From Streptomyces sp. NBC_00539 (GTDB lineage: Bacteria > Actinomycetota > Actinomycetes > Streptomycetales > Streptomycetaceae), in contig NZ_CP107811.1 of NCBI RefSeq assembly GCF_036346105.1, positions 4,545,501 through 4,609,500 of the forward strand: 64,000 nucleotides of DNA, given 5' to 3'. Positions 1 to 64,000 of the stretch are shown here, in pieces. Within the stretch, counting starts at the first letter, position 1; each line of letters begins with the position of its first letter. The position numbers and the translations under genes are program-made. The notes under the pieces were generated by a model, which worked only from the letters and a program-made list of their open reading frames with translations, was not told the DNA's origin and did no database searches.

Positions 1-1
1 T

Positions 2-94
2 GTTCCCGTGGCCGAGACCGCGACCCGTGCGGCGGCGGCCTCGGCCCGCGAAGAGTACGACCGGCAAGCCGCGCAGCGACGTCGCCATCTGTGA
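2..94 (+). CDS. 3' end of an upstream gene (partial, identity uncertain)
   Basis: An open frame enters from the left edge and stops with TGA at 92-94, 13 bases before the next start codon. The visible tail is about 30 residues, rich in Ala, Arg and Glu, and ends in QRRRHL. A charged helical C-terminus directly upstream of a methylmalonate-semialdehyde dehydrogenase gene would fit an inositol-catabolism protein such as IolD, because iolD and iolA/mmsA are often neighbours. That is inference from context; the fragment is too short to identify. Confidence 0.4.
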   Translation, partial: VPVAETATRAAAASAREEYDRQAAQRRRHL

Positions 95-107
95 AGGAGC
101 AAGGCAA

Positions 108-1607
108 ATGAAGACCGTCAACCACTGGATCGGTGGCAAGACCGTCGAGGGCGCGTCGGGCAACTACGGCCCGGTCACCGACCCCGCGACCGGAGAGGTC
201 ACCACGCAGGTCGCGCTCGCCTCCGCCGAGGAGGTCGACGCGGCCGTACAGGTCGCCACCGAGGCCTTCCAGAGCTGGGGCCAGTCCTCGCTCGCCGCCC
301 GTACGAAGGTGCTGTTCGCCTACCGCGCCCTGCTGGACGCCAACCGCGACGCGATCGCCGAGCTGATCACCGCCGAGCACGGCAAGGTGCACTCGGACGC
401 GCTGGGCGAGGTCGCGCGCGGCCTGGAGATCGTCGAACTGGCCTGCGGGATCACCACGCAGCTCAAGGGGGAGCTGTCGACCTCGGTCTCCAACCGCGTC
501 GACGTCTCCTCCATCCGCCAGCCGCTGGGCGTGGTCGCCGGCATCACCCCCTTCAACTTCCCGGCGATGGTGCCGATGTGGATGTTCCCGCTGGCCGTCG
601 CCTGCGGCAACACCTTCATCCTCAAGCCGAGCGAGAAGGACCCCTCGGCCGCCAACAAGCTGGCCGAGCTGGCGGGCGAGGCCGGTCTCCCGGCGGGCGT
701 CCTGAACGTCGTCCACGGCGACAAGGTCGCCGTCGACGCGCTGCTCGCCCACCCGGGCGTCGCGGCCGTCTCCTTCGTCGGCTCCACGCCGATCGCCCGC
801 CACATCCACACCACCGCCTCCGCCAACGGCAAGCGGGTCCAGGCCCTGGGCGGCGCCAAGAACCACATGCTGGTGCTGCCGGACGCCGACCTGGACGCCG
901 CCGCCGACGCGGCGGTCTCCGCCGCCTACGGCTCGGCGGGCGAGCGCTGCATGGCCATCTCCGCGGTCGTCGCGGTGGGTTCGATCGCCGACGAGCTGGT
1001 GGACAAGATCCGCGAGCGCGCCGAGAAGATCAAGATCGGCCCCGGCAACGACCCGTCCTCCGAGATGGGCCCGCTGATCACCGCCGCACACCGCGACAAG
1101 GTCGCCTCGTACGTGAAGGGCGCCGCCGACCAGGGCGCCGACGTGGTCCTGGACGGTACGGGGTACACGGTCGACGGCTTCGAGAAGGGCCACTGGATCG
1201 GCCTCTCGCTGCTGGACAACGTCAAGACCGACTCCGACGCCTACCGCGACGAGATCTTCGGGCCGGTGCTGTGCGTGCTGCGCGCCGAGACCTACGAGGA
1301 GGGCGTGGCGCTCATCAACGCCTCGCCGTTCGGCAACGGCACCGCGATCTTCACCCGCGACGGCGGCGCCGCCCGCCGCTTCCAGCTGGAGATCCAGGCC
1401 GGCATGGTCGGCGTGAACGTGCCCATCCCGGTGCCGGTGGGCTACCACTCCTTCGGCGGCTGGAAGGACTCCCTCTTCGGCGACCACCACATCTACGGCA
1501 ACGACGGCATCCACTTCTACACCCGCGGCAAGGTCGTCACCACCCGCTGGCCGGACCCGTCCGAGGCGCCGGTGGGCATCGACCTCGGCTTCCCGCGCAA
1601 CCACTGA
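108..1607 (+). CDS. mmsA: CoA-acylating methylmalonate-semialdehyde dehydrogenase
   Basis: A 499-residue aldehyde-dehydrogenase-superfamily enzyme that oxidises (methyl)malonate semialdehyde with NAD+ and CoA, giving propionyl-CoA or acetyl-CoA, in valine and myo-inositol breakdown. The start ATG at 108 is preceded by GAAGGAG at 93-99; the frame opens earlier, but the protein family begins at MKTVNHWI. Visible signatures are TPFNFPAM (cofactor-binding Asn region), FVGSTPIA of the Rossmann fold, and the catalytic Cys near residue 281 in GERCMAIS. The length and the C-terminal FYTRGKVVTTRW block are typical of MmsA/IolA rather than of generic aldehyde dehydrogenases. It probably shares a transcript with the gene ending 13 bases upstream. 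In Streptomyces the orthologue is called msdA and helps supply propionyl-CoA. Confidence 0.93.
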   Translation: MKTVNHWIGGKTVEGASGNYGPVTDPATGEVTTQVALASAEEVDAAVQVATEAFQSWGQSSLAARTKVLFAYRALLDANRDAIAELITAEHGKVHSDALGEVARGLEIVELACGITTQLKGELSTSVSNRVDVSSIRQPLGVVAGITPFNFPAMVPMWMFPLAVACGNTFILKPSEKDPSAANKLAELAGEAGLPAGVLNVVHGDKVAVDALLAHPGVAAVSFVGSTPIARHIHTTASANGKRVQALGGAKNHMLVLPDADLDAAADAAVSAAYGSAGERCMAISAVVAVGSIADELVDKIRERAEKIKIGPGNDPSSEMGPLITAAHRDKVASYVKGAADQGADVVLDGTGYTVDGFEKGHWIGLSLLDNVKTDSDAYRDEIFGPVLCVLRAETYEEGVALINASPFGNGTAIFTRDGGAARRFQLEIQAGMVGVNVPIPVPVGYHSFGGWKDSLFGDHHIYGNDGIHFYTRGKVVTTRWPDPSEAPVGIDLGFPRNH

Positions 1608-1627
1608 CGCCGCCCCGTCGTCCGACC

Positions 1628-1661
1628 GCTCGCCCTCCGCACCCTCACGCGGGGGGCGAGC
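1628..1661. terminator. weak hairpin between convergent genes
   Basis: GCTCGCCC at 1628-1635 pairs with GGGCGAGC at 1654-1661 around an 18-base loop. It lies between mmsA (+) and the DUF916 gene (-), so it could serve both transcripts, but the loop is long and it overlaps the end of the minus-strand gene. Confidence 0.35.
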
Positions 1662-2691
1662 CCCGTTCCGGCCGGGGCCCGGCCCGGCGCCGGCGCAGGA
1701 CCCGCACGGTGAGGGCGGCCGCCGACAGGAGCAGGAGGGCGCCGACCGCGGGCCAGGGCACGGCGATGAAGTCCGTACCGGCCCGGGAACGCAGGTCCGG
1801 GTAGGCGGACGCGCCCGCCTCGACCCGGACGCGCACCCGGTCCGCTTGCGGGGCGTCCGGCCACGCCTCGGTGAGCTCGATCCGCTGGCCCGGGAGCAGC
1901 GTCAGTTTGAGGTCGCGGGCCGGCCGGTCCAGCACGGTCCGCCCGAACAGCCCCTGGGCGGACAGCGTCACCCGCGGCCCGACCACCACGTTGCCCCGGT
2001 TGACCAGGCTGTACGAGACCTTCGCGGAGGCGCTGTGCACCCAGGGCAGCAGCGGCGCGTCCCGGCTGACCCGCACGTCCTCCACGGACAGGCCCGCGGC
2101 GACCGGCCCCGCGACGCGCACGTACAGGCGGGCGCCGACCGAACGCTTCACCCCGACCTGGACCTTGCCGTCCTGCCGGATCCCCTCCACCGCGGTGTTC
2201 AGCGCCACGATCCCGCCGACGTGGTCACCCGGAGCGGCGTCCTCGGGGACCTTCACCGTGAAGGGGACGTCCTTGCGGCCCTTGGGCGGGACGGTGACCG
2301 TGGGCGCCGTCCCGGGCGGCAGGGTGGTCCAGGCGCCGACGTCCTTGGGCTCCGTCTCGACCGGCAGCAATGCGAAGGCGCCGCCGACCGGCGTGTTCAC
2401 GGCGTCGGCGGCGAAGACCCGGAAGGTCAGCTCCTTGTCGGAGGAGTTCAGGATGGTCACGCTGTCGCTGAGCGTGGACCCGGCGGCGCCCTGGTGGAAG
2501 AAGTACGCCCGCTCCGTCATCGCAGCCCCGGGCGGCGGCGTCGGGAAGACCCCCCAGGTGCCGTTGTCGGCCGCGCTCGCGGCGGGCACGCCGAGCAGGA
2601 GCGGGGCGACGGGCAGCAGCAGGGCGAGGAGCAGGGCGAGGAGCCGCGCGCAGGGGGAAGGGGCGCAGGGCGAAGGGGTGCGGGGGCGCAT
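1645..2691 (-). CDS. membrane-anchored WxL-interacting (DUF916) surface protein
   Basis: A 348-residue exported protein. It has an Arg-containing N-terminus, a Leu/Ala-rich signal core (about residues 15-38) ending in a SAA-type cleavage site, and a C-terminal transmembrane helix (about 310-332) followed by an Arg-rich cytoplasmic tail. The ectodomain reads as two Ig-like beta-sandwiches. The first contains TILNSSDKELTFRVFAAD, PPKGRKDVPFTVKVP and GDHVGGIVAL, the pattern of the DUF916 / 'WxL protein peptidoglycan domain' family, which binds wall and partner WxL proteins in Firmicutes. ATG at 2691 has GGAG eight bases upstream. It follows the WxL-like gene on the same strand after about 110 bases, as in Firmicute WxL loci. 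The family call is from visible pattern; the wall-binding role is inferred. Confidence 0.7.
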   Translation of the reverse strand: MRPRTPSPCAPSPCARLLALLLALLLPVAPLLLGVPAASAADNGTWGVFPTPPPGAAMTERAYFFHQGAAGSTLSDSVTILNSSDKELTFRVFAADAVNTPVGGAFALLPVETEPKDVGAWTTLPPGTAPTVTVPPKGRKDVPFTVKVPEDAAPGDHVGGIVALNTAVEGIRQDGKVQVGVKRSVGARLYVRVAGPVAAGLSVEDVRVSRDAPLLPWVHSASAKVSYSLVNRGNVVVGPRVTLSAQGLFGRTVLDRPARDLKLTLLPGQRIELTEAWPDAPQADRVRVRVEAGASAYPDLRSRAGTDFIAVPWPAVGALLLLSAAALTVRVLRRRRAGPRPERGSPPA

Positions 2692-2803
2692 GTCGGTTCT
2701 CCAGCTCTGGGCGGGCGCCTCGTTCTCGGACCGGAAGCTCTCGGAGGGTTCGAGGAACGGAAGGGTGGCGCGGCGCCCGGCCGCACCACCCTCCCGGCCG
2801 GGA

Positions 2804-4096
2804 TCAGGCGATCGAGAAGGTCACGACCGACTGGTAGGTGTCGGCGAACATGAACGGCGGCAGCTGGAGCATCGCCGCGCCGCCCACCGCGAACTCGCCG
2901 CCCGTCAGCTCGTCACCGCCGGCCGCCTGTGAGGCGATCTTCATCGGGGTGTCCGTGATGGCCCCGGGCGCACCGGCGGTGCAGGCGCTCGGGCTGTCCG
3001 GGTTGGTCACCGTGCAGGACGGCTGGATGCCGATCTGCGCCTTGGCCAGGGAGTGGCCCGTGGAAGAGTTCAGGAACGGAGTACGGGTCGCCGTGACGTC
3101 CCAGCCGAGCGAACCGCCGCGGAAGTCCTGCACGGTGGCGGCGTTGAACGCGCCGAACACCGACTGCGCCTTGCCGTTGATGGTGACCGCGCCGAAACTG
3201 ACGGCCGGCTGACCGTCCTTCGGGCCCAGGGCCAGCGCCCCGGGCAGCACCTCGACGTCGACGGGGTTCTTGACGCCCGCCTGGTCCTCGACGAACACGA
3301 ACGACTTGTACGGGGTGACCGAGCCGTCGATCCTGATCGCGTCGGCCTTCTTCGTCACCGTCAGGCCGCAGGTGGCGGCGCCGGACGCGTCCGCCGTGCC
3401 GCTGCCGGTGTCACCGGTGGCCGCACCCGCGAGGAGCGCGGAGCAGGTGACCGGGCCGGCCGGGAAGTTGGCGCCCGTCACGGAGACGGCGGTGCCCGCC
3501 TTACCGCTGTTGGGCGTGACCTTGGTCGTCACCGGGTCCTTGGGCAGGGCCTCGACCGCGATCGAGGCGACGGAGGCGCTGGGACGCGGGTCCGGCGTGC
3601 AGGTGGTGGTGTAGACGGTGCCGCCGAGGTCGGCGTCCGTGACCACCTGGTCGATGGTGATCTGCAGCGTCGTGCCCTCGCTGCCGTCCGGGATGGTGAG
3701 GGTCCCGCTGAACGCGGGCGGGTCGGACTTCTTGCCGGCTTCCTGGTGGCTGGGGACCGCGGGGCTGGTGACCGTCTGGGCCACCCCGCCGACGAGCAGC
3801 TTCGCCTTGATGGTGTTGACCGTGTCGATGGTGAACATCGGGACGACCGGGGTCTCGCCCGGGTCGATGGTGATGGGCACGCTCTGACCGGCCTTCGCCG
3901 TGTCCGGCACCGTGATCGTGTAGTCCTGGGTGCCGTTGGCACCCGGCTGGGGAGCGGGGGCGACACACTTCACCGGCACCGGGGTCGTCTTGGTCGCGGC
4001 CTGGGCCGTCCCCGTCATGGCGACGACACTACCCGTCAGGGCCAGGGACAACGCGCCCGCCCCGGCCAGCACTCTTCGTCGGAACGTTGTACTCAC
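2804..4096 (-). CDS. secreted WxL-like domain protein
   Basis: A 430-residue secreted protein with signal peptide (MSTTFRRR, then a hydrophobic core ending AQA near residue 33) and no C-terminal membrane anchor. The middle (about 185-285) resembles an IPT/TIG-type Ig fold, with VTPNSGKAGTAVSVTGANFP. The last 110 residues resemble a WxL domain: a GWDVTATRTPFL strand, a cysteine-bounded segment, and a final strand DTYQSVVTFSIA in place of the usual terminal TYTATLTWTL-type strand. The start is GTG at 4096 with AAGGAG ten bases upstream. With the downstream DUF916 protein it forms a minimal WxL-type pair. The Trp-x-Leu motifs are not strictly kept (WDV, VTF), so the WxL assignment is an inference from overall layout and partner gene. 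Confidence 0.55.
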   Translation of the reverse strand: MSTTFRRRVLAGAGALSLALTGSVVAMTGTAQAATKTTPVPVKCVAPAPQPGANGTQDYTITVPDTAKAGQSVPITIDPGETPVVPMFTIDTVNTIKAKLLVGGVAQTVTSPAVPSHQEAGKKSDPPAFSGTLTIPDGSEGTTLQITIDQVVTDADLGGTVYTTTCTPDPRPSASVASIAVEALPKDPVTTKVTPNSGKAGTAVSVTGANFPAGPVTCSALLAGAATGDTGSGTADASGAATCGLTVTKKADAIRIDGSVTPYKSFVFVEDQAGVKNPVDVEVLPGALALGPKDGQPAVSFGAVTINGKAQSVFGAFNAATVQDFRGGSLGWDVTATRTPFLNSSTGHSLAKAQIGIQPSCTVTNPDSPSACTAGAPGAITDTPMKIASQAAGGDELTGGEFAVGGAAMLQLPPFMFADTYQSVVTFSIA

Positions 4097-4266
4097 TGGG
4101 TCGCGACTCCTTCGTCAGACGAACCCTCCCCCCACCCGCTGTGTGGGGGAGGACGAGCCGGTGCGGAGGCCGACATTGACGCGTCGCGGTGATGAGAAGT
4201 CAATGACTTGGCTTCCGGGGAAGCGCACACACATTGATGTCCCATCAGGGTCGGTGAGGGCGGGGT

Positions 4267-5592
4267 CTATTCGGCGGTGGGGGTGTGCAAGAGGAGGTTC
4301 GGGGTGCCGGCGGGGAGGCCGGTGATCCGGTCGGGGACGGCGCTGCGCAGCAGGGTCCGGGTGACCTGGGCGGGCGTCCTGCGGACTCCGTCCGCCAGGA
4401 TCAGCGCGGCGACGCCCGCCGCGTGCGGGGCGGCCATGGAGGTGCCGGTGGCCCGGGCGAGGGCGGTGGCGGAGCCCTTCCAGGCGGAGGTGATGCCGAC
4501 GCCGGGGGCGGAGAGGTCGACGCAGGCACCGTACGCGGAGAAGGCCGCGCGGTGGTCGGCGGTGTCGGTGGCGGCGACGGTGACGGCGTCGGGGACGCGG
4601 GCGGGGGAGCCGGTGCAGGCGTCCCTGCCGGAGTTGCCGGCGGCCACGGTGAAGGTGATCCCGGCGGCGATGGCCCGGGTGACGGCGGCGTCGAGGGCGC
4701 GGCTGCGGGTGCCGCCCATGCTCATGTTGGCGACGGCGGGCGCGGCGGCGGTGGCGGTGAGCGGCGCGGTGCCGTCGGCGGGGGTGGCGGCGGTGCCGCC
4801 GGCGGCACCGGGCGCGGTGCCGGTGCCCGCCGCCGCCTTCGCCGCCTTCGCGGCCTTGAGGGCGTCCCTCACCATCCAGTCGATGCCGTTCACGAGGGAC
4901 GACAGCCGCCCGCTGCCCCGGCAGTTCGCCACCTTCACCGAGACGAGGGAGACCCCCTTCGCCACCCCGTACGTCGCCCCGCCGATCGTCCCCGCCACGT
5001 GGGTCCCGTGGCCGTTGCAGTCGTCGGAGCCCTCCAGCCACACGGCGTTGACGCCGGCCCGCGCGCGGCCCCCGAACTCCTGGTGCAGCGTGTTGATCCC
5101 GGTGTCGACGACGTACACGGTGACGCCCTCGCCCTTCGTGGCGTACGTGTACGAACCGTCGAGCGGGAGCTCGCGCTGGTCGATCCGGTCCAGGGCCCAG
5201 GGCGCGGGCTGCTGGGTGTCACTGGTCCGGAACTCCGTGTCCGGCTCGACGTACGCCACCCGCGGGTCGGCGGCGAGCTCGGAGGCGCGGGCGGCGGTGG
5301 TGCGGACGGCGAAGCCGCTCAGGGCGGTGTCGTAGACGGCCACGACCTCGTCGCCGGACGCGGCCGCCCCCGCGGCCATGGCGCGGGCCGCGGCGGCCGG
5401 CACGCGTGTGGCGCCCTCCTTGAGGACCACGACGTAGGGGGCGGTGGGGGCTTCGGGGGCCGGAGCGGTGGACAGGGCGGCCGTCGTCAGCAGGGCGGCG
5501 GCCGGGAGCAGCGCGGTGAGTGCGGTCATGCCGCGATGTTCGGCCGGGTGGGGGGCGGCCGCGCGGGGGGTGCGCCGAGTGGCCCCCGACAC
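4267..5592 (-). CDS. secreted subtilisin-like serine protease (S8) with I9 propeptide
   Basis: A 441-residue exported protease. A hydrophobic signal segment (about 22-45) is followed by an inhibitor-I9 propeptide (YVVVLKEG to RVAYVEPDTEF, about 53-121) and the S8 catalytic domain. The catalytic triad is Asp163 in VVDTGIN, His198 in GHGTHVAG and Ser385 in GTSMAAPH. An Ala/Gly/Thr-rich insertion (about 243-285), absent from typical homologues, separates NGIDWMV from VANMSMGG. Two starts are possible: GTG at 5592 (extra Arg residues before the signal core, 13 bases after the upstream acetyltransferase stop) or ATG at 5529; neither has a clear ribosome site. It is probably co-transcribed with the acetyltransferase gene. 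Confidence 0.88.
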   Translation of the reverse strand: MSGATRRTPRAAAPHPAEHRGMTALTALLPAAALLTTAALSTAPAPEAPTAPYVVVLKEGATRVPAAAARAMAAGAAASGDEVVAVYDTALSGFAVRTTAARASELAADPRVAYVEPDTEFRTSDTQQPAPWALDRIDQRELPLDGSYTYATKGEGVTVYVVDTGINTLHQEFGGRARAGVNAVWLEGSDDCNGHGTHVAGTIGGATYGVAKGVSLVSVKVANCRGSGRLSSLVNGIDWMVRDALKAAKAAKAAAGTGTAPGAAGGTAATPADGTAPLTATAAAPAVANMSMGGTRSRALDAAVTRAIAAGITFTVAAGNSGRDACTGSPARVPDAVTVAATDTADHRAAFSAYGACVDLSAPGVGITSAWKGSATALARATGTSMAAPHAAGVAALILADGVRRTPAQVTRTLLRSAVPDRITGLPAGTPNLLLHTPTAE

Positions 5593-5605
5593 GCCGCCGC
5601 AGGGG

Positions 5606-6025
5606 TTACGGGGTGTCAGACAGGGGCCAGCCGCGCATGGCGAAGACGCCCTCGTCGCGGGCGCCGGCGGAGGCGTACGTGGCCAGGGCGGCTTCGTTGT
5701 CGGTGTCGACCCCCACCCACATGCCGTAACAGCCGCGCATCCGGGCCTCGTCGGCGAGTGCCAGGGCCAGCTGCCGGCCGATGCCGCGGCGCCGGTAGCC
5801 CTCGTCCACCGAGAGCTCGTACAGGCACATCTCCGTGCCCTTGTCGGGGTGGCTCATCTCGACGCCGGAGACCATGCCGGCCGGGACGCCATCGACGTAG
5901 GCGATCAGCATCAGATGTCCGGGCGCGTCCAGGAACCGCAGCGCCCACTCTTCCCGCACGGGCCCGTCGAACAGCCCTTCGGCGGCGACCAACTCGGCGA
6001 CGGTCCGCGCCTGACGGATCTCCAT
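5606..6025 (-). CDS. GNAT-family N-acetyltransferase
   Basis: A 139-residue single-domain cytosolic protein with the GNAT fold. The acetyl-CoA pyrophosphate-binding motif A is seen as LYELSVDEGYRRRGIGRQL (about 69-87), and the C-terminal motif B region reads MWVGVDTDNEAALATYASAGA, as in AAC(3)-I-like enzymes. The substrate cannot be told from sequence; relatives acetylate aminoglycosides, polyamines or protein termini. The ATG at 6025 opens the frame. The stop is 13 bases from the protease GTG, implying one transcript. Confidence 0.85.
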   Translation of the reverse strand: MEIRQARTVAELVAAEGLFDGPVREEWALRFLDAPGHLMLIAYVDGVPAGMVSGVEMSHPDKGTEMCLYELSVDEGYRRRGIGRQLALALADEARMRGCYGMWVGVDTDNEAALATYASAGARDEGVFAMRGWPLSDTP

Positions 6026-6500
6026 GCGGACGATGATAGGCCGTCACGGCCCCGCCGCAGCCCCGGCGGGCGGGCCCCGCTACGTTGGCCCACGGCGGCC
6101 CGGCGGCTCGGTCGCTCGGCGCTGGGACGGCCCGGCGAGGGAGCAGTGGAGCGGCCTGGCCGTGGGACGGCTCTGCCGCCCGCCGAGTCGCCCCACCCCC
6201 AGCGTGCCGACCGCCCGGGCGGCAGGCGTCGACCCCCCCCGCAGTGGCGTGGTCCGGACGGCCGGGCGGGCCACCGCCCCGCCGGGGTGGGCCGCCGCTG
6301 TGCCGTACGGCGCTCGTGTCGCGCCGGCGGCTGCACCGGCGCGGTGACGTGGCCGCGCCCGGCACGGTCTGCCGCCGCCCCCGGAACCGCCGGGCCGGGG
6401 GCCCGTCGGGTCGGCCCCGGTGCTGCTGAACGGGATGTTCCGTCCGGCCCCGCACCGGTCCGGGGCGCGGGCGGGGCGGGCGCGCTTCGTCAGGGGCCGG
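6026..6500. other. gene-free GC-rich stretch
   Basis: About 475 bases between the acetyltransferase start and the phosphopantetheinyl transferase stop. Open frames exist on both strands, but they are Arg/Pro/Gly-rich products of the base composition with no recognisable domain or ribosome site. No RNA gene or strong hairpin was recognised. Confidence 0.5.
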
Positions 6501-7202
6501 TCAGGGCCCGGCCAGGGCAACGGCGGCGGCGTAGCCGGGTGGGGCCGTCAGGTCGCGCAGGGTCCAGCCCGTCACCTGGGCCGGGATGGCGCCCGAGCCG
6601 ACGTACGGTTCGGCCACGCCACGCGCGAGGCCCGCGCCCGTCGCCTTGAGGACGGCCTCCTTGCGGGCCCACAGCCGGCCCAGCGCCTCCGGGCGGTCCG
6701 CCTCGGCCAGCGCCGTGAGTTCCGCCGTTTCCGCCGGGTGCAGGGTGCTCATCACGTCCGTCACCACCGCAGGGCCCGGAGTGCCCTCCACGTCCACCCC
6801 CACCGGTACCGCGGCGAACGCCAGGTACGCCACCCCCGCGGTGTGCGACAGCGAGAAGTGCAGCCCGCCGCCCGCCACCGCGGGGCGGCCGTGCGGACCG
6901 CCGCAGCAGGGGCACTCCTCGCGCATCAGCGGTACCGCCTCCGGTGCCTGCCCGAGGTAACCGCCGAGCAGCGCCCGCAGCCCCAGGTGGGAGGCCAGGT
7001 AGGCGTGCCGGTCAGTGGCCCGCACCAGCCGTCCGGCCCGCTCCCGCTCCGCCGCGTCGAGTACCGCCGCGGCCTCTTCCACCGGGTGCCCGGCCACCAC
7101 GCTGCGGCCCGTGTCCAAGGCCCACACGATCACGGCCTCGCCCTCGGGCGGCGGGCCGACGCGCGGTAGGTCACCGCCGAGTTGGTTCACGTACACCGTC
7201 AC
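6501..7202 (-). CDS. 4'-phosphopantetheinyl transferase, Sfp type
   Basis: A roughly 233-residue enzyme that moves the phosphopantetheine arm of CoA onto a conserved Ser of acyl- or peptidyl-carrier proteins. It shows the Sfp-type magnesium and CoA motifs: FSLSHTAGVAYLAF, VGVDVEG (metal-binding acidic residues) and RLWARKEAVLKATG with the conserved W-x-x-KEA. The N-terminal TDRHAYLASHLGLRALLGGYL block is also family-typical. GTG at 7202 or 7196 fits the family N-terminus better than the longer open frame, though no clear ribosome site was seen. No PKS, NRPS or fatty-acid gene is nearby, so it probably acts in trans. A decayed hydrolase gene lies divergently upstream. Confidence 0.88.
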   Translation of the reverse strand: MTVYVNQLGGDLPRVGPPPEGEAVIVWALDTGRSVVAGHPVEEAAAVLDAAERERAGRLVRATDRHAYLASHLGLRALLGGYLGQAPEAVPLMREECPCCGGPHGRPAVAGGGLHFSLSHTAGVAYLAFAAVPVGVDVEGTPGPAVVTDVMSTLHPAETAELTALAEADRPEALGRLWARKEAVLKATGAGLARGVAEPYVGSGAIPAQVTGWTLRDLTAPPGYAAAVALAGP

Positions 7203-7293
7203 CTGACGAGGGTAGACGAGGCCGCCGCCGCCCTCCGCGCCCCGGTTGCCCTCGTGCCTCCTCCGCCGCACCGCCGTTCCAGGGGGAAACACC

Positions 7294-7484
7294 GTGCACA
7301 GTGCCACCGTGACACCGCAGGACGACCGCATCCGCTGGGTCGAACTGCCCGGGGAGGAACCTGCGCGCGTGTACCTCCACGGCCTCGGCTCCACCTCGCC
7401 CGCCTACTTCGCGGCGGCGCCGAGGTGATCGCCCCCAGCATGGGCGGTGCCGTGGCCAGCGTGCTGGCTACGCGCCACCCCCTC
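7294..7484 (+). pseudogene. remnant of an alpha/beta hydrolase gene
   Basis: A good start survives (GTG at 7294 with AGGGGGA at 7281-7287). The first 40 codons read like the N-terminus of an alpha/beta hydrolase, including RVYLHGLGSTSPAYFAA, the His-Gly oxyanion region. This frame stops at 7426-7428. From 7422 another frame continues as EVIAPSMGGAVASVLATRHPL, resembling the nucleophile elbow (GHSMGGAVA in intact relatives) that normally lies some 60 residues downstream. The simplest reading is an internal out-of-frame deletion that joined the two blocks; the remainder of the enzyme is also missing. Confidence 0.6.
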
Positions 7485-7620
7485 CCCGGAACCGAGGCTT
7501 CGCCCGCGCCACCGCCGAGGCACTGCGCCCTGCCTGGCGTCGCAGACCCCGGCGCACCGGACGCTGCCTGACGGGCCGGTGGCTTCCCCGCCTCGGCGGC
7601 CGCCGGCGGACCGGCAGGGG

Positions 7621-8148
7621 CTACCGCGGGGCGGACGCCCGCACCACCGGGGGCGTCGTCCCCTGGGATATGAGGCCGCCCGGGGACGGCGTGCCGTCGG
7701 TCCAGGCGTAGACCCGCTTGCCGCGCACCGCGACCTGGTACTGGTAGTGGTCCCGGCACTCGGGGCGCGCATCGGCCCGGGTGTCGCCCGGCCACCACCG
7801 GGCGTTCAGCTGCGGCCCCCGCACCTTGTGCGGCGTCCCCGCAGCGCACTGCGGGCCGTCCAGCGGGGTCGCGCCGAGCGTGAACCGGATCAGCCGGGCC
7901 TGGCCGTCGGTGCGCGCCCGAACCCGTATGTCGGTGGCGTCCTTCGGCACCCAGCTCGGCAGGGCGAAAGCCCGGTCACCGCGCGTGTGCGCCTCGGCGG
8001 CGGTCGCGAAGTGCTTCCCCTTCTCCTTGAACAGGCTCTCGTTGAAGGACTCGGACACCGGGTTGGGCGGCAGATGCGGCAGGGCGAGGGCGGCGGTGGT
8101 CAGGACTCCCGCTGTGGCGGCGACGAGGACGAGCGGACGGCGGTTCAT
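7621..8148 (-). CDS. secreted protein of unknown function
   Basis: About 175 residues. MNRRPLVLVAATAGVLTTAALAL is a clear signal peptide or N-terminal anchor. The mature part has no recognised domain; it contains two Cys (in GPQCAAG and RPECRDHY) that could form a disulphide, a Trp-rich RWWPGD segment and beta-rich stretches such as QYQVAVRGKRVYAW. ATG at 8148 is preferred over GTG at 8154. Spacing and composition look like a real streptomycete gene. Function unknown. Confidence 0.6.
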   Translation of the reverse strand: MNRRPLVLVAATAGVLTTAALALPHLPPNPVSESFNESLFKEKGKHFATAAEAHTRGDRAFALPSWVPKDATDIRVRARTDGQARLIRFTLGATPLDGPQCAAGTPHKVRGPQLNARWWPGDTRADARPECRDHYQYQVAVRGKRVYAWTDGTPSPGGLISQGTTPPVVRASAPR

Positions 8149-8541
8149 ATCCACAAGTGTTCGCTCGCAGGACCCGCTCGCGCGTCCCTCCGCAGAACGA
8201 ACCAGAAATCTGCCGGAAGTCTGACGGGGCTCATACCTGAGAGCGGTGGCCGCCCCCCGAGCGCCGCCCGCCCCTACGCGATGCGCTCACCTCCTGCCCC
8301 TCCCCGGCGTCTTCGCGATGCCCGCGCGATAAGAACGGCCCCGGTCACCGCCTTGGGGCCCGCAGTCCCCGACCGGCCGGCGGCCGCTGACGGGCCGCCC
8401 CGCCGAGTGACACGAAGTCATACCTGAGGCGTACACGGCCGGCGACGCCCCCCATACCCGGGACGGAGTGCCGCGTTAGAACAGCCGTAGCGGCCGCCCG
8501 TTCCGCGCGCACCGCCCGCAGCGACCCCCCGGAGAACCGCC
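8149..8541. other. intergenic region with an 11-bp direct repeat
   Basis: About 390 bases between divergent genes for two secreted proteins. TCATACCTGAG occurs at 8231-8241 and again at 8418-8428, in the same orientation. The repeat could be a regulator site shared by the two genes, but two copies of an 11-mer is weak evidence. No gene was seen. Confidence 0.35.
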
Positions 8542-9018
8542 TTGCGCCTCGTCACCCCCCTCCTCGTCTCCGCGGCCGCCGGTCTGCTCGCCCTCACGCC
8601 CCCCGTCGACAAGCCGCAGGTCCTCAGTGACTGGACCCAGCCCGGCGCCGCGAGCTACGACGCCTGGGCCGACGCGCGCGCGAACCGGCGCGACTGGGCC
8701 GCGTACGACTTCGACTGGACGACGGACTACTGCACCACCTCGCCGGACAACCCGTTCGGCTTCCCGTTCCGGATGGCCTGCGCCCGCCACGACTTCGGCT
8801 ACCGCAACTACGGGGCCACGGGCCGCTTCCGCGCGCACAAACCGCGCCTGGACGACGCCTTCCACGCCGACATGAAGCGCGTGTGCGGCCACTACGCGGG
8901 GGCGCGCAGGGCGTCCTGCCTGAGCACCGCCTGGACCTACTACCAGGCCGTCAAGGCCTTCGGTGTCGGCGACCCGGGCACCGCCGTCGCCGAGGACGCC
9001 GTCACCCCTGCCCCCTGA
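8542..9018 (+). CDS. secreted prokaryotic phospholipase A2
   Basis: A 158-residue secreted enzyme of the small actinobacterial phospholipase A2 family, which hydrolyses the sn-2 ester of phospholipids with calcium. The signal peptide is MRLVTPLLVSAAAGLLALTP. The catalytic block is MACARHDFGYRNYG (His-Asp pair, with flanking Cys), followed by LDDAFHADMKRVC, which supplies the second acidic residue and disulphide Cys. The TDYCT and SCLSTAWTYY segments complete the conserved four-cysteine pattern. The start is TTG at 8542 with GGAG at 8531-8534. The size matches the family. Confidence 0.87.
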   Translation: MRLVTPLLVSAAAGLLALTPPVDKPQVLSDWTQPGAASYDAWADARANRRDWAAYDFDWTTDYCTTSPDNPFGFPFRMACARHDFGYRNYGATGRFRAHKPRLDDAFHADMKRVCGHYAGARRASCLSTAWTYYQAVKAFGVGDPGTAVAEDAVTPAP

Positions 9019-9035
9019 ATCCCCCGGACGCGCCA

Positions 9036-9072
9036 GTGTGCTGTGCCCCGCGACCAGGCGGACACAGCACAC
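9036..9072. terminator. bidirectional hairpin terminator
   Basis: GTGTGCTGTG (9036-9045) pairs perfectly with CACAGCACAC (9063-9072) around a 17-base loop. It sits between the convergent phospholipase and collagen-like genes. Confidence 0.65.
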
Positions 9073-9126
9073 GTCACCGCACTGCTTCTGTACCTCTGTA
9101 CTTCTCCTGCGCCACGGGCCGGAGGG

Positions 9127-10218
9127 TCAGGGGCGCTTCATGCCGTTCGCGGCGACCATGGGGCTCGCGGCGCCCTTGGGGCCGGCGGCGGGTTTCACGG
9201 CCGTCGCGAACTTCTTGCTCCGGAGCACCACCGGCGTCGGGGTCGTCTGCTGGGTCCAGGCCTCGTCCCAGAGGAACGTGGTGCCTTGGACGTCGCCGTG
9301 TGTCTGCCACACGGTCCCGTTCACCGTCACCGCCTTGACCCAGGCATTGCCGTCCCGCACCTCGATGGCGATGCCGCAGACACCCGCGGGGTAGTTCGGG
9401 TTCGCGGGGTCGTTCATGGTGGCCGTGGCGTTGGTGAGGTCCTGCCAGACGATCGGTCCGCCCAGCGGGGTCCCCCTGCCCACGTACGTCTTGCCGCCGG
9501 TGAGCACGGCCTGGAAGTCCACCGCGTCCCGTGCTGCGAGGGCGTCGATGTCGGCGCACGGCCCGGTGGCACCCGCCGGCCCGGCCGGTCCGGCGACTCC
9601 CTGGGGGCCGGCCGGTCCGGCCACGCCCGCAGGCCCCGCGGGTCCGCCGGGTCCTGCCACTCCCTGGGGGCCGGCCGGTCCGGCCGCACCCGCCGGTCCC
9701 GCCGGGCCGGCGGCACCCGGGGTCCCTGCCGGACCCGTGTCCCCGGTGGCCCCTGCCGGACCCGTGTCACCCGTGGGTCCCGTCGGGCCGGTTTCGCCCG
9801 CAGGGCCGGTGTCACCCGTCGGCCCGGTGTCGCCCGTCGGTCCGGGGGGACCCTCGGGGCCGGTCGGTCCCGTCGGGCCCTCACACCTGTCGTCGTGGGC
9901 CGCCTTCTTGGCCGCCGGCTGACCGGGCATCATCTTCTCGGCGCCCGGCTGTCCGAGCCGCGTCTGCTGGTCCTGCCCCGGCGGCGGGCCGTCCTCGTGG
10001 TGGTGCGGCGGCCGCCCCTGGCAGTGGTCGTCGTTCGCGGCCATCGCACCCGACAGACGGATGCCGGCTGCGGTCGTGGCGTGCGGCGCCATGGCGATCG
10101 CGGGACTCGCGATTCCCGTCAGCAGCAGGGCGAGCGACGCGACGACGCCGCCTTTCAGCCAGGTGCCGCGTTGGGGAAGCGGTCCGAGACAGGACCGGTT
10201 CGTGGGCCCAGGACTCAT
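9127..10218 (-). CDS. secreted collagen-like repeat protein
   Basis: A 363-residue exported protein. A Trp/Lys-containing N-region and hydrophobic core (about 21-42) form the signal peptide. A His/Pro/Gln-rich linker (about 60-112) precedes 36 uninterrupted Gly-X-Y triplets (about 114-221), dominated by GPT, GDT, GPA and GVA. A globular C-terminal domain of about 140 residues ([14 protein letters not shown] to the end) follows and matches nothing I recognise. Single Cys residues bracket the collagen block at about 112 and 221 and could staple the trimer. ATG at 10218 has AAGGAG eight bases upstream. No LPxTG or membrane anchor is present, so it is probably released or wall-associated. The role is unknown. 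Confidence 0.8.
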
Positions 10219-10437
10219 TCGTGTGCTCCTTGTCGAGCAGGATCAAGTGGTGTGGGGGAGACGGGTTCCCGCTCCCCCTGCCGTCTTCGGAGTCCTGATG
10301 CGGTGACTTGAGGCTTTTGTCGGTCGATTAACGGATTGGCCTACAAGCCCACCTCCAACGGCCGCACGCCCCCGGCAACCCGCCCGTGCGCCCCGGCGTG
10401 CCGCCCACGGTCGTCCCGGACCGGTGCCTAAGGTCGC

Positions 10438-11580
10438 ATGTCGCCAGGTCGCCCGGCCCGACCCGCACGAAATGGTGATGCCGTGAAGAAGCCGTCCATC
10501 TGCCTCTGCATGATCGTCAAGAACGAGTCGAAGGTCATCGAACGGTGCCTCGCCTCCGTCCGCGACCTCGTCGACACCTGGGTCATCTCCGACACCGGCT
10601 CGACCGACGGAACCCAGCAGCTCATCCGCACGGCGCTCCACGGCATCCCGGGAGAACTCCACGAGGAGCCCTTCCGCGACTTCGGCCACAACCGGAGCCT
10701 GAACATCGCCTACGCCCGCGGCCGCGCGGACTACCTGCTCCTGCTCGACGCCGACCTGGTCATCCGGCGCGACGGCCCGCTGCCCCCACTGACGGCCGAC
10801 TCCTACATGCTCCGCCACGAGGGCCCGACCGAGTACCGCATCAAGCGCCTGGTCCGCGGCGACCTGCCCTGGCGCTACGAGGGCGTCACCCACGAGTACC
10901 TGACCGCCGACCAGGACCACTCGCAGGAGAACATGGACGCGCTCGTCATCGAGGACTACGGCGACGGCGGCTCCAAGCACGACAAGTTCGAACGCGACGA
11001 GCGGCTGCTGAGCGCCGAGATGGAACGCGACCCCACCAACGCGCGAACGGTCTTCTACCTGGCGCAGACCCTGCGCGACATGCGCCGCACCGACGAGGCG
11101 ATCGCCCTGTACGAGCGGCGCGCGCAGATGGGCGGATGGGCCGAAGAGGTGTACTTCGCCCTCCTCCAGTCCGGGATCCTGCGCGCCGAATCCGGCGACT
11201 GGCCGTCCGCCATGGACGCCCTCTCCCGCGCCTGGGAGTCGCGCCCGCAGCGCCTCGAAGCATGCTACGAACTGGTCAGCCGACTGCGCCGGATGGGCCG
11301 GTACCACGCGGCGCACGCCTTCGTCCGGCTCGCGCTGGGGAAGCCGCGCCCGGACGACCTGCTCTTCATCCAGCCGTGGGTGTACCGCTGGGGGCTGCTG
11401 TTCGAGTACTCGATCACGGCCTACTGGGTGGGCGAGTACGCCGCTTCCCTCGAAGCCTGCGACCGCCTGCTGGAACTGCCCGACCTCCCCGAGGCCCACC
11501 GCGAGCAGACGCTCACCAACCGCGAGTTCGCCGTCCGCCGACTCGCCCCGCTCCCCGAACCAACCGCGGCGAGGTCGTGA
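10438..11580 (+). CDS. family 2 glycosyltransferase with TPR-like helices
   Basis: A cytosolic protein of 365-380 residues. The N-terminal GT-A fold starts at PSICLCMIVKNES; the nucleotide-sugar-binding SDTGSTDGT loop and the metal-binding LLLLDADL (DxD-type) follow. The HRS block includes LPWRYEGVTHEYL. From about residue 200 the sequence becomes alpha-helical and TPR-like (ARTVFYLAQTLRDMRRTDEAIALYERRA). Such proteins often occur as glycan-tailoring enzymes; acceptor and product are unknown. The start may be ATG at 10438 (TAAGGT just upstream) or GTG at 10483. No polysaccharide genes surround it. Confidence 0.8.
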   Translation: MSPGRPARPARNGDAVKKPSICLCMIVKNESKVIERCLASVRDLVDTWVISDTGSTDGTQQLIRTALHGIPGELHEEPFRDFGHNRSLNIAYARGRADYLLLLDADLVIRRDGPLPPLTADSYMLRHEGPTEYRIKRLVRGDLPWRYEGVTHEYLTADQDHSQENMDALVIEDYGDGGSKHDKFERDERLLSAEMERDPTNARTVFYLAQTLRDMRRTDEAIALYERRAQMGGWAEEVYFALLQSGILRAESGDWPSAMDALSRAWESRPQRLEACYELVSRLRRMGRYHAAHAFVRLALGKPRPDDLLFIQPWVYRWGLLFEYSITAYWVGEYAASLEACDRLLELPDLPEAHREQTLTNREFAVRRLAPLPEPTAARS

Positions 11581-11761
11581 CCCCCGCCGCCCGGCGGGGC
11601 CGGCCGGGGGCCGCCGGACCGGGCCGACCGGGCCTGTAGTGCCGGTGCGGCGGGTGTCCAGCGCCTGTGCAGTGGCTGTAAATGACACACGCCGGGTACG
11701 GACCGGCGTGCCGCGCCCCGGCGCGCCGGGCCCGCCGGCGGGCGTGCCCACGGCTTGCACG

Positions 11762-11787
11762 GAAGCCCTCCGCGGTGGGAGGGCTTC
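11762..11787 (-). terminator. terminator of the tRNA-Arg gene
   Basis: A perfect 10-bp stem: GAAGCCCTCC (11762-11771), six-base loop, GGAGGGCTTC (11778-11787). It lies 17 bases beyond the tRNA 3' end in the direction of transcription. Confidence 0.75.
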
Positions 11788-11803
11788 GACCGTGTGGAAA
11801 GAG

Positions 11804-11876
11804 TGCCCCCGGCAGGACTCGAACCTGCGGCCAAGTGCTTAGAAGGCACCTGCTCTATCCACTGAGCTACGGGGGC
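11804..11876 (-). tRNA. tRNA-Arg (anticodon UCU)
   Basis: A 73-nt cloverleaf without encoded CCA. The acceptor stem GCCCCCG pairs with CGGGGGC. The D arm is GCTC/GAGC. The anticodon stem GGTGC/GCACT (one G-U pair) encloses loop CTTCTAA, giving anticodon UCU, which reads AGA. The T arm is GCAGG-TTCGAGT-CCTGC. AGA is a rare codon in this genome type. tRNA genes are frequent integration sites, but no integrase or duplicated tRNA end is visible here. Confidence 0.95.
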
Positions 11877-12199
11877 CGGAAGGTGGCCGTGGTGGCCTGG
11901 AGCCCCTGGGTGGGGGTGGGACTGTGGTCCGTGCCGGGTCAAGGATAGGGCTCCGGTCGCCTTGTCCCGGTTGCTTCACCCGCGTGCCACGATGTGGAGG
12001 TTCGGTGAAGCGGTCCGATAATCGCAGGCAGGTGCGATTCTCGCATCGCTTTTGCGCCGCGCCGCCCCTGGGTGTTGTGCACTCGTTATGCCTGCGTCCC
12101 ACTCGTCCGCCGTGTCCATGATGTCCCGCCGGAGTCGCGGTCGGCGCGCAGAGGGCGTATAAGCTTCAAAAATGGCCTTAAATTGGGCATTCTTCGCAT
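11877..12199. promoter_or_regulatory. upstream region of the dynB operon
   Basis: About 320 bases between the tRNA and dynB. The last 60 bases are unusually AT-rich for this window (around 12158-12190, with AAGCTTCAAAAA), marking the likely promoter and leader. No Shine-Dalgarno sequence is obvious before the GTG at 12200. Exact promoter boxes could not be assigned. Confidence 0.4.
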
Positions 12200-13816
12200 G
12201 TGGTGACCTTGGATGTTCGGCCTCAGCTGCTCGATGCCCTGTCCGCCCTGCGCGACCGGGTCGCGTCCGTGCGTCTGCCGCTGCCCCTGCCCGGCGCCCC
12301 GCGCGCCCGCCAGACGAGAGCCGAGCTGCTCGCGCAGCTCGACGACTACCTCGTACCCCGGCTCAAGGCGCCCGAGGCGCCGCTGCTCGCCGTCGTCGGC
12401 GGGTCCACCGGGGCCGGTAAGTCCACCCTCGTCAATTCCCTCGTGGGCCGCCAGGTGAGTGAAGCCGGTGTCCTGCGCCCCACGACGCGCATCCCCGTGC
12501 TCGTCTGCCACCCCGACGACCACCACTGGTTCGCCGGTATGCGGGTCCTGCCCGACCTGACCCGCGTATGGGCGCCGCCGGACGAGGAGGACGTACGCCC
12601 CACACCCAGAAGGACGAATCCGCGCGGACATCACCACGCCACCCGCGAACTGCGCATCGAGACCGTCTCCACCCTCCCCCGGGGCCTCGCCCTCCTCGAC
12701 GCCCCCGACATCGACTCCCTCGTCGTCGAGAACCGGACACTCGCCGCCGAACTCATCTGCGCCGCCGACGTCTGGGTCATGGTCACCACCGCCTCCCGCT
12801 ACGCCGACGCCGTCCCCTGGCACCTCCTGCGGACCGCCAAGCAGTACAAGGCCACCCTCGTCACCGTCCTCGACCGGGTCCCGCACCAGGTGCTCGCCGA
12901 CGTCTCACGGCAGTACGGGGCCCTGCTCACCCGGGCCGGGCTGGGCGACGTACCGCGGTTCACGGTCCCGGAACTGCCCGAGTCCGCCGGCGGGGGCGGG
13001 CTGCTGCCGGCCAGTGCCGTCGCGCCGCTGTTCGAGTGGCTCAGCCACCACGCCACCGACCCGGCGGCCCGCCAGTACGCCGTCGGGCGCACCGCGCTCG
13101 GCGCGCTCGACTCCCTGGGCCGGCGCATGCCGGAACTCGCCTCCGCCGTCGCCGCCCAGCACGCCGCCGCCGTACGGCTGACGGCGGCCGTGGAGGACGC
13201 GTACAAGCGCGAGGGCAGGCGGGTGCGCAACCGGCTCGACCGGGGGGCCGTCCTCGCCGGTGACGCCCTGACCCGCTGGCGCGGCTACCCCCTGGACACG
13301 AGCGCCGACGAACTGCTCGACTCGCTGGCCGAATCCCTCGCCGCACTGCTCCAGTGCGCCGTCGCCGCTGCCGACGAGCGGATCGCCGACGCCTGGCGGC
13401 GCGAACCCGCCGCCGCGGCCCTGCCCCTGCCCACCCCCGACCGCGAAGCGGCGGAACGTATCGGCATGGCCGTACGCCGCTGGCGGCGCGTGCTGGAGGA
13501 ACTCGCGGAGGACGAGGTGGCACAGCTCGACCGGCAGCCCGCGCCCGACCCCGACGGCGTCGCAGCCCTCCTCGTCTCCGCCCTCCTCGGCGGCAAACGG
13601 GCCCGGCCGGCCGGGGAGAAACTCGCCGAACGGATCGGCGCACAGGCCGCCCTGCGCCTGCGAGACCGGGGCGCGGAACTCGTCGGCGACCACCTCGACC
13701 AGGTCCTGCGCGCCGAACGCGACCGCCGGCTCGCCCCGCTGGAAGCCCTCGAAGTGACCCCCGAACCACAGGCCGAGCTGATCGCCGCCTTGTCCGTACT
13801 GCAGAAGGAGAGGTGA
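12200..13816 (+). CDS. dynB: dynamin-like GTPase DynB
   Basis: A 538-residue dynamin-superfamily GTPase without membrane helices. The P-loop is [10 protein letters not shown] (67-76), the G2-type Thr lies in RPTTRIPVL, and G3 is LLDAPDIDS. The canonical G4 N/TKxD is not kept: the equivalent strand reads LVTVLDRVP. The C-terminal half is long and helical, as in bacterial dynamins. It is followed after four bases by a second GTPase gene with transmembrane helices and by a small SSB gene; this matches the Streptomyces dynB-dynA pair, whose products stabilise FtsZ rings at sporulation septa. The name rests on size, missing membrane segments and gene order. The start is GTG at 12200 or 12203. Confidence 0.72.
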
Positions 13817-13820
13817 CACG

Positions 13821-15638
13821 GTGGGCGCCTTGACCGACCGCAGCGAGGAACGCTGGGACGACGGGTTCATCGCACGCTCGCGCCCCAAGCCCACCGGCGA
13901 GGGCCCGGACGGCGACGACGGCGACGACGCCCTCGTCCGGGCCGTCTCCGGAGCCGGCAACGACGGCGGCAAGGCGCCCGCGCCCCCGCCCAGCCCCGAG
14001 GCTCAGGCCCTGCGGACCCGCCTGGACGCGCTGCGCCAGCTCGTCGGGCTCTCCCGCACCCGCATCCTCGACGGCAAGAGCCTCGCCGAGGCCGGCCGCG
14101 TGCTCGACGAGGCGGCCGCGCGGCGCGGACTCTCCACCCAGCACACGGTCGTCGCGATCGCCGGAGCCACCGGGAGCGGGAAGTCCACGCTCTTCAACGC
14201 CCTGGCCGGCGTACAGATCTCCGAGACGGGACTGCGCCGCCCGACCACCGCCGCGCCGATCGCCTGCAGCTGGTCGGACGGGGCCGCCGGACTGCTCGAC
14301 CGGCTGGAGATCCCGGGAAGGCTGCGGCGACGGCCCCGGGAGACCCCGGAGGCCGAGGCGCTGCGCGGGATGGTCCTGGTGGACCTGCCCGACCTGGACT
14401 CGGCGGTCGTCGCGCACCGCGAACACGTCGACCGGGTCCTGGCGCTGGTCGACGCGGTGGTGTGGGTGGTGGACCCGGAGAAGTACGCCGACGCGGTGCT
14501 GCACGAGCGGTACCTGAGACCGCTGGCCGGCCACGCGGAGGTGACGTTCGTCGTGCTGAACCAGGTGGACCGGCTGCCCGCGGACGCCGTCGACCTGGTC
14601 CTGGACGACCTGCGGCGGCTGCTCGACGAGGACGGCATGGCGCTCGGCGAGCACGGCGAACCCGGCGCCACCGTCCTCGGCCTGTCCGCGCTGACCGGCG
14701 AGGGGGTCGGGGAACTGCGCGAACTCCTCGCCCAGTTCACCCAGGAGAAGGGCGCCGCGACCCGGCGGATCTCCGCCGACGTCGACCGGGCCGCGACGCA
14801 CCTGTATCCGCTCTACGTGGCCGACGGGCATTCCGGCCCCGAGATCGGGGAGGCGGCGCGCGCCGCCTTCGAGGACCGGCTCGCGGAGGCGGTCGGGGCG
14901 TACGCCGCCGGGCTCGCCGCCGAGCGGGCCTGGCGGCGCAACGCCGGGAAGGCCTGCGGGACGCCGTGGCTGCGGCTGTGGCGCTGGTACGAGAGCAGGC
15001 GCGCCCCGCGCTCCCTGACGGGGCTGGCCGCCCTCGCGGCGATCGGGCGCTCCCCGGGGGCCGGGCCGGCGCCGGCCGAGGAGGAGGTCACGGCCCGGCA
15101 GCGGGTGGAGCAGGCCGTACGGACCGTCGCGGACGAGGCGGCCATCGGGCTGCCCGAGCCGTGGGCACAGGCCGTACGGGAGACGGCGGTGCGCGGGGCC
15201 GAGCGGCTGCCGGAGGCGCTGGACGAGATCGCGGTGACCCTCGGCGCGGCCGTCGCCGTCCCCAGGGCCAAGCCGCCGCGGCCCAAGTGGTGGCCGGCGG
15301 CGGTACTGACGCAGGCGGCCATGACGCTGCTCCAGATCTTCGGCGGTGCGTGGCTCACCGGGCAGATCATCGGGGTCCTGGAGCCGCGCCTGTTGCCGCC
15401 GGTGCTGCTGATGGTGGCGGGCATCGTCGGCGGGCCGCTGGTCGAGTGGGCCTGCTCGATGGCGGCGCGGGGACCGGCGCGCCGGTACGGGCAGGACGCG
15501 GAGCAGCGGCTGCGGCAGGCGGCGGCCGGGTGCGGGCGGGCGCGGGTGCTGGAGCCGGTCGCGGCGGAGCTGCTGCGGTACCGGGAGGTGCGCGAGCAGT
15601 ACGCGACGGTGGCGCGGTTGTCCACAACCCACCAGTAA
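13821..15638 (+). CDS. dynA: membrane-anchored dynamin-like GTPase DynA
   Basis: A 605-residue dynamin-like GTPase. A charged Asp/Gly-rich N-terminus precedes P-loop AGATGSGKST (about 114-123), G2 RRPTTAAPI, G3 LVDLPDLDS and G4 LNQVDRL, all intact. Two hydrophobic helices near the C-terminus (about 493-515 and 525-547) form a membrane paddle or hairpin and are followed by a helical tail. GTG at 13821 lies four bases after the dynB stop, with AAGGAGAGG just upstream, so translation is coupled. In streptomycetes the DynA-DynB complex sits at sporulation septa with SsgB, SepF and FtsZ; that role is taken from published work on the family. Confidence 0.75.
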   Translation: MGALTDRSEERWDDGFIARSRPKPTGEGPDGDDGDDALVRAVSGAGNDGGKAPAPPPSPEAQALRTRLDALRQLVGLSRTRILDGKSLAEAGRVLDEAAARRGLSTQHTVVAIAGATGSGKSTLFNALAGVQISETGLRRPTTAAPIACSWSDGAAGLLDRLEIPGRLRRRPRETPEAEALRGMVLVDLPDLDSAVVAHREHVDRVLALVDAVVWVVDPEKYADAVLHERYLRPLAGHAEVTFVVLNQVDRLPADAVDLVLDDLRRLLDEDGMALGEHGEPGATVLGLSALTGEGVGELRELLAQFTQEKGAATRRISADVDRAATHLYPLYVADGHSGPEIGEAARAAFEDRLAEAVGAYAAGLAAERAWRRNAGKACGTPWLRLWRWYESRRAPRSLTGLAALAAIGRSPGAGPAPAEEEVTARQRVEQAVRTVADEAAIGLPEPWAQAVRETAVRGAERLPEALDEIAVTLGAAVAVPRAKPPRPKWWPAAVLTQAAMTLLQIFGGAWLTGQIIGVLEPRLLPPVLLMVAGIVGGPLVEWACSMAARGPARRYGQDAEQRLRQAAAGCGRARVLEPVAAELLRYREVREQYATVARLSTTHQ

Positions 15639-15738
15639 TCCACAGGCCCGAGCGGGACCGGGGGCGGCGGGCCAGCATGGTCGTACCTCGTGCGGATGGT
15701 CCGGGCGGGGGAGCGGGATGCGGGGAAGGGAAGCGGGG

Positions 15739-16146
15739 ATGAACGACACCCTGGTGACGCTGGTGGGCCACGTGGCGACCCAGATCGACTTCAAGGAGAC
15801 GCCGGCGGGTCCGTCGGCGAGGTTCCGGTTCGCGGTGACGCCGCGGTATTTCGACCGGCGCAAGGAGGCGTGGGCCGACGGCTCCACCAGCTTCTACACG
15901 GTGTGGGCGCGACGGACGCTGGCGCTGAACCTGGCCAGTTCCGTTTCGGTCGGGGAGCCGCTGGTGGTGCACGGGCGGCTGCGGGTCCGGGACGACCCGC
16001 CGGACGGGGACGGCGTGCGGTGGTTCTCGGCGGACATCGACGCCGTCGCCATCGGACACGACCTCAACCGCGGTACGGCGGCGTTCCGCCGGGTCGTGAG
16101 AACGGACGTGTCCCTGATGGATCCTCAGAAGGCGGCGGTGGTCTGA
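15739..16146 (+). CDS. ssbB: second single-stranded DNA-binding protein
   Basis: A 135-residue single OB-fold protein: NDTLVTLVGHVATQIDF opens the fold, with RFRFAVTPRYFD, SFYTVWARRTLALNLASSV and PLVVHGRLRVRDD following. It lacks the long Gly-rich tail with acidic tip that recruits partners in housekeeping SSB, so it is the paralogue type. In S. coelicolor, SsbB acts in chromosome segregation during sporulation, which fits its place directly behind the septal dynamins. ATG at 15739 is preferred, with a purine-rich GGGAAGCGGGG upstream. It is separated from dynA by 100 bases. Confidence 0.75.
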   Translation: MNDTLVTLVGHVATQIDFKETPAGPSARFRFAVTPRYFDRRKEAWADGSTSFYTVWARRTLALNLASSVSVGEPLVVHGRLRVRDDPPDGDGVRWFSADIDAVAIGHDLNRGTAAFRRVVRTDVSLMDPQKAAVV

Positions 16147-16214
16147 ATGTTCGAGGGGGCTAAGATCACCCGGTACTCACGGGCACCTGGGCCTTCGGCC
16201 CGAAGGGGAAGACT

Positions 16215-17531
16215 GTGTCGATCGCTGTTCCCGCATCCTCCGTTCCTGCTCCCGCCGTTGTTCCTGCGCCTGACCCTGTCACCGGCGAGCCGCCGGCTCC
16301 GCCCGCCCCGTCGGCGGCGGGTGTTCCGGTTCCGTCGGCCGGTGTTCCGGTTCCTGTCGTCGGGCGTGCTTCCGTACGGGCCTCCGCGCGGCGGCCGCTG
16401 GCGGTGGCCCTGCTGGCCGCGGCCCTCAGCGCCGCGCCGGGAGCGGCGGCCGCGGCGGATTCCGGTTCGGCGTCGGAGCGGGCCCCGGGGGGCGCGAGCG
16501 CCGTGCTGGACGGGTTGAAGACGTTCGGGCAGGCGGTGCTGCGCGGCGGGGACGGATCGGTCCGGCAGATCCCGGCCGGACTGTACGAGATGCGCGTCGA
16601 CGGCGGCGGGATGCTCCAGACGTACGGAGTCGGGGTGGCGGGCTTCGCGCAGCCCGAGGCCCGGTACACCGAGAGCGGGTGGGGCGGGACCCCGCTCGCC
16701 GCCAACCAGGACGCGGGCCGGATCCGCTGGGTGCTGGAGCACTCCTACCCGCAGCTCAACGACCTGGCCGGGCTCGCGAAGGCGGCCGGGGCCGGCTCGC
16801 TGACCGCCGAGAGCGCGGCGGCCGGGACCCAGGTGGCGATCTGGCGGCTGGCCGACGGTGCGCAGGTCGAGGCGGCGGACCCGGCGGCGGAGAAGCTGGC
16901 CGGCTACCTCCAGCGGGAGGCGGGCCGGCTGCCGGAGCCGCCGGCGTCGCTGGGGCTGGACCCCGGTGAGGTGTCCGGTCCGGTATCGGGGCCCACGGGC
17001 GCCCGGCTGGGGCCGGTCACGGTGCGGACGGGCGCGCAGAGCGTGACGGTCACCCCCGACGCGGCGGCCGTGGCGATGGGGGTGCGGGTGGTGGACGCCG
17101 AGGGGCGGCCGCTGACCACCGCCGGCAACGGGACCCGGCTCTACTTCGAGGTGCCTGCGGGCACGCCGGACGGGCACGCCTCGGTCACCGTCCAGGGCTC
17201 CACCCGGGTCCCGGTCGGGCGGGTCTTCGCCAACGGGATCCCGGGGCAGGCGCAGATCGTGGCCGGCTCCAGCGCCGCCGCGACGGCCGCCACGGCGACG
17301 GCACTGTGGCCCTCGCCCGGGGCGACCCCGATGGGTGGGGCGGCGGCGGTGACGCTGTCCGTGCCGCAGGACTCCGCCGACGGGGAGCGCCTGGCCACCA
17401 GCGGCAGCTCGGCGGCGACCCCGGTGATCGCGGCCCTGGCCGTCGGCCTCGTGGTCCTGGGCGGCATGGTGGTCCTGCTCCTGCGCAAGCGCCCCCTGGA
17501 GGGCGAGGAGGACCCGCGCGAAGGGGCTTAG
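16215..17531 (+). CDS. surface protein with a degenerate thioester (TQXA-like) domain
   Basis: A 438-residue exported protein: Pro/Val-rich N-terminal extension, signal core RRPLAVALLAAALSAAPGA (about 58-78), thioester-like domain (about 95-240), Ig-like domain (about 255-345), linker, transmembrane helix (about 403-424) and basic tail. GTQVAIWRL keeps the Gln motif of thioester domains, and YTESGWGG, IRWVLEHSYP match the fold. The partner Cys expected at the Y-C-I/V-D position is replaced (QTYGVGV), and I find no Cys in the whole protein, so no Cys-Gln bond can form. Before the helix, LATSG resembles a damaged LAxTG sortase E signal. GTG at 16215 follows GAAGGGGAA; a small GGGCC-TTC-GGCCC hairpin sits just before it. 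Confidence 0.7.
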   Translation: MSIAVPASSVPAPAVVPAPDPVTGEPPAPPAPSAAGVPVPSAGVPVPVVGRASVRASARRPLAVALLAAALSAAPGAAAAADSGSASERAPGGASAVLDGLKTFGQAVLRGGDGSVRQIPAGLYEMRVDGGGMLQTYGVGVAGFAQPEARYTESGWGGTPLAANQDAGRIRWVLEHSYPQLNDLAGLAKAAGAGSLTAESAAAGTQVAIWRLADGAQVEAADPAAEKLAGYLQREAGRLPEPPASLGLDPGEVSGPVSGPTGARLGPVTVRTGAQSVTVTPDAAAVAMGVRVVDAEGRPLTTAGNGTRLYFEVPAGTPDGHASVTVQGSTRVPVGRVFANGIPGQAQIVAGSSAAATAATATALWPSPGATPMGGAAAVTLSVPQDSADGERLATSGSSAATPVIAALAVGLVVLGGMVVLLLRKRPLEGEEDPREGA

Positions 17532-18142
17532 GGCGCGGCACGCAGGGCGGCGGCCTGACGTGGAGCCGGGGCGGCGGCCGCCCCGCGGAGCAGCGGCCCG
17601 CGGTCGGGGGTCGGCCACGGCGCGCGGTGTGCGGCCGGATCCGGCGGCGTGGCCCCGGGAGAGGGGGCGGTGTGGCCGGGAGGTGCCCGGCTCCCGCCCG
17701 CGCGCCGGTGGCGCCCGTGCCGTGGATCGCCGCCTGGGTTGCGGGGGTGCCCCGGAGCGCCGGGCGGGCCCGCCCGGGGTGTGGATGCGGCGGCCCGGGC
17801 GGGCCGGAGGCGGCGCGCCGCCGCATTTCGGGCAGGGCCCGGGGGTGTGCGGTGCTCGGTCCGTACGGCGGGGAGGCGGGCCCCGCCGAACGGCGCGCTC
17901 GCCCGGTGGCGGGCGCCCCGGTGTGTGCGGCGGCGCAACAGAGGGGCCGCCGTGTGGACGCCGGGTGCCGGGTGCCGGGCGAGCGGGGATGGGCCGGCTG
18001 CTGCTGGGCGGCCCGGACGCCCGCGGGGGGACGGGCCACGGCCTCGACGGGGCCCGGGGCTCCAGACCGCTCGGCCGGGTGGGGGTCCGGGCGTAGGGGA
18101 CGCGTGTAGGGGGTGATTCGGATCAGGGTTGCCGGGTAGGCG
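17532..18142. other. gene-free, extremely GC-rich stretch
   Basis: About 610 bases. Several frames stay open on both strands only because of base composition; their products are Arg/Gly/Ala/Pro-rich with no domain. Nothing is supported except a likely promoter zone in the last 60 bases before the PAP2-kinase gene. Confidence 0.45.
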
Positions 18143-19675
18143 GTGGCAATGGGTGATCAGAAGCTGACCTGGCAAGGCGCGCTCGCGCGGTGGGACCGGC
18201 GGCTGTTCGACGCGGTGGCGCAACGGCACTGGCCGGGGGCCGACCGGGTGCTGCCGCGCCTCGGGCGGGCCGCCAACCACGGCGTCCTGTGGGGCGGGGC
18301 CGCCGTCGCGATCGGCGTGTTCGGCTCGACCCGCTCCAGGAAGGCAGCCCTGCGCGGCGCGGCCTCGCTCGCGCTGGCTTCGGCCACCATCAACACCGTC
18401 GGCAAGTGGTCGGTGCGCCGCGCCCGCCCGCTGCTGGACGGGGTGCCCACCGTGCGCCGGCTGACCACCCAGCCCTGGACCACCTCGTTCCCTTCGGGCC
18501 ACTCCGCCTCCGCCTTCGCGTTCACCACCGGGCTCGCGCTGGAGGCCCCGGGGTGGGGCCTGGCCCTCGCACCCGTGGCCGCCTCGGTGGCGTTCTCCCG
18601 GGTGTACACCGGGGTGCACTACCCCTCCGACGTGGCGGCGGGCGCCGCCCTCGGCGTGGCCGCCGGGCTCGTCGTGCGCCGGCTCGCGCGGGGCGTGGAG
18701 GACGCGCGGGTCGTGCCGGGCGACGAACGCAGGGTGGTCGGGGCGCCCGCGCTGCCCGACGGGGCCGGGCTGACCGTCGTGGTGAACACCGACTCGGGGA
18801 CCGCTGCCCGGGCCGGCCTGGACTCCGTACTGGACCGGCTGCCCAAGGCGGAACTCGTCGAATGCGCGGGCCCCGACCTGCCCGCGGAACTGGCCGCGGC
18901 GGCCTCCCGCTCCAAGGTGCTCGGCATCTGCGGCGGAGACGGCACCATCAACGCCGCCGCCACGGCCGCCCTGCGCGCCGGGATCCCCCTCGCGGTGTTC
19001 CCCGGCGGCACCCTCAACCACTTCGCCCTCGACCTCGGGCTCGCCGGGGCCGAGGACACCTGCCGCGCCCTGGCCGCCGGGCACGCGGTCCGCGTCGCCG
19101 TCGGCCGCTTCAGCCCCGGCCCCCGCCCCGCCCCGCGGGACGCCGGCTCGGGGGAAGGGTCCGGCGAGGGGCGGCACGCGGAGTCCGGCTACTTCCTGAA
19201 CACCTTCAGCGTCGGCGCCTACCCCGAACTGCTACGGCACCGGCTGCGCTGGGCGCCCCGGATCGGCGGCGGCCCCGCCGCCCTGCTGGCGGCCTGGCGG
19301 GTGCTGCGCGCCGAGCACCCCGTGGCGCTGCGGCTCGCCGGCCGCCCCCGGAAGGTCTGGCTGCTCTTCGCGGGCAACGGCACCTACCACGGCACCGGCC
19401 CCACCCCCCGCCGTCGCGACAGCATCGGCGAGGGCCTGCTCGACGTACGCATGGTCTACGGCGGCGGCCGCCCCGGCCCCCGCCTCCTCGCCGCCGCCTT
19501 CGCCGGCCCCCTGAGCCGGTCCCCCGTCCACACCGCGACCAAGCTCCGCAGCTTGCGCATCGCCGACATCCCCGAGGGCACGCCCCTGGCCTACGACGGG
19601 GAGTACGCCCACGCCCCCTCCGCCCTCGTCCTCGACGCGCTGCCCCACGCCCTCACCGTCTACCGCCCCCACTGA
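18143..19675 (+). CDS. PAP2 phosphatase fused to a diacylglycerol-kinase-like domain
   Basis: A 510-residue membrane protein joining two lipid enzymes. The N-terminal PAP2 domain has all three phosphatase motifs: KWSVRRARP, the FPSGHSAS block with catalytic His, and SRVYTGVHYPSD, within several hydrophobic helices. From about residue 200 a lipid-kinase (DAGK catalytic) domain follows, with the nucleotide-binding GICGGDGTINAAA and FPGGTLNHFALDL motifs. One half removes phosphate from lipids while the other adds it, suggesting phospholipid recycling or a lipid-phosphate switch at the membrane; substrates are unknown. The start is GTG at 18143 or ATG at 18149. Confidence 0.88.
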   Translation: MAMGDQKLTWQGALARWDRRLFDAVAQRHWPGADRVLPRLGRAANHGVLWGGAAVAIGVFGSTRSRKAALRGAASLALASATINTVGKWSVRRARPLLDGVPTVRRLTTQPWTTSFPSGHSASAFAFTTGLALEAPGWGLALAPVAASVAFSRVYTGVHYPSDVAAGAALGVAAGLVVRRLARGVEDARVVPGDERRVVGAPALPDGAGLTVVVNTDSGTAARAGLDSVLDRLPKAELVECAGPDLPAELAAAASRSKVLGICGGDGTINAAATAALRAGIPLAVFPGGTLNHFALDLGLAGAEDTCRALAAGHAVRVAVGRFSPGPRPAPRDAGSGEGSGEGRHAESGYFLNTFSVGAYPELLRHRLRWAPRIGGGPAALLAAWRVLRAEHPVALRLAGRPRKVWLLFAGNGTYHGTGPTPRRRDSIGEGLLDVRMVYGGGRPGPRLLAAAFAGPLSRSPVHTATKLRSLRIADIPEGTPLAYDGEYAHAPSALVLDALPHALTVYRPH

Positions 19676-19744
19676 GGACCTGCGCCCCGCCCCCGGCCGC
19701 CTGCGCCCGCCCGCGCCCCGCACCCCCGGCCGGGGGAGCCCGTC

Positions 19745-20299
19745 TCACCCCGGCGGCGGGGCGACTCCCAGGTCGGCCCGCATGGCGCCGCGCATGACCA
19801 TCCACTGCTCGTTGGCCTGCAGGAGAGCGGTCCGCATCTCCTCGAACGCGCCCTCGGGTGCGCTGTCGGCCTCCTCCAGGCGCAGCACCCCGTCGTAGAT
19901 CGCCGCGAGGGTCCGCGACATGGAGTCCAGCTCCGCCAGTACCGCGTCGGAGGCTGCCATCTGCGCCTCGGCGAAGGCCGCGTGCATCGCATGACGGGCC
20001 TCCTCCAGGACCGTCCGCGCTTCCACGGTGACCTCCGCCCTGTGGACCAGCCACAGGTACTTCATGAGCTCGATGCGGTAACGGCGGTAGCCGGAGTTCG
20101 AGGTCACGTAGCAGGCGCGCCGTTTGTCCAGCTCGGCTGCCCGCTGCTCGCGGGCCCACTGGGCGTCCGCCGCGCGTTCCTGGCGCTCGAAGCGGTGCGA
20201 TTCGGTGCGCGCGACGAGCCGCTGGGACAGGACGGGCGCGAGGAGCGTGCCCGCCACCGCGATGGTCGTGCCGGCGAGCGCCAGCAGGGCGTTGTCCAT
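19745..20299 (-). CDS. small membrane-anchored coiled-coil protein
   Basis: 184 residues. An N-terminal transmembrane helix (about 4-24) is followed by a highly charged helical stretch (SHRFERQERAADAQWAREQR) and further amphipathic helices, so it is a single-pass protein with a cytoplasmic helical body. No enzymatic motif is seen. Similar proteins of unknown function are common in streptomycetes. It is convergent with the PAP2-kinase gene and divergent from ettA. Confidence 0.6.
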   Translation of the reverse strand: MDNALLALAGTTIAVAGTLLAPVLSQRLVARTESHRFERQERAADAQWAREQRAAELDKRRACYVTSNSGYRRYRIELMKYLWLVHRAEVTVEARTVLEEARHAMHAAFAEAQMAASDAVLAELDSMSRTLAAIYDGVLRLEEADSAPEGAFEEMRTALLQANEQWMVMRGAMRADLGVAPPPG

Positions 20300-20356
20300 C
20301 CGTCCTCCCCCCGCCCCAGCTCAGGGGGCTCTGACCTACCCATTCGCCCGTGGGTA

Positions 20357-20385
20357 TGGACGTCAGGCAAGATGGGGTGTATCTG
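20357..20385 (+). promoter_or_regulatory. possible promoter of ettA
   Basis: TGGACG (20357-20362), a 17-base spacer and TATCTG (20380-20385), about 30 bases before the TTG start. A short inverted repeat TACCCA/TGGGTA lies just upstream. Prediction only. Confidence 0.35.
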
Positions 20386-20414
20386 CCCACCATCGATCTG
20401 CCGGACGGTTTCTC

Positions 20415-22079
<1,665 letters not shown>

Positions 22080-22090
22080 GGTCGGAGGTC

Positions 22091-22564
22091 ATGGCCAGAC
22101 ACCACTACCGGTGCCCGCTGCGCTGGGCGGACATGGATGCCTTCGGGCACGTCAACAACGTCGTCTTCCTCCGCTACCTGGAGGAGGCGCGCATCGACTT
22201 CATGTTCCGCTTGGCGCCGGGGGAGGGCAGTGAGTCCTTCACGGGCGGCTCCGTCGTCGCCCGGCACGAGATCGACTACAAGCTGCCCCTCGTGCACCGG
22301 CACGAGCCGGTCCTCATCGAGAGCTGGGTGACCCGGATCGGCGCCGCGTCCCTGACCATCCGCTACGAGGTCAAGGACGAGGCGACCGAGGACGCACCGG
22401 AGACGGTCTACGTGCGTGCCGAAACCGTGGTCGTGCCGTTCAACCTCGCCGAGGGGCGGCCCCGCCGCATCACGGCCGAGGAGAGGCGCTTCCTGGAGGA
22501 GTACCTCGACGAGCCCGTGGCGGCGGGCGCCCCGAAGCACCGTGAAGGGCGCATCGCGGCATGA
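22091..22564 (+). CDS. acyl-CoA thioesterase, hotdog fold (4HBT type)
   Basis: A 157-residue single-hotdog protein. RCPLRWADMDAFGHVNNVVFLRYLEEAR is the family signature, with the catalytic Asp in DAFGHVNN (the 4-hydroxybenzoyl-CoA thioesterase/YbgC lineage). The central KLPLVHRHEPVLIESWVTRIG strand and YVRAETVVVPFN complete the fold. The acyl group is unknown. ATG at 22091 has GGAGG just upstream and lies 11 bases after the ettA stop; the last codons overlap the next gene (ATGA), so ettA, this gene and the next form one transcript. Confidence 0.9.
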   Translation: MARHHYRCPLRWADMDAFGHVNNVVFLRYLEEARIDFMFRLAPGEGSESFTGGSVVARHEIDYKLPLVHRHEPVLIESWVTRIGAASLTIRYEVKDEATEDAPETVYVRAETVVVPFNLAEGRPRRITAEERRFLEEYLDEPVAAGAPKHREGRIAA

Positions 22565-23280
22565 ACGGGCAGTTGCGCTTCGCCGATTCCGGGGAGGCGG
22601 CGGACCTCGCCGCCTTCCTGGGCCGGCTGGTGCACTACGACCGCGCCGCCGCCGTCCGCCTGCAGGCCCGGGCGGAGGGCGGCGCGCTCGCCGTCTTCGG
22701 GCGGCCGCCGTCCTTCGACGTCCTGGCCATCCGTACGGTGCGGCTCGCCGTACCCGTCGGGCGGCCGCTGGACCTGACGGTGTCCGCCGGTGAGCTGCTG
22801 GAGTCCGTGGACGAGGACGCCGCAGGTGCCGTCGTCCCGCAGCCGGTCACCGGGCCGCCGTGGGCCGGTGTGCTGCCGCCCCGGGGAGGCTGGGAGCAGG
22901 TGCCCGGGCTGCCGGGCACCGACGCCATGCGGGCCGCCGTGGCGGGGGCCGTCGCGGAGTTCCGCGCCCGGGACGAGGCCCTGCCCCCGCAGCACCGGAC
23001 CCGGTCCGAGCGCGACCGGATCGGCCGCGACATCTGGTCCCGCACCCTCGGTGACACCGAACTGCCGCTGCGCGCCGTCCACGCGGCGCAGTCCCTCGGC
23101 TTCCTGCGGCCGGTCCGCACCACGGTCCCGGCTCAGGCGGCGGCCGCGGGGCGCCCCGAGCCGGTGGCGCTGTTCACCTCCGGCGGCTGGCTCAGGCTGC
23201 GCACCCCGTACGGATCCGTCGCCATGCGGCGTCCCGGGCGGACCGGGGGACTCGGGGCCCTGCTGGTCCGGCCGGTCTGA
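22561..23280 (+). CDS. conserved actinobacterial protein of unknown function
   Basis: 239 residues with no signal peptide, transmembrane helix or recognised motif. The ATG at 22561 overlaps the thioesterase stop by four bases, indicating translational coupling. Features visible are an N-terminal Ala-rich helix, a beta-rich segment (FDVLAIRTVRLAVPVG), a long charged helix (RDEALPPQHRTRSERDRIGRDIW) and a basic C-terminus. Coupling with the thioesterase and ettA suggests a housekeeping role, but nothing in the sequence defines it. Confidence 0.65.
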   Translation: MNGQLRFADSGEAADLAAFLGRLVHYDRAAAVRLQARAEGGALAVFGRPPSFDVLAIRTVRLAVPVGRPLDLTVSAGELLESVDEDAAGAVVPQPVTGPPWAGVLPPRGGWEQVPGLPGTDAMRAAVAGAVAEFRARDEALPPQHRTRSERDRIGRDIWSRTLGDTELPLRAVHAAQSLGFLRPVRTTVPAQAAAAGRPEPVALFTSGGWLRLRTPYGSVAMRRPGRTGGLGALLVRPV

Positions 23281-23314
23281 GGCCCCTCGGCCCGAGCTCC
23301 GTCGGCCAAAGCCC

Positions 23315-23398
23315 GTTGATCAGCCAGGGTTCGTCAGCCAGTGTTCGTCGGGCAGTGCTCGTCGGGCAGTGTTCGTCAGCCAGTGCTCGTCAGGCAGT
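23315..23398. repeat. six tandem copies of a degenerate 14-bp unit
   Basis: Units begin at 23315, 23329, 23343, 23357, 23371 and 23385, each close to GTTCGTCAGCCAGT; variants differ at two to four positions. The last unit contains the stop codon of the haemoglobin gene (minus). Fourteen is not a multiple of three and five units lie outside any gene, so the repeat is not protein-driven. Confidence 0.85.
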
Positions 23399-23791
23399 GT
23401 TGATCATCGAGGCGGCCGCGTAGGTCAGGTACCGCCACAGCTGGGCCTCGTGCTCCGGCGCCAGCCCCAGCTCGTCCACCGCCACCCGCATGTGGCCCAG
23501 CCACGCGTCGTGCGCGGCCGCGTCCACCTGGAACGGCGCGTGCCGCATGCGCAGGCGGGGGTGCCCGCGGTTCTCGCTGTACGTGGACGGCCCGCCCCAG
23601 TACTGCATCAGGAAGAGCGCGAACCGCTCCTCGGCCGGACCGAGGTCGCCCTCCGGGTACATCGGGCGCAGCAGCGGGTCTTCGGCGACGCCCTGGTAGA
23701 AGCGGTGGACGAGCCGGCGGAAGGTGGCCTCGCCGCCCACCAGCTCGTAGAAGGTCTGCTCCTGGACCGTGCCCTGCGGATTGTCATTCAC
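23390..23791 (-). CDS. glbO: group II truncated haemoglobin (trHbO)
   Basis: A 133-residue haem protein of the 2-on-2 globin fold. The N-terminal TFYELVGGEATFRRLVHRFYQGV is diagnostic. The distal region includes RFALFLMQYWGGPSTYSE, with Tyr and Trp typical of group II, and the proximal His lies in HPRLRMRHAPF. Members bind O2 and NO and protect respiration under low oxygen or nitrosative stress. The gene is convergent with the coupled thioesterase operon, and its 3' end is embedded in a 14-bp tandem repeat. Confidence 0.92.
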   Translation of the reverse strand: MNDNPQGTVQEQTFYELVGGEATFRRLVHRFYQGVAEDPLLRPMYPEGDLGPAEERFALFLMQYWGGPSTYSENRGHPRLRMRHAPFQVDAAAHDAWLGHMRVAVDELGLAPEHEAQLWRYLTYAAASMINTA

Positions 23792-23904
23792 CCGACCATC
23801 GTCTCAGACACCCGGACGGAGGACCGGGGTCCTAGGACCACCACCCGTGGCCGGGCCGACGACCACCGCTCGCCTTCGCCGCCGACCGGCAGGACAGTGG
23901 AGGC

Positions 23905-24891
23905 ATGGGAGCACACACCACAGGACGGGACGTGCGCGAACTCGCGCACGCCGCCCAGGTGCGGGAGCTGACCGCCGCCGGGGTCCTGCAGGACCCGCAC
24001 TGGCGGGCGGCCTTCACGGCCGTGCCCCGCCACGTCTTCGTGCCGTACTTCTGGACCGGCCGCGGCGCCGGGCACGAGCGGCTGTGGGGCGAGGACCCGG
24101 ACCCCGAGCGGCGGGCCCGCTGGCTGCGGGGGGTGTACACGGACGCGCCCCTCGCGACCCGGCTGCGCGACGGCGAGCTGCTGTCCTCCAGCAGTCAGCC
24201 CTCCCTGATGGCCAAGATGCTGGAGTCGCTGGAGGTGCGGGACGGGGACGACGTACTGGAGATCGGCGCGGGCACCGGCTACAACGCGGCGTTGCTCTGC
24301 CACCGGCTCGGCGACGAGCACGTCACCACCGTGGACCTCGACGAGGAGATCACCGAGTCCGCCCGGGCCCACCTGGTCCGGCTCGGCTACCGGCCGACCG
24401 TGGTCACCGGCGACGGGGCGCGCGGCTGTCCTTCCCGCGCCCCCTTCGACCGGATCCTGGTGACCTGCACGCTCCCGCTGATCCCGCCGGCCTGGCTCGG
24501 CCAGTGCAGGCCCGGCGCGCGCATCCTGGCCCCCCTGTCGACGGGCCTGATCGCGCTCACCGTCCGCGACGCCGACTTCGCCGAGGGCCGCTTCCTGCAC
24601 ACCCCTGCCTACTTCGTCCCCCTGCGCGGGGCCACCGCGGCGGCGCCGCCCTCCGCGGCCGCTCAGGAGGCGCTCCCGTACGAGCTGGTGGAGAACGAGC
24701 GCTTCCAGTTCATGCTGATCCTCAGCGCGGGCGCGCTGCACCCGCGGGAGGGGCTGGACCTGTGGCGCCGGGAAGGCCGTCCCGGCCGTGAGCGGTTCGG
24801 CGTGACGGTCACCCCCGAGGGGCAGTGGTCCTGGCTGGACGACCCCCAGGGCCCGTACGTGTGGCCGCTGGGGGAAGCCGCGTCGGTCTGA
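23905..24891 (+). CDS. protein-L-isoaspartate O-methyltransferase-like methyltransferase
   Basis: A 328-residue class I SAM-dependent methyltransferase with a PCMT-type layout: N-terminal VPRHVFVPYF, SSSSQPSLMAKMLESL in place of the isoaspartate-binding Ser/Gln loop, SAM motif I VLEIGAGTGYNAALL, DLDEEI (ribose-binding acidic residue), GDGARG and ILVTC. It carries about 100 extra C-terminal residues, as in actinomycete relatives that methylate peptides or proteins. It may repair isoaspartate or modify a peptide; no precursor peptide gene is adjacent. It is convergent with the FHA gene (12 bases apart). Confidence 0.8.
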   Translation: MGAHTTGRDVRELAHAAQVRELTAAGVLQDPHWRAAFTAVPRHVFVPYFWTGRGAGHERLWGEDPDPERRARWLRGVYTDAPLATRLRDGELLSSSSQPSLMAKMLESLEVRDGDDVLEIGAGTGYNAALLCHRLGDEHVTTVDLDEEITESARAHLVRLGYRPTVVTGDGARGCPSRAPFDRILVTCTLPLIPPAWLGQCRPGARILAPLSTGLIALTVRDADFAEGRFLHTPAYFVPLRGATAAAPPSAAAQEALPYELVENERFQFMLILSAGALHPREGLDLWRREGRPGRERFGVTVTPEGQWSWLDDPQGPYVWPLGEAASV

Positions 24892-24903
24892 GTCGCGCGG
24901 GGC

Positions 24904-25899
24904 TCAGCCGCGCCGGACGGTGATCGTCGTCCAGGCGCCCACGTGGACGCGGTCGCCGTCGGCGAGGGGGATGGGGACGTAGGGCTGGATCGGCTCCTCG
25001 CCGCCGTTGATCGTGGTGCCGTTGGTGGAGTTCTGGTCCACCACCGCCCAGCTGCCGTCGGGCTGCTGGACGAGGACGGCGTGCTGGTGGGAGACGCCCG
25101 GGTCCTCCGGGGGGACCGACAGGTCGATGTCGGGGGACTCGCCCGTGGAGGCACGGCGGCGGCCGATGGTGACCTGGCCGCCGGAGAGCGGCAGGTGCTG
25201 CTCGGGGGAGTAGGCGGGGAGGTTGAGCCCCGCAGCCTCGGGGCCGCTGCGCTGCATCATCGCCATGAAGTACGAACGGTCCGGGCCGATCGTCGCGCTC
25301 CAGGAACCGCCGCCGCCCTGGGAGGGGAAGGGCTGCTGGGGCTGTTGCCCGGGCTGCTGCTGCGGCGCGTACTCCTGGTGGTGCTGGGGCTGCTGGTACT
25401 CCTGCGGCGCCTGCTGCTGGTAGTGCTGTTGCTGCGGCGGTGCGTACTCCTGCCGGAGCGGCTGCTGCTCGTGCGCCGGCGGCGGGAGCAGCCAGTCGTC
25501 CTCGCGCTGGAGCGGCTCGGCCGGCCGGTTGACCCGCGACGGGCGGGAGCCCTGGTACTCGAAGTGGTCCTGGGAGAAGGTCGGCGGCGCCGGTACCGGC
25601 GGCGGGGGCACGGGCGCGCGGCCCGGGCCCGCCGGCCCGTCGGGCGCGAAGGAGGGCGGGGTCGGCGTACGGGTCAGGAAGTTGAACCGGCACTCCTCGC
25701 AGAACGGCGCCATCGCCTCGCGCGGCGTGCGGCACTGCGGGCACAGCTCGGCCTGGGCGGTCGGCTCGCCGGCCGTGGGAGGGTAGCCGTAGCCGTAGGA
25801 GGGCGCCTCGGGAGCGCTCGTAGCGGCAGCCATGCGGTGGCCGCAGACCTCGCACCAGTCGTCGGAGGCGGACTGGTGTCCGTTCGGGCAGGTCGGCAT
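24904..25899 (-). CDS. FHA-domain protein with two zinc ribbons
   Basis: A cytosolic protein of about 331 residues, last gene of the PknG operon. The N-terminus has two zinc-ribbon modules (CPNGH...CEVCGH and CPQCR...CEEC). A long Gln/Pro-rich disordered middle follows. The C-terminal FHA domain (about 235-331) has the phosphothreonine-binding signatures IGRRRAST, SHQHAVL and NSTNGTTING. FHA domains read phosphothreonine, so it is the likely partner or substrate of the kinase upstream. ATG at 25899 has GGGGGAAG upstream; ATG at 25929 is an alternative. It lacks an obvious GarA/OdhI-type N-terminal ETT motif, so it is not simply the GarA homologue. Confidence 0.9.
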   Translation of the reverse strand: MPTCPNGHQSASDDWCEVCGHRMAAATSAPEAPSYGYGYPPTAGEPTAQAELCPQCRTPREAMAPFCEECRFNFLTRTPTPPSFAPDGPAGPGRAPVPPPPVPAPPTFSQDHFEYQGSRPSRVNRPAEPLQREDDWLLPPPAHEQQPLRQEYAPPQQQHYQQQAPQEYQQPQHHQEYAPQQQPGQQPQQPFPSQGGGGSWSATIGPDRSYFMAMMQRSGPEAAGLNLPAYSPEQHLPLSGGQVTIGRRRASTGESPDIDLSVPPEDPGVSHQHAVLVQQPDGSWAVVDQNSTNGTTINGGEEPIQPYVPIPLADGDRVHVGAWTTITVRRG

Positions 25900-25944
25900 G
25901 GCGACGCTTCCCCCTTCTCCCTGCGTCATCGCGTCAGGTTCTTC

Positions 25945-27273
25945 TCAGGTCTTCTTCACTCGGACGGTCTGCGTCGAACGCGTTTCAAGGGTCATCTCGT
26001 CGGCATCGGCGACCTTCGCTTTCAGCCGCACAGTACCCGCCGCCGCATCCACGACATCCACCACCTTCGCCAGAAGCCTGGCGGTGTCGGCGTTCCCGGA
26101 GGCGCTCGCCAGCTGCACGGCGCGCCCCAGCTTGGCGGTCGCGCCGTCGACATCGCCCAGTTTGCGGGCCTCCAGCCCCTGCTGGATGGCCTGCGCCAGC
26201 TCCGCCTGTCCCGTGTAGTGCGCCACCTGCGGGCTGATGGCGGTGGAGGAGGCGAGGTCGTCCGTCCACACCGCCCGGACCAGGCCCTGGGCGAGCGTGG
26301 CCGGCGGCTCACCGGCGCCCTGGGGCATCACCAGCATGGCCCGCGCGGCCAGCATCTCCTGGCCGACGGACGCACCCGGCACCCGTACGCACACGTGGTA
26401 CTCGCGGGACTCGTCGCCCCACGAACCGGTCGGGTAGTCGCCCGCGCGCGGACCGGCTTCGGTGCGGCGGCCGGTGAGGTCCTGGACGGCGGGCGCGACC
26501 TGCTTGACGTACTGGATCTCCGCGCCGACCGGCGTCCACAGGCGCAGCGAGACGTCCGCCACCTCCTTGCCCATGACGTTCTCCATCATGCGCGTGAAGT
26601 CCTCGCTCAGGTGGGCGGGATCGGCCACGATGTCGGCGGAGCCGAGCAGCGCGCCCGCGATGTCCGTGACGTCCTTCACCTCCCAGTCGGTGCCGACACC
26701 GCGCGCGTCGCAGGTGAAGCGGCCCGCGCAGGCGTCGAGCGTGGCGCGCAGCACGGCGGGCTCCTCGTGCTCGTTGCGGCCGTCGGTGAGCAGGATCCCG
26801 TGCCGGATGGTGGCCGTCGACCCGCGCAGCAGGCCGTCGGCGAGGCGCAGCCAGGTGCCGATGGCGGTGCCGCCGCCGGCACCGAGGCCGCGCAGCGCCT
26901 CCTTGGCCTGGGCGCGGGTGGCGGGGTCGGCGGTGGCGAGACGGCCTTGGCCCGGGTAGACCTCGCGGGCCACGTGGGTACCGGCGATCACCGCGAACGA
27001 GGTGCCGTCGCGCAGCGTGTCGATGGCGGCGGCCGTGGCCTCGCGGGCGCCGCGCATCTTGGCCGGCGGGTGGTCCATCGATCCCGAGCAGTCGAGCATG
27101 ATCACGACGGCCGCGCCGCCGGGCGCGAGGGCGGCGGGGCGGGCGGCGGTGGCGCCCCCGGTGGAGGTGACCGTGACGATGGCGTGGACGTCGCGGCCGC
27201 CCTCGGGCAGGAACTCGTTCTGGTACACCTCCACGCTGAAGCGCGGGGCGCTCGGCTTGGCGAAGTTCGCCAT
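25945..27273 (-). CDS. von Willebrand factor A (VWA) domain protein
   Basis: A 442-residue cytosolic protein. After a beta-rich N-terminal segment, the VWA fold carries the metal-ion-dependent adhesion site IMLDCSGSM (about 58-66) with the later Thr (GGGTAIG) and Asp (LLTDGRNEH) ligands. The C-terminal 120 residues are helical and resemble a repeat bundle (QAELAQAIQQGLEARKLGDVDGA). VWA proteins organise complexes through metal-dependent contacts. Its gene begins ten bases after the phosphatase stop with AGGAG before the ATG, so it is translationally tied to the kinase/phosphatase unit. Partner unknown. Confidence 0.88.
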   Translation of the reverse strand: MANFAKPSAPRFSVEVYQNEFLPEGGRDVHAIVTVTSTGGATAARPAALAPGGAAVVIMLDCSGSMDHPPAKMRGAREATAAAIDTLRDGTSFAVIAGTHVAREVYPGQGRLATADPATRAQAKEALRGLGAGGGTAIGTWLRLADGLLRGSTATIRHGILLTDGRNEHEEPAVLRATLDACAGRFTCDARGVGTDWEVKDVTDIAGALLGSADIVADPAHLSEDFTRMMENVMGKEVADVSLRLWTPVGAEIQYVKQVAPAVQDLTGRRTEAGPRAGDYPTGSWGDESREYHVCVRVPGASVGQEMLAARAMLVMPQGAGEPPATLAQGLVRAVWTDDLASSTAISPQVAHYTGQAELAQAIQQGLEARKLGDVDGATAKLGRAVQLASASGNADTARLLAKVVDVVDAAAGTVRLKAKVADADEMTLETRSTQTVRVKKT

Positions 27274-27283
27274 CGGTGGACTC

Positions 27284-28990
27284 CTAGGAGGTCGGTTCCG
27301 TTTCCGGTTCCGTTTCGGCGTGGACGGGGGGCCGCGGCGGGGCGGCGGCGAAGGGGACGACGGCCACGGTGATGTTGTCGTGGCCGCCCCCGTCGAGGGC
27401 GTGCCCCACCAGGACCTGCGCGCTGTGCAGGGGGCGGAACGCCGCGTCGGGGGGAAGGACCTCGGCCATCTCCCGTGCGGACTCGGCGTAGTTCCACAGG
27501 CCGTCCGTGCAGACGACGACGACGCCGGGGTGGTCCGGCTTGAAGCTGGCGGTGTGCGGTTCGAGGTCGTACGCGTCGGCGCCGAGCCAGCCGGTGATGG
27601 CGTGGGCGCGGACGTCCGCGTACGCCTCGGCCTCGCCCATCAGGCCGGCCGCGACCATCTGGGCGGCCCAGGAGTCGTCCTCGGTGAGGCGGCGGGGGAG
27701 TGCCGCACGGTCGTCGGGCACCCAGTAGGCGCGGCTGTCACCGACCCAGCCGATGGTGAGCACGCCGCCGCTGACGACGGCGCCGACGAGGGTGCAGGCG
27801 GGGGCGTTCTGGGCGCCGGGTACCTCCGGCGCGAGCGCGTTCACGGCGGCCGCGGCGGCGAGGATCGCGTCGTGCATGGCCTCCTGCGGGTGGGCGCCGC
27901 GGGGGAGGGCTTCGAGCAGCGCCTCGTTGGCGGCGCCGGCGGCCGCGGCGGAGGCCTCGTCGGGGCGGCTGGCGGAGGAGACGCCGTCGCAGACGATGGC
28001 CACGGTGGCGGCGGAGCCGTCGGGGAGGGCGGTGGCGGCCACCGCGAAGGAGTCCTCGTTGCGGTGGTGGCGCAGCCCCCGGTCGCTGACGGCGGCGACG
28101 CTCCCGAGCTCCTCTTCGAGGTGGTCCCGCTCCCGCGGTTGCGCGTGCCCGCAGTGCTCGCAGTACCCGTCGGTGTCCACCCGCCCGGCCCGGCACGCGA
28201 CGCAGGTCTTCCCGTCGCCCGGTGCGGCCCCGGCCTCCTGCGGTGGCTCCTGCGGGGTGCTGTACGGGGGTTCTTGGGCGGGGCCTGACTGCCAGGGGCC
28301 GCCCTCGCCGGGCCCGGAGGCCGTGTCACCGTGCGGTGACCCCTGCGCGGTGCCGTACGGGGGTTCGTGGGCTGTGCCGTACGGGGGTTCCTGTGCGGGG
28401 CCGGTGCCCTGTGGGTTGCCGTACGGGTGCTCCTGGGCGGGGCCCGATTGCCAGGCGGCGGCCGGGGCCGGGTCGGCCGGGGCGGCGGACCAGTCGCCGG
28501 CGTCGTCGACCAGCGTCGGGGCGGCGCTGGTCACACTGCCCCATCCGGGCGCGGGCACACCGGAGCCGTACCCGCCTGCGGGCGCGGCCGGTTCGGGGTC
28601 GTAGGGCCGGCCCCTGACGGTGGGCGGCGACGGTACCGCCCGGGCGGCGTACTCCCCGGCGGACCCGTACTCGCTCCGCTCCCGGTCGTCCCCGGGGTAT
28701 CCGGGACCGCCGCCCGGGGCGGCGTCCGGCCCACCGGGGCCGGCCGGGGCGGGGGTCTGGTAGGCGTCCGGAGCGCCGGGGTCCCAAGGCGCCGGGGCGC
28801 GGGGGGACTCGGCGCCGGACGGGCCCGGGGCCGGGGAGGCGTCCCCGTCCGCCCCGGAGGGCGCCGCCCCGCCGGGCGGCCCTGCGTCGGGGCCGGCGGG
28901 GACCGGGTGGCCGCAGACGCCGCAGAAACGGTCAGCCTCTTCCAGGGGCTCCGCACAGCCGGGGCAGCCCGACAGCCGATGCATCGACAT
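27284..28990 (-). CDS. PP2C-family Ser/Thr phosphatase with zinc ribbons
   Basis: A 568-residue protein. The N-terminal zinc ribbon (CPGC...CGVCGH) is followed by about 230 disordered residues with PPYGT-type repeats, a second ribbon (CVACRAG...CEHCGH) and the PP2C domain (about 320-555). Metal ligands and motifs include RNEDSF, VCDGVSS, WVGDSRAYW, VCTDGLWNY and GGHDNITV. It should dephosphorylate targets of the adjacent PknG-type kinase. ATG at 28990 is chosen over the TTG just before it; it lies three bases past the kinase stop. Both enzymes carry the same kind of zinc ribbon, suggesting they are recruited to a common partner. Confidence 0.92.
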   Translation of the reverse strand: MSMHRLSGCPGCAEPLEEADRFCGVCGHPVPAGPDAGPPGGAAPSGADGDASPAPGPSGAESPRAPAPWDPGAPDAYQTPAPAGPGGPDAAPGGGPGYPGDDRERSEYGSAGEYAARAVPSPPTVRGRPYDPEPAAPAGGYGSGVPAPGWGSVTSAAPTLVDDAGDWSAAPADPAPAAAWQSGPAQEHPYGNPQGTGPAQEPPYGTAHEPPYGTAQGSPHGDTASGPGEGGPWQSGPAQEPPYSTPQEPPQEAGAAPGDGKTCVACRAGRVDTDGYCEHCGHAQPRERDHLEEELGSVAAVSDRGLRHHRNEDSFAVAATALPDGSAATVAIVCDGVSSASRPDEASAAAAGAANEALLEALPRGAHPQEAMHDAILAAAAAVNALAPEVPGAQNAPACTLVGAVVSGGVLTIGWVGDSRAYWVPDDRAALPRRLTEDDSWAAQMVAAGLMGEAEAYADVRAHAITGWLGADAYDLEPHTASFKPDHPGVVVVCTDGLWNYAESAREMAEVLPPDAAFRPLHSAQVLVGHALDGGGHDNITVAVVPFAAAPPRPPVHAETEPETEPTS

Positions 28991-28993
28991 CAA

Positions 28994-31501
28994 TCACACC
29001 CACGTCCGGGGACGGAAACGGTTAGCCCGCTCCACCAGTTCGATCCTCTCCTCGCCCCGCTGCGCCAGCCGAGCGAGGACGCGGTACGAGCGCTCCAGGC
29101 CGAAGCGCAGCCCCCGCTCGTCCAGTTGACTGCCGAGCAGCGAGGTCCGGCCGGGGTCGGCACCCCGGCTACCCGACAGTACCCAGTCCAGGGCCGAGCC
29201 CAGAACCTCCACCGACAGCCGTTCCCTGCGCACCGAGTCCAGCCCGAACCGCCCCAGCGCCTCCACCTGCGCGGCAGCCGCCACCAGGTCGGGCAGCAAC
29301 GGCTCTTCCGGTGACCGGTCGCGCAGGCGTGCCCGTACGGCCGCCACCCGGGCGGCGGTGTAGTGGATCGACACCTCCGGGACCGACTCCAGCGTCCGCA
29401 CCGCCCCCGCCCGGTCGCCGGACGCGAGCTGCACCCGCGCCAGCCCGAACGCCGCGCTCACGAAGCCGGGATCGGTGATCCAGACGAGCCGGTAGTACTC
29501 GGCGGCGTTGTCCAACTGCCCCAGGACCTCCGCGCACAGCCCCAGCGCCAGCTTCGGCGCGGGCTCGCCGGGGAAGGCGTCGTAGACGGCGTCGAAGGAC
29601 AGGGCGGCCACCTCGTCGTCCCCGGTGGCCAGGGAGGCGATGCCGCGCGCCCACACCACCCGCCAGTCGTCGGGGTGCCGGGCCTCCAGCTCGGCCAGCG
29701 CCGCCCCCGCCACCGCGAGTTCGCCCAGCTCCAGCCGGGCCCGCAGCTCCCGCAGCCGCAGTTCGGCGGAGTCGGCCGGCGCCGAGCCCAGCGCCCCGAG
29801 GAGGTCGGTGGGCGCGGCGGTGAGCAGTCCGGCGAGGAACCCGGCGTTGGCGTCGGCCGCATCCACCAGCGGAACCGGGAGCGCCAGCGCCGTACCCCGG
29901 GCGTCCGGCTCCGCCGGCCCGCCGCGCGGAGCGGGGCCGGCCGGGACGGCCCGGTTCACCGCCCCGCTCCGCCGCTGCGCCGGGACCACCGCGCCGGCCC
30001 CGGCGGCGGTACCCGCCTCGTCTGCGTACAACCGGGTGTCCGGCACCCGCAGTTCCGGCCCGAACAGCGTCGAAAGCTGGGGGCGCGGCCGCCCCGTCTG
30101 GAGCGCCACGACCTCCCGCAGCACGCCCGTCAACTGGTCCGCCATCTCCTGCGCGGACGCGAACCTGCGGCCGGGATCCGGGTCCGTGGCCCGTACCAGC
30201 AGCCGGTAGAACGACTCGTACCGCCGGAACACCTCGATGTGCTCGGGGTCCGGCAGCGAATCCACGAACACGTTCGTGTAGCCCTGGAAGTCGAAGGTCA
30301 GCACCGCCAGGGTGCGCGCCACCGTGTACAGGTCCGACGCCACCGAGGGACCCAGTTCCGCCACCTCCGGCGCCTGGTAGCCCACCGTGCCGTAGATGGC
30401 CGACTCCTCGTCGTCCATCCGCCGCACCGCGCCCATGTCGATGAGCTTGAGCTGGTCCTGCTGCTGGATCGCGTTGTCGACCTTGAAGTCGCAGTACAGC
30501 AGGTTCCTGCTGTGCAGGTGACCGAGCGCCTCCAGCGCCTCGATGCCGTACGCGCACGCCTGCTCGACCGGCAGCGGGTCGCGCCTGCCGTCCGGCCGAC
30601 GCCGCTCGTTGGCGATCTCCTTGAGCGACTTGCCGCCGACGTACTCCATGACGATGTACCCGTCCAGCGAACCGGTCCGCTGGTCCAGGTGCTCCACGAA
30701 GTTGTAGATCCGCACGATGTTGGAGTGCTCGATCTCCGCGAGGAAGCGCCGCTCGGAGATCGCCGCCTCCATCGCGTCCTGGTCCCCGGTGTCCAGCAGG
30801 CCCTTGAGCACCACCCAGCGGTCCGAGACCGCCTTGTCCACCGCCAGGTACACCCAGCCGAGGCCGCCGTGGGCCAGGCAGCCCGCCACCTCGTACTGCC
30901 CGCGCACCACGTCGCCCGCGTTCAGCTTGGGCACGAAGGAGTACGGGTGCCCGCACTTGGTGCAGAACCCCTCCGTCCTGCCCGGCCGGTCGCCGCGCGC
31001 CCGCCCCACCGGGGCCCCGCAGTCCGAGCGGGAGCAGAACCGCTTGCGCTCGGGGACCTCGGGGTTCTCCAGTACCGCCGCCGACGGGTCCGGCCGGGGC
31101 ACCTGCGGCACGTCGACCAGACCGGCCCCCAGACGGCCGCGCCCCGAAGACGAGCCGGCCGAACCCGAACTGCGCACCGACACCGAACGGCTGGACGCCG
31201 TCCCCGGCAGCGAACGCGACAGCCGCCCCGACACCGAACGCCGCGACGAGGACGAACGCGAGGAACGCGCCGACCGGGAGGAGCCGGCCGACGCGGACGA
31301 GGAGCGCCCCGAGCCCCGGGAATCACCGTGCCGCGCGGCGCTGGTCATGCCGGTGGGCGGCGACACCAGTTCCTCCGCACCCGCCGACACGGCGCCGACC
31401 GGCGCCAGCCCGCAGGTGCCGCAGTAGACCTCCCCGCCCCCCATGTCCTCGTACGACCCCGGGCAGCCGGGGCGCACGCACGCGGTTCCGATCAGGCTCA
31501 T
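28994..31501 (-). CDS. pknG: PknG-type Ser/Thr protein kinase with zinc ribbons and TPR tail
   Basis: An 835-residue cytosolic kinase. Zinc ribbon 1 has Cys 8, 13, 27 and 30; an Arg/Ser-rich region (about 57-123) follows; ribbon 2 has Cys 156, 161, 180 and 183. The kinase domain begins near 203, with glycine loop HGGLGWVY, Lys233, catalytic YCDFKVDN (Asp338) and LIDMGAVRR (Asp355) in place of DFG, all PknG traits. The C-terminal 300 residues are TPR-like. PknG of mycobacteria and corynebacteria controls 2-oxoglutarate dehydrogenase through the FHA protein GarA/OdhI. ATG at 31501 overlaps the upstream stop by four bases (ATGA) and has AAGGGAAGA before it. Confidence 0.9.
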   Translation of the reverse strand: MSLIGTACVRPGCPGSYEDMGGGEVYCGTCGLAPVGAVSAGAEELVSPPTGMTSAARHGDSRGSGRSSSASAGSSRSARSSRSSSSRRSVSGRLSRSLPGTASSRSVSVRSSGSAGSSSGRGRLGAGLVDVPQVPRPDPSAAVLENPEVPERKRFCSRSDCGAPVGRARGDRPGRTEGFCTKCGHPYSFVPKLNAGDVVRGQYEVAGCLAHGGLGWVYLAVDKAVSDRWVVLKGLLDTGDQDAMEAAISERRFLAEIEHSNIVRIYNFVEHLDQRTGSLDGYIVMEYVGGKSLKEIANERRRPDGRRDPLPVEQACAYGIEALEALGHLHSRNLLYCDFKVDNAIQQQDQLKLIDMGAVRRMDDEESAIYGTVGYQAPEVAELGPSVASDLYTVARTLAVLTFDFQGYTNVFVDSLPDPEHIEVFRRYESFYRLLVRATDPDPGRRFASAQEMADQLTGVLREVVALQTGRPRPQLSTLFGPELRVPDTRLYADEAGTAAGAGAVVPAQRRSGAVNRAVPAGPAPRGGPAEPDARGTALALPVPLVDAADANAGFLAGLLTAAPTDLLGALGSAPADSAELRLRELRARLELGELAVAGAALAELEARHPDDWRVVWARGIASLATGDDEVAALSFDAVYDAFPGEPAPKLALGLCAEVLGQLDNAAEYYRLVWITDPGFVSAAFGLARVQLASGDRAGAVRTLESVPEVSIHYTAARVAAVRARLRDRSPEEPLLPDLVAAAAQVEALGRFGLDSVRRERLSVEVLGSALDWVLSGSRGADPGRTSLLGSQLDERGLRFGLERSYRVLARLAQRGEERIELVERANRFRPRTWV

Positions 31502-32877
31502 CCGTCTTCCCTTTCCGCCCCGCCGTCGGCGGGGGGCGTCTCCTGCGGCTGGGGCTGCGACTGCGGCGCCAGCGCCTCGGCCGTCGCCCGCTGGTAGCGC
31601 AGCACGGCCTGCTCGGCGGCCCGCAGGTCGCACGGCGCGCTCCACAGCATCCGCCGGGCCGTGTCGTAGCGCTCCATCAGCAGCGGGTCCTCCGCCATGC
31701 CGTGCCGGGCGACCTTCGCCTTGTACGCGTCGAGCCGGCCCCGCAGCTCCGCCCGCACCGCGAGCGGCGCCGTCACCGCCGTCAGCGACTCGCGGGCGCG
31801 GCGCAGTTCGTCCTCGGCGCGTTCCTCCAGGGACTCCAGCAGCGGTGACAGCCGGTGCCACTGCGCCTGACGGCGGTACTCGGCCGCCGCCGCGAGCTGC
31901 TCCTGCAACGCCGTCGGCGGACCGCTGACCGCCGGAACCTCCGACGCGGCGATCTTCGCCAGCACCTCGCCGCGCGCAGTCCGCGCCTCCGCGAGGGTCC
32001 GGTCGGCCCGCGAGAGGACGTCCCGCACGCCCATCAGCCGCTGCTCGGCGTCCTGCCGTACCGCCAGCACCGCCTCGATCTCACGGCGTACGTCGTCCAG
32101 CGCGCGCGCAGCCCGGTCGTACCGGGTGGTGTCCGGACGGCCGCCGCCCGGGGCGGAGCTCCCCGCCACCCTGACCCAGAACGCCAGCGGGTCCGCGATC
32201 ACCTGCTCCCGCAGCTGCGCCAGCTCTGCGGTGATGTCCTCCAGGTCGTCCCCCGAAGGATGTTCACCGGGGCGCACGCCGACCGAACGCGCCAGCGAAC
32301 GGGTCCGGTGCAGTTCGGCGGCGAGCAGGTCGATCCGGGCGGGCAGCGCCGACCAGACCGCGTCGGCGGCCACCACCACGTCCAGGGAGCCGGCGTACAG
32401 CTCGTTCATCCGCACCACCAGCTCCGCGAGGGAGAACCGCTCCGCGATCCCGGCCCCCTCGGCCCCTGCCCCGGCGACCACCACACCGGGCCCGCGCAGC
32501 CGGTCGGTCAGTTCCGCGAGGTCCTCGCGGCTGGGCCAGCGCCGCCGTTCGCGGATCTGCCGGGCGGCGGCCAGAGCGCCGCTGTAGGCGTCGAAGTACG
32601 TCCACAGCCGGGTGATGGCCGCGTCGGCGGCCGTCCACCGCTCCTTGGTGGTCCCGGTCAGCCCGGCGCCCTCCAGCAGCCGCCGCCCGGCGTGGTCCTG
32701 GAGCGCGAGCAGGGAGGTCTCCACGGCCTCGTGCTCCGCGCCCAGGCGGGCCAGCGCGCGGTCGACCTCGTCCCGGTCCATCACTGCCGGCCCCGTCTGC
32801 GGAAGGCGCACCCGGCTCTCCCCGTTCTCCTCGCCCGCGTACGGCTGCGGTCCCGATCCGTATCCCGATCCGGCCAC
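31498..32877 (-). CDS. coiled-coil protein of the PknG operon
   Basis: A 459-residue protein without signal peptide or membrane helices, predicted by eye to be almost wholly alpha-helical with heptad-like stretches (EVDRALARLGAEHEAVETSLLALQ; REIEAVLAVRQDAEQRLMGVRDVL; LESLEERAEDELRRARESL). The C-terminus is a Gln/Pro-rich tail. Its stop overlaps the kinase start, and it begins four bases after the glnH stop, so it is made together with sensor and kinase. A scaffold that bridges the membrane sensor to the kinase is plausible but inferred from position only. Confidence 0.75.
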   Translation of the reverse strand: MAGSGYGSGPQPYAGEENGESRVRLPQTGPAVMDRDEVDRALARLGAEHEAVETSLLALQDHAGRRLLEGAGLTGTTKERWTAADAAITRLWTYFDAYSGALAAARQIRERRRWPSREDLAELTDRLRGPGVVVAGAGAEGAGIAERFSLAELVVRMNELYAGSLDVVVAADAVWSALPARIDLLAAELHRTRSLARSVGVRPGEHPSGDDLEDITAELAQLREQVIADPLAFWVRVAGSSAPGGGRPDTTRYDRAARALDDVRREIEAVLAVRQDAEQRLMGVRDVLSRADRTLAEARTARGEVLAKIAASEVPAVSGPPTALQEQLAAAAEYRRQAQWHRLSPLLESLEERAEDELRRARESLTAVTAPLAVRAELRGRLDAYKAKVARHGMAEDPLLMERYDTARRMLWSAPCDLRAAEQAVLRYQRATAEALAPQSQPQPQETPPADGGAEREDG

Positions 32878-32881
32878 GGCC

Positions 32882-33991
32882 TCAGCCGTCCCGGTACTTG
32901 GGCGCGGGCGGTGCGGTGACGTTCGGCAGCACGGCCTCCAGGTGGGTGCGGTAGGCCTGCATCCAGGGACTGTCGTTGCCGCCCGCGCGGTAGTTCTCCA
33001 GCACCTTGTTCACGCGGCGCACCAGGTCGCCCGCGTCCTTGTTCATCGCGACGCCGTAGAACTCGCGGGTGAAGGGCGAGCCGACCAGCTGCACGGACGG
33101 GTCCTGCGCCGCCTGGCCCGCCGCGAGGGCGTTGTCGGTGATGATGCCGTCCACCTCGCCCAGCTGGAGCCGGACCAGGCAGTCCAGCTGGTTGGCCACG
33201 GAGACCGGGACCGCGCCGTACGACTGGGACCTGAGGGCCGTCTCCGCGGTGGAACCGGCGGCGGTGCAGATCTTGCGGCCGTTCAGCGAGGGGTCGTAGC
33301 CGGTGATCGGGGAGCCCTTCGGCGCCAGGACCTGCTGCCCGGCCTCGAAGTACGCCGTGGAGAAGGCGACGTCCTCCAGCCGCTTGCAGTTGATGGTCAT
33401 GGTGCGCACCACGATGTCGACGCGGTTCTCCTTGAGCGCGGGGACGCGCTGGCTGGTGGGGATGGCCCGGTAGATGACGGCGTTCTCATCACCCAGGATG
33501 TCCTTGGCGATGGCCTTGACCAGCGCGATGTCGAAGCCGTCGAGGTGGCCGTCCGGCTTGCGGTAGCCCCACTTGAAGCTGTTCTGGTCCACGCCCGCGA
33601 CGAGTTTGCCCGCCTTGCGGATCCGCTCGATCGCCGGGCCGTCCACCCCGCCCGGCCGCAGGCTGGCCTCGGGGTCCTGGCAGGTGTCGGCCGGGGTCGC
33701 CGGAGCCAACGCCATCGTGGCGGGCGGCCGGACCGCGCCGGGCCCGACGCCGTCCGGAGCGGCCTGGGCCAGCGGCAGCAGCACGGCCGCCGCGGTCAGC
33801 GCACAGGCGACCGCCATCGCGCCGACACCGCCCCAGCCGCGCAGCCGGCGCACGGGCCACCGCGCCGCGGAGCCCCCGGACCGGCCGGCCCCGGGGGCGG
33901 CCCCGGACCGGCCGGCCGCGGAGCCCGCCGGCTCCCCGGCCGGGCTGCCGTCGGCGCCGTACCCCTGGTCCCGTCCCGCGCGTATCCGCAT
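32882..33991 (-). CDS. glnH: amino-acid-binding protein of the PknG sensing operon (GlnH-like)
   Basis: A 369-residue membrane-tethered solute-binding protein, family 3. A Gly/Ala-rich cytoplasmic N-terminus leads to one hydrophobic segment (about 55-77). The ligand-binding domain runs from KAGKLVAGVDQNSFKWGYR through GFDIALVKAIAKDILG, NRVDIVVRTMTINCKR, AYFEAGQQVLAPKGS to the C-terminal lobe. This is the glutamate/aspartate/glutamine-binding type, but no ABC permease or ATPase is adjacent. In mycobacteria GlnH binds Asp/Glu and signals through GlnX to PknG; the same gene set here argues for sensing rather than import. ATG at 33991 follows the glnX stop by five bases. Confidence 0.87.
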   Translation of the reverse strand: MRIRAGRDQGYGADGSPAGEPAGSAAGRSGAAPGAGRSGGSAARWPVRRLRGWGGVGAMAVACALTAAAVLLPLAQAAPDGVGPGAVRPPATMALAPATPADTCQDPEASLRPGGVDGPAIERIRKAGKLVAGVDQNSFKWGYRKPDGHLDGFDIALVKAIAKDILGDENAVIYRAIPTSQRVPALKENRVDIVVRTMTINCKRLEDVAFSTAYFEAGQQVLAPKGSPITGYDPSLNGRKICTAAGSTAETALRSQSYGAVPVSVANQLDCLVRLQLGEVDGIITDNALAAGQAAQDPSVQLVGSPFTREFYGVAMNKDAGDLVRRVNKVLENYRAGGNDSPWMQAYRTHLEAVLPNVTAPPAPKYRDG

Positions 33992-33996
33992 CGATC

Positions 33997-35427
33997 TCAC
34001 CTGTACTCCGAAAGCCTGCGACCGATGCCGAGCAGTGCGGCCGCCGCACCGACGACCGCCAGGGCCGCCGAGCCCGTCACCAGACCGCCCAGCGCCCCGA
34101 GTCCGCCCCGGGCCGCCTGAGTGAACTGCTTCTGCTCGTGGGCCACGGCCTGCTCCAGGGAGGCGTCCACCGTGTCGAAGGAGGCCCCGCTGCTGTCCTT
34201 GTGGTCCTTGTCGCCGATGACCTGCGGCAGCGCGAGCTCGTAGTCGCCGCGCATATCGGTCTCCCGGGCCGCCGCGTGCCGCTGCTTCCACTGCGCCACG
34301 CCGTCGAGGGCCTGCTGGACGGGCCGGCGGCCACTGCTGTCGTCGGCCAGCCGCAGTGCCGTCGCCAGCCCCGAGTCCAGCTCCTTCATGTTCTTCGTGA
34401 ACTCCACGTCGTACTTGTCGGACGTCTTGTCCTCGGCCAGTACGGCGCCGCGCGCGATCAGCGTCAGGTTCTCGCCGGCCCGCGCCTGGAGCGAGGCGAT
34501 CCGCGCGTCGTTCAGCACCTTGAGCGACTCCTGCCCGCCGGAACGGGCCTCACTCAGCCCCGACCGGGCCAGTGTCTGTCCGACGGTCAGCCACAGCAGC
34601 ACCACCGCCGCGGCGGCCGTCGCCGCGACGAGGCCGTGGTTGAAGACACGGTTGGTCCGGCGGTAGTTGCGCCGCTGCGCCCACACCAGGGCGCCGAGCG
34701 CGAGCAGGCCGGTGAGCGTCGCGACGGGCGGCCAGGAACGGGCGTCGTCGTAGTCCTTGTAGAGCCGGCCCGTCTCCGCCTCGTAGAGCCGCTGGGCGGC
34801 CGGCAGCAGCACCGTGCTCATCTGCTCGTTGGCGTACCGCAGGTACGCGCCGCCGAGCGGCAGACCCTGCCGGTTGGTGGCCCGCGCCTGCTCGATCAGG
34901 CCCGTGTAGCGCGGCAGCTGCTGACCCAGCAGCGCTATCTCCTTGCGGGAGTCCCCGCCGGCGTCGGTGTTGGCGGCCGCGTTCACCAGCAGGCGGGAGG
35001 CGTTCGCGATGTCCTTCTCGTACCGTTCGCGGACTTCGCGCGGCTCCTGGGCGCCCGCGAGGAAACCGCTGGAGGACGCGGTGTCCGCGTCCGCGAGGGA
35101 ACGGTAGATGCTCGCCGCGTCCGCGCTCAGCGGCTGGCTGTGCCCCACCACGTCCTCGGCGGCGGTCACCCGGTCCGAGACCTCCCACACCGCCGACGTG
35201 CCGAACAGCAGCACCAGGGCGGCGAGTACCGCCCCGATGATGCGCAGCCGGCCCGGCTCCGTGGTCGCGGCCGCGCGCAGCCGCTCGACGCCCTCGGCCC
35301 AGGCGGTGCGCGGCCCGGGCGGTGCGGGCTGCTGCGCGGGCGGTCCGGCGGCGGGCGTCGTGGAGACACCGCCGCCGGGCGCGGGCGCGCGTGATGTGAT
35401 GGCCACCGTGACCTCCCCCTCGGTCAT
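33997..35427 (-). CDS. glnX: four-helix membrane signal transducer (GlnX-like)
   Basis: A 476-residue membrane protein with four transmembrane helices (about 62-82, 234-250, 266-287, 441-468) and two helical extracytoplasmic domains (about 83-233 and 288-440) like four-helix-bundle chemoreceptor sensors. The N-terminal 60 residues are Pro-rich and cytoplasmic. No catalytic motif is present. It is first in the operon with GlnH and PknG, the same trio as mycobacterial glnX-glnH-pknG, where GlnX relays amino-acid binding from GlnH to PknG. ATG at 35427 has GGGGGGAAG upstream; GTG at 35406, with its own GAGGGGGAGG, is an alternative. Confidence 0.82.
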   Translation of the reverse strand: MTEGEVTVAITSRAPAPGGGVSTTPAAGPPAQQPAPPGPRTAWAEGVERLRAAATTEPGRLRIIGAVLAALVLLFGTSAVWEVSDRVTAAEDVVGHSQPLSADAASIYRSLADADTASSSGFLAGAQEPREVRERYEKDIANASRLLVNAAANTDAGGDSRKEIALLGQQLPRYTGLIEQARATNRQGLPLGGAYLRYANEQMSTVLLPAAQRLYEAETGRLYKDYDDARSWPPVATLTGLLALGALVWAQRRNYRRTNRVFNHGLVAATAAAAVVLLWLTVGQTLARSGLSEARSGGQESLKVLNDARIASLQARAGENLTLIARGAVLAEDKTSDKYDVEFTKNMKELDSGLATALRLADDSSGRRPVQQALDGVAQWKQRHAAARETDMRGDYELALPQVIGDKDHKDSSGASFDTVDASLEQAVAHEQKQFTQAARGGLGALGGLVTGSAALAVVGAAAALLGIGRRLSEYR

Positions 35428-35672
35428 GACTTCCCCCCGGCTGCCGGGCGGGGCGCCCCCCGGTCCGGTCACCGCGGGAGTACCCGTCGCAGCAGTATGG
35501 CCGCATCGGCGGACAACTACAGCACGAGGTACCGGATCTTGACGATCCTTCCCCCGGTCCGGCGCCGCCGCCGCGTCCGTCACCGCTTGCGCCGCCGCTC
35601 GCGTCTCCCCTTCACCGTCAATACGTCCGGGCGTCCGTCACGGTTCCACACCGCCCGCCCCCGTGGGCAGGT

Positions 35673-36719
35673 TCACCCGAAATGGGCACGGAGTTTGCCG
35701 TACGCCTCGGGCGGCGCCCCCACCGCGTCCAGCCCCAGCAGCCCCGCGCCCAGTACCGGCGGGGCCACCACCACCGAGATCCGGGCCCGCGGGGCCGCTT
35801 CCGCCAGCCCCGACTCGATCGCCCCGTTCAGCTGTGGATGTCCGGCGGCGAGCACCCCGCCGCCCAGCAGGACGGGAACCTCCTCGCCGAGCATCCCGAG
35901 CCGCGCCAGCGCCACCGACGCCATGGCCACCACCTCCCCGGCCTGGCGCTCCACGATCGCCGAAGCCACCGGATCGCCGGCCGCGGCCACCGCGAACAGC
36001 ACCGGCACCAGCTCGTGGGTGCGCTCGTACGCCACCGCGCCCAGGTGCAACGCCTCGATCAGGCCGGCCATCCTCGCGAACCCGAAGTGACCCGGCACCG
36101 CCGAGGCCAGCTCGGTCGGGCCGCCGCGTCCGTCCTCGGCCCGCGCCGCCCACCACAGGACCTCCGCGGCCAGACCCGAACCGCCGCCCCAGTCGCCGGA
36201 GATCCGCCCGAGCGCCGGGAACCGTGCGGTCCGGCCGTCGGGGGCCACTCCCACGCAGTTGATCCCGGCCCCGCACACCACGGCGACCCCGTACGGGGCT
36301 CCCGGCGCCGTCAGTCCGGCCCGCAGGACGGCGAAGGTGTCGTTGCGCACCTCGGTCGCCGTGCCCCAGCCGCGGGCGCCGATCGCGTCCGCGAGCCGCC
36401 GTTCCTCCACCGGCAGGTCGGCGTTGGCCAGGCAGGCCGACACCTGCTGCGCGTACGGGCCGTCGGGACGCAGTCCGGCCGCCTCCGCCGCCTCCACGAC
36501 GGCTTGCCCGAGCACGTCCACGGCCGCCTCGACCCCGGTGCGGGGCGGCTGGAAGCCCCCGGAGCGGCCGGTGCCGAGCACCGTGCCGTCGGCGCTGACG
36601 AGGGCCGCGTCGGTCTTGCTGTTCCCGGCGTCGACGGCCAGCACGGCGGCCGGGGGCGGGCCGGCAGCGGGCGGCGCCGCGAGCGGGGCGGCGCGCGGCG
36701 CGGCCGGGTTCAGGCCCAT
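35673..36719 (-). CDS. csnK: amino-sugar kinase, BadF/BadG-type ATPase (CsnK)
   Basis: A 348-residue sugar kinase of the ASKHA superfamily: VLAVDAGNSKTDAALV (phosphate 1), GISGDWGGGSGL-type segment ISGDWGGGSGL (phosphate 2) and VLLGGGVLAAG (adenosine). Actinomycete members phosphorylate GlcNAc or glucosamine. It is last in the chitosan-oligosaccharide operon, where the kinase prepares released glucosamine for metabolism. ATG at 36719 overlaps the end of csnH and uses an AAGGAG located inside csnH, so translation is coupled. The N-terminus has a low-complexity Pro/Ala stretch of about 15 residues before the fold. Confidence 0.82.
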   Translation of the reverse strand: MGLNPAAPRAAPLAAPPAAGPPPAAVLAVDAGNSKTDAALVSADGTVLGTGRSGGFQPPRTGVEAAVDVLGQAVVEAAEAAGLRPDGPYAQQVSACLANADLPVEERRLADAIGARGWGTATEVRNDTFAVLRAGLTAPGAPYGVAVVCGAGINCVGVAPDGRTARFPALGRISGDWGGGSGLAAEVLWWAARAEDGRGGPTELASAVPGHFGFARMAGLIEALHLGAVAYERTHELVPVLFAVAAAGDPVASAIVERQAGEVVAMASVALARLGMLGEEVPVLLGGGVLAAGHPQLNGAIESGLAEAAPRARISVVVAPPVLGAGLLGLDAVGAPPEAYGKLRAHFG

Positions 36720-38026
36720 GCCAGGTACTCCTTGTTGTGCGCGAGCAGCCGGTCCGTCAGGCCCTCGGCGAGGTCGAACTGCCCGACCAGCGGGTGCGCC
36801 AGCAGCGCCCGGAAGACCCGCTCGCGGCCGCCGCGCAGCGCCGCGTCCAGCGCGAGGTCCTCGTACGCGGTGACGTGGGAGATCAGCCCGGCGTACAGGG
36901 GGTCCAGCCGGGGCACCGCCAGCGGGACCGGCCCCGAACCGCCCGCGCCGCCGGAACCGCCCGCGCCGCCCGATCCGCCCGCGCCGTCGATGCGCGCCTG
37001 CACCTCGATGACGGCGTCGTCCGGCAGGAACGGCAGGGTCCCGGCGTTGCGGGTGTTGACGACCTGCACCGGGGACGCGCCGCGGCCGTCGCCCAGCAGG
37101 GCCGCCGCGAGGTCCACGGCCGCCTCCGAGTAGAACGCCCCGCCCCGCCGGGCCAGCAGGGCGGGCTTCTCGTCCAGTGCGGGGTCGGCGTACAGGGCGA
37201 GCAGCTCCCGCTCCATCGCCGCGACTTCGGCGGCCCGCGAGGGCTTCGCACCGAGCTCCCGGACCACCTCGTCGTGCGCGTAGAAGTAGCGCAGGTAGTA
37301 CGACGGCACCACGCCGAGCCGGTCCAGCACGGCCCGCGGCAGCCGCAGGTCGGCGGCGATGGCCCCGCCGTGCTCGGCGAGCAGCCCGGGCAGCAGGTCC
37401 TCGCCGTCGGGGCCGCCCTTGCGCACGCCCAGCTCCCACGTGAGGTGGTTGAGGCCGACGTGGTCGAGGTGGATGCCGGACGGGTCGACCCCCAGCAGCG
37501 CCGCGAACTTCCTCTGCAGGCCGATGGCGACGTTGCACAGCCCCACCGCCCGGTGCCCGGCCCCCAGCAGCGCCCGCGTGACGATCCCGACCGGGTTGGT
37601 GAAGTCGATGATCCAGGCGTCGGGACTGGCCCGCCGGACCCGTTCGGCGATGTCGAGGACGACCGGGACGGTGCGCAGGGCCTTGGCGAGCCCGCCCGCA
37701 CCGGTGGTCTCCTGGCCGAGGCAGCCGCACTCCAGCGGCCACGTCTCGTCCCGGAGCCGGGCCGCCTGTCCGCCGATCCGCAGCTGGAGGAGGACCGCAT
37801 CGGCGCCGGCGACGCCCGCGTCCAGATCGGCGGTGGTGGTGATCTTGCCGGGATGGTCCTGCCTGGCGAAGATCCGCCGGGCCAGGCCGCCGACCAGCTC
37901 CAGCCGGTCCTCGGCCGGATCGATCAGCACCAGTTCGCTGACGGGCAGGGTGTCGCGCAACCGCGCGAAGCCGTCGATCAGCTCGGGGGTGTAGGTGGAA
38001 CCGCCGCCCACCACTGCGAGTTTCAT
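36710..38026 (-). CDS. csnH: GH4-family NAD-dependent glycosidase (CsnH)
   Basis: A 438-residue cytosolic GH4 enzyme. The Rossmann motif VVGGGSTYTPE starts the protein; DFTNPVGIVTRAL, VGLCNVAIG (metal-binding Cys) and HVGLNHLTW (catalytic His region) follow. GH4 enzymes cleave by NAD+-dependent oxidation/elimination with Mn2+, usually on 6-phospho-glycosides. In the csn operon it should split imported chitosan oligosaccharides. A Gly/Ser-rich insert built of GGSGGA repeats lies near residues 350-368, just before the C-terminal helices; this looks like repeat expansion at a surface loop. ATG at 38026 is five bases after the permease stop. Confidence 0.87.
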   Translation of the reverse strand: MKLAVVGGGSTYTPELIDGFARLRDTLPVSELVLIDPAEDRLELVGGLARRIFARQDHPGKITTTADLDAGVAGADAVLLQLRIGGQAARLRDETWPLECGCLGQETTGAGGLAKALRTVPVVLDIAERVRRASPDAWIIDFTNPVGIVTRALLGAGHRAVGLCNVAIGLQRKFAALLGVDPSGIHLDHVGLNHLTWELGVRKGGPDGEDLLPGLLAEHGGAIAADLRLPRAVLDRLGVVPSYYLRYFYAHDEVVRELGAKPSRAAEVAAMERELLALYADPALDEKPALLARRGGAFYSEAAVDLAAALLGDGRGASPVQVVNTRNAGTLPFLPDDAVIEVQARIDGAGGSGGAGGSGGAGGSGPVPLAVPRLDPLYAGLISHVTAYEDLALDAALRGGRERVFRALLAHPLVGQFDLAEGLTDRLLAHNKEYLAWA

Positions 38027-38031
38027 CGTCG

Positions 38032-38934
38032 CTAGCCTTTCACTCCGGTCAGTGTGACTCCCTCGACGAACGCCTTCTGGGCGAAGAAGAAGAGGACGAT
38101 CACCGGCGCCATGACGAGCACGGTCGCCGCCATGGTCAGGTTCCAGTTGGTGTGGTGCGCCCCCTTGAAGGACTCCAGGCCGTAACTGAGCGTCCAGGCG
38201 GCGGGGTTGTCGGAGGCGTAGATCTGCGGGCCGAAGTAGTCGTTCCAGGCGTAGAAGAACTGGAACAGCGCGACGGCGGCGATCCCGGGCCTGGCCATCG
38301 GCAGTACGACGCGCAGCAGCGTGCGCAGCTCGCCGCAGCCGTCGACACGGGCCGCGTCCAGGTACTCGTCGGGGATCGTCAGCAGGAACTGGCGCAGCAG
38401 GAAGACCGAGAACGCGTCGCCGAACGCCATGGGGATGATCAGCGGCCACAGCGTGCCGGACAGGTCCAGCTGCCCGGCCCAGAACAGGTACATCGGGATG
38501 ACCACCACCTGCGGCGGCAGCATCATCATCGCGATCACCAGCAGGAGCGACAGCCGCCGCCCGCGGAAGCGGAACTTGGCGAGCGCGTAGGCGACGGGCA
38601 CGGAGGAGACCACGGTCAGCAGTGTGCCGACTCCCGCGTACAGCAACGTGTTGCGCCACCAGGTCAGGAAGCCGGGGGTGTGCCACACCCGGGAGTAGTT
38701 GCCCCACTGCCAGGTGTGGGGCCACAGGTCGCGGGTCAGCGCCTGCCGGTCGTCCATCACGGAGGTCAGGAAGAGGAAGACGAAGGGGAGGACGAAGAAC
38801 AGGGCGGCGGCCACCCCCAGGCTGTGCACGGCCACCCAGTGCACGAGCGCGCCCCGGGCGCGCCGAGGCGGTGCGGGGGCGGTCCGCGCGGGGGCGGTGC
38901 CCGTCGCCGTCGTGGTCACGGCCATGTCAGTCAC
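38032..38934 (-). CDS. csnG: carbohydrate ABC transporter permease, MalG type (CsnG)
   Basis: A 300-residue inner-membrane permease with six helices (the first about residues 34-58) and the cytoplasmic EAA loop, here YLDAARVDGCGELRTLLRVVLPMARPG, that docks the ATPase. It pairs with CsnF. The GTG at 38934 overlaps the csnF stop by eight bases; ATG at 38925 with AGGTGA upstream is equally possible. No ATPase gene is in the operon; streptomycete sugar importers share the multitask ATPase MsiK encoded elsewhere. Confidence 0.9.
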   Translation of the reverse strand: MTDMAVTTTATGTAPARTAPAPPRRARGALVHWVAVHSLGVAAALFFVLPFVFLFLTSVMDDRQALTRDLWPHTWQWGNYSRVWHTPGFLTWWRNTLLYAGVGTLLTVVSSVPVAYALAKFRFRGRRLSLLLVIAMMMLPPQVVVIPMYLFWAGQLDLSGTLWPLIIPMAFGDAFSVFLLRQFLLTIPDEYLDAARVDGCGELRTLLRVVLPMARPGIAAVALFQFFYAWNDYFGPQIYASDNPAAWTLSYGLESFKGAHHTNWNLTMAATVLVMAPVIVLFFFAQKAFVEGVTLTGVKG

Positions 38935-39871
38935 CTGATCCGATCAGTCCGCCACGGCGGCGCATCAGCAGCGCGGTGAACGCCATGGAGAGGGCGAAGA
39001 GGACGAGGGCGGCCGCGCACGCGGCGCCGTAGTCGAAGCGCTGGAAGCCCAGGTTGTAGACGACCTGCGGCAGGGTCAGCGTGGACTTGTCGGGGTAGCC
39101 CGGCTCGAACTGCTCGCCCGAGCCGCCGATCACCCCGGCCGCCACCTTCCCGGCGACCAGCGGCTGCGTGTAGTACTGCATGGCCTGGATGACCCCGGTG
39201 ACCACGGCGAACAGGATGATCGGGGAGATGTTCGGGAGGGTGATGTGGCGAAACCGCGCCCACGCACCGGCCCCGTCCAGTTCGGCGGCCTCGTACTGCT
39301 CCTTCGGTACGTCGAGCAGCGCGGCCATGAAGATGACCATCAGGTCGCCGACGCCCCATACCGCGAGCACGGTCAGCGCCGGCTTGGACCAGTCGGCGTC
39401 GGTGAACCAGCCGGGCGAGTGCAGTCCGACGCCTTCCAGCAGGACCCCGGCCGGCCCCGTGCCCGGGTTGAGCAGGAAGACGAACGCCAGCGTCGCGGCC
39501 ACCGGCGGAGCGAGGTAGGGAAGGTAGAACAGGGTCCGGAAGAGGCCGGGCGCCGTCTTGATCTTCGTGATGAGCAGCCCGGTGCCGAGACCGAAGACGA
39601 CCCGGCAGCCGACCATCACCACGACCAGCCACAGGGTGTTGCGCATCGCCGGCCAGAACAGCGGATAGTCGGTGAACAGGTACGTCCAGTTGTGCAGGCC
39701 GCTCGGGACGGGCGGGCGGAAGCCGTCGTACTTGGTGAAGGAGAAGTACACGGTGGACAGCAGCGGGTAGGCGAAGAAGAGCGCGAACCCGATCAGCCAC
39801 GGCGACATGAAGGCGGCGGTGCGCAGCGCCGAACGGCGCCGCTTCGCCCGCGCGGTGTACGGGGAGGCCAC
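38927..39871 (-). CDS. csnF: carbohydrate ABC transporter permease, MalF type (CsnF)
   Basis: A 314-residue permease with six predicted helices, starting with SPWLIGFALFFAYPLL (about 20-40). The EAA loop is YEAAELDGAGAWARFRHITLPNISP. A periplasmic loop late in the protein (GVIGGSGEQFEPGYPDKSTL) is usual for the MalF side. GTG at 39871 lies five bases after the csnE stop; no strong ribosome site is seen, so coupling with csnE is likely. It imports chitosan oligosaccharides by operon context. Confidence 0.9.
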   Translation of the reverse strand: MASPYTARAKRRRSALRTAAFMSPWLIGFALFFAYPLLSTVYFSFTKYDGFRPPVPSGLHNWTYLFTDYPLFWPAMRNTLWLVVVMVGCRVVFGLGTGLLITKIKTAPGLFRTLFYLPYLAPPVAATLAFVFLLNPGTGPAGVLLEGVGLHSPGWFTDADWSKPALTVLAVWGVGDLMVIFMAALLDVPKEQYEAAELDGAGAWARFRHITLPNISPIILFAVVTGVIQAMQYYTQPLVAGKVAAGVIGGSGEQFEPGYPDKSTLTLPQVVYNLGFQRFDYGAACAAALVLFALSMAFTALLMRRRGGLIGSGD

Positions 39872-39876
39872 CGGGG

Positions 39877-41211
39877 TTACTCGGCCTTCGCGATGTCGGT
39901 GTCTATCTGCTTGTCGGTGCGGGCGAGCCCGGCCCCGATGTCGGCCACGTCGCCCTTCTCGACGCCGTACGCGAAGTCCTCGAAGGTCAGCTGGTAGGTG
40001 CCGCCGTCCGCCTGGGCCGGGGTGGTGGCGGACTTGGGGTGCCGTGCGATGTCGATGAACGTCTTGAACTCCGGGGTGACCTGGAGCTTCGGCGACGCCA
40101 GTGCCTCCAGCGTGGAGGGGACGTTGTGGATGGCGTTGGCGAAGGCCACCACCGTGTCGGTGTCGGTGGTCATGTACCTCACCAGTTCCCAGGCGGCGTT
40201 CTGTTTGCGGCTCGCCGCCGAGATGCCCATGACCGTGCCGGAGACGTAGCCCTTGCCGTAGTCGGCCACCTGGTCGTCCGGTACGGGCAGCGGCGCGGTG
40301 CCGATCTCGAACGCGACACCGGCCTCCTTCGCCATCGCGGGACGCCACTCGCCGTCGATCTGCATGGCGACCTTGCCGGTGTGCAAGGGGTGTTCCGCGC
40401 TCCACTCGTCACCGAAGGTGGCGCGGTACTTCTCCAGCTTCTCGTAGCCGCCGAGCTTGGCCACGAGGTCCTTCTGCGCGGTCAGCATCTTCGCGAAGGC
40501 CGGGTCCCCGGCCAGGTTCGACTTGCCCCGGGCGTCGAAGTAGGTCCCGCCCCACTGGGCGGCCAGCCGGGTCGGTTTCGTCTCGTAGCCGTGGAAGGTG
40601 GGCATCACCCCGAGCCGGTCGTAGGTGTCGCCGCGCGCCACCGTGAGCTTCTGCGCGTCCTCGGTGAACTGGCTCCACGTCTTGGGCGGTTCGGTGATCC
40701 CCGCCGCCGCGAAGGCGCTCTTGTCGTAGACGAGTCCGTAGGCGTCGCTGAGCAGCGGCAGGGTGCACTGGTTGCCGCGGTACTGGGTGTACTCCAGCAG
40801 CGTCCTGGGGAACACCTTCGCCTTGTCGACGCCGGACTTCTCGAGGAAGGGGTTCAGGTCCGCGAAGGCGCCCGAGTTGCAGAACTTGCCGACGCTGTCG
40901 GTGGTGAAGGAGGAGACCACGTCGGGGGCCTTGTCGCCGCCCGCGCGCAACGCCTGGTTGATCTTGTCGTCGGTCATGTTGGCGGTGACGCGGACCTTGA
41001 TGTTCGGGTGGGCCTGCTCGAACCGGGCGATGTTCTCCTCGATCGCCCTGACCTCTCCCGGCGCGGACCAGCCGTGCCAGAAGGTGAGCGTGACCTGCGC
41101 GTTCGGGTCGTCGTCGGCGGAGGCGCCGCTCTGGCCCGTACAGGCGGTGGCGAGGGCGGTCAGCGCCGCGAGGACGGCGACGGCGGTAGTGGGGCGTCCG
41201 GATCTGGGCAT
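39877..41211 (-). CDS. csnE: sugar-binding lipoprotein of the chitosan-oligosaccharide importer (CsnE)
   Basis: A 444-residue family 1 solute-binding lipoprotein. The signal peptide ends in lipobox LATAC, with Cys24 as the lipidated residue. The mature protein opens with VTLTFWHGWSAPGEVRAIEENIARFEQ and continues with the two-lobe fold (DGEWRPAMAKEAG, YVSGTVMGISAASRKQ). Operon partners (ROK regulator, permeases, GH4 glycosidase, amino-sugar kinase) match the S. coelicolor csn genes for chitosan oligosaccharides; specificity is inferred from that order. Confidence 0.85.
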   Translation of the reverse strand: MPRSGRPTTAVAVLAALTALATACTGQSGASADDDPNAQVTLTFWHGWSAPGEVRAIEENIARFEQAHPNIKVRVTANMTDDKINQALRAGGDKAPDVVSSFTTDSVGKFCNSGAFADLNPFLEKSGVDKAKVFPRTLLEYTQYRGNQCTLPLLSDAYGLVYDKSAFAAAGITEPPKTWSQFTEDAQKLTVARGDTYDRLGVMPTFHGYETKPTRLAAQWGGTYFDARGKSNLAGDPAFAKMLTAQKDLVAKLGGYEKLEKYRATFGDEWSAEHPLHTGKVAMQIDGEWRPAMAKEAGVAFEIGTAPLPVPDDQVADYGKGYVSGTVMGISAASRKQNAAWELVRYMTTDTDTVVAFANAIHNVPSTLEALASPKLQVTPEFKTFIDIARHPKSATTPAQADGGTYQLTFEDFAYGVEKGDVADIGAGLARTDKQIDTDIAKAE

Positions 41212-41235
41212 GGCGGGGCTCGCTCTCTGGGGTGA

Positions 41236-41244
41236 GGAACTTCC
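41236..41244. promoter_or_regulatory. possible second CsnR half-conserved site upstream of csnE
   Basis: GGAACTTCC is a perfect 9-bp palindrome (centre 41240), 25 bases before the csnE start. It matches the core of the stronger palindrome upstream of csnR. Weak because it is short. Confidence 0.3.
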
Positions 41245-41319
41245 GTGGGGGGTGCCGTGGACGGGGTGGGGGTGGGCCTGGGGGGCTGAGGGGCGGGGGT
41301 GTGGAGGGGGGTGGGGGTG

Positions 41320-42573
41320 TCAGCGTCGGCGGGAGGTGTCGAAGACCTCTTCACGGGTGGTGATCAGGGCGCTCTCCAGCGCGCCGCGCAGGACGGGCCG
41401 CTCGCGCACTGCGCCGGGGACCAGGCGGGGCCGGGACGGCGCCAGTTCGGCGAGCTCGGCCTCCAGCAGCGCGCGCAGCGGTTCGCCGCCCGCGGCGATC
41501 GCGGCCCCGGACAGCACCACGATCTCCGGGTCGAGTACGGCGACCAGGGAGGCCAGACCGGTCGCGAGGACGGTGGCGTACGACTGGAGGAAGCGCAGGT
41601 GCGCGCCCTCCGGCCGGGCGGCGGCCCGCTCCAGCAGGGCGACCCCGGCGGCGACCTGCGGACCGTCCGCGGCCGCGTTCCCGTCGGCCGTCCCGGGCGT
41701 CCCCGCAGCCGCGATCCCTTCGAGGGGCTCGATCCCCAGCTCGCGCGCGAGGCGGGGCAGCACCTGTACACCCGCCAGTTCCTGGTAGCCGCCGGTGTTG
41801 GCGCGGGTGACCTGCCGCACGAGGGGGTGGCCGGGCACGGGCAGGAAGCCGACCTCGCCCGCGCCGCCGGTCCAGCCGCGGTGGAGCCGGCCGCCGAGCA
41901 CCAGCGCGGCGCCGAGCCCCTCCTCGTTCCACAGCAGGACGAAGTCCTCGTGGCCGCGGGCCGCGCCGAGCCGCTGTTCGGCGATCGCGGCGAGGTTCAC
42001 GTCGTTCTCGTACTCGACCGGCATCGGCAGGGCCGCCGCCAGTTCGTCGAGGAGGGTGGGGGAGTGCCAGCCGGGCAGGTGGCTGGCGTAGCGCAGCTGG
42101 CCGGTCTGCGGGTCGAAGGCGCCGGGGGTCGCGATGACCAGCCGGTGCACGTCGGTGCGCCGGAGCCCGGCGGCCTCGACGGCCTCGCCGAGCGCCTCGG
42201 TCACCTGTGCGACGGCGTCGCTGCCCTCCCGGTAGGGGTGTTCGAAGCTGCCGACCACCTCGCCGGTGAGGTCGGCGACGGCCGCCGCGACCCGGTCGGG
42301 GGTGACGTCGAGTCCACCCACGTGGGCGGCGCGGGCGTTGAGGGCGTAGAGCTGGGCGTTGGGCCCGGGCCGGCCGCCGTCGGTGCCGGTGGCCACGACC
42401 AGCCCGGCGGCCTCCAGCCGGGCCAGCAGCTGGGAGGCGGTGGGCTTGGACAGGCCGGTCAGGTGCCCGATCCGGGTCCGGGACAGCGGTCCGTGCGTCA
42501 GCAGGAGCTCCAGCGCGGCGCGGTCGTTCATGGCGCGCAGCAGGCTGGGCGTTCCGGGGGTGGCGGCGGGCAT
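41320..42573 (-). CDS. csnR: ROK-family transcriptional repressor (CsnR)
   Basis: A 417-residue regulator. The N-terminal winged helix includes RTRIGHLTGLSKPTASQLLARLEAAG. The ROK sugar-binding/kinase-like domain follows, with VGGLDVTPDRVAAAV, the YENDVNLAAIAE segment and later ILVLSGA-like VVLSGAAIAAGG. The usual ROK zinc-binding Cys cluster is not evident, and the expected zinc/GHxxH region reads GEVGFLPVPGHP. First gene of the csn locus; the repressor is expected to be released by glucosamine-containing ligands. ATG at 42573. A palindrome 34 bases upstream is its likely operator, giving autoregulation. Confidence 0.85.
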   Translation of the reverse strand: MPAATPGTPSLLRAMNDRAALELLLTHGPLSRTRIGHLTGLSKPTASQLLARLEAAGLVVATGTDGGRPGPNAQLYALNARAAHVGGLDVTPDRVAAAVADLTGEVVGSFEHPYREGSDAVAQVTEALGEAVEAAGLRRTDVHRLVIATPGAFDPQTGQLRYASHLPGWHSPTLLDELAAALPMPVEYENDVNLAAIAEQRLGAARGHEDFVLLWNEEGLGAALVLGGRLHRGWTGGAGEVGFLPVPGHPLVRQVTRANTGGYQELAGVQVLPRLARELGIEPLEGIAAAGTPGTADGNAAADGPQVAAGVALLERAAARPEGAHLRFLQSYATVLATGLASLVAVLDPEIVVLSGAAIAAGGEPLRALLEAELAELAPSRPRLVPGAVRERPVLRGALESALITTREEVFDTSRRR

Positions 42574-42606
42574 GGGGCGGGACTCTCCCTCACCGAGGCG
42601 AACTGT

Positions 42607-42621
42607 TAGGTAAGTTTCCTA
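42607..42621. promoter_or_regulatory. CsnR operator upstream of csnR
   Basis: TAGGTAAGTTTCCTA is a 15-bp palindrome centred on 42614, with six of seven arm pairs matching. It resembles the AGGAAA-n-TTTCCT palindromes used by ROK repressors of chitosan and amino-sugar genes in Streptomyces. Confidence 0.65.
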
Positions 42622-42646
42622 TTGCCGTCCGAGCCGTGTCAATGGC

Positions 42647-42678
42647 GCTGCCCCGCAGGTTGTGACCTGCGGGGCAGC
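42647..42678 (-). terminator. strong terminator after the MscS-type gene
   Basis: A perfect 14-bp stem with TGTG loop: GCTGCCCCGCAGGT (42647-42660) and ACCTGCGGGGCAGC (42665-42678). It lies 23 bases beyond the channel stop and isolates the csn promoter. Confidence 0.85.
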
Positions 42679-42701
42679 GGTGAGGTGGCGGTGCCGGGGG
42701 A

Positions 42702-43769
42702 CTACTTGGTGATACGGGGGCTCCCCGGCGAGGCCGGGGGCGGGATCGGGCTGGTGGCCAGGGACTGCACCGAGGCCGGGTTGGCGAGCGCCGACGGCGG
42801 GGCGACGGCGGCCGCCGGGTCGGCGCCCTCCTCGGCCTCGTCGGCGGCCGGCAGACCGCCGATGATGCCGATGCCCGCGGCGTCGAAGGCCTCCTTGATG
42901 CGCCAGCGCAGCTCGCGCTCCACGGCGAACTGCTGGCCCGGCATGGTCTTCGCCGACACCTTCACCGTCATCGAGGCCAGCAGCACCTCATCGAGACCCA
43001 GCACCTCCACCGGGCCCCACAGCCGCTCGTCCCACGGCGACTCCTTCGCCATGCCGTCGGCGACCTGCTGGACCACCTCGCGGAGGCGGGAGAGGCTCTC
43101 CGTCGGCTTGACCTGCACGGCCACGCCGGCCGTGGCCCAGCCCTGGCTGAGGTTGCCGATGCGCTTGATCTCGCCGTTGCGCACGTACCAGATCTCGCCG
43201 TTGTCCCCGCGCAGCTTCGTCACGCGCAGTCCGACCTCGACGACCTCGCCGGAGGCCACCCCGGCGTCGATCTTGTCACCGACGCCGTACTGGTCCTCCA
43301 GGATCATGAACACGCCGGACAGGAAGTCCGTCACCAGGTTCCGGGCACCGAAACCGATCGCCACACCGGCCACACCCGCACTCGCCAGCAGGGGCGCCAG
43401 GTCTATCCGGAGCTGGGAGAGCACCATCAGCACGGCCGTGCCGAGGATCAGGAACGAGGCCACCGAGCGCAGCACCGAACCGATCGCCTCCGAGCGCTGG
43501 CGCCGCCGCTCCGCGTTGACGAGCAGCCCGCCCAGCGCCGTTCCCTCGACGGCCTCCGCGCCCCGGTTCATCCGGCTGATCAGCTTGGTCAGCGACTTGC
43601 GGATGACCGAGCGCATGGCGAAGGCGATGACCAGGATCAGCAGGATCCGCAGGCCCATGGCCAGCCAATCGGCCCAGTTCTTCTCGATGAAGTCCGCGGC
43701 GTTCGTCACGCTCTCGGTCGCGTCGTCTGTGGTCGCTGCCAGCGGTAGCAGGGTGGCGGGCGAGGGCAC
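42702..43769 (-). CDS. small-conductance mechanosensitive channel (MscS family)
   Basis: About 355 residues. Three transmembrane helices are visible: a first (about 37-57), a second (about 100-120) and the pore-lining TM3 with the glycine/alanine-rich ASAGVAGVAIGFGARNLVTDFLSGVFMILEDQYGVGD, the family signature (positions about 130-167). The beta domain follows, with GEVVEVGLRVTKLRGDNGEIWYVRNGEI, then the alpha/beta cytoplasmic cage and a Pro/Ala-rich tail. It releases solutes under hypo-osmotic stress. GTG at 43769 with GGAGG ten bases upstream is preferred over the longer open frame. Confidence 0.92.
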   Translation of the reverse strand: MPSPATLLPLAATTDDATESVTNAADFIEKNWADWLAMGLRILLILVIAFAMRSVIRKSLTKLISRMNRGAEAVEGTALGGLLVNAERRRQRSEAIGSVLRSVASFLILGTAVLMVLSQLRIDLAPLLASAGVAGVAIGFGARNLVTDFLSGVFMILEDQYGVGDKIDAGVASGEVVEVGLRVTKLRGDNGEIWYVRNGEIKRIGNLSQGWATAGVAVQVKPTESLSRLREVVQQVADGMAKESPWDERLWGPVEVLGLDEVLLASMTVKVSAKTMPGQQFAVERELRWRIKEAFDAAGIGIIGGLPAADEAEEGADPAAAVAPPSALANPASVQSLATSPIPPPASPGSPRITK

Positions 43770-44029
43770 GGCGGGGAACCTCCAGGCATAGCGGGCCGAC
43801 CGCGGGAGAAAAGCGGACGACCCGTCCACACTAACGGGGCGGCCGCCCCGACCCCGCTGCCGTGTTCGAGGGAGAGACCGGACTCACGTGGGGAGGAAGC
43901 GGGTGTGTCGGAAAACACCTCCGACCCGTTACGAGCGCGTGGTGGCGCTTCCACCAGCCGTAAGGGGAGACTGGAGAGCAGATCGTCCCGGCGCGAGCCA
44001 CGCGCCGCCGGCGTACAAGGAGGCAGTCC

Positions 44030-44566
44030 GTGCCGCACGTCCTGGTCCTCAACGCGTCGTACGAGCCCCTCGGCGTCGTACCGCTCCGCCGCGCGCTCGT
44101 CCTCGTCCTGGAGAACAAAGCGGTCTCCCTGGAGGAATCCGGCGCCTTCCTGCACAGCGCGACCAGAGCCGTCCCCGCGCCCAGCGTGGTCAGGCTCAAG
44201 CGCTTCGTGCGGGTCCCCTACCGGGGGCCCGTTCCACTCACCCGGCGCGCGCTCTTCGCCCGCGACGGCGGCCGCTGCATGTACTGCGGGGCCGTCGCGA
44301 CGAGCGTCGACCACGTCGTCCCGCGCAGCCGGGGCGGCCAGCACGCCTGGGACAACGTGGTCGCCGCGTGCCGCCGGTGCAACCACGTCAAGGCCGACCG
44401 GCACCTGCTCGAACTCGGCTGGCGGCTGCGCCACCAGCCGGCCCCGCCGTCCGGCCTGGCCTGGCGCATCATCGGCACGGGCCACCGCGATCCCCGCTGG
44501 ATGCCGTACCTGGAGCCGTACGGGGCCGAGGCGGCGCTGGACCGGATCGGGGTGGCGGCGTCATAG
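44030..44566 (+). CDS. HNH endonuclease family protein
   Basis: A 178-residue protein of the common actinobacterial HNH type. It starts VLVLNASYEPLGVVPLRRALVLVL, and the HNH motif has zinc-binding Cys pairs (CMYCG and CRRCN) with the catalytic SVDHVVPRSRGG and WDNVVAAC. The start is GTG at 44030 with AAGGAGG upstream. Homologues are chromosomally conserved and not linked to mobile elements, so a DNA-repair or housekeeping nicking role is likelier than a selfish nuclease. Confidence 0.9.
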   Translation: MPHVLVLNASYEPLGVVPLRRALVLVLENKAVSLEESGAFLHSATRAVPAPSVVRLKRFVRVPYRGPVPLTRRALFARDGGRCMYCGAVATSVDHVVPRSRGGQHAWDNVVAACRRCNHVKADRHLLELGWRLRHQPAPPSGLAWRIIGTGHRDPRWMPYLEPYGAEAALDRIGVAAS

Positions 44567-45219
44567 CGCGGGCGTCACGGGGTTCATAGGGCTCCCCCCC
44601 CTCGCCCGGGCGTCGGCAGCGGCCGGTGCTGTCCGGTGCGTCCGCGGTGCGCCCGTGAAGTCGGGCCGGGCCGGGCGCTGTTCCCGCAGAGCCGCCCGTC
44701 CGCGGGCCCGCCCGGCCGCCGGAGCCGGCCCGTCCGCAGGAGTCGGCCGCCGGTCCGCAGGCCCCGCCCGTCCGCAGGAGCCGGCCGCCGGCCCGGTCCA
44801 CCGCGAGCGGGGCCCGCGGCCCCTCTACAGCGGCTCGCGGAGCATCTGAGGGCGGGTCCAGGACCGGTCCGGACGAGGGCCGTCCCCGGCTCCCTCCGGG
44901 CCGGGTGCGGGGGGCCGCGCGGCACGCGAAGACGCCCGGCGGACCGGTGGGGGCAGAGCGGCCGAACAGCGTTCCCGGTCACCGCGACCGCCGCCGCGGT
45001 GGCCGCTCTGCACCCCTGAGCTGCACGGAGCCACCCCGTCCCGAGCCGTCCGCCGCCGTACCCGGCCGCCGGGCCGGCAGCGCGTGCGGCGGGGACGCCG
45101 CGCCCGGCGGTGATCTTGGACGGATACGCCAGGAATGCCGGGCGCCCGGCGGGGTAGTGCTGCGGTGTTCGCCGGGCGTGTTACATCGGTCCCACGAACC
45201 CGCGCGAAGGAGTGCTTCC
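44567..45219. other. gene-free, very GC-rich stretch
   Basis: About 650 bases between the HNH gene and the small repeat-peptide gene. Open frames are composition artefacts. It contains one imperfect 25-bp direct repeat (listed separately). The last 100 bases should hold the promoter of the downstream peptide gene; boxes could not be assigned with confidence. Confidence 0.45.
44729..44791. repeat. 25-bp direct repeat, two copies
   Basis: Copies at 44729-44753 and 44767-44791 differ at one position (the T/C in GCAGGAGTCGG versus GCAGGAGCCGG) and lie 13 bases apart. Confidence 0.8.
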
Positions 45220-45447
45220 ATGAAAGCCGGACCCGTCCGCACCTCCACCGTCCACCCCCCGGCCAGCCGCGCCCCCCTCCGCCACCTCCGCGCCCAGAGC
45301 GGTCCGGCGGACGTCCCCTGCGCCCCCCTCACCAGCGAACCCCCGCTCACCTGCACCGCGTACGCCCCCCTGACCAGCGAACCGCCGCTCACCTGCGAGG
45401 CCGCACTGACGAGCGAGCCCTCGGTACCCGCCCGCGCGGCCGACTGA
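45220..45447 (+). CDS. 75-residue peptide with repeated PLTSEPPLTC units
   Basis: A small gene with a strong ribosome site: GAAGGAG (45206-45212), seven bases, ATG. The N-terminal half (1-33) is basic and Pro-rich with no signal peptide. The C-terminal half holds PLTSEPPLTC at 36-45 and again at 50-59, then a partial ALTSEPS at 62-68. Three Cys (34, 45, 59) and many Ser/Thr lie in or next to the repeats, a layout seen in precursors of ribosomally made modified peptides, but no modifying enzyme lies nearby. The 30-base DNA units are also similar. It ends 30 bases before malQ and may share its transcript. Function unknown. Confidence 0.6.
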   Translation: MKAGPVRTSTVHPPASRAPLRHLRAQSGPADVPCAPLTSEPPLTCTAYAPLTSEPPLTCEAALTSEPSVPARAAD

Positions 45448-45477
45448 CCACGACCCAGCGATCAGACAGGGACTCAC

Positions 45478-47514
45478 ATGGACGACCTCGACCGGCTCGC
45501 GGCCCTGCACGGTGTCGCCACCTCCTACCAGCCCGCCGAGGACGTCACGCTGCGGGTCCCGCGGGCCACCGTCGTCGCCGTGCTGGGCCGGCTGGGGGTG
45601 GCCGCCGGGGACCCGGAGGCCGTACGGGCCGAGTTGGCGTCGGCGGACCGGGCCGCGGCGGACCGGCTGCTGCCCCCGGTCCTCGTCGGCTGGGCCGGAG
45701 CCGCCCCGGACGAGCTGGCCGGACTCCCGCCCGGCACCGCGCTCCGCGTGGCCCTGGAGGAGGGCGGCGAACTGCCCTGGGGACCCGGACTGCCCCTGGG
45801 CGTGCACCGCCTGACCGCCCAGGCCCCCGACGGCCGCACCGCCACCGCCACCTTGATCCTGGCCCCGGACCGGGCCCCGGCCGCGCCCGGCCGCACGCAC
45901 GGCCTGCTCGTCCAGCTCTACTCCCTGCTCTCCGCACGCTCCTGGGGCATGGGCGACCTCGGGGACCTGGCCGCCCTGGCCGGCTGGGCGGCCCGCACGC
46001 ACGGCGCCGGGTTCCTCCAGGTCAACCCGCTGCACGCGGCCGTCCCCGGGAGCCCGACCGACCCCTCCCCCTACCGGCCGTCCTCGCGCCGCTTCCCCGA
46101 CCCGGTCTACCTGCGCATCGAGGACGTCCCCGAGTACGCCGCCAGCCCCGACCGGGAGGCGCTGGCCGAACTGGCCGCCCGGGCCGGGGAGCTCAGGCGC
46201 GCGGTGCTGGAGAAGGGCGCCCTCATCGACCGGGACGCGGTGTGGGGGCTCAAGCGCGCCGCCCTCGAACTGCTGTACGCGGTTCCGCGGGAGCCCGCCC
46301 GGGACGCCGCGTTCCGCGCCTTCCGGGAGGCGGGCGGCTCCGCACTGGCCCGGCACGCCACCTGGTTCGCGCTGGCCGAGCGGTACGGCACCGACCGGGC
46401 ACGCTGGCCCGAAGGCGCCGAGGACGCGCCGGAGACCGCCCGGGGAGCCGAGTTCCACTGCTGGCTGGCCTGGCTGACCGATGCTCAGCTCACCGCCGCC
46501 CAGCGCGCCGCCCGGGACGCGGGTATGACGGTCGGCCTGGTCCACGACCTGGCCGTCGGCGTGCACCCGGAGGGCGCGGACGTCTGGGCCGCGCCGGACG
46601 CGTACGCCGCTGCGGCCACCGTGGGCGCCCCGCCGGACGCCTTCAACGCGCGCGGCCAGGACTGGGGGCTGCCGCCCTGGCGCCCCGACGCGCTCGCCGC
46701 GAGCGGCTACGCCCCCTTCCGGGCCCTGCTGCGCGGGGTGTTCCGGTACGCGGGCGCGCTGCGCATCGACCACGTGATGGGCCTGTTCCGGCTCTGGTGG
46801 ATCCCCGAGGGCACCCCGCCCGCCGAGGGCACGTACGTCTCCTACGACGGCGAGGCGATGCTGGCCGTGCTCGTGCTGGAGGCCCACCGGGCCGGGGCCC
46901 CGGTCATCGGCGAGGACCTCGGCACGGTCGAGCACGGGGTGCGGCGGGCGCTCGCCCGGCGCGGGGTGCTCGGTACTTCGGTGCTGTGGTTCGAGCGGGA
47001 CTGGCAGGGCGAGGGGCAGCCGCTGGAGCCGGCCGACTGGCGGGCCGACTGCCTGGCCACCGCCACCACCCACGACCTGCCGCCCACCGCCGCCAAGCTG
47101 GCCGGCAGCCACGTCGAACTGCGCGACCGGCTCGGCCTGCTGACCCGGCCCGTCGACACCGAGCGGGCCGAGGACGCCGCCGACACCGCCGAGTGGCTGG
47201 CCGTGCTGGACCGGCTGGGCCTGGAGGCCAAGGGCGAGGAGGCCGCCGTACGCGGCCTGTACGCCTTCCTGCTGCGCACGCCCGCCCACTTGGTCGGCGT
47301 GTGGCTGCCCGACGCGGTGGGGGACCGGCGGCCGCAGAACCTGCCGGGCACCTGGGACCAGTACCCCAACTGGCGGCTCCCGGTCGCGGACGAGGCCGGC
47401 CGGCCGGTGACGCTGGAGGCGCTGATGGCCTCGCCCCGCGCGAACGCCCTGCTGAGCGCCGTGCGGGAGGGTGCGCGCACCCGTACGGCACCCCCGGGCG
47501 CGCGCCCCCTTTAG
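45478..47514 (+). CDS. malQ: 4-alpha-glucanotransferase (amylomaltase)
   Basis: A 678-residue GH77 enzyme that transfers maltodextrin segments between alpha-1,4-glucans, in maltose and glycogen metabolism. The actinobacterial N-terminal beta domain (about 1-135) precedes the catalytic barrel, which starts at LYSLLSARSWGMGDLGDL. Catalytic residues lie in LRIDHVMGLFRLWW (nucleophile Asp), IGEDLGTVEHGV (acid/base Glu) and TTHDLPPTAA (third Asp). Full length for the family. ATG at 45478 follows the repeat-peptide gene by 30 bases. Confidence 0.93.
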   Translation: MDDLDRLAALHGVATSYQPAEDVTLRVPRATVVAVLGRLGVAAGDPEAVRAELASADRAAADRLLPPVLVGWAGAAPDELAGLPPGTALRVALEEGGELPWGPGLPLGVHRLTAQAPDGRTATATLILAPDRAPAAPGRTHGLLVQLYSLLSARSWGMGDLGDLAALAGWAARTHGAGFLQVNPLHAAVPGSPTDPSPYRPSSRRFPDPVYLRIEDVPEYAASPDREALAELAARAGELRRAVLEKGALIDRDAVWGLKRAALELLYAVPREPARDAAFRAFREAGGSALARHATWFALAERYGTDRARWPEGAEDAPETARGAEFHCWLAWLTDAQLTAAQRAARDAGMTVGLVHDLAVGVHPEGADVWAAPDAYAAAATVGAPPDAFNARGQDWGLPPWRPDALAASGYAPFRALLRGVFRYAGALRIDHVMGLFRLWWIPEGTPPAEGTYVSYDGEAMLAVLVLEAHRAGAPVIGEDLGTVEHGVRRALARRGVLGTSVLWFERDWQGEGQPLEPADWRADCLATATTHDLPPTAAKLAGSHVELRDRLGLLTRPVDTERAEDAADTAEWLAVLDRLGLEAKGEEAAVRGLYAFLLRTPAHLVGVWLPDAVGDRRPQNLPGTWDQYPNWRLPVADEAGRPVTLEALMASPRANALLSAVREGARTRTAPPGARPL

Positions 47515-47534
47515 GTGTTCGCTACGTTTGCACC

Positions 47535-47774
47535 GTGGACAAGAAGAACGCTCTGCGCGCCGGCGCCGTCACGGCCGGAACGACGCTGATGATGCTGCTG
47601 ATGACGTCTCCCGCCCTCGCGGTGATCCGCGACGACGGCGATGACCCGGGCCCGGGCCTGAGCATCGGCGAGACGCTCGGCCTGTACGTGGCCACGCCGA
47701 TCGTGCTGTTCCTGGTCATCGCCGGTCTGGTGATGGTCGGCGACAAGTCGCGCAAGCAGCGTCCGACCGACTGA
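47535..47774 (+). CDS. small membrane protein
   Basis: 79 residues. A signal-like segment (about 9-29, ending SPALA) and a second helix (about 50-69) are separated by an Asp/Pro/Gly-rich loop; the C-terminus is basic. GTG at 47535 lies 20 bases after the malQ stop, with no strong ribosome site. Widely present in streptomycetes as an uncharacterised protein; function unknown. Confidence 0.65.
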   Translation: MDKKNALRAGAVTAGTTLMMLLMTSPALAVIRDDGDDPGPGLSIGETLGLYVATPIVLFLVIAGLVMVGDKSRKQRPTD

Positions 47775-47815
47775 TCCGGCCGCCCTCCCACGGGCGGTCC
47801 TCCATGACTTCCGGG

Positions 47816-47869
47816 GCGCCGGGGGTCCGCACTCCGACATGTGGTCGGTGGTCGCGGGACCCCCGGCGC
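47816..47869. terminator. bidirectional terminator between malQ unit and MarR gene
   Basis: A 13-bp perfect stem, GCGCCGGGGGTCC (47816-47828) with GGACCCCCGGCGC (47857-47869), around a 28-base loop. It lies between convergent genes. Confidence 0.65.
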
Positions 47870-47927
47870 TCCGTCGTGCCCGGCGCCGGTGACCGCCTCC
47901 CCGGTGAAGGGGCCGCGGTGGTGAGGC

Positions 47928-48425
47928 TCAGCCCACGCCCGCCATCAGCTTGCGCAGCAGCCCGCTGAGGGCTTCCACCTCTTCGCCGTCCAGCCCCGAC
48001 AGTGCGGCGCGCTGCACCTCCAGGCCCGCGGCGACGGCCTCGTCGATGAGCTCGAGCCCGCGCTCGGTGATCGTCACCTGGAGCCCGCGCCGGTCGTTCG
48101 GGTCGGGGTTGCGGCACAGCAGCCCGGCCTTCTCCAGCTTGTCCAGCCGTCCGGTCATACCGCCGCTGGTGAGCATCAGCGTGGCCGAAAGCTGGCGCGG
48201 CGAGAGGGTGTACGGGGCCCCGGAGCGGCGCAGGGTGGCGACCACGTCGAACTCGCCGAGGGAGACCCCGTAGCGGTTGTAGGTGCGTTCCATCTCGTCG
48301 CTGACGGCCCGGGCGATCCGGTTGATACGGCCGAACACGGCCATCGGGACGGTGTTCAGGTCCGGTCGCACCGCGTACCACTGGTCGGTGATCGCGTCGA
48401 CGGCGTCCTTGTTGGCCTCGGTCAT
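47928..48425 (-). CDS. MarR-family transcriptional regulator
   Basis: A 165-residue winged-helix regulator: helices from ITDQWYAVRPDLN, DNA recognition in TLRRSGAPYTLSPRQLSATLMLTSGGMTGRLDKLEKAG, and wing DPNDRRGLQVTITERG. It is transcribed away from two EamA exporters. A perfect palindrome between them overlaps the exporter promoter, so it likely represses the exporters (and itself) until a toxic ligand binds. ATG at 48425 is preferred over GTG at 48431. Confidence 0.92.
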   Translation of the reverse strand: MTEANKDAVDAITDQWYAVRPDLNTVPMAVFGRINRIARAVSDEMERTYNRYGVSLGEFDVVATLRRSGAPYTLSPRQLSATLMLTSGGMTGRLDKLEKAGLLCRNPDPNDRRGLQVTITERGLELIDEAVAAGLEVQRAALSGLDGEEVEALSGLLRKLMAGVG

Positions 48426-48468
48426 GAGCACAGTATCCGGCCTCTCCTTCTTCGATCACCAAAGTCGC

Positions 48469-48496
48469 TTGACGAAAAGTAGCTTAGCGCTAAGCT
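48469..48496 (+). promoter_or_regulatory. promoter of the EamA exporter operon
   Basis: TTGACG (48469-48474), 16-base spacer, TAAGCT (48491-48496), 65 bases before the exporter start. The spacer and -10 box lie inside the palindrome, so a bound repressor would block RNA polymerase. Confidence 0.65.
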
Positions 48497-48500
48497 ACTT
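48477..48500. promoter_or_regulatory. MarR operator, perfect 24-bp palindrome
   Basis: The half site AAGTAGCTTAGC (48477-48488) is followed directly by its exact reverse complement (48489-48500). Its position between divergent regulator and exporter genes identifies it as the operator. Confidence 0.85.
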
Positions 48501-48561
48501 ACAAGCAACCTAACGAGGGCGCCGCCGACCTCGTAGCCGTCCCTCTCCCCGAGGAGTAGCC

Positions 48562-49518
48562 GTGAACCGCCTCGCCACCGTCGCCCTGACCGCCCTGGCC
48601 CCCATCTCCTGGGGCTCCACCTACGCCGTCGCCACCGAACTGCTGCCACCCGACCGGCCGCTGTTCACCGGCGTCATGCGCGCACTGCCCGCCGGACTGC
48701 TGCTGACCCTCCTGTCCCGCCGCCTCCCCAAGGGCGAGTGGTGGTGGAAGTCCGCGGTCCTCGGGGCGCTCAACATCGGCGCGTTCTTCCCGCTCCTCTT
48801 CCTCGCCGCCTACCGGCTGCCCGGCGGCGTCGCGGCCGTCCTCGGCAGCGCCGGCCCGCTGTTCGTCGTGGGGCTCGCCGCCCTGGTCCTGGGCGAGCGG
48901 GCGAGCCTGCGCACCGTACTCGCCGCCGTCACCGGAGCCCTCGGCGTCAGCATGGTGGTGCTGACCGCCGCCGCGAAGCTCGACCTCATCGGCATCATCG
49001 CCGGTGTGGTCTCCTCCGCCTCCATGGCCGCGGGCACCGTGATGACCAAGCGCTGGGGCCGCCCGGACGGCGTCGGACCACTGGCCATGACCGGCTGGCA
49101 GCTCACCGCCGGCGGCCTGATCATCATCCCCATCGCGGCCCTCGTGGAAGGCGCCCCGCCCGCGCTCGACGGCAAGGCCTTCCTCGGCTACGGCTACATG
49201 ATGCTCATCAACACCGGCACCGCGTACTGGCTCTGGTTCCGCGGCATCGGCAAGCTCTCCGCCACCTCCGTCACCCTGCTCGGCCCGCTCTCCCCGCTCA
49301 CCGCGGCCGTCATCGGCTGGGCGGTCCTCGGACAGGCGCTCTCCCCGGTCCAGCTCGTCGGCATGGCGATCGCCTTCGGGGCCACCGTGGCGGGCCAGCT
49401 GTTCGCCGCCCGGGCCGCCGCCGCCCAGGCCGCCCGCACTCCGGAACCGTTCACTTCTGCTGAAAAGACCGATCGGAACATTTCGATGGACCTGACAGCT
49501 GAACCGGTGCGACCGTAG
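48562..49518 (+). CDS. EamA/DMT-family exporter
   Basis: A 318-residue permease with about ten transmembrane helices and two EamA repeats: the first includes PISWGSTYAVATELLPPDRP, the second GTAYWLWFRGIGKLSATSVTLLGPLSPLTAAVIGW. DMT exporters of this type expel metabolites, amino acids or drugs. GTG or ATG: the frame opens with GTG at 48562 and GAGGAG just before it. The C-terminal 30 residues are less GC-biased and charged. It is under the MarR-type palindrome. Confidence 0.88.
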   Translation: MNRLATVALTALAPISWGSTYAVATELLPPDRPLFTGVMRALPAGLLLTLLSRRLPKGEWWWKSAVLGALNIGAFFPLLFLAAYRLPGGVAAVLGSAGPLFVVGLAALVLGERASLRTVLAAVTGALGVSMVVLTAAAKLDLIGIIAGVVSSASMAAGTVMTKRWGRPDGVGPLAMTGWQLTAGGLIIIPIAALVEGAPPALDGKAFLGYGYMMLINTGTAYWLWFRGIGKLSATSVTLLGPLSPLTAAVIGWAVLGQALSPVQLVGMAIAFGATVAGQLFAARAAAAQAARTPEPFTSAEKTDRNISMDLTAEPVRP

Positions 49519-49559
49519 CCCCACGAACCGTCGACCGAATCCCGAGGGGGAGACACCCA

Positions 49560-50495
49560 GTGGCCGTCCTGGACCGCAACCGCACCGTCGCACCAGCAGC
49601 ACCGCAGTCCACCGGCACGGGGAGGAAGGGAGCCGCCGGCCTCGGCGTGCTCCTGGCCCTGGTCGCGACGGTCGTCTGGTCCGGCAGCTTCGTCGCCACC
49701 CGCGGAATGGCCGAGACCGTACCGCCCGTCCAGGCCGTCTTCTGGCGCTGGGTCATAGCCGCCCTCGCGGTCACCCCCCTCGCCGCCCGCCAGGCCTGGC
49801 AGCAGCGGGCACTGATCCGGCGCCACCTGCGCTACATCGCCCTCGCCACCCTCTTCGGCGTCACCCTCTACAACACCCTCGTGCACCAGGCGGGCCTGAC
49901 CACCTCCGCCTCCAACATGGGCATGATCATGGCGGCCTCGCCGGTCGTCATGGCCCTCTACGCCCGCCTCGGCGGCGAACGGCTCGGGGCCCGCCGCGTC
50001 TTCGGGATGCTGCTCGCCGCCTTCGGGGTACTGCTCCTGGTCGGGGACGGCTCGCTCGGCTTCGACTTCACCGCAGGCGACCTGTGGATGTTCGCCGCCG
50101 CCCTGTCCTTCGCCACCTACAGCGCCCTGCTCAAGCGCAAGCCCGCCGAACTGGGCGGCCTGGCCTTCCTGCTCACCACCTTCGTGCTCGGCGCCCTCAT
50201 GCTGGCGCCCGTCTACGCCGTGTCCCTCACCGTCCAGGGCGGCTTCCGGCTCACCCCGGCCGCCGGCGGCATGCTGCTCTACGTCGGCGTGATGTCCTCC
50301 GCCGTCGCCTTCTTCGCCTGGAACAAGGCGATCTCCCTCATCGGCGCGGCCCGCGCCGGAGTCGTCTACTACCTCCAGCCGGTCTGCGTCGCCGGCCTCG
50401 GACTGCTGCTGCTGGGCGAACGGACCGGCCCGGCGCAACTGCTGTGCATGGCGCTGATCCTCGTGGGCGTGGGGCTGGGGAGTGCCCGCCGGTAG
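49560..50495 (+). CDS. second EamA/DMT-family exporter
   Basis: A 311-residue ten-helix permease, diverged from the preceding exporter. Repeat 1 has VVWSGSFVATRGMAETVPPVQAVFWRW; repeat 2 has AVAFFAWNKAISLIGAARAGVVYYLQPV, the typical EamA end. GTG at 49560 follows GAGGGGGAG. It is 41 bases after the first exporter and probably on the same transcript. Its substrate is unknown; a pair of DMT proteins may form a heterodimer or act independently. Confidence 0.88.
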   Translation: MAVLDRNRTVAPAAPQSTGTGRKGAAGLGVLLALVATVVWSGSFVATRGMAETVPPVQAVFWRWVIAALAVTPLAARQAWQQRALIRRHLRYIALATLFGVTLYNTLVHQAGLTTSASNMGMIMAASPVVMALYARLGGERLGARRVFGMLLAAFGVLLLVGDGSLGFDFTAGDLWMFAAALSFATYSALLKRKPAELGGLAFLLTTFVLGALMLAPVYAVSLTVQGGFRLTPAAGGMLLYVGVMSSAVAFFAWNKAISLIGAARAGVVYYLQPVCVAGLGLLLLGERTGPAQLLCMALILVGVGLGSARR

Positions 50496-50505
50496 GTTCG
50501 GGCCC

Positions 50506-51414
50506 ATGACCGAGTGGGACATCAAGAAGCTGCGGATCCTGCGGACGCTGGCCGACCGGGGAACCGTGACCGCGACGGCCGGGGCGCTGCACATGACGCC
50601 CTCGGCCGTTTCGCAGCAGCTGACGAACCTGGGCCGGCAGCTGGGGGTGGTGCTGCTGGAGGCCCAGGGGCGGCGGGTACGGCTCACGGACGCCGCCCAC
50701 CTGGTCCTGCGGCACGCCGAGGCCGTCTTCGCCCAGCTGGAACGGGCCGACGCCGAACTCGCCGGGTACCTGTCCGGGGAGGTGGGCGAGGTACGGATCG
50801 GCGCCTTCTCCACCGCCGTGCCCGCCCTGGTGGTGCCGGCCGTCGCCGCCCTGCGCCGGACCCGGCCCGGGGTGGAGGTGCGGGTGCGGGAGACCGAGGC
50901 CGCCGAATCCTACGAGCTGCTCTCCGCCGGGGTCGTCGACCTCGCGCTGTCCCTCGCGGCCCACGCGCCGACCGCCCGCGACCCCCGCTTCACCCGGGTC
51001 ACGCTGCTGGAGGACCCGCTGGACGTGGCGCTCCCGCCGGACCACCCCCTGGCCGCCGCCGTGACCGTGCGGCTCGCCGACCTGTCGGGGGACCGGTGGA
51101 TCTACGGGGGCAGCGGCCCCTGGTCGCAGATCACCCGTTCCGCCTGCGAGGCGGCCGGGTTCGTCCCGGAGCAGGCCCACTCGGCGTCCGGCTGGAGCGC
51201 GATCCTGGCCATGGTCGAAGCGGGCATGGGGGTGGCCCTCGTACCCCGCATGGTGACCGGACGCGCCTCGGGCACCGCCGTACGGGTGCTGGCCCACGAC
51301 CGCCCGGCCCGCCACGTCATCGCGGCCACCCGCAGCGGAGCCGAGTCGGCCCCGGCGCTGGCCCCCGTCCTGGAGGCACTGCGCGACGCGGCCGCGGCGC
51401 GCGCCACCGCTTGA
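50506..51414 (+). CDS. LysR-family transcriptional regulator
   Basis: A 302-residue regulator. The HTH is KLRILRTLADRGTVTATAGALHMTPSAVSQQLTNLGRQLG (residues about 6-45), followed by the two-lobe effector domain from EVRIGAFSTAVPALVVPAV. ATG at 50506 lies ten bases after the exporter stop, so it is co-transcribed, unlike the usual divergent LysR arrangement. It may regulate the exporter genes or a distant target. Confidence 0.9.
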   Translation: MTEWDIKKLRILRTLADRGTVTATAGALHMTPSAVSQQLTNLGRQLGVVLLEAQGRRVRLTDAAHLVLRHAEAVFAQLERADAELAGYLSGEVGEVRIGAFSTAVPALVVPAVAALRRTRPGVEVRVRETEAAESYELLSAGVVDLALSLAAHAPTARDPRFTRVTLLEDPLDVALPPDHPLAAAVTVRLADLSGDRWIYGGSGPWSQITRSACEAAGFVPEQAHSASGWSAILAMVEAGMGVALVPRMVTGRASGTAVRVLAHDRPARHVIAATRSGAESAPALAPVLEALRDAAAARATA

Positions 51415-51424
51415 GCAGACGCAG

Positions 51425-51459
51425 GTGTGCCCCGGCCGCCGGAGCGGGCCGGGGCACAC
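51425..51459. terminator. bidirectional terminator between LysR and pepN
   Basis: GTGTGCCCCGGCC (51425-51437) pairs perfectly with GGCCGGGGCACAC (51447-51459) across a nine-base loop between convergent genes. Confidence 0.85.
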
Positions 51460-51464
51460 GGGGC

Positions 51465-54047
51465 TCAGGACGCGGCTGCCGCGTCCGCCGCCCGGGCCTT
51501 GAGGGCACGCTCGACACCCGCGCGCGCCTCCGACACCAGACGGCGCAGACCCGCGTTCGGCTCGGCCGAGGCCAGCCACGCGTCCGTCGCGTCCAGCGTC
51601 GCGCGCGAGACCTGGAGGGACGGGTACAGCCCCACCGCGACCTGCTGCGCGATCTCGTGGCTCCGGGTGTCCCAGACCTCCTTGACCGACGCGAAGTACT
51701 TCTCCGTGTACGGGGCCAGCAGCTCGGCCTGGTCGGACTGGACGAAGCCGCCGATCACCGCCTCCTGCACGGCGTTCGGCAGGTCGCCCGACTCCACGAC
51801 CGATGCCCAGGCCTGCGCCTTGGCATCCGCCGTGGGGCGCGCCGCCCGGGCGGTGGCCGCGTGGCGCTGGCCCGCCGCCGTGGCGTCCCGCTCCAGCTCG
51901 GCCTCGATCGCCGCCTCGCCGGCCACGCCCGTCGCCACCAGCCGCTCCAGGAACGCCCAGCGCAGCTCGGTGTCGACCACCAGGCCCTCGATCTCCGCCG
52001 AGCCGTCCAGCAGCGCCGACAGGTACGTCAGCTGCCCCTCGGTCCGGGCCGTCGCCGCGAATGCACGGGCCCACGCCAGCTGGTGGTCGCTGCCCGGCGC
52101 CGCCGCCCGCAGGTGCTCCAGCGTCGCCTCGGTCCAGGTGGCGAGGCCCTGCTCGCGCCACGCCGGGTCGGCGTAGAGGTCGAGTGCCAGCTTCACCTGG
52201 CGGTGCAGCGACTGCACGACGCCGATGTCCGACTCCTTGCCGATGCCCGACAGGACGAGGGAGAGGTAGTCGCGGGTCGCCAGCTCGCCGTCGCGGGTCA
52301 TGTCCCAGGCCGAGGCCCAGCACAGCGCGCGCGGCAGCGACTCGGTGAAGTCGCCCAGGTGGGCGGTGACGTTGGCGAGGGACACCTCGTCCAGGCGGAC
52401 CTTCGCGTACGAGAGGTCGTCGTCGTTCAGCAGCACCACGGCCGGACGGGCGCGGCCCACCAGCTCGGGTACCTGCGTCAGACCGCCGTCGATGTCCAGT
52501 TCGATCCGGTCCGTGCGGGTCAGCAGACCGTCCCGCAGGTCGTACAGGCCGATCGCGATGCGGTGCGGGCGCAGCACGGGCTCGCCCTTGGCGCCCGCCG
52601 GCAGTGCCGGGGCCTCCTGGCGGACGCCGAAGGCCGTGATGACGCCCTGCGCGTCCGTCTCGATCTCCGGGCGCAGGACGTTGATGCCGGCGGTCTCCAG
52701 CCACGCCTTCGACCAGGCGGTCAGGTCGCGGCCCGAGGTCTCCTCCAGGGCGCCCAGCAGATCGGACAGGCGCGTGTTGCCGAAGGCGTGCGCCTTGAAG
52801 TACGCCTGCACGCCCTTGAAGAAGGCGTCCATGCCGACGTAGGCGACGAGCTGCTTGAGCACCGAGGCGCCCTTGGCGTACGTGATCCCGTCGAAGTTGA
52901 CGAGGACGTCGTCCAGGTCACGGATGTCGGCCATGATCGGGTGCGTGGACGGCAGCTGGTCCTGCCGGTACGCCCAGGTCTTCATCGAGTTGGCGAAGGT
53001 GGTCCAGGCGTGCGGCCACTTCGAGCCCTCGGCGTAGGCCTGGCAGGCGATCGAGGTGTAGGTGGCGAACGACTCGTTCAGCCACAGGTCGTTCCACCAC
53101 TCCATGGTGACCAGGTCGCCGAACCACATGTGCGCCAGCTCGTGCAGGATCGTCTCCGCGCGCACCTCGTACGCCGCGTCCGTCACCTTCGAGCGGAAGA
53201 CGTACTGGTCGCGGATGGTGACGGCGCCCGCGTTCTCCATCGCACCCGCGTTGAACTCGGGCACGAAGAGCTGGTCGTACTTGGCGAACGGGTAGTCGTA
53301 CGCGAACTTCTCCTGGAACCAGTCGAAGCCCTGCCGCGTCACCTCGAAGATCGCGTCGGCGTCGAGGAACTCCGCGAGGGAGGGCCGGCAGTAGATGCCG
53401 AGCGGCACGGACTGCCCGTCCTTGCCCTCGTAGGAGCTGTGCACCGCGTGGTACGGGCCGGCGATCAGCGCGGTGATGTACGTCGAGATGCGCGGGGTCG
53501 GCTCGAAGCGCCAGACGTTGTCCTTGACGTCCTCGGGAGCGGGCGTCGGGGAGTTCGAGATGACCGTCCAGCCCTCGGGGGCCGTCACCGTGAACCGGAA
53601 GGTGGCCTTCAAGTCGGGCTGCTCGAAGCTGGCGAAGACCCGCCGCGCGTCCGGCACCTCGAACTGGGTGTACAGGTACGCCTGCTCGTCGACCGGGTCG
53701 ACGAACCGGTGCAGGCCCTCGCCGGTGTTGGTGTAGGCGCAGTCCGCGACGACGCGGAGCTCGTTGTCCCCCGCGGCCAGGTGCTCCAGCGCGATCCGGG
53801 AATCCCGGAAGACGGCGGCCACGTCGAGGGTCTCGCCGTTCAGGACGACCTCGTGCACGGACGGCGCGACGAGGTCGATGAAGGTCGCGGCGCCCGCCTC
53901 GGCCGACTGGAAGCGCACGGTGGTCACGGACCGGTAGGTGCCCCCCTCCTGCGCACCGCCGAGATCGAGTTCGATCTCGTACGAGTCGACGGTGAGCAGC
54001 TTCGCCCGCTGCTGAGCCTCTTCACGGGTGAGATTCGTGCCAGGCAC
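51465..54047 (-). CDS. pepN: aminopeptidase N (M1 metallopeptidase)
   Basis: An 860-residue cytosolic zinc aminopeptidase that trims N-terminal residues from peptides. The exopeptidase motif GAMENAG lies near residue 268 and the zinc site HELAHMWFG near 303, with the third ligand Glu in LNESFATY. The C-terminal ERAP1-like helical domain completes the usual length. GTG at 54047 is preceded by AAAGGAG; the open frame extends upstream but the family begins with TNLTREEAQQRAKLL. A paralogue starts 8.4 kb away at the right edge. Confidence 0.95.
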   Translation of the reverse strand: MPGTNLTREEAQQRAKLLTVDSYEIELDLGGAQEGGTYRSVTTVRFQSAEAGAATFIDLVAPSVHEVVLNGETLDVAAVFRDSRIALEHLAAGDNELRVVADCAYTNTGEGLHRFVDPVDEQAYLYTQFEVPDARRVFASFEQPDLKATFRFTVTAPEGWTVISNSPTPAPEDVKDNVWRFEPTPRISTYITALIAGPYHAVHSSYEGKDGQSVPLGIYCRPSLAEFLDADAIFEVTRQGFDWFQEKFAYDYPFAKYDQLFVPEFNAGAMENAGAVTIRDQYVFRSKVTDAAYEVRAETILHELAHMWFGDLVTMEWWNDLWLNESFATYTSIACQAYAEGSKWPHAWTTFANSMKTWAYRQDQLPSTHPIMADIRDLDDVLVNFDGITYAKGASVLKQLVAYVGMDAFFKGVQAYFKAHAFGNTRLSDLLGALEETSGRDLTAWSKAWLETAGINVLRPEIETDAQGVITAFGVRQEAPALPAGAKGEPVLRPHRIAIGLYDLRDGLLTRTDRIELDIDGGLTQVPELVGRARPAVVLLNDDDLSYAKVRLDEVSLANVTAHLGDFTESLPRALCWASAWDMTRDGELATRDYLSLVLSGIGKESDIGVVQSLHRQVKLALDLYADPAWREQGLATWTEATLEHLRAAAPGSDHQLAWARAFAATARTEGQLTYLSALLDGSAEIEGLVVDTELRWAFLERLVATGVAGEAAIEAELERDATAAGQRHAATARAARPTADAKAQAWASVVESGDLPNAVQEAVIGGFVQSDQAELLAPYTEKYFASVKEVWDTRSHEIAQQVAVGLYPSLQVSRATLDATDAWLASAEPNAGLRRLVSEARAGVERALKARAADAAAAS

Positions 54048-54195
54048 GCGGTCATCTCCTTTGATGGTGACGTTGCCGCCCCATCCTTCCACGCGGCCCC
54101 GCGCCGGCGCGCCCGAGTAATCCACGGGCGAACAGGGTCGGGCACCGCCGCCCCCCGGGCGCCCTCCCGGCCACCGCCCCGGACGTCTTCGCACG

Positions 54196-54233
54196 CCGAA
54201 GGGGCGGCGCCGGCGCGGGCGCCGCCCCTTCGG
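54196..54233 (-). terminator. terminator after asd
   Basis: A perfect 16-bp stem: CCGAAGGGGCGGCGCC (54196-54211), six-base loop, GGCGCCGCCCCTTCGG (54218-54233), 36 bases past the asd stop. Confidence 0.85.
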
Positions 54234-54268
54234 CGGTTGCGGGTCGGGCCGACCGGCGATCGGCGTGA

Positions 54269-55432
<1,164 letters not shown>

Positions 55433-55508
55433 TCACAACCCCGCCGCCGGCTCGCCCTGGACCCCGTTTCACCTGGTCAGCGGCGGTATCGGCGCCGGGA
55501 ACGCCCGA

Positions 55509-55538
55509 AGGGGCGGCGCTCGGTCGAGCGCCGCCCCT
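55509..55538 (-). terminator. terminator after the large subtilase
   Basis: AGGGGCGGCGCTC (55509-55521), GGTC loop, GAGCGCCGCCCCT (55526-55538): a perfect 13-bp stem 16 bases past the protease stop. Confidence 0.85.
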
Positions 55539-55553
55539 CCGGTGTCGTACGTA

Positions 55554-58500
55554 CTACGGCAGGACCTTGTCGATCTGCACGCTGCCGGTGCCCGCGGCGG
55601 TACCGCGGCCGTTCAGCAGCTGGACCTGGCCGAAGAACTGCCGGCCCTCGGGGGCCGCGCTGCTGACCAGGACGTTCGCCGAGACCTGCGCGCTGGCGCC
55701 GTTGGCGAGGTTCACCGCGGCGGCCTCGTCGACCTGGACGGAGCCCAGGGCGGTCGAGAAGTACACGTCGCGGTAGTCGTACGTGGTGCTGCCGGACGGG
55801 ACGGCGTAGCCGATCACCTTGATGCTGTAGGTGCCCGCGGCCGGGTTGAGCAGGCTCACGGCCTCCTCGGAGTCGCCGTCGGCGGAGGAGCCGACCTTGA
55901 CGCCGTCCTTGTAGACCTCGAGGTCGAGGTCGGCGGCGGCGTCGGAGACCTTGCCGATCGCGACGTCGAGGCGCGAGACGCCCTCGCCGACGGTGACCTC
56001 GGTGGTCTGGGTCTCACCGGCGGCGATGGTCGGCTTGGCGACCTTCGCGGAGCCGAGCGGGCCGCCCTGGAGCTTGCCGCCGCTGATGGCCGCGGCGTCG
56101 TTCTTGATGCTCCACTGGACGGGCGCCGGGGTGCCCTGCTTGACCTCGGGGAGCACCTTGACCGCGGGGTCGAAGGTGGCGCCGAGGACCGAGACGTCCA
56201 GCTTGTACGGGTTGTCGAGCAGCGGCGACGTACGGCGCGACTCGACCTCGATCTCCCAGACGCCCGGGGTCGGGTCGGCGTAGGAGCGCAGGTCGGGGCG
56301 GCACTTGTTCGCCGGGTTGTCGTAGTTCGGGTAACACTGCGTCGTCGCGCTGTCCTCGACGCCCGTGCCGTACGGGTGGATCGAGATGAAGCGCGTCTGG
56401 CTGCCGGCCGCGAGGCCGCCGAGGGCGACCTCGAGGGTCTTGGCGCCCTGCGGGACGGTCACGAAGTACGACTTGTGGCTGTTGCGCTGCACCGAGGAGG
56501 TGTCCGACAGCGCGAACGACGGCTTCGCCAGCGGGGCCGAGGCCACGACCGTGGTCATGATCTGCTTGTCGATGCCCTCGGTGGTCTCGTCGTCCAGCTG
56601 CAGGATGCCGCTGTGCACGCCGGCCGACTTGACGTTGGCCTCGACCTTGATGGTGACGGGCTTGTTCAGCGGCAGGGTGACGTAGTCGTAGCCGCCGACG
56701 ACCTTGAAGGTCCCGTCGTTGTTGCGCCAGCTCAGGTTGTGCCGGGTGCCGTACTTGACGCCCGTGGTGCGGGTGACGACGACGTCGTAGACCTTCTTCT
56801 GGCCGACCTTCAGGCCGCCCTCGCGGTCGTAGAGGCCGGTGCCGAAGCCCGGGGTCTTGAGGAACTGGTCGATCGCGGTGTCGACCGGGGCCTTGACGCT
56901 GAACTCGTTGGCCTTCGCGCCGCGCTGGAGGGACTCCCACGCGTCGACGATGTTGATCAGACCCGCGCCCTGGGCGTGCGCCGGGACGTCGTCGATCTTC
57001 TTCGCGGTGCTGGTGAGCGCCACGCGCAGGCTCGCCGGGGTCACCGCGACGTGCTGCTGCTTGGCCGCTGAGAGGAGCAGGGCGCTGGCGCCCGTCGCCT
57101 GCGGCGAGGACATCGAGGTGCCCTGGAGCATGGAGTAACCGGCCGGCAGGGTGTAGCCGGCCTCCTTCACCGGGGAGCCGGGCAGCCAGGTCTGCGTGGT
57201 GTTGATGGCCGCACCGGGGGCGGTGAGGGTCGGCGTCATGCCGCCGTCCTCACGCGGACCGCGCGAGGAGAAGGGGAACATGTTGTACTTCTTGGTCACG
57301 CCGGAGCCGTAGTTGGCGGCCCAGGTCTCCTTGGAGACCGCGGCGCCCACGGAGATGACCTTGTCCGCGAGACCGGGGTCGCCGATCGTGTTGACGCCCG
57401 GGCCCTCGTTGCCGGCCGAGATGACCAGCTGGACGCCGTAGGTGTCGATCAGGTTCTTGTAGAGCTCGGCGCGCGCGTTGTTGCCGTCGTTGAGCGCCGG
57501 CAGACCGCCGATGGACATGTTGACGATGTCCACGCCGCGGTTGGCGACCAGGTCGATCATGCCCTCGGTCAGCGCGACGTTGGTGCAGCCGCCGGACCAG
57601 GAGCAGGCGCGCGAGGAGACGATCTTGGCGCCGGGCGCCTCGCCGTTCATCTTGCCGCCGAAGAGGCTGTTGGCGGCGGTGATGCCCGCGACGTGCGTGC
57701 CGTGCTCGGACTCGATGATGCCGATGTTGACGAAGTCGGCCTTCTTGCCGACCCAGTCACCACCCAGCGGGTCCATCGGGACGTCCTTGCGGATCTGGAT
57801 CACGAACGGGATCCGCTCGGCGACGTCGGTCGCCGGGTTGTCCGTGCCGAAGTAACCGATCTGGTAGCCGTCCTTGTACGGCTTCATCGGCTCGTTGTTC
57901 GTGAAGTCGCCGTCCTGGTCGGTGTCGACGCGGACGGTGCCGGCGGCGGCGTCGTAGAGCATGCCGAACCGGTCGGTGGTGTCACCGTCCCGGTTGACGT
58001 CGCCCTTCTCGTCACCGGTGGCGGTGATCGACTCGCTGAAGCGGCTCCACTGGTACGAGCCCTCCGGGGCCTTCCAGCTCTGGCCGCCCGCGGTGAAGGT
58101 CCCGCCCGTGGCCGTGACCGGGGTGATCTGGGCGCGCCAGGTGGCGTCGTTGTCCGTGATCGGGTCGGTCGCGGTGACCCAGTCGACGATCTTGCGCTCG
58201 CCGGTGGTGGTCTTCTGGAGCGCGGGGTGGCCGAGGTCGACGCCGGAGTCCAGGATGCCGATGGTCACGCCGCGGCCGTCGGCCTGCGGGTTCTTGGCGA
58301 CGAAGTCGACCGCGCCCGTCTCGAAGGACGGGTTGTACGGGTTCTTCGCCGGCGTGTCCTTGCCCGGCCCCGGGTAGGTCTCGGCCGCGGTCTTCTTGCT
58401 CGCGCCGGCGTCCTTGCCCGAGTCCGGCCTCGGGTCCGACAGCTGGATCTCGTGCTTGAGGTCCATGGCGTGGACGGAGGACAGCTTGCCGGCTTCCTTC

Positions 58501-58889
58501 AGCGCGGCCTCGGCCTTGCCGGTGGGGATCGTGGCGCGCACGTAGCCGAGCTTGTCGTTCGTCTGGCCCACCGAAGCGCCCTGTACGGCACCCAGCTGGT
58601 CGGCGACCTGCTTGGTCTGACCCGGCGCGGTGGCCACCATGACGGTGACGGTCGCGTCACCCTTGGCCTTGGCGTCCTGGAGCAGTTCGGCGTCGGACGA
58701 ACCGAGCTTCTGGTCCGCGGACTTGACCGCCGTCGGGGCGCCGGGGTCAGTGGCTCCCGTCGCGGCGAAGACGGGCATCGCCCCGGACGCGCAGAGCGCG
58801 GCCACCAGGCCTGCGGCCGCCGCGACGCGGGCGACGCGCCTGGAGGCCGGTATTGCCCCGGTTGTGGAGCTGGGGGATTCGAGGGTCAT
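55554..58889 (-). CDS. large secreted subtilisin-like protease (S8)
   Basis: A 1111-residue exported protease. Signal peptide (Arg-Arg then AAAAGLVAALCASGAMPVFA), a propeptide-like region (about 60-150), then the S8 domain with Asp near 214 (ILDSGVDLG), His near 398 (SEHGTHVAG) and Ser near 592 (GTSMSSPQA). A 140-residue insertion between the Asp and His blocks contains DxDxDG-type acidic loops (DVNRDGDTTDRFG, DTDQDGDFTNN) that look like calcium sites. The 500-residue C-terminal part holds beta-sandwich (Fn3/PPC-like) domains. ATG at 58889 or 58895. No wall anchor, so it is freely secreted. Confidence 0.93.
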   Translation of the reverse strand: MTLESPSSTTGAIPASRRVARVAAAAGLVAALCASGAMPVFAATGATDPGAPTAVKSADQKLGSSDAELLQDAKAKGDATVTVMVATAPGQTKQVADQLGAVQGASVGQTNDKLGYVRATIPTGKAEAALKEAGKLSSVHAMDLKHEIQLSDPRPDSGKDAGASKKTAAETYPGPGKDTPAKNPYNPSFETGAVDFVAKNPQADGRGVTIGILDSGVDLGHPALQKTTTGERKIVDWVTATDPITDNDATWRAQITPVTATGGTFTAGGQSWKAPEGSYQWSRFSESITATGDEKGDVNRDGDTTDRFGMLYDAAAGTVRVDTDQDGDFTNNEPMKPYKDGYQIGYFGTDNPATDVAERIPFVIQIRKDVPMDPLGGDWVGKKADFVNIGIIESEHGTHVAGITAANSLFGGKMNGEAPGAKIVSSRACSWSGGCTNVALTEGMIDLVANRGVDIVNMSIGGLPALNDGNNARAELYKNLIDTYGVQLVISAGNEGPGVNTIGDPGLADKVISVGAAVSKETWAANYGSGVTKKYNMFPFSSRGPREDGGMTPTLTAPGAAINTTQTWLPGSPVKEAGYTLPAGYSMLQGTSMSSPQATGASALLLSAAKQQHVAVTPASLRVALTSTAKKIDDVPAHAQGAGLINIVDAWESLQRGAKANEFSVKAPVDTAIDQFLKTPGFGTGLYDREGGLKVGQKKVYDVVVTRTTGVKYGTRHNLSWRNNDGTFKVVGGYDYVTLPLNKPVTIKVEANVKSAGVHSGILQLDDETTEGIDKQIMTTVVASAPLAKPSFALSDTSSVQRNSHKSYFVTVPQGAKTLEVALGGLAAGSQTRFISIHPYGTGVEDSATTQCYPNYDNPANKCRPDLRSYADPTPGVWEIEVESRRTSPLLDNPYKLDVSVLGATFDPAVKVLPEVKQGTPAPVQWSIKNDAAAISGGKLQGGPLGSAKVAKPTIAAGETQTTEVTVGEGVSRLDVAIGKVSDAAADLDLEVYKDGVKVGSSADGDSEEAVSLLNPAAGTYSIKVIGYAVPSGSTTYDYRDVYFSTALGSVQVDEAAAVNLANGASAQVSANVLVSSAAPEGRQFFGQVQLLNGRGTAAGTGSVQIDKVLP

Positions 58890-58978
58890 CAGCATCCCTG
58901 GCTAAGTGAAAGATACGGTCCGGATTTCGGTGCCGGATGACCGGTCAGCCTTGCGCAAGTGACCACTGTTTGGGGAGA

Positions 58979-59004
58979 CATGTCATTGACCGAGACCTGA
59001 CATG
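58979..59004. promoter_or_regulatory. inverted repeat upstream of the large subtilase
   Basis: CATGTCA (58979-58985) and TGACATG (58998-59004) form a 7-bp inverted repeat about 90 bases before the protease start; it may be a regulator site. The surrounding 270 bases hold no gene. Confidence 0.35.
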
Positions 59005-59163
59005 GCGGACACCCGCCAGGGTGGGGTTTCCGCCATCGGGAACAACTCGGGGCAAGCCGGGGCGACTTGTGCCGGTCAGGTAGTGGATTTATCGACTTAC
59101 AGGCCGTGTGGCAGGGGTCTGTCAGGGTCTGGTCTCACCCGAGGTGTGACAGATTCCGACCGT

Positions 59164-59733
59164 TCAGCGCTCGCGCGTGCGCGCGTAGTGGCGCGAGGCC
59201 TTGGCGCGGTTGCCGCAGACGGCCATCGAGCACCAGCGCCGGGTGCCGTTGCGCGAGGTGTCGTGGAAGTGCAGCACGCACGTCTGTGAGGCGCACTTGC
59301 GGATCCGGTCCGGCGCGGACCCCAGCAGGCCCAGGTAGTCGCGGGCCGCGAGCCAGGCCGGCCCCCAGGCCGGGTCGTCGAACTCGGCCCGCTCGCCCGG
59401 TCCTTCGGCGGTGAGCGTGGCCCGGATGCGGCCGTGCTCCAGTACGGCGTCGATCAGTTCGCGGGCGTCGGCGTCGGCCGGGTCCGCGACGGCGCGGGCC
59501 AGCGCCTCGCGCGCGGTCAGCAGGTGGACCAGGGTCGACTTGTCGGCGCGGAAGCGGGGGGCCAGGCCCGTGCTCTCGAGCCAGAGGCCCAGCCCTTCGA
59601 GGCGGCTCAGCCCGAAGGCCCCGGCGAAGAGGTCGGCGGGCTCCCCGTTCGGCATCCAGCGCGTGTTCACCAGGTCGAGGGCGAGCGGCTCCCCGGTGAG
59701 CGGACGGGGGTCCGTCGTCGGTACTGCCGTCAT
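59164..59733 (-). CDS. CGNR zinc-finger (ABATE-domain) regulator
   Basis: A 189-residue protein. The N-terminal ABATE domain starts GEPLALDLVNTRWMP; the C-terminal CGNR zinc finger has Cys in KCASQTC and WCSMAVCGNR and a basic helix KASRHYARTRER suited to DNA contact. Such proteins are stress-related putative regulators. It is divergent from a VOC-family gene across 125 bases that contain repeated CTAACCCCT and a 10-bp inverted repeat, so it likely controls that gene and itself. ATG at 59733 has GAGGCGGAC upstream. Confidence 0.88.
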   Translation of the reverse strand: MTAVPTTDPRPLTGEPLALDLVNTRWMPNGEPADLFAGAFGLSRLEGLGLWLESTGLAPRFRADKSTLVHLLTAREALARAVADPADADARELIDAVLEHGRIRATLTAEGPGERAEFDDPAWGPAWLAARDYLGLLGSAPDRIRKCASQTCVLHFHDTSRNGTRRWCSMAVCGNRAKASRHYARTRER

Positions 59734-59777
59734 GTCCGCCTCCTCGCACCGCTAACCCCTCAAGGGTACGTGACCGG

Positions 59778-59806
59778 TTGACGCACCGGGATCTAACCCC
59801 TAACGT
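59778..59806 (+). promoter_or_regulatory. promoter of the VOC-family gene
   Basis: TTGACG (59778-59783), a 17-base spacer and TAACGT (59801-59806), 52 bases before the start codon. Confidence 0.6.
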
Positions 59807-59826
59807 CGCCCTAGGAGGTTAGATCC
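59789..59826. promoter_or_regulatory. inverted repeat across the VOC promoter
   Basis: GGATCTAACC (59789-59798) and GGTTAGATCC (59817-59826) form a perfect 10-bp inverted repeat with 18 bases between. It straddles the -10 box and likely start site, as an operator would. CTAACCCCT occurs at 59793-59801 and again at 59752-59760 near the divergent CGNR gene. Confidence 0.65.
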
Positions 59827-59858
59827 GAACGTCGGACATCCTCGGGAAGGGAACCCTC

Positions 59859-60317
59859 ATGACCACCACCACCGCCGCCCTCCGCACCGGGCACGTGGGC
59901 CTCAACGTCACCGACCTGGAGCGCTCGCTCGCCTTCTACCGCGACGCCCTGGGCTTCGGTCTGCTCGGCGAGGGCAAGGAGGACGGGCGCCGCTTCGCCT
60001 TCCTGGGCCGGGACGGCGAGCTCGTCCTCACCCTCTGGCAGCAGGCGGACGACCCGTACGCCCCGCGGGCGGCCGGACTGCACCACCTCGCCTTCTCCGC
60101 CGGAGCGATCGAGGAAGTGCGGGCGTACGAGGAGCGGCTGCGCGGCCTGGGCGTCGACTTCGCCTACGAGGGCGTCGTCGCCCACCGCGAGGGCGCGGCC
60201 TCGGGCGGGATCTTCTTCCACGACCCGGACGGCACCCGCCTGGAGATCTCCGTGCCGACCGGCGCCGAGGGTGCTCCCGCACCCGTCGAATCCGCTCCCA
60301 CCTGCGGTTTCTTCTAA
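59859..60317 (+). CDS. VOC-family (glyoxalase/dioxygenase-like) protein
   Basis: A 152-residue two-repeat VOC protein. HVGLNVTDLERSLAFYRDALGF starts repeat 1 with a potential metal His; LHHLAFSAGAIEEVRAYEERL starts repeat 2; FFHDPDGTRLEISVP supplies the final Glu ligand. Members include glyoxalase I, fosfomycin and bleomycin resistance proteins and dioxygenases; the reaction here is unknown. Under the CGNR-linked inverted repeat. The next gene starts 11 bases after its stop. Confidence 0.85.
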   Translation: MTTTTAALRTGHVGLNVTDLERSLAFYRDALGFGLLGEGKEDGRRFAFLGRDGELVLTLWQQADDPYAPRAAGLHHLAFSAGAIEEVRAYEERLRGLGVDFAYEGVVAHREGAASGGIFFHDPDGTRLEISVPTGAEGAPAPVESAPTCGFF

Positions 60318-60328
60318 GGAACGGGGAA

Positions 60329-61252
60329 GTGAGGGCCGTCATGGACCGGTACCACCAGGGCTCCCTGGCCATCCAGGAGCGGGTCGGCGTCCGTACGCTC
60401 GCCGAGCACGTCGGCCGCTCGATCGGACCCGGCATCCGGGACGTGGCGGCCGCCTTCCTCGCCCTCCAGCCCCACCTCGTCGTCGGCGCCGCCGACGGCG
60501 CGGGACGGCTGTGGGCCTCGCTGCTCACCGGTCCGCCGGGCTTCGTCCGGGCCACCGGGCCGGACCGGATCGCGGTCCGCGGGGGCCTGCCGGACGGGGA
60601 CCCGCTCGCCGGGGCGCTGGCCGCCGCCGGCACCCGGGTCGGCACCATCGCCCTCGACCCGCGCACCCGGCGCCGGATGCGGCTCAACGGCACCCTCGCC
60701 GTGACGCCCGGCGGCTTCGCGGTGGCGGCGGAGGAGGTCTTCTCCAACTGCCCGAAGTACCTGCAGAAGCGGCAGCCGCTGGAGCTGGTCGCCGAGGGTC
60801 CCGGAACCGTACGGCGCTCCGCGTCGCTCACCCCGGACCAGGAGCGGGCCGTGCGCGGCGCCGACACCTTCTTCATCTCCACCACGGCGGAGGCGGGCGG
60901 GGCCGACGCGAGCCACCGGGGCGGGATGCCGGGCTTCGTGGAGGTGCTCTCGCCCACCGAACTGCGCTGGCCGGACTATCCGGGCAACGCGATGTTCCTG
61001 ACCCTGGGCAACCTCGCGCTCGACGAGCGGGCCGGACTCCTCTTCCCCGACTGGGAGGGCGGCGGGCTGCTCCAGCTGAGCGGGCGGGCCCGGACCGAGT
61101 TCGGAGCCGACGGGGGCCGCGAGGTCCGGTTCCGGGTGGAGGCGGTGGTGCAGAGCCTGCATCCGGGGCGGCTGCGCTGGAGCGCCCCGGAGTACTCCCC
61201 GGCGAACCCGGGCCTCCCGGGCGCCCCTCACCGGGGCAGGACCACCAGGTAG
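60329..61252 (+). CDS. pyridoxamine 5'-phosphate oxidase-family flavin-fold protein
   Basis: A 307-residue protein resembling the split-barrel FMN-binding family. Features include GPGIRDVAAAFLALQPHLVVGA, RLWASLLTGPPGFVRA, DPRTRRRMRLNGTLA, and FSNCPKYLQKR with its Cys-Pro-Lys; ADTFFISTTAE continues a second half. Likely a flavin- or haem-linked reductase; substrate unknown. GTG at 60329 is preceded by AAGGA; ATG at 60341 is possible. It is co-transcribed with the VOC gene and overlaps the convergent gene by 25 bases. Confidence 0.8.
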   Translation: MRAVMDRYHQGSLAIQERVGVRTLAEHVGRSIGPGIRDVAAAFLALQPHLVVGAADGAGRLWASLLTGPPGFVRATGPDRIAVRGGLPDGDPLAGALAAAGTRVGTIALDPRTRRRMRLNGTLAVTPGGFAVAAEEVFSNCPKYLQKRQPLELVAEGPGTVRRSASLTPDQERAVRGADTFFISTTAEAGGADASHRGGMPGFVEVLSPTELRWPDYPGNAMFLTLGNLALDERAGLLFPDWEGGGLLQLSGRARTEFGADGGREVRFRVEAVVQSLHPGRLRWSAPEYSPANPGLPGAPHRGRTTR

Positions 61253-62190
61253 GCGGCGGGCTCCCGGTCGACCGAAGCCGTCAACGCGGTCCGGACGACC
61301 GCGGCCTGCTGCTCGGGCCAGTCGCGCAGCTTGCGCGGGGTGATGTGGATGACGGTCACCCCGAGCCGCTCCAGGGCGTCCCGCTTGCGGACGGTCTCCG
61401 ACCACTGCTCGTCCTCGCCCTGGCGGGGAGCGCGGGTGTCGATCTCGACGGCGACGGCTTGCTCGGGCCAGTATGCGTCGACCCCGCCGAGGTGGGGGCC
61501 ACCGGGCAGCCGCAGGTCCACGTTCCAGACCGGCTCCGGGAGCTCGTACCCCCGTACGAGCTGGTACAGCCGGTCCTCGGCGATGGCCCGGCCCTCGGCG
61601 AGCAGGGACTCGACGGCGTCGACCACGTGCGGCCGGTCCAGCAGCCGGGCCACCGTCAGCTCCCGCACGACGGCCGCCGGTTCGCAGTGCCCCGCGCGGA
61701 CGGCCTCGCTCAGCAGGCGGCGTACGGTACCCGCGTCGGAGAGCCGGGCGACGGCGTCGGCGACGGCGCGGGCGACCGGCGCGACGGGCAGGCCGGTCAC
61801 CTGCGTCGGCCGGGGCGGGGTGTGCGTGCGGATGATGCGGACGCCGCCGGTGGAGCGCAGCCGACGGGTGTTCGAGACGAGTACGTCGATGTGCGCGAGC
61901 GCCGTGAGCGCGGGGGCCGCGCCGAACCGGTACAGGGCGAGGGCGGCGAGCCCGGTGATCATGGTTTCGTCGGCGGTGCGGCGCCCGGCGTACAGCAGGG
62001 CGGCGTGCAGCCGCTCCTCGCTGGTCGGGGGGCCGGGGTGGAGCAGGAACACCCCCGGCAGGATCTGCTGCCAGGCCCGGCCGGCGGCGTCGGAGGCGCT
62101 GACGCCGTGCTCGCGGAGCTGCGCGAGGGTGAGCACGCGGGGCCGGCTGCCGGTGAGGTGGGTGAGGGGGAGGGGCGCGTTGTGGTTCAT
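61228..62190 (-). CDS. AbiEi-like protein with a C-terminal endonuclease-type (DUF559) domain
   Basis: A 320-residue protein. The N-terminus (TLAQLREHGVSASDAAGRAWQQILPGVFLLHPGPPTSEERL-type pattern) resembles the HTH of AbiEi antitoxins. The C-terminus reads VDAYWPEQAVAVEIDTRAPRQGEDEQWSETVRKRDALERLGVTVIHIT..., with an acidic metal-site pattern (VEID) and K/R residues like the Vsr/DUF559 endonuclease fold. No AbiEii nucleotidyltransferase partner lies beside it, so a toxin-antitoxin role is not supported; such orphans are abundant in streptomycetes. ATG at 62190. Tail overlaps the preceding plus-strand gene by 25 bases. Confidence 0.65.
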   Translation of the reverse strand: MNHNAPLPLTHLTGSRPRVLTLAQLREHGVSASDAAGRAWQQILPGVFLLHPGPPTSEERLHAALLYAGRRTADETMITGLAALALYRFGAAPALTALAHIDVLVSNTRRLRSTGGVRIIRTHTPPRPTQVTGLPVAPVARAVADAVARLSDAGTVRRLLSEAVRAGHCEPAAVVRELTVARLLDRPHVVDAVESLLAEGRAIAEDRLYQLVRGYELPEPVWNVDLRLPGGPHLGGVDAYWPEQAVAVEIDTRAPRQGEDEQWSETVRKRDALERLGVTVIHITPRKLRDWPEQQAAVVRTALTASVDREPAAYLVVLPR

Positions 62191-62302
62191 GCGGCGGAGA
62201 TTCCCGCACGGCGGGGGCCCGCTAACCCCTGTTACGTTCCCGTCGACAAATCGGGACAAGCCCGCACTAAAGTACGGCCGTTCGAAAGCCGATACCGCCG
62301 TT

Positions 62303-62389
62303 CGCTTCTCGCCCGGACCGCCTGGTCACCGGCGCCGACGTCCGGTGTCCGACGCCTGGGCCGGGCCTGGCGCAGCCGGGCGAGAAGCG
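62303..62389. repeat. widely spaced 14-bp inverted repeat
   Basis: CGCTTCTCGCCCGG (62303-62316) and CCGGGCGAGAAGCG (62376-62389) are exact reverse complements 59 bases apart. They lie just past the second PepN stop and could form a large terminator-like stem. Confidence 0.6.
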
Positions 62390-62399
62390 CTTGGGGCGA

Positions 62400-64000
62400 C
62401 TATCCGGCGGTCGCAGCGCCGTCGGCGGCGCCCGCGTCACACGCCTGGGCGCGCAGCGCGCGGGCCAGGTCGTCACGAGACTCCACCACCAGCCGCCGCA
62501 GCGCCGGCGGCGCCGACTCGTGCGCGGCCAGCCACGCGTCCGTGGCCTCCAGCGTGGCCCGCGAGTCCTGGAGGGCAGGGTAGAGGCCCTTCACCACGTC
62601 CATGCCGATCTGGATCGACCGCTGTGCCCACACCCGCTCGATCGCCTCGAAGTACCGCTCGGTGTAAGGCGCCAGCAGGGCCCGCTGCGAAGACTGCTGC
62701 ATCCCCGCGATCGTGGCCTCGACCAGCGCGTTCGACAGCGCGTCCGATTCCACCACCGCCGCCCACGCCTGGTCCTTCACCGCCGCCGACGGCCGGGCCG
62801 CCAGGCACCGCACGTGGTGGCGGCGGCCCGACGCCGTGTCGTCACGCGCCAGCTCCGCGGCCAGGAGGCCCTCGTCCACCGCCCCGTGCGCGGTCAGCGG
62901 CAGCAGGAAGTCCCAGCGCAGCTCCTGGTCGACCTCCAGCCCGTCGATCTGCGCCGAACCGTCGAGCAGCCCCAGCAGCAGCTGGAAGTCGCCCTCGGTG
63001 GTGGCACCCGCCGCGAAGAACCGGGCCCAGATCAGCTGGTGCTCGGACGCGGGCTCCGAGAAGCGCAGCTCCTGCAACGCGACCGCCGACAGCACCCGCC
63101 CGCCCTGCTCGCGCCACTCGGGCGCCGCGTAGTGGGTGACGGCCGTCAACGCCTGGTGGTGCAGCATCTGGAGCACCCCCAGGTCGCTCTCCCGGCCCGA
63201 GTGGGCCAGGACCAGCGAGACGAAGTCGCGGGCCGGCATCAGGGCGTCGCGCGTCAGGTTCCACAGCGCCGACCAGCACAGCGCCCGGGCGAGGGGGTCC
63301 CGTACGCCGCCCAGGTGGGTGCGCAGCGTCGCCAGCGACCCCTCGTCGAAGCGGATCTTGCAGTAGGTGAGGTCGTCGTCGTTGACCAGGATCAGGTCGG
63401 GCCGCTCCTGCCCGGCCAGTTCGGCCACCGTCGTCCGCGCCCCGGCGACGTCCGCCTCGGTCCGCGCGTACCGCACCAGGGCGCCGTCCTCCAGCCGGTA
63501 CAGGCCCACCGCGACGCGGTGCGGGCGCAGCTCGTCCCCCTCCTGGACCACCGCGAGCTCGTCGATCCGGCCGTCCGGGCCGTAGGTCACCACCGGCGCC
63601 AGCGCGTTCACGCCGGCCGTCTGCAGCCACGCCCGCGACCACTCGGCCATGTCCCGGCCCGAGACCTCCCCGAGCACCGACAGCAGGTCGCCGAGGGTGG
63701 TGTTCCCGTAGGCGTTCGCCTTGAAGTAGCGCCGCGCGCCCTCCAGGAACGCCTCCCGCCCGACGTACGCGACGAGCTGCTTGAGCACCGCCGCGCCCTT
63801 GGCGTAGGTGATGCCGTCGAAGTTCAGCTTCGCGGCCTCCAGGTCGGGGATGTCGGCCGTGATCGGGTGGGTGGAGGGCAGCTGGTCGGCCCGGTAGGCC
63901 CACGCCTTGCGGTTGTTGGCGAAGGTCACCCATGCCTGGTCGAACCGGGTCGCCTCGACCAGCCCGAACGAGCCCATGAAGTCGGCGAAGGACTCCTTGA
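62400..64000 (-). CDS. second aminopeptidase N (M1 family), partial at right edge
   Basis: The C-terminal 533 residues of a PepN paralogue; the 5' end lies beyond the window. Reading into the edge gives KESFADFMG, matching the NESFATY region just after the zinc-binding motif, so the HExxH and GAMEN motifs are outside. The visible part aligns along its whole length with the PepN at 51465-54047 (for example STHPITADIPDLEAAKLNFD, FDGITYAKGA, LVNDDDLTYCKIR, LLAPYTERYF), clearly a diverged paralogue. The ending AQACDAGAADGAATAG is lineage-specific. Confidence 0.93.
   Translation of the reverse strand, partial: KESFADFMGSFGLVEATRFDQAWVTFANNRKAWAYRADQLPSTHPITADIPDLEAAKLNFDGITYAKGAAVLKQLVAYVGREAFLEGARRYFKANAYGNTTLGDLLSVLGEVSGRDMAEWSRAWLQTAGVNALAPVVTYGPDGRIDELAVVQEGDELRPHRVAVGLYRLEDGALVRYARTEADVAGARTTVAELAGQERPDLILVNDDDLTYCKIRFDEGSLATLRTHLGGVRDPLARALCWSALWNLTRDALMPARDFVSLVLAHSGRESDLGVLQMLHHQALTAVTHYAAPEWREQGGRVLSAVALQELRFSEPASEHQLIWARFFAAGATTEGDFQLLLGLLDGSAQIDGLEVDQELRWDFLLPLTAHGAVDEGLLAAELARDDTASGRRHHVRCLAARPSAAVKDQAWAAVVESDALSNALVEATIAGMQQSSQRALLAPYTERYFEAIERVWAQRSIQIGMDVVKGLYPALQDSRATLEATDAWLAAHESAPPALRRLVVESRDDLARALRAQACDAGAADGAATAG

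Follow-up and report, generated by a model that had tools for sequence, protein, structure and literature searches.

The analysed window is a stretch of 64,000 nucleotides from Streptomyces sp. NBC_00539, on whose minus strand seven genes lie between positions 24904 and 35427, transcribed in the order GlnX, GlnH, a coiled-coil-like protein (CC), PknG, PP2C, VWA and FHA, just as an earlier note on this DNA had claimed. The junctions between them, taken from the coordinates, measure 5, 4, -4, 3, 10 and 45 bases, the negative value being the overlap of the CC gene with the PknG start, and this close spacing, likewise claimed beforehand, suggests a single transcription unit. Between positions 24700 and 36200, no terminator-like site was found on the minus strand and one on the plus strand; a sigma-70 scan of the locus gave no match, which means little here. 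An eighth conserved gene, beyond the seven-gene span, encodes a PAMT-like O-methyltransferase of the PIMT fold family (23905..24891, plus strand) and is convergent with the FHA gene, its end lying 12 bases from the FHA stop.

GlnX (33997..35427, minus strand), a putative membrane signal transducer of 476 amino acids, matches NF058618 (8.5e-142, 473 bits; cut-off 250), scores 190 bits against the narrower equivalog NF041460, under its cut-off of 780, and has three hydrophobic segments according to the hydropathy script (residues 58-84, 261-280 and 441-469). The solute-binding sensor GlnH (32882..33991, minus strand) is closest to GlnH of M. tuberculosis (6h2t/6h1u; E 2.3e-55), and these matches, together with that of PknG to 2PZI, bear out the identities first given to the three proteins. 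The amino-acid pocket of GlnH is largely retained. Of the residues named as Asp/Glu side-chain contacts in the available text of PMC6069109, R147 and T162 are kept and W232 is replaced by Gln, leaving the contact set incomplete in the window; the replacement recurs in 29/29 same-genus and in 77 of the 79 named sequences. Asp/Glu specificity therefore cannot be assumed, and the sensing of these two amino acids, on which the earlier note had relied, is not supported for this GlnH. The change concerns the ligand specificity, and thus the Asp/Glu label, not the shared architecture. The residues for the amine and carboxyl groups of the ligand (S164, R169 and D250) are T, R and D in the window; the S164 change is conservative, and Ser and Thr are also swapped in C. 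glutamicum, according to the available part of PMC9769921. Exceptions occur in family f17 (D250 is Thr in 3/4 sequences) and in f16 (R169 is Asn in 1/4). Read by eye, the hydrophobic N-terminal stretch of GlnH lacks an evident lipobox, no Cys ending this stretch in the window or in seven other Streptomyces N-termini, and a Cys stands there in most of the other families sampled.

PknG (28994..31501, minus strand) starts with a zinc-ribbon-like motif (CVRPGC...CGTCG, 31409..31480, minus strand) and a basic, Ser-rich linker, followed by the rubredoxin, kinase and TPR domains (Pfam PknG_rubred, Pkinase and PknG_TPR); residues 122-832 match 2PZI at E 2.1e-170. With a loose pattern, the ribbon motif was not seen in five PknG sequences of the family that we call mycobacteria-type (f6 among the families labelled f1-f34), a name given because the PknG of one member scores 1282 bits against 2PZI. 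Averaged over those sequences whose anchors could be read (98 of 110), the linker of about 101 residues contains 14.5 R/K and 1.4 D/E; in four of the five mycobacteria-type N-terminal cuts, by contrast, acidic residues outnumber basic ones. In the species studied, GarA docks on the N-terminal segment of PknG; since the present segment is rich in basic residues and Ser, it is not certain that GarA docks in the known way. The genome search proposed in the earlier note did find a separate GarA orthologue (C1:5864403-5865257), which contains the ETTS motif and reaches 191 bits against the OdhI equivalog, just below the cut-off of 200; GarA with ETTS is present in all five same-genus genomes read, this one included, and an oxoglutarate dehydrogenase C-terminal domain is encoded elsewhere in the genome. 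With both in place the classical output may operate, and the earlier suggestion of an output differing from 2-oxoglutarate dehydrogenase control is not supported. That suggestion, taken to the point where PknG no longer serves GarA and the operon FHA protein is the main substrate and output, would fit the basic linker as opposed to the mostly acidic mycobacteria-type cuts and the retention of the FHA protein in the operon; the ETTS-bearing GarA in every same-genus genome read speaks against it, not decisively, because other kinases could phosphorylate GarA and its presence alone does not settle its dependence on PknG. We consider this reading quite improbable. GarA itself was surveyed in 40 regions plus L002 and carries a ribbon in 17 of 18 readable PknG-bearing genomes outside the mycobacteria-type family (f23 is without it; one further genome was unreadable), in 0/6 mycobacteria-type genomes and in 7 of 12 readable PknG-less ones (4 unreadable); the idea that this ribbon is tied to PknG was rejected.

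CC (31498..32877, minus strand) has no Pfam match over the cut-off and no NCBIfam match; its predicted model is confident and almost all helix (mean pLDDT 90.6, pTM 0.75), and none of its 197 Foldseek matches to the PDB at E <= 10 reaches E <= 0.001 (best 0.65). No fold is therefore assigned, and a role as adaptor, helical and rich in coiled coils, is a guess. The PP2C phosphatase (27284..28990, minus strand) matches Pfam PP2C_2 (1.1e-12), contains the motifs NED, CDG, GDSRAY, DGLW and DNIT, and carries two ribbon-like motifs scoring below Pfam cut-offs. The VWA protein (25945..27273, minus strand) has a DCSGSM metal-site motif and a VWA_3_C tail (7.1e-21). For the FHA protein (24904..25899, minus strand, frame open to 25929) the start was chosen by homology to MPTCPNGHQS starts, giving two ribbon-like motifs seen by eye (the ribbon pattern misses both in the window, and Pfam DZR at 0.0059 does not reach its cut-off), a low-complexity linker and a C-terminal FHA domain (5.1e-16) with the motifs GR, S..H and NGT. 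That this protein is not GarA-like, as noted before, agrees with its best GarA match of 1.3e-4, a score as GarA/OdhI of 22 bits against a cut-off of 200, and a sequence without ETTS. The PP2C, FHA and PknG patterns are present in 29/29 same-genus loci; outside the genus the NED pattern was found in 0/21 PP2Cs, CDG and GDSR in 0/2 of f22, and only 2 of the 18 FHA proteins taken as first copies show STNGT. The ribbon, PP2C, FHA and PknG patterns are loose, but such failures lend no support. A role as defence system was also considered and rejected: in a PADLOC scan of VWA, PP2C, PknG, CC and FHA the sole match was PknG, through its kinase domain.

Co-conservation of the seven genes, named in advance as the point on which a common circuit would stand or fall, held: of the 31 PknG loci from the same genus, 29 keep all seven, and 63 of the 80 named loci have them in the same order, 15 of the other 17 being cut by contig ends. 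In five other families the set is complete in 17/24 loci (17/21 without paralogue-type loci), in the mycobacteria-type family in 0/5, four of these five consisting of the trio GlnX-GlnH-PknG alone. Starts and gaps from the automatic locus script contain artefacts, so order alone was used. The content and order recurring across loci, the gene set is not a product of chance; the seven-gene form is the usual one in the sampled families other than the mycobacteria-type, and the earlier picture of a trio extended by four genes in Streptomyces is not supported. Two arrangements of the same content exist, one with the sensor pair first (this genus, f3, f12, f17, f22), the other reading CC-PknG-PP2C-VWA-FHA-GlnX-GlnH (L083 and L084 of f16, and Nonomuraea gerenzanensis). 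Since L085 is without VWA and FHA, L093 without CC, VWA and FHA, and L086 without CC, not all parts are indispensable. One could thus suppose that the trio acts on GarA only, as in mycobacteria, and that CC, PP2C, VWA and FHA make up a phosphorylation module of their own that merely shares the operon, a view to which the four trio-only loci, the location of GarA outside the operon and the functioning of the trio in C. glutamicum (PMC9769921, as far as its text was available) would lend themselves. We hold it to be unlikely, given that these four genes flank PknG and remain beside it where the sensor pair lies on the other side, and that four of the five paralogue-type loci keep PknG together with VWA. 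An apparent absence of PknG from some Streptomyces (no match in G001, G002 and G008) was rejected for G001 (79% complete) and G002, which fit contig breaks, GlnX and part of GlnH or CC being kept up to the contig ends; in G008, where the gene may have been lost, a CC fragment close to the end of a contig was the sole trace and the search for GlnX gave no match.

Taken together, the locus probably represents the GlnX-GlnH-PknG system in its fuller actinomycete version, with a phosphatase and an FHA/VWA/CC arm. GlnH, outside the membrane, would bind an amino acid or a comparable ligand and act by way of GlnX to switch on PknG, which would phosphorylate GarA, encoded elsewhere, and probably proteins of the operon as well; the operon PP2C, as the counter-enzyme that we infer it to be, would remove the phosphates. 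Phospho-threonines made by PknG would be read by the FHA protein, which with VWA and the helical CC may form a second output or scaffold arm, absent from mycobacteria-type genomes; in Streptomyces, the neighbouring PAMT-like enzyme may in addition modify the FHA linker. The identities, the conservation, the motifs for catalysis and binding in this genus and the presence of GarA and the target domain in the genome rest on sequence. Points that count against the circuit are the W232 change in GlnH, the PknG N-terminal segment, the missing members, the motif failures outside the genus and the patchiness of PAMT. In mycobacteria and corynebacteria, PknG and GarA govern the metabolism of glutamate. 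Engineering of GarA has raised the erythromycin yield in Saccharopolyspora (PMC12321487, available text). The most-studied species carry the short operon, and the fuller version pairs the kinase with a phosphatase and a phospho-reader, to which the Streptomyces locus adds a possible Asp-modifying enzyme, so that the sensing of amino acids, phosphorylation with its reversal and a rare type of backbone modification could be probed by deletion at a single locus, in soil bacteria that are harmless.

One of the closest known systems is GlnX-GlnH-PknG/GarA(OdhI) of Mycobacterium and Corynebacterium, with a homologous trio, a PknG with rubredoxin and TPR domains, and GarA elsewhere in the genome; the present system differs in four extra operon genes, the Gln at position 232 and missing evident lipobox of GlnH, the ribbon and basic, Ser-rich N-terminus of PknG, and a ribbon on GarA. 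The type VI secretion circuit (kinase PpkA, PP2C PppA and Fha), which brings together kinase, PP2C, FHA and VWA parts, and the TerY-P triad (VWA, PP2C and kinase) resemble the operon in their combination of genes, whereas here a PknG-type kinase stands with a membrane sensor pair. PpkA joins a kinase to a VWA architecture (PMC1262709, in the part available); the FHA protein scores 40 bits against the type VI secretion family TagH of NCBIfam (cut-off 120). The eSTPK cluster SCO4775-4779 is, from the accessible text of PMC4416010, a different kind of locus. Signalling from GlnH through GlnX and PknG to GarA is known from other species (PMC6069109, PMC9769921, PMC8546545, each in the part available).

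The PAMT-like protein matches Pfam PCMT (2e-30) and TIGR04188 (5.3e-83, 279 bits, under the cut-off of 380); as regards a C-terminal domain like that of RiPP-type PAMTs, TIGR04188 and TIGR04364 align only to residue 248 of 328, with about 80 residues following. All loci in which the PAMT-like gene was found belong to Streptomycetaceae, though some loci of this family are without it, and in most same-genus loci the gene adjoins the operon. A conserved 'FHA-VWA' PAMT cluster, comprising some ten genes along with others for an ABC transporter, with the PAMT beside an FHA protein bearing a Pro/Gly-rich N-terminal region, was noted in 2023 and the FHA protein proposed as PAMT substrate (PMC10787088, available text); in the window the PAMT gene likewise lies beside the FHA gene, whose linker is Pro/Gln-rich. 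The available text of that study does not mention PknG, GlnX or GlnH, and its figure S13a may show the same genes. The idea of a PAMT acting on FHA is theirs; to it we add the link to PknG, GlnX and GlnH, two conserved linker islands with a candidate site, and the regulatory interpretation. The islands, SRPSxxNRPAEP and DDW..PP, stand out in an otherwise hypervariable linker and in the window read SRPSRVNRPAEP (island A, 25513..25548, minus strand, FHA residues 118-129) and EDDWLLPPP (island B, 25477..25503, minus strand, residues 133-141), the latter a candidate Asp modification site. In a reading that we think less likely than not, the PAMT-like enzyme would modify DDW..PP and so yield an FHA signalling protein with a programmed aspartimide or isoaspartate, on which the kinase, phosphatase and sensor of the operon would also act; if true, this would link the chemistry of peptide maturation with signalling by Ser/Thr kinases. 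Only slightly short of an even chance is given to both islands being ordinary protein-binding motifs unrelated to the enzyme. The adjacency of the enzyme, a PP2C linker of the same operon without a comparable island, and the occurrence of island A in 79/83 proteins with PAMT as opposed to 5/13 without argue against this (Fisher p 3.9e-6, uncorrected for phylogeny, a count that includes the truncated L151 and L169 and scores L109 as without PAMT). The tree shows 9 changes of PAMT and 6 of island A, and the sign test corrected for it does not reach significance (p with a median of 0.5 and a range of 0.25-1; 93 rows, L151 and L169 dropped, L109 scored PAMT-bearing because of a 71% identical gene in its genome away from the fetched stretch), so that the association of island A with PAMT is weakened. 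Both islands persist in four genomes that have no orthologous PAMT (none at all in L051, L139 and L140, a weak partial match in L108), and island B is kept in 10 of 13 FHA proteins without PAMT at the locus. A DDW in the first FHA ribbon was set aside as PAMT site, as a D-W or D-Y pair stands there also in families whose loci lack PAMT.

Seven genes lie in close succession on the minus strand between 24904 and 35427 of the window (G000:C1:4545501-4609500, in a genome of 7.5 Mb), with junctions of 5, 4, -4, 3, 10 and 45 bases; their products, in transcription order, are GlnX, GlnH, a coiled-coil-like protein (CC), PknG, PP2C, VWA and FHA. On a PknG tree a Streptomyces stands as the closest named row to this genome. 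Coordinates and family matches confirm this cluster as the earlier note had described it, and a terminator scan of the region found no terminator-like site interrupting the seven genes on their strand. In 60 stretches around PknG matches, searched with profiles built iteratively from each of the seven proteins, the complete set was found 46 times: in 29/29 stretches of the same genus (f1), 9/9 of f3, 2/5 of f16, 3/4 of f17, 2/2 of f22 and 1/1 of f12, in none of five of the mycobacteria type (f6) and in none of five paralogue-type loci. The latter were counted apart (L075 and L076 in the same genus; L088, L089 and L090 in f17, of which L089 and L090 alone represent genome G082); including them gives 29/31 for the genus and 17/24 for the five other families. 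Among the incomplete f16/f17 loci, L082 is clipped by a contig end, L085 begins at one, yet lacks VWA and FHA inside its stretch, L086 is without CC, and L093 is without CC, VWA and FHA. The f6 PknG is mycobacterial (1282-bit match to 2PZI); four f6 loci hold the trio GlnX, GlnH and PknG, and L078, a second copy in its own genome, has PknG alone. These counts do not support the view that a trio was extended in Streptomyces: judged by gene content, most loci of the sampled families have the seven-gene form, which is new here, and the simplest reading of this unrooted comparison is that the extra genes were lost in mycobacteria.

A contig scan for PknG gave 591 confirmed loci, of which the best 80 were kept as named loci; they sample close relatives and belong almost entirely to Streptomyces, a few being Kitasatospora and Actinacidiphila. 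All seven genes stand in the window's order in 63 of these best 80 of 591, and in 15 of the remaining 17 a contig end truncates the stretch; L139 contains all seven, their order resting on ORF midpoints, and L167 has no VWA match. Content and order thus recur in the comparison across actinomycetes that the earlier note had proposed. A second order, CC-PknG-PP2C-VWA-FHA-GlnX-GlnH, occurs in f16 (L083, L084) and in Nonomuraea gerenzanensis, and the same gene content in two different arrangements argues for a functional set. The record title of L139 reads Microtetraspora glauca, while its PknG is placed among Streptomyces on the tree, possibly a mislabelled strain; the 11.85 Mb Nonomuraea record (L222, NZ_LT559118.1) is labelled plasmid, its size suggesting a mislabelled chromosome. 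Four of the five paralogue-type loci have VWA and some have CC, FHA or GlnX homologues; these PknG loci perhaps represent a smaller related kinase operon.

In an even draw across the class, PknG was found at E 1e-20 in 39 of 118 genomes and GarA, its classical substrate, in 115; the PknG system, though widespread, is by no means universal. The operon FHA protein is indeed not GarA-like, scoring 22 bits against OdhI (cut-off 200). The search for a separate GarA/OdhI homologue succeeded at G000:C1:5864403-5865257 (L002:404-1258), where an orthologue with the ETTS motif matches solved GarA at 1.3e-47, and the genome holds one copy of the oxoglutarate dehydrogenase C-terminal domain. With both encoded, the classical GarA/2-oxoglutarate dehydrogenase output would be possible for this PknG, which weakens the suggestion of a differing output. 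Ten FHA-domain matches, some paired, occur in the genome; the analysis covered two of them, the operon protein and GarA. N-terminal phospho-threonines of studied kinases are reported to recruit GarA or OdhI (PMC8546545). The Streptomyces PknG N-terminus carries a ribbon motif and then about 101 residues, in which the 98 of 110 sequences with readable anchors have means of 29.7 for Ser, 5.7 for Thr, 14.5 for Arg/Lys and 1.4 for Asp/Glu, whereas in fixed 85-residue N-terminal cuts of mycobacteria-type PknG acidic residues outnumber basic ones in 4/5, one being about even. This basic, Ser-rich segment leaves room for a different mode of GarA docking.

Zinc-ribbon-like motifs were found once in the PknG N-terminus, twice each in PP2C and FHA (the latter read by eye; Pfam scores for both proteins under their cut-offs) and once in GarA. 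The PknG motif is broken in 3/4 first-type f17 loci, and mycobacteria-type genomes show neither the PknG motif (0/5) nor the GarA motif (0/6). As the GarA ribbon occurs in actinomycetes both with and without PknG, this parallel is one contrast and no proof of a link.

The phosphatase Ppp of C. glutamicum is reported to reverse OdhI phosphorylation (PMC9769921), which makes the operon PP2C a plausible counter-enzyme to PknG. Its CDG, GDSR, DGLW and DNIT patterns are present in the window, in 29/29 same-genus sequences and in 73-75 of 78 named ones (best 80 of 591 loci), and NED in 29/29 and 69/78, respectively; outside the genus NED fails in 21/21, and CDG and GDSR in both f22 loci. The FHA patterns GR, S..H and STNGT are kept in 29/29 same-genus and 63-65 of 66 named sequences (best 80 of 591 loci), STNGT mostly failing outside the genus. 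Because motif patterns often fail there, confidence in the mechanism taken as the best explanation for the whole operon is slightly reduced, and we regard it as somewhat probable.

Pocket residues of GlnH, numbered as in the parts of PMC6069109 covered, were mapped through alignment: the window protein keeps R147, T162, R169 and D250, and has Thr for S164, Arg for K161 and Gln for W232. Gln replaces W232 in 29/29 same-genus and 77/79 named sequences (best 80 of 591 loci; the other two have His); Tyr, His, Ile, Leu, Val, Ala or Asp stand there in other non-mycobacterial families, and Trp in four mycobacteria-type sequences. R147 aligns with Glu in 6/9 f3 and D250 with Thr in 3/4 f17 sequences. 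Asn is reported as unable to bond to Trp232 (PMC6069109). Of the proposed Asp/Glu sensing, the amino-acid pocket is likely on these residues; specificity for Asp/Glu is not assured with Gln at 232. No evident lipobox was seen in the window GlnH and the seven Streptomyces N-termini read; most of the other families read have Cys at that position.

Convergent with FHA, a PIMT-like (PAMT-like) methyltransferase gene lies at 23905-24891 on the plus strand, the only match in this genome at E 1e-15. A homologue stands on the opposite strand in 27/29 same-genus stretches and 55 of the 80 named loci (best 80 of 591), where 65 had ample room downstream by our measure; one further named locus has it on the same strand. 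It was not found in f3, f16, f17, f22 and f12 stretches, which cover 0.9-9.4 kb beyond the FHA ORF; in the Nonomuraea stretch a match of 126 bits lies about 10 kb past GlnH. That Streptomyces conserve the trio was already reported in 2018 (PMC6069109), and in 2023 1410 PAMTs were noted in a conserved FHA-VWA cluster, with the FHA protein as suggested substrate (PMC10787088), in an account whose parts covered make no mention of PknG, GlnX or GlnH. Among the titles, abstract openings and text excerpts covered, none links that cluster with PknG/GlnX/GlnH; the present analysis joins them, and adds the GlnH pocket and PknG docking-segment differences and two islands in the FHA linker.

Island A (SRPSxxNRPAEP-like) is present in 84 and island B ([DGE]D[WF]..PP) in 90 of 96 operon FHA proteins of the window's own family, including the truncated L151 and L169, although the linker is so variable that 5 to 319 residues separate the islands. 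Neither was found in 18 FHA proteins of other families; the PP2C linker of the operon has no such island, with a DW-like motif in 22/93. Island A accompanies 79/83 loci with PAMT and 5/13 without PAMT at the locus; among these five, L109 has a PAMT orthologue elsewhere in its genome, and in the other four genomes at most a weak partial match was found. On the tree this association does not reach significance, and we consider it less likely than not that the FHA linker is the substrate of the PAMT-like enzyme.

CC (31498-32877, minus strand) is predicted as almost all helix, with long helices and a mean pLDDT of 90.6; its model had no PDB match at E <= 0.001 and is possibly an unseen helical fold.

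Upstream of GlnX, at 35673-41211 on the minus strand, lie genes for a BadF-type kinase, a GH4 hydrolase, two ABC permeases and an SBP. These neighbours are often conserved, with BadF and GH4 accompanying the operon in 25/29 same-genus stretches and 68 of the best 80 of 591 loci. Since 245 bases separate the BadF stop from the GlnX start, they are probably a separate unit.
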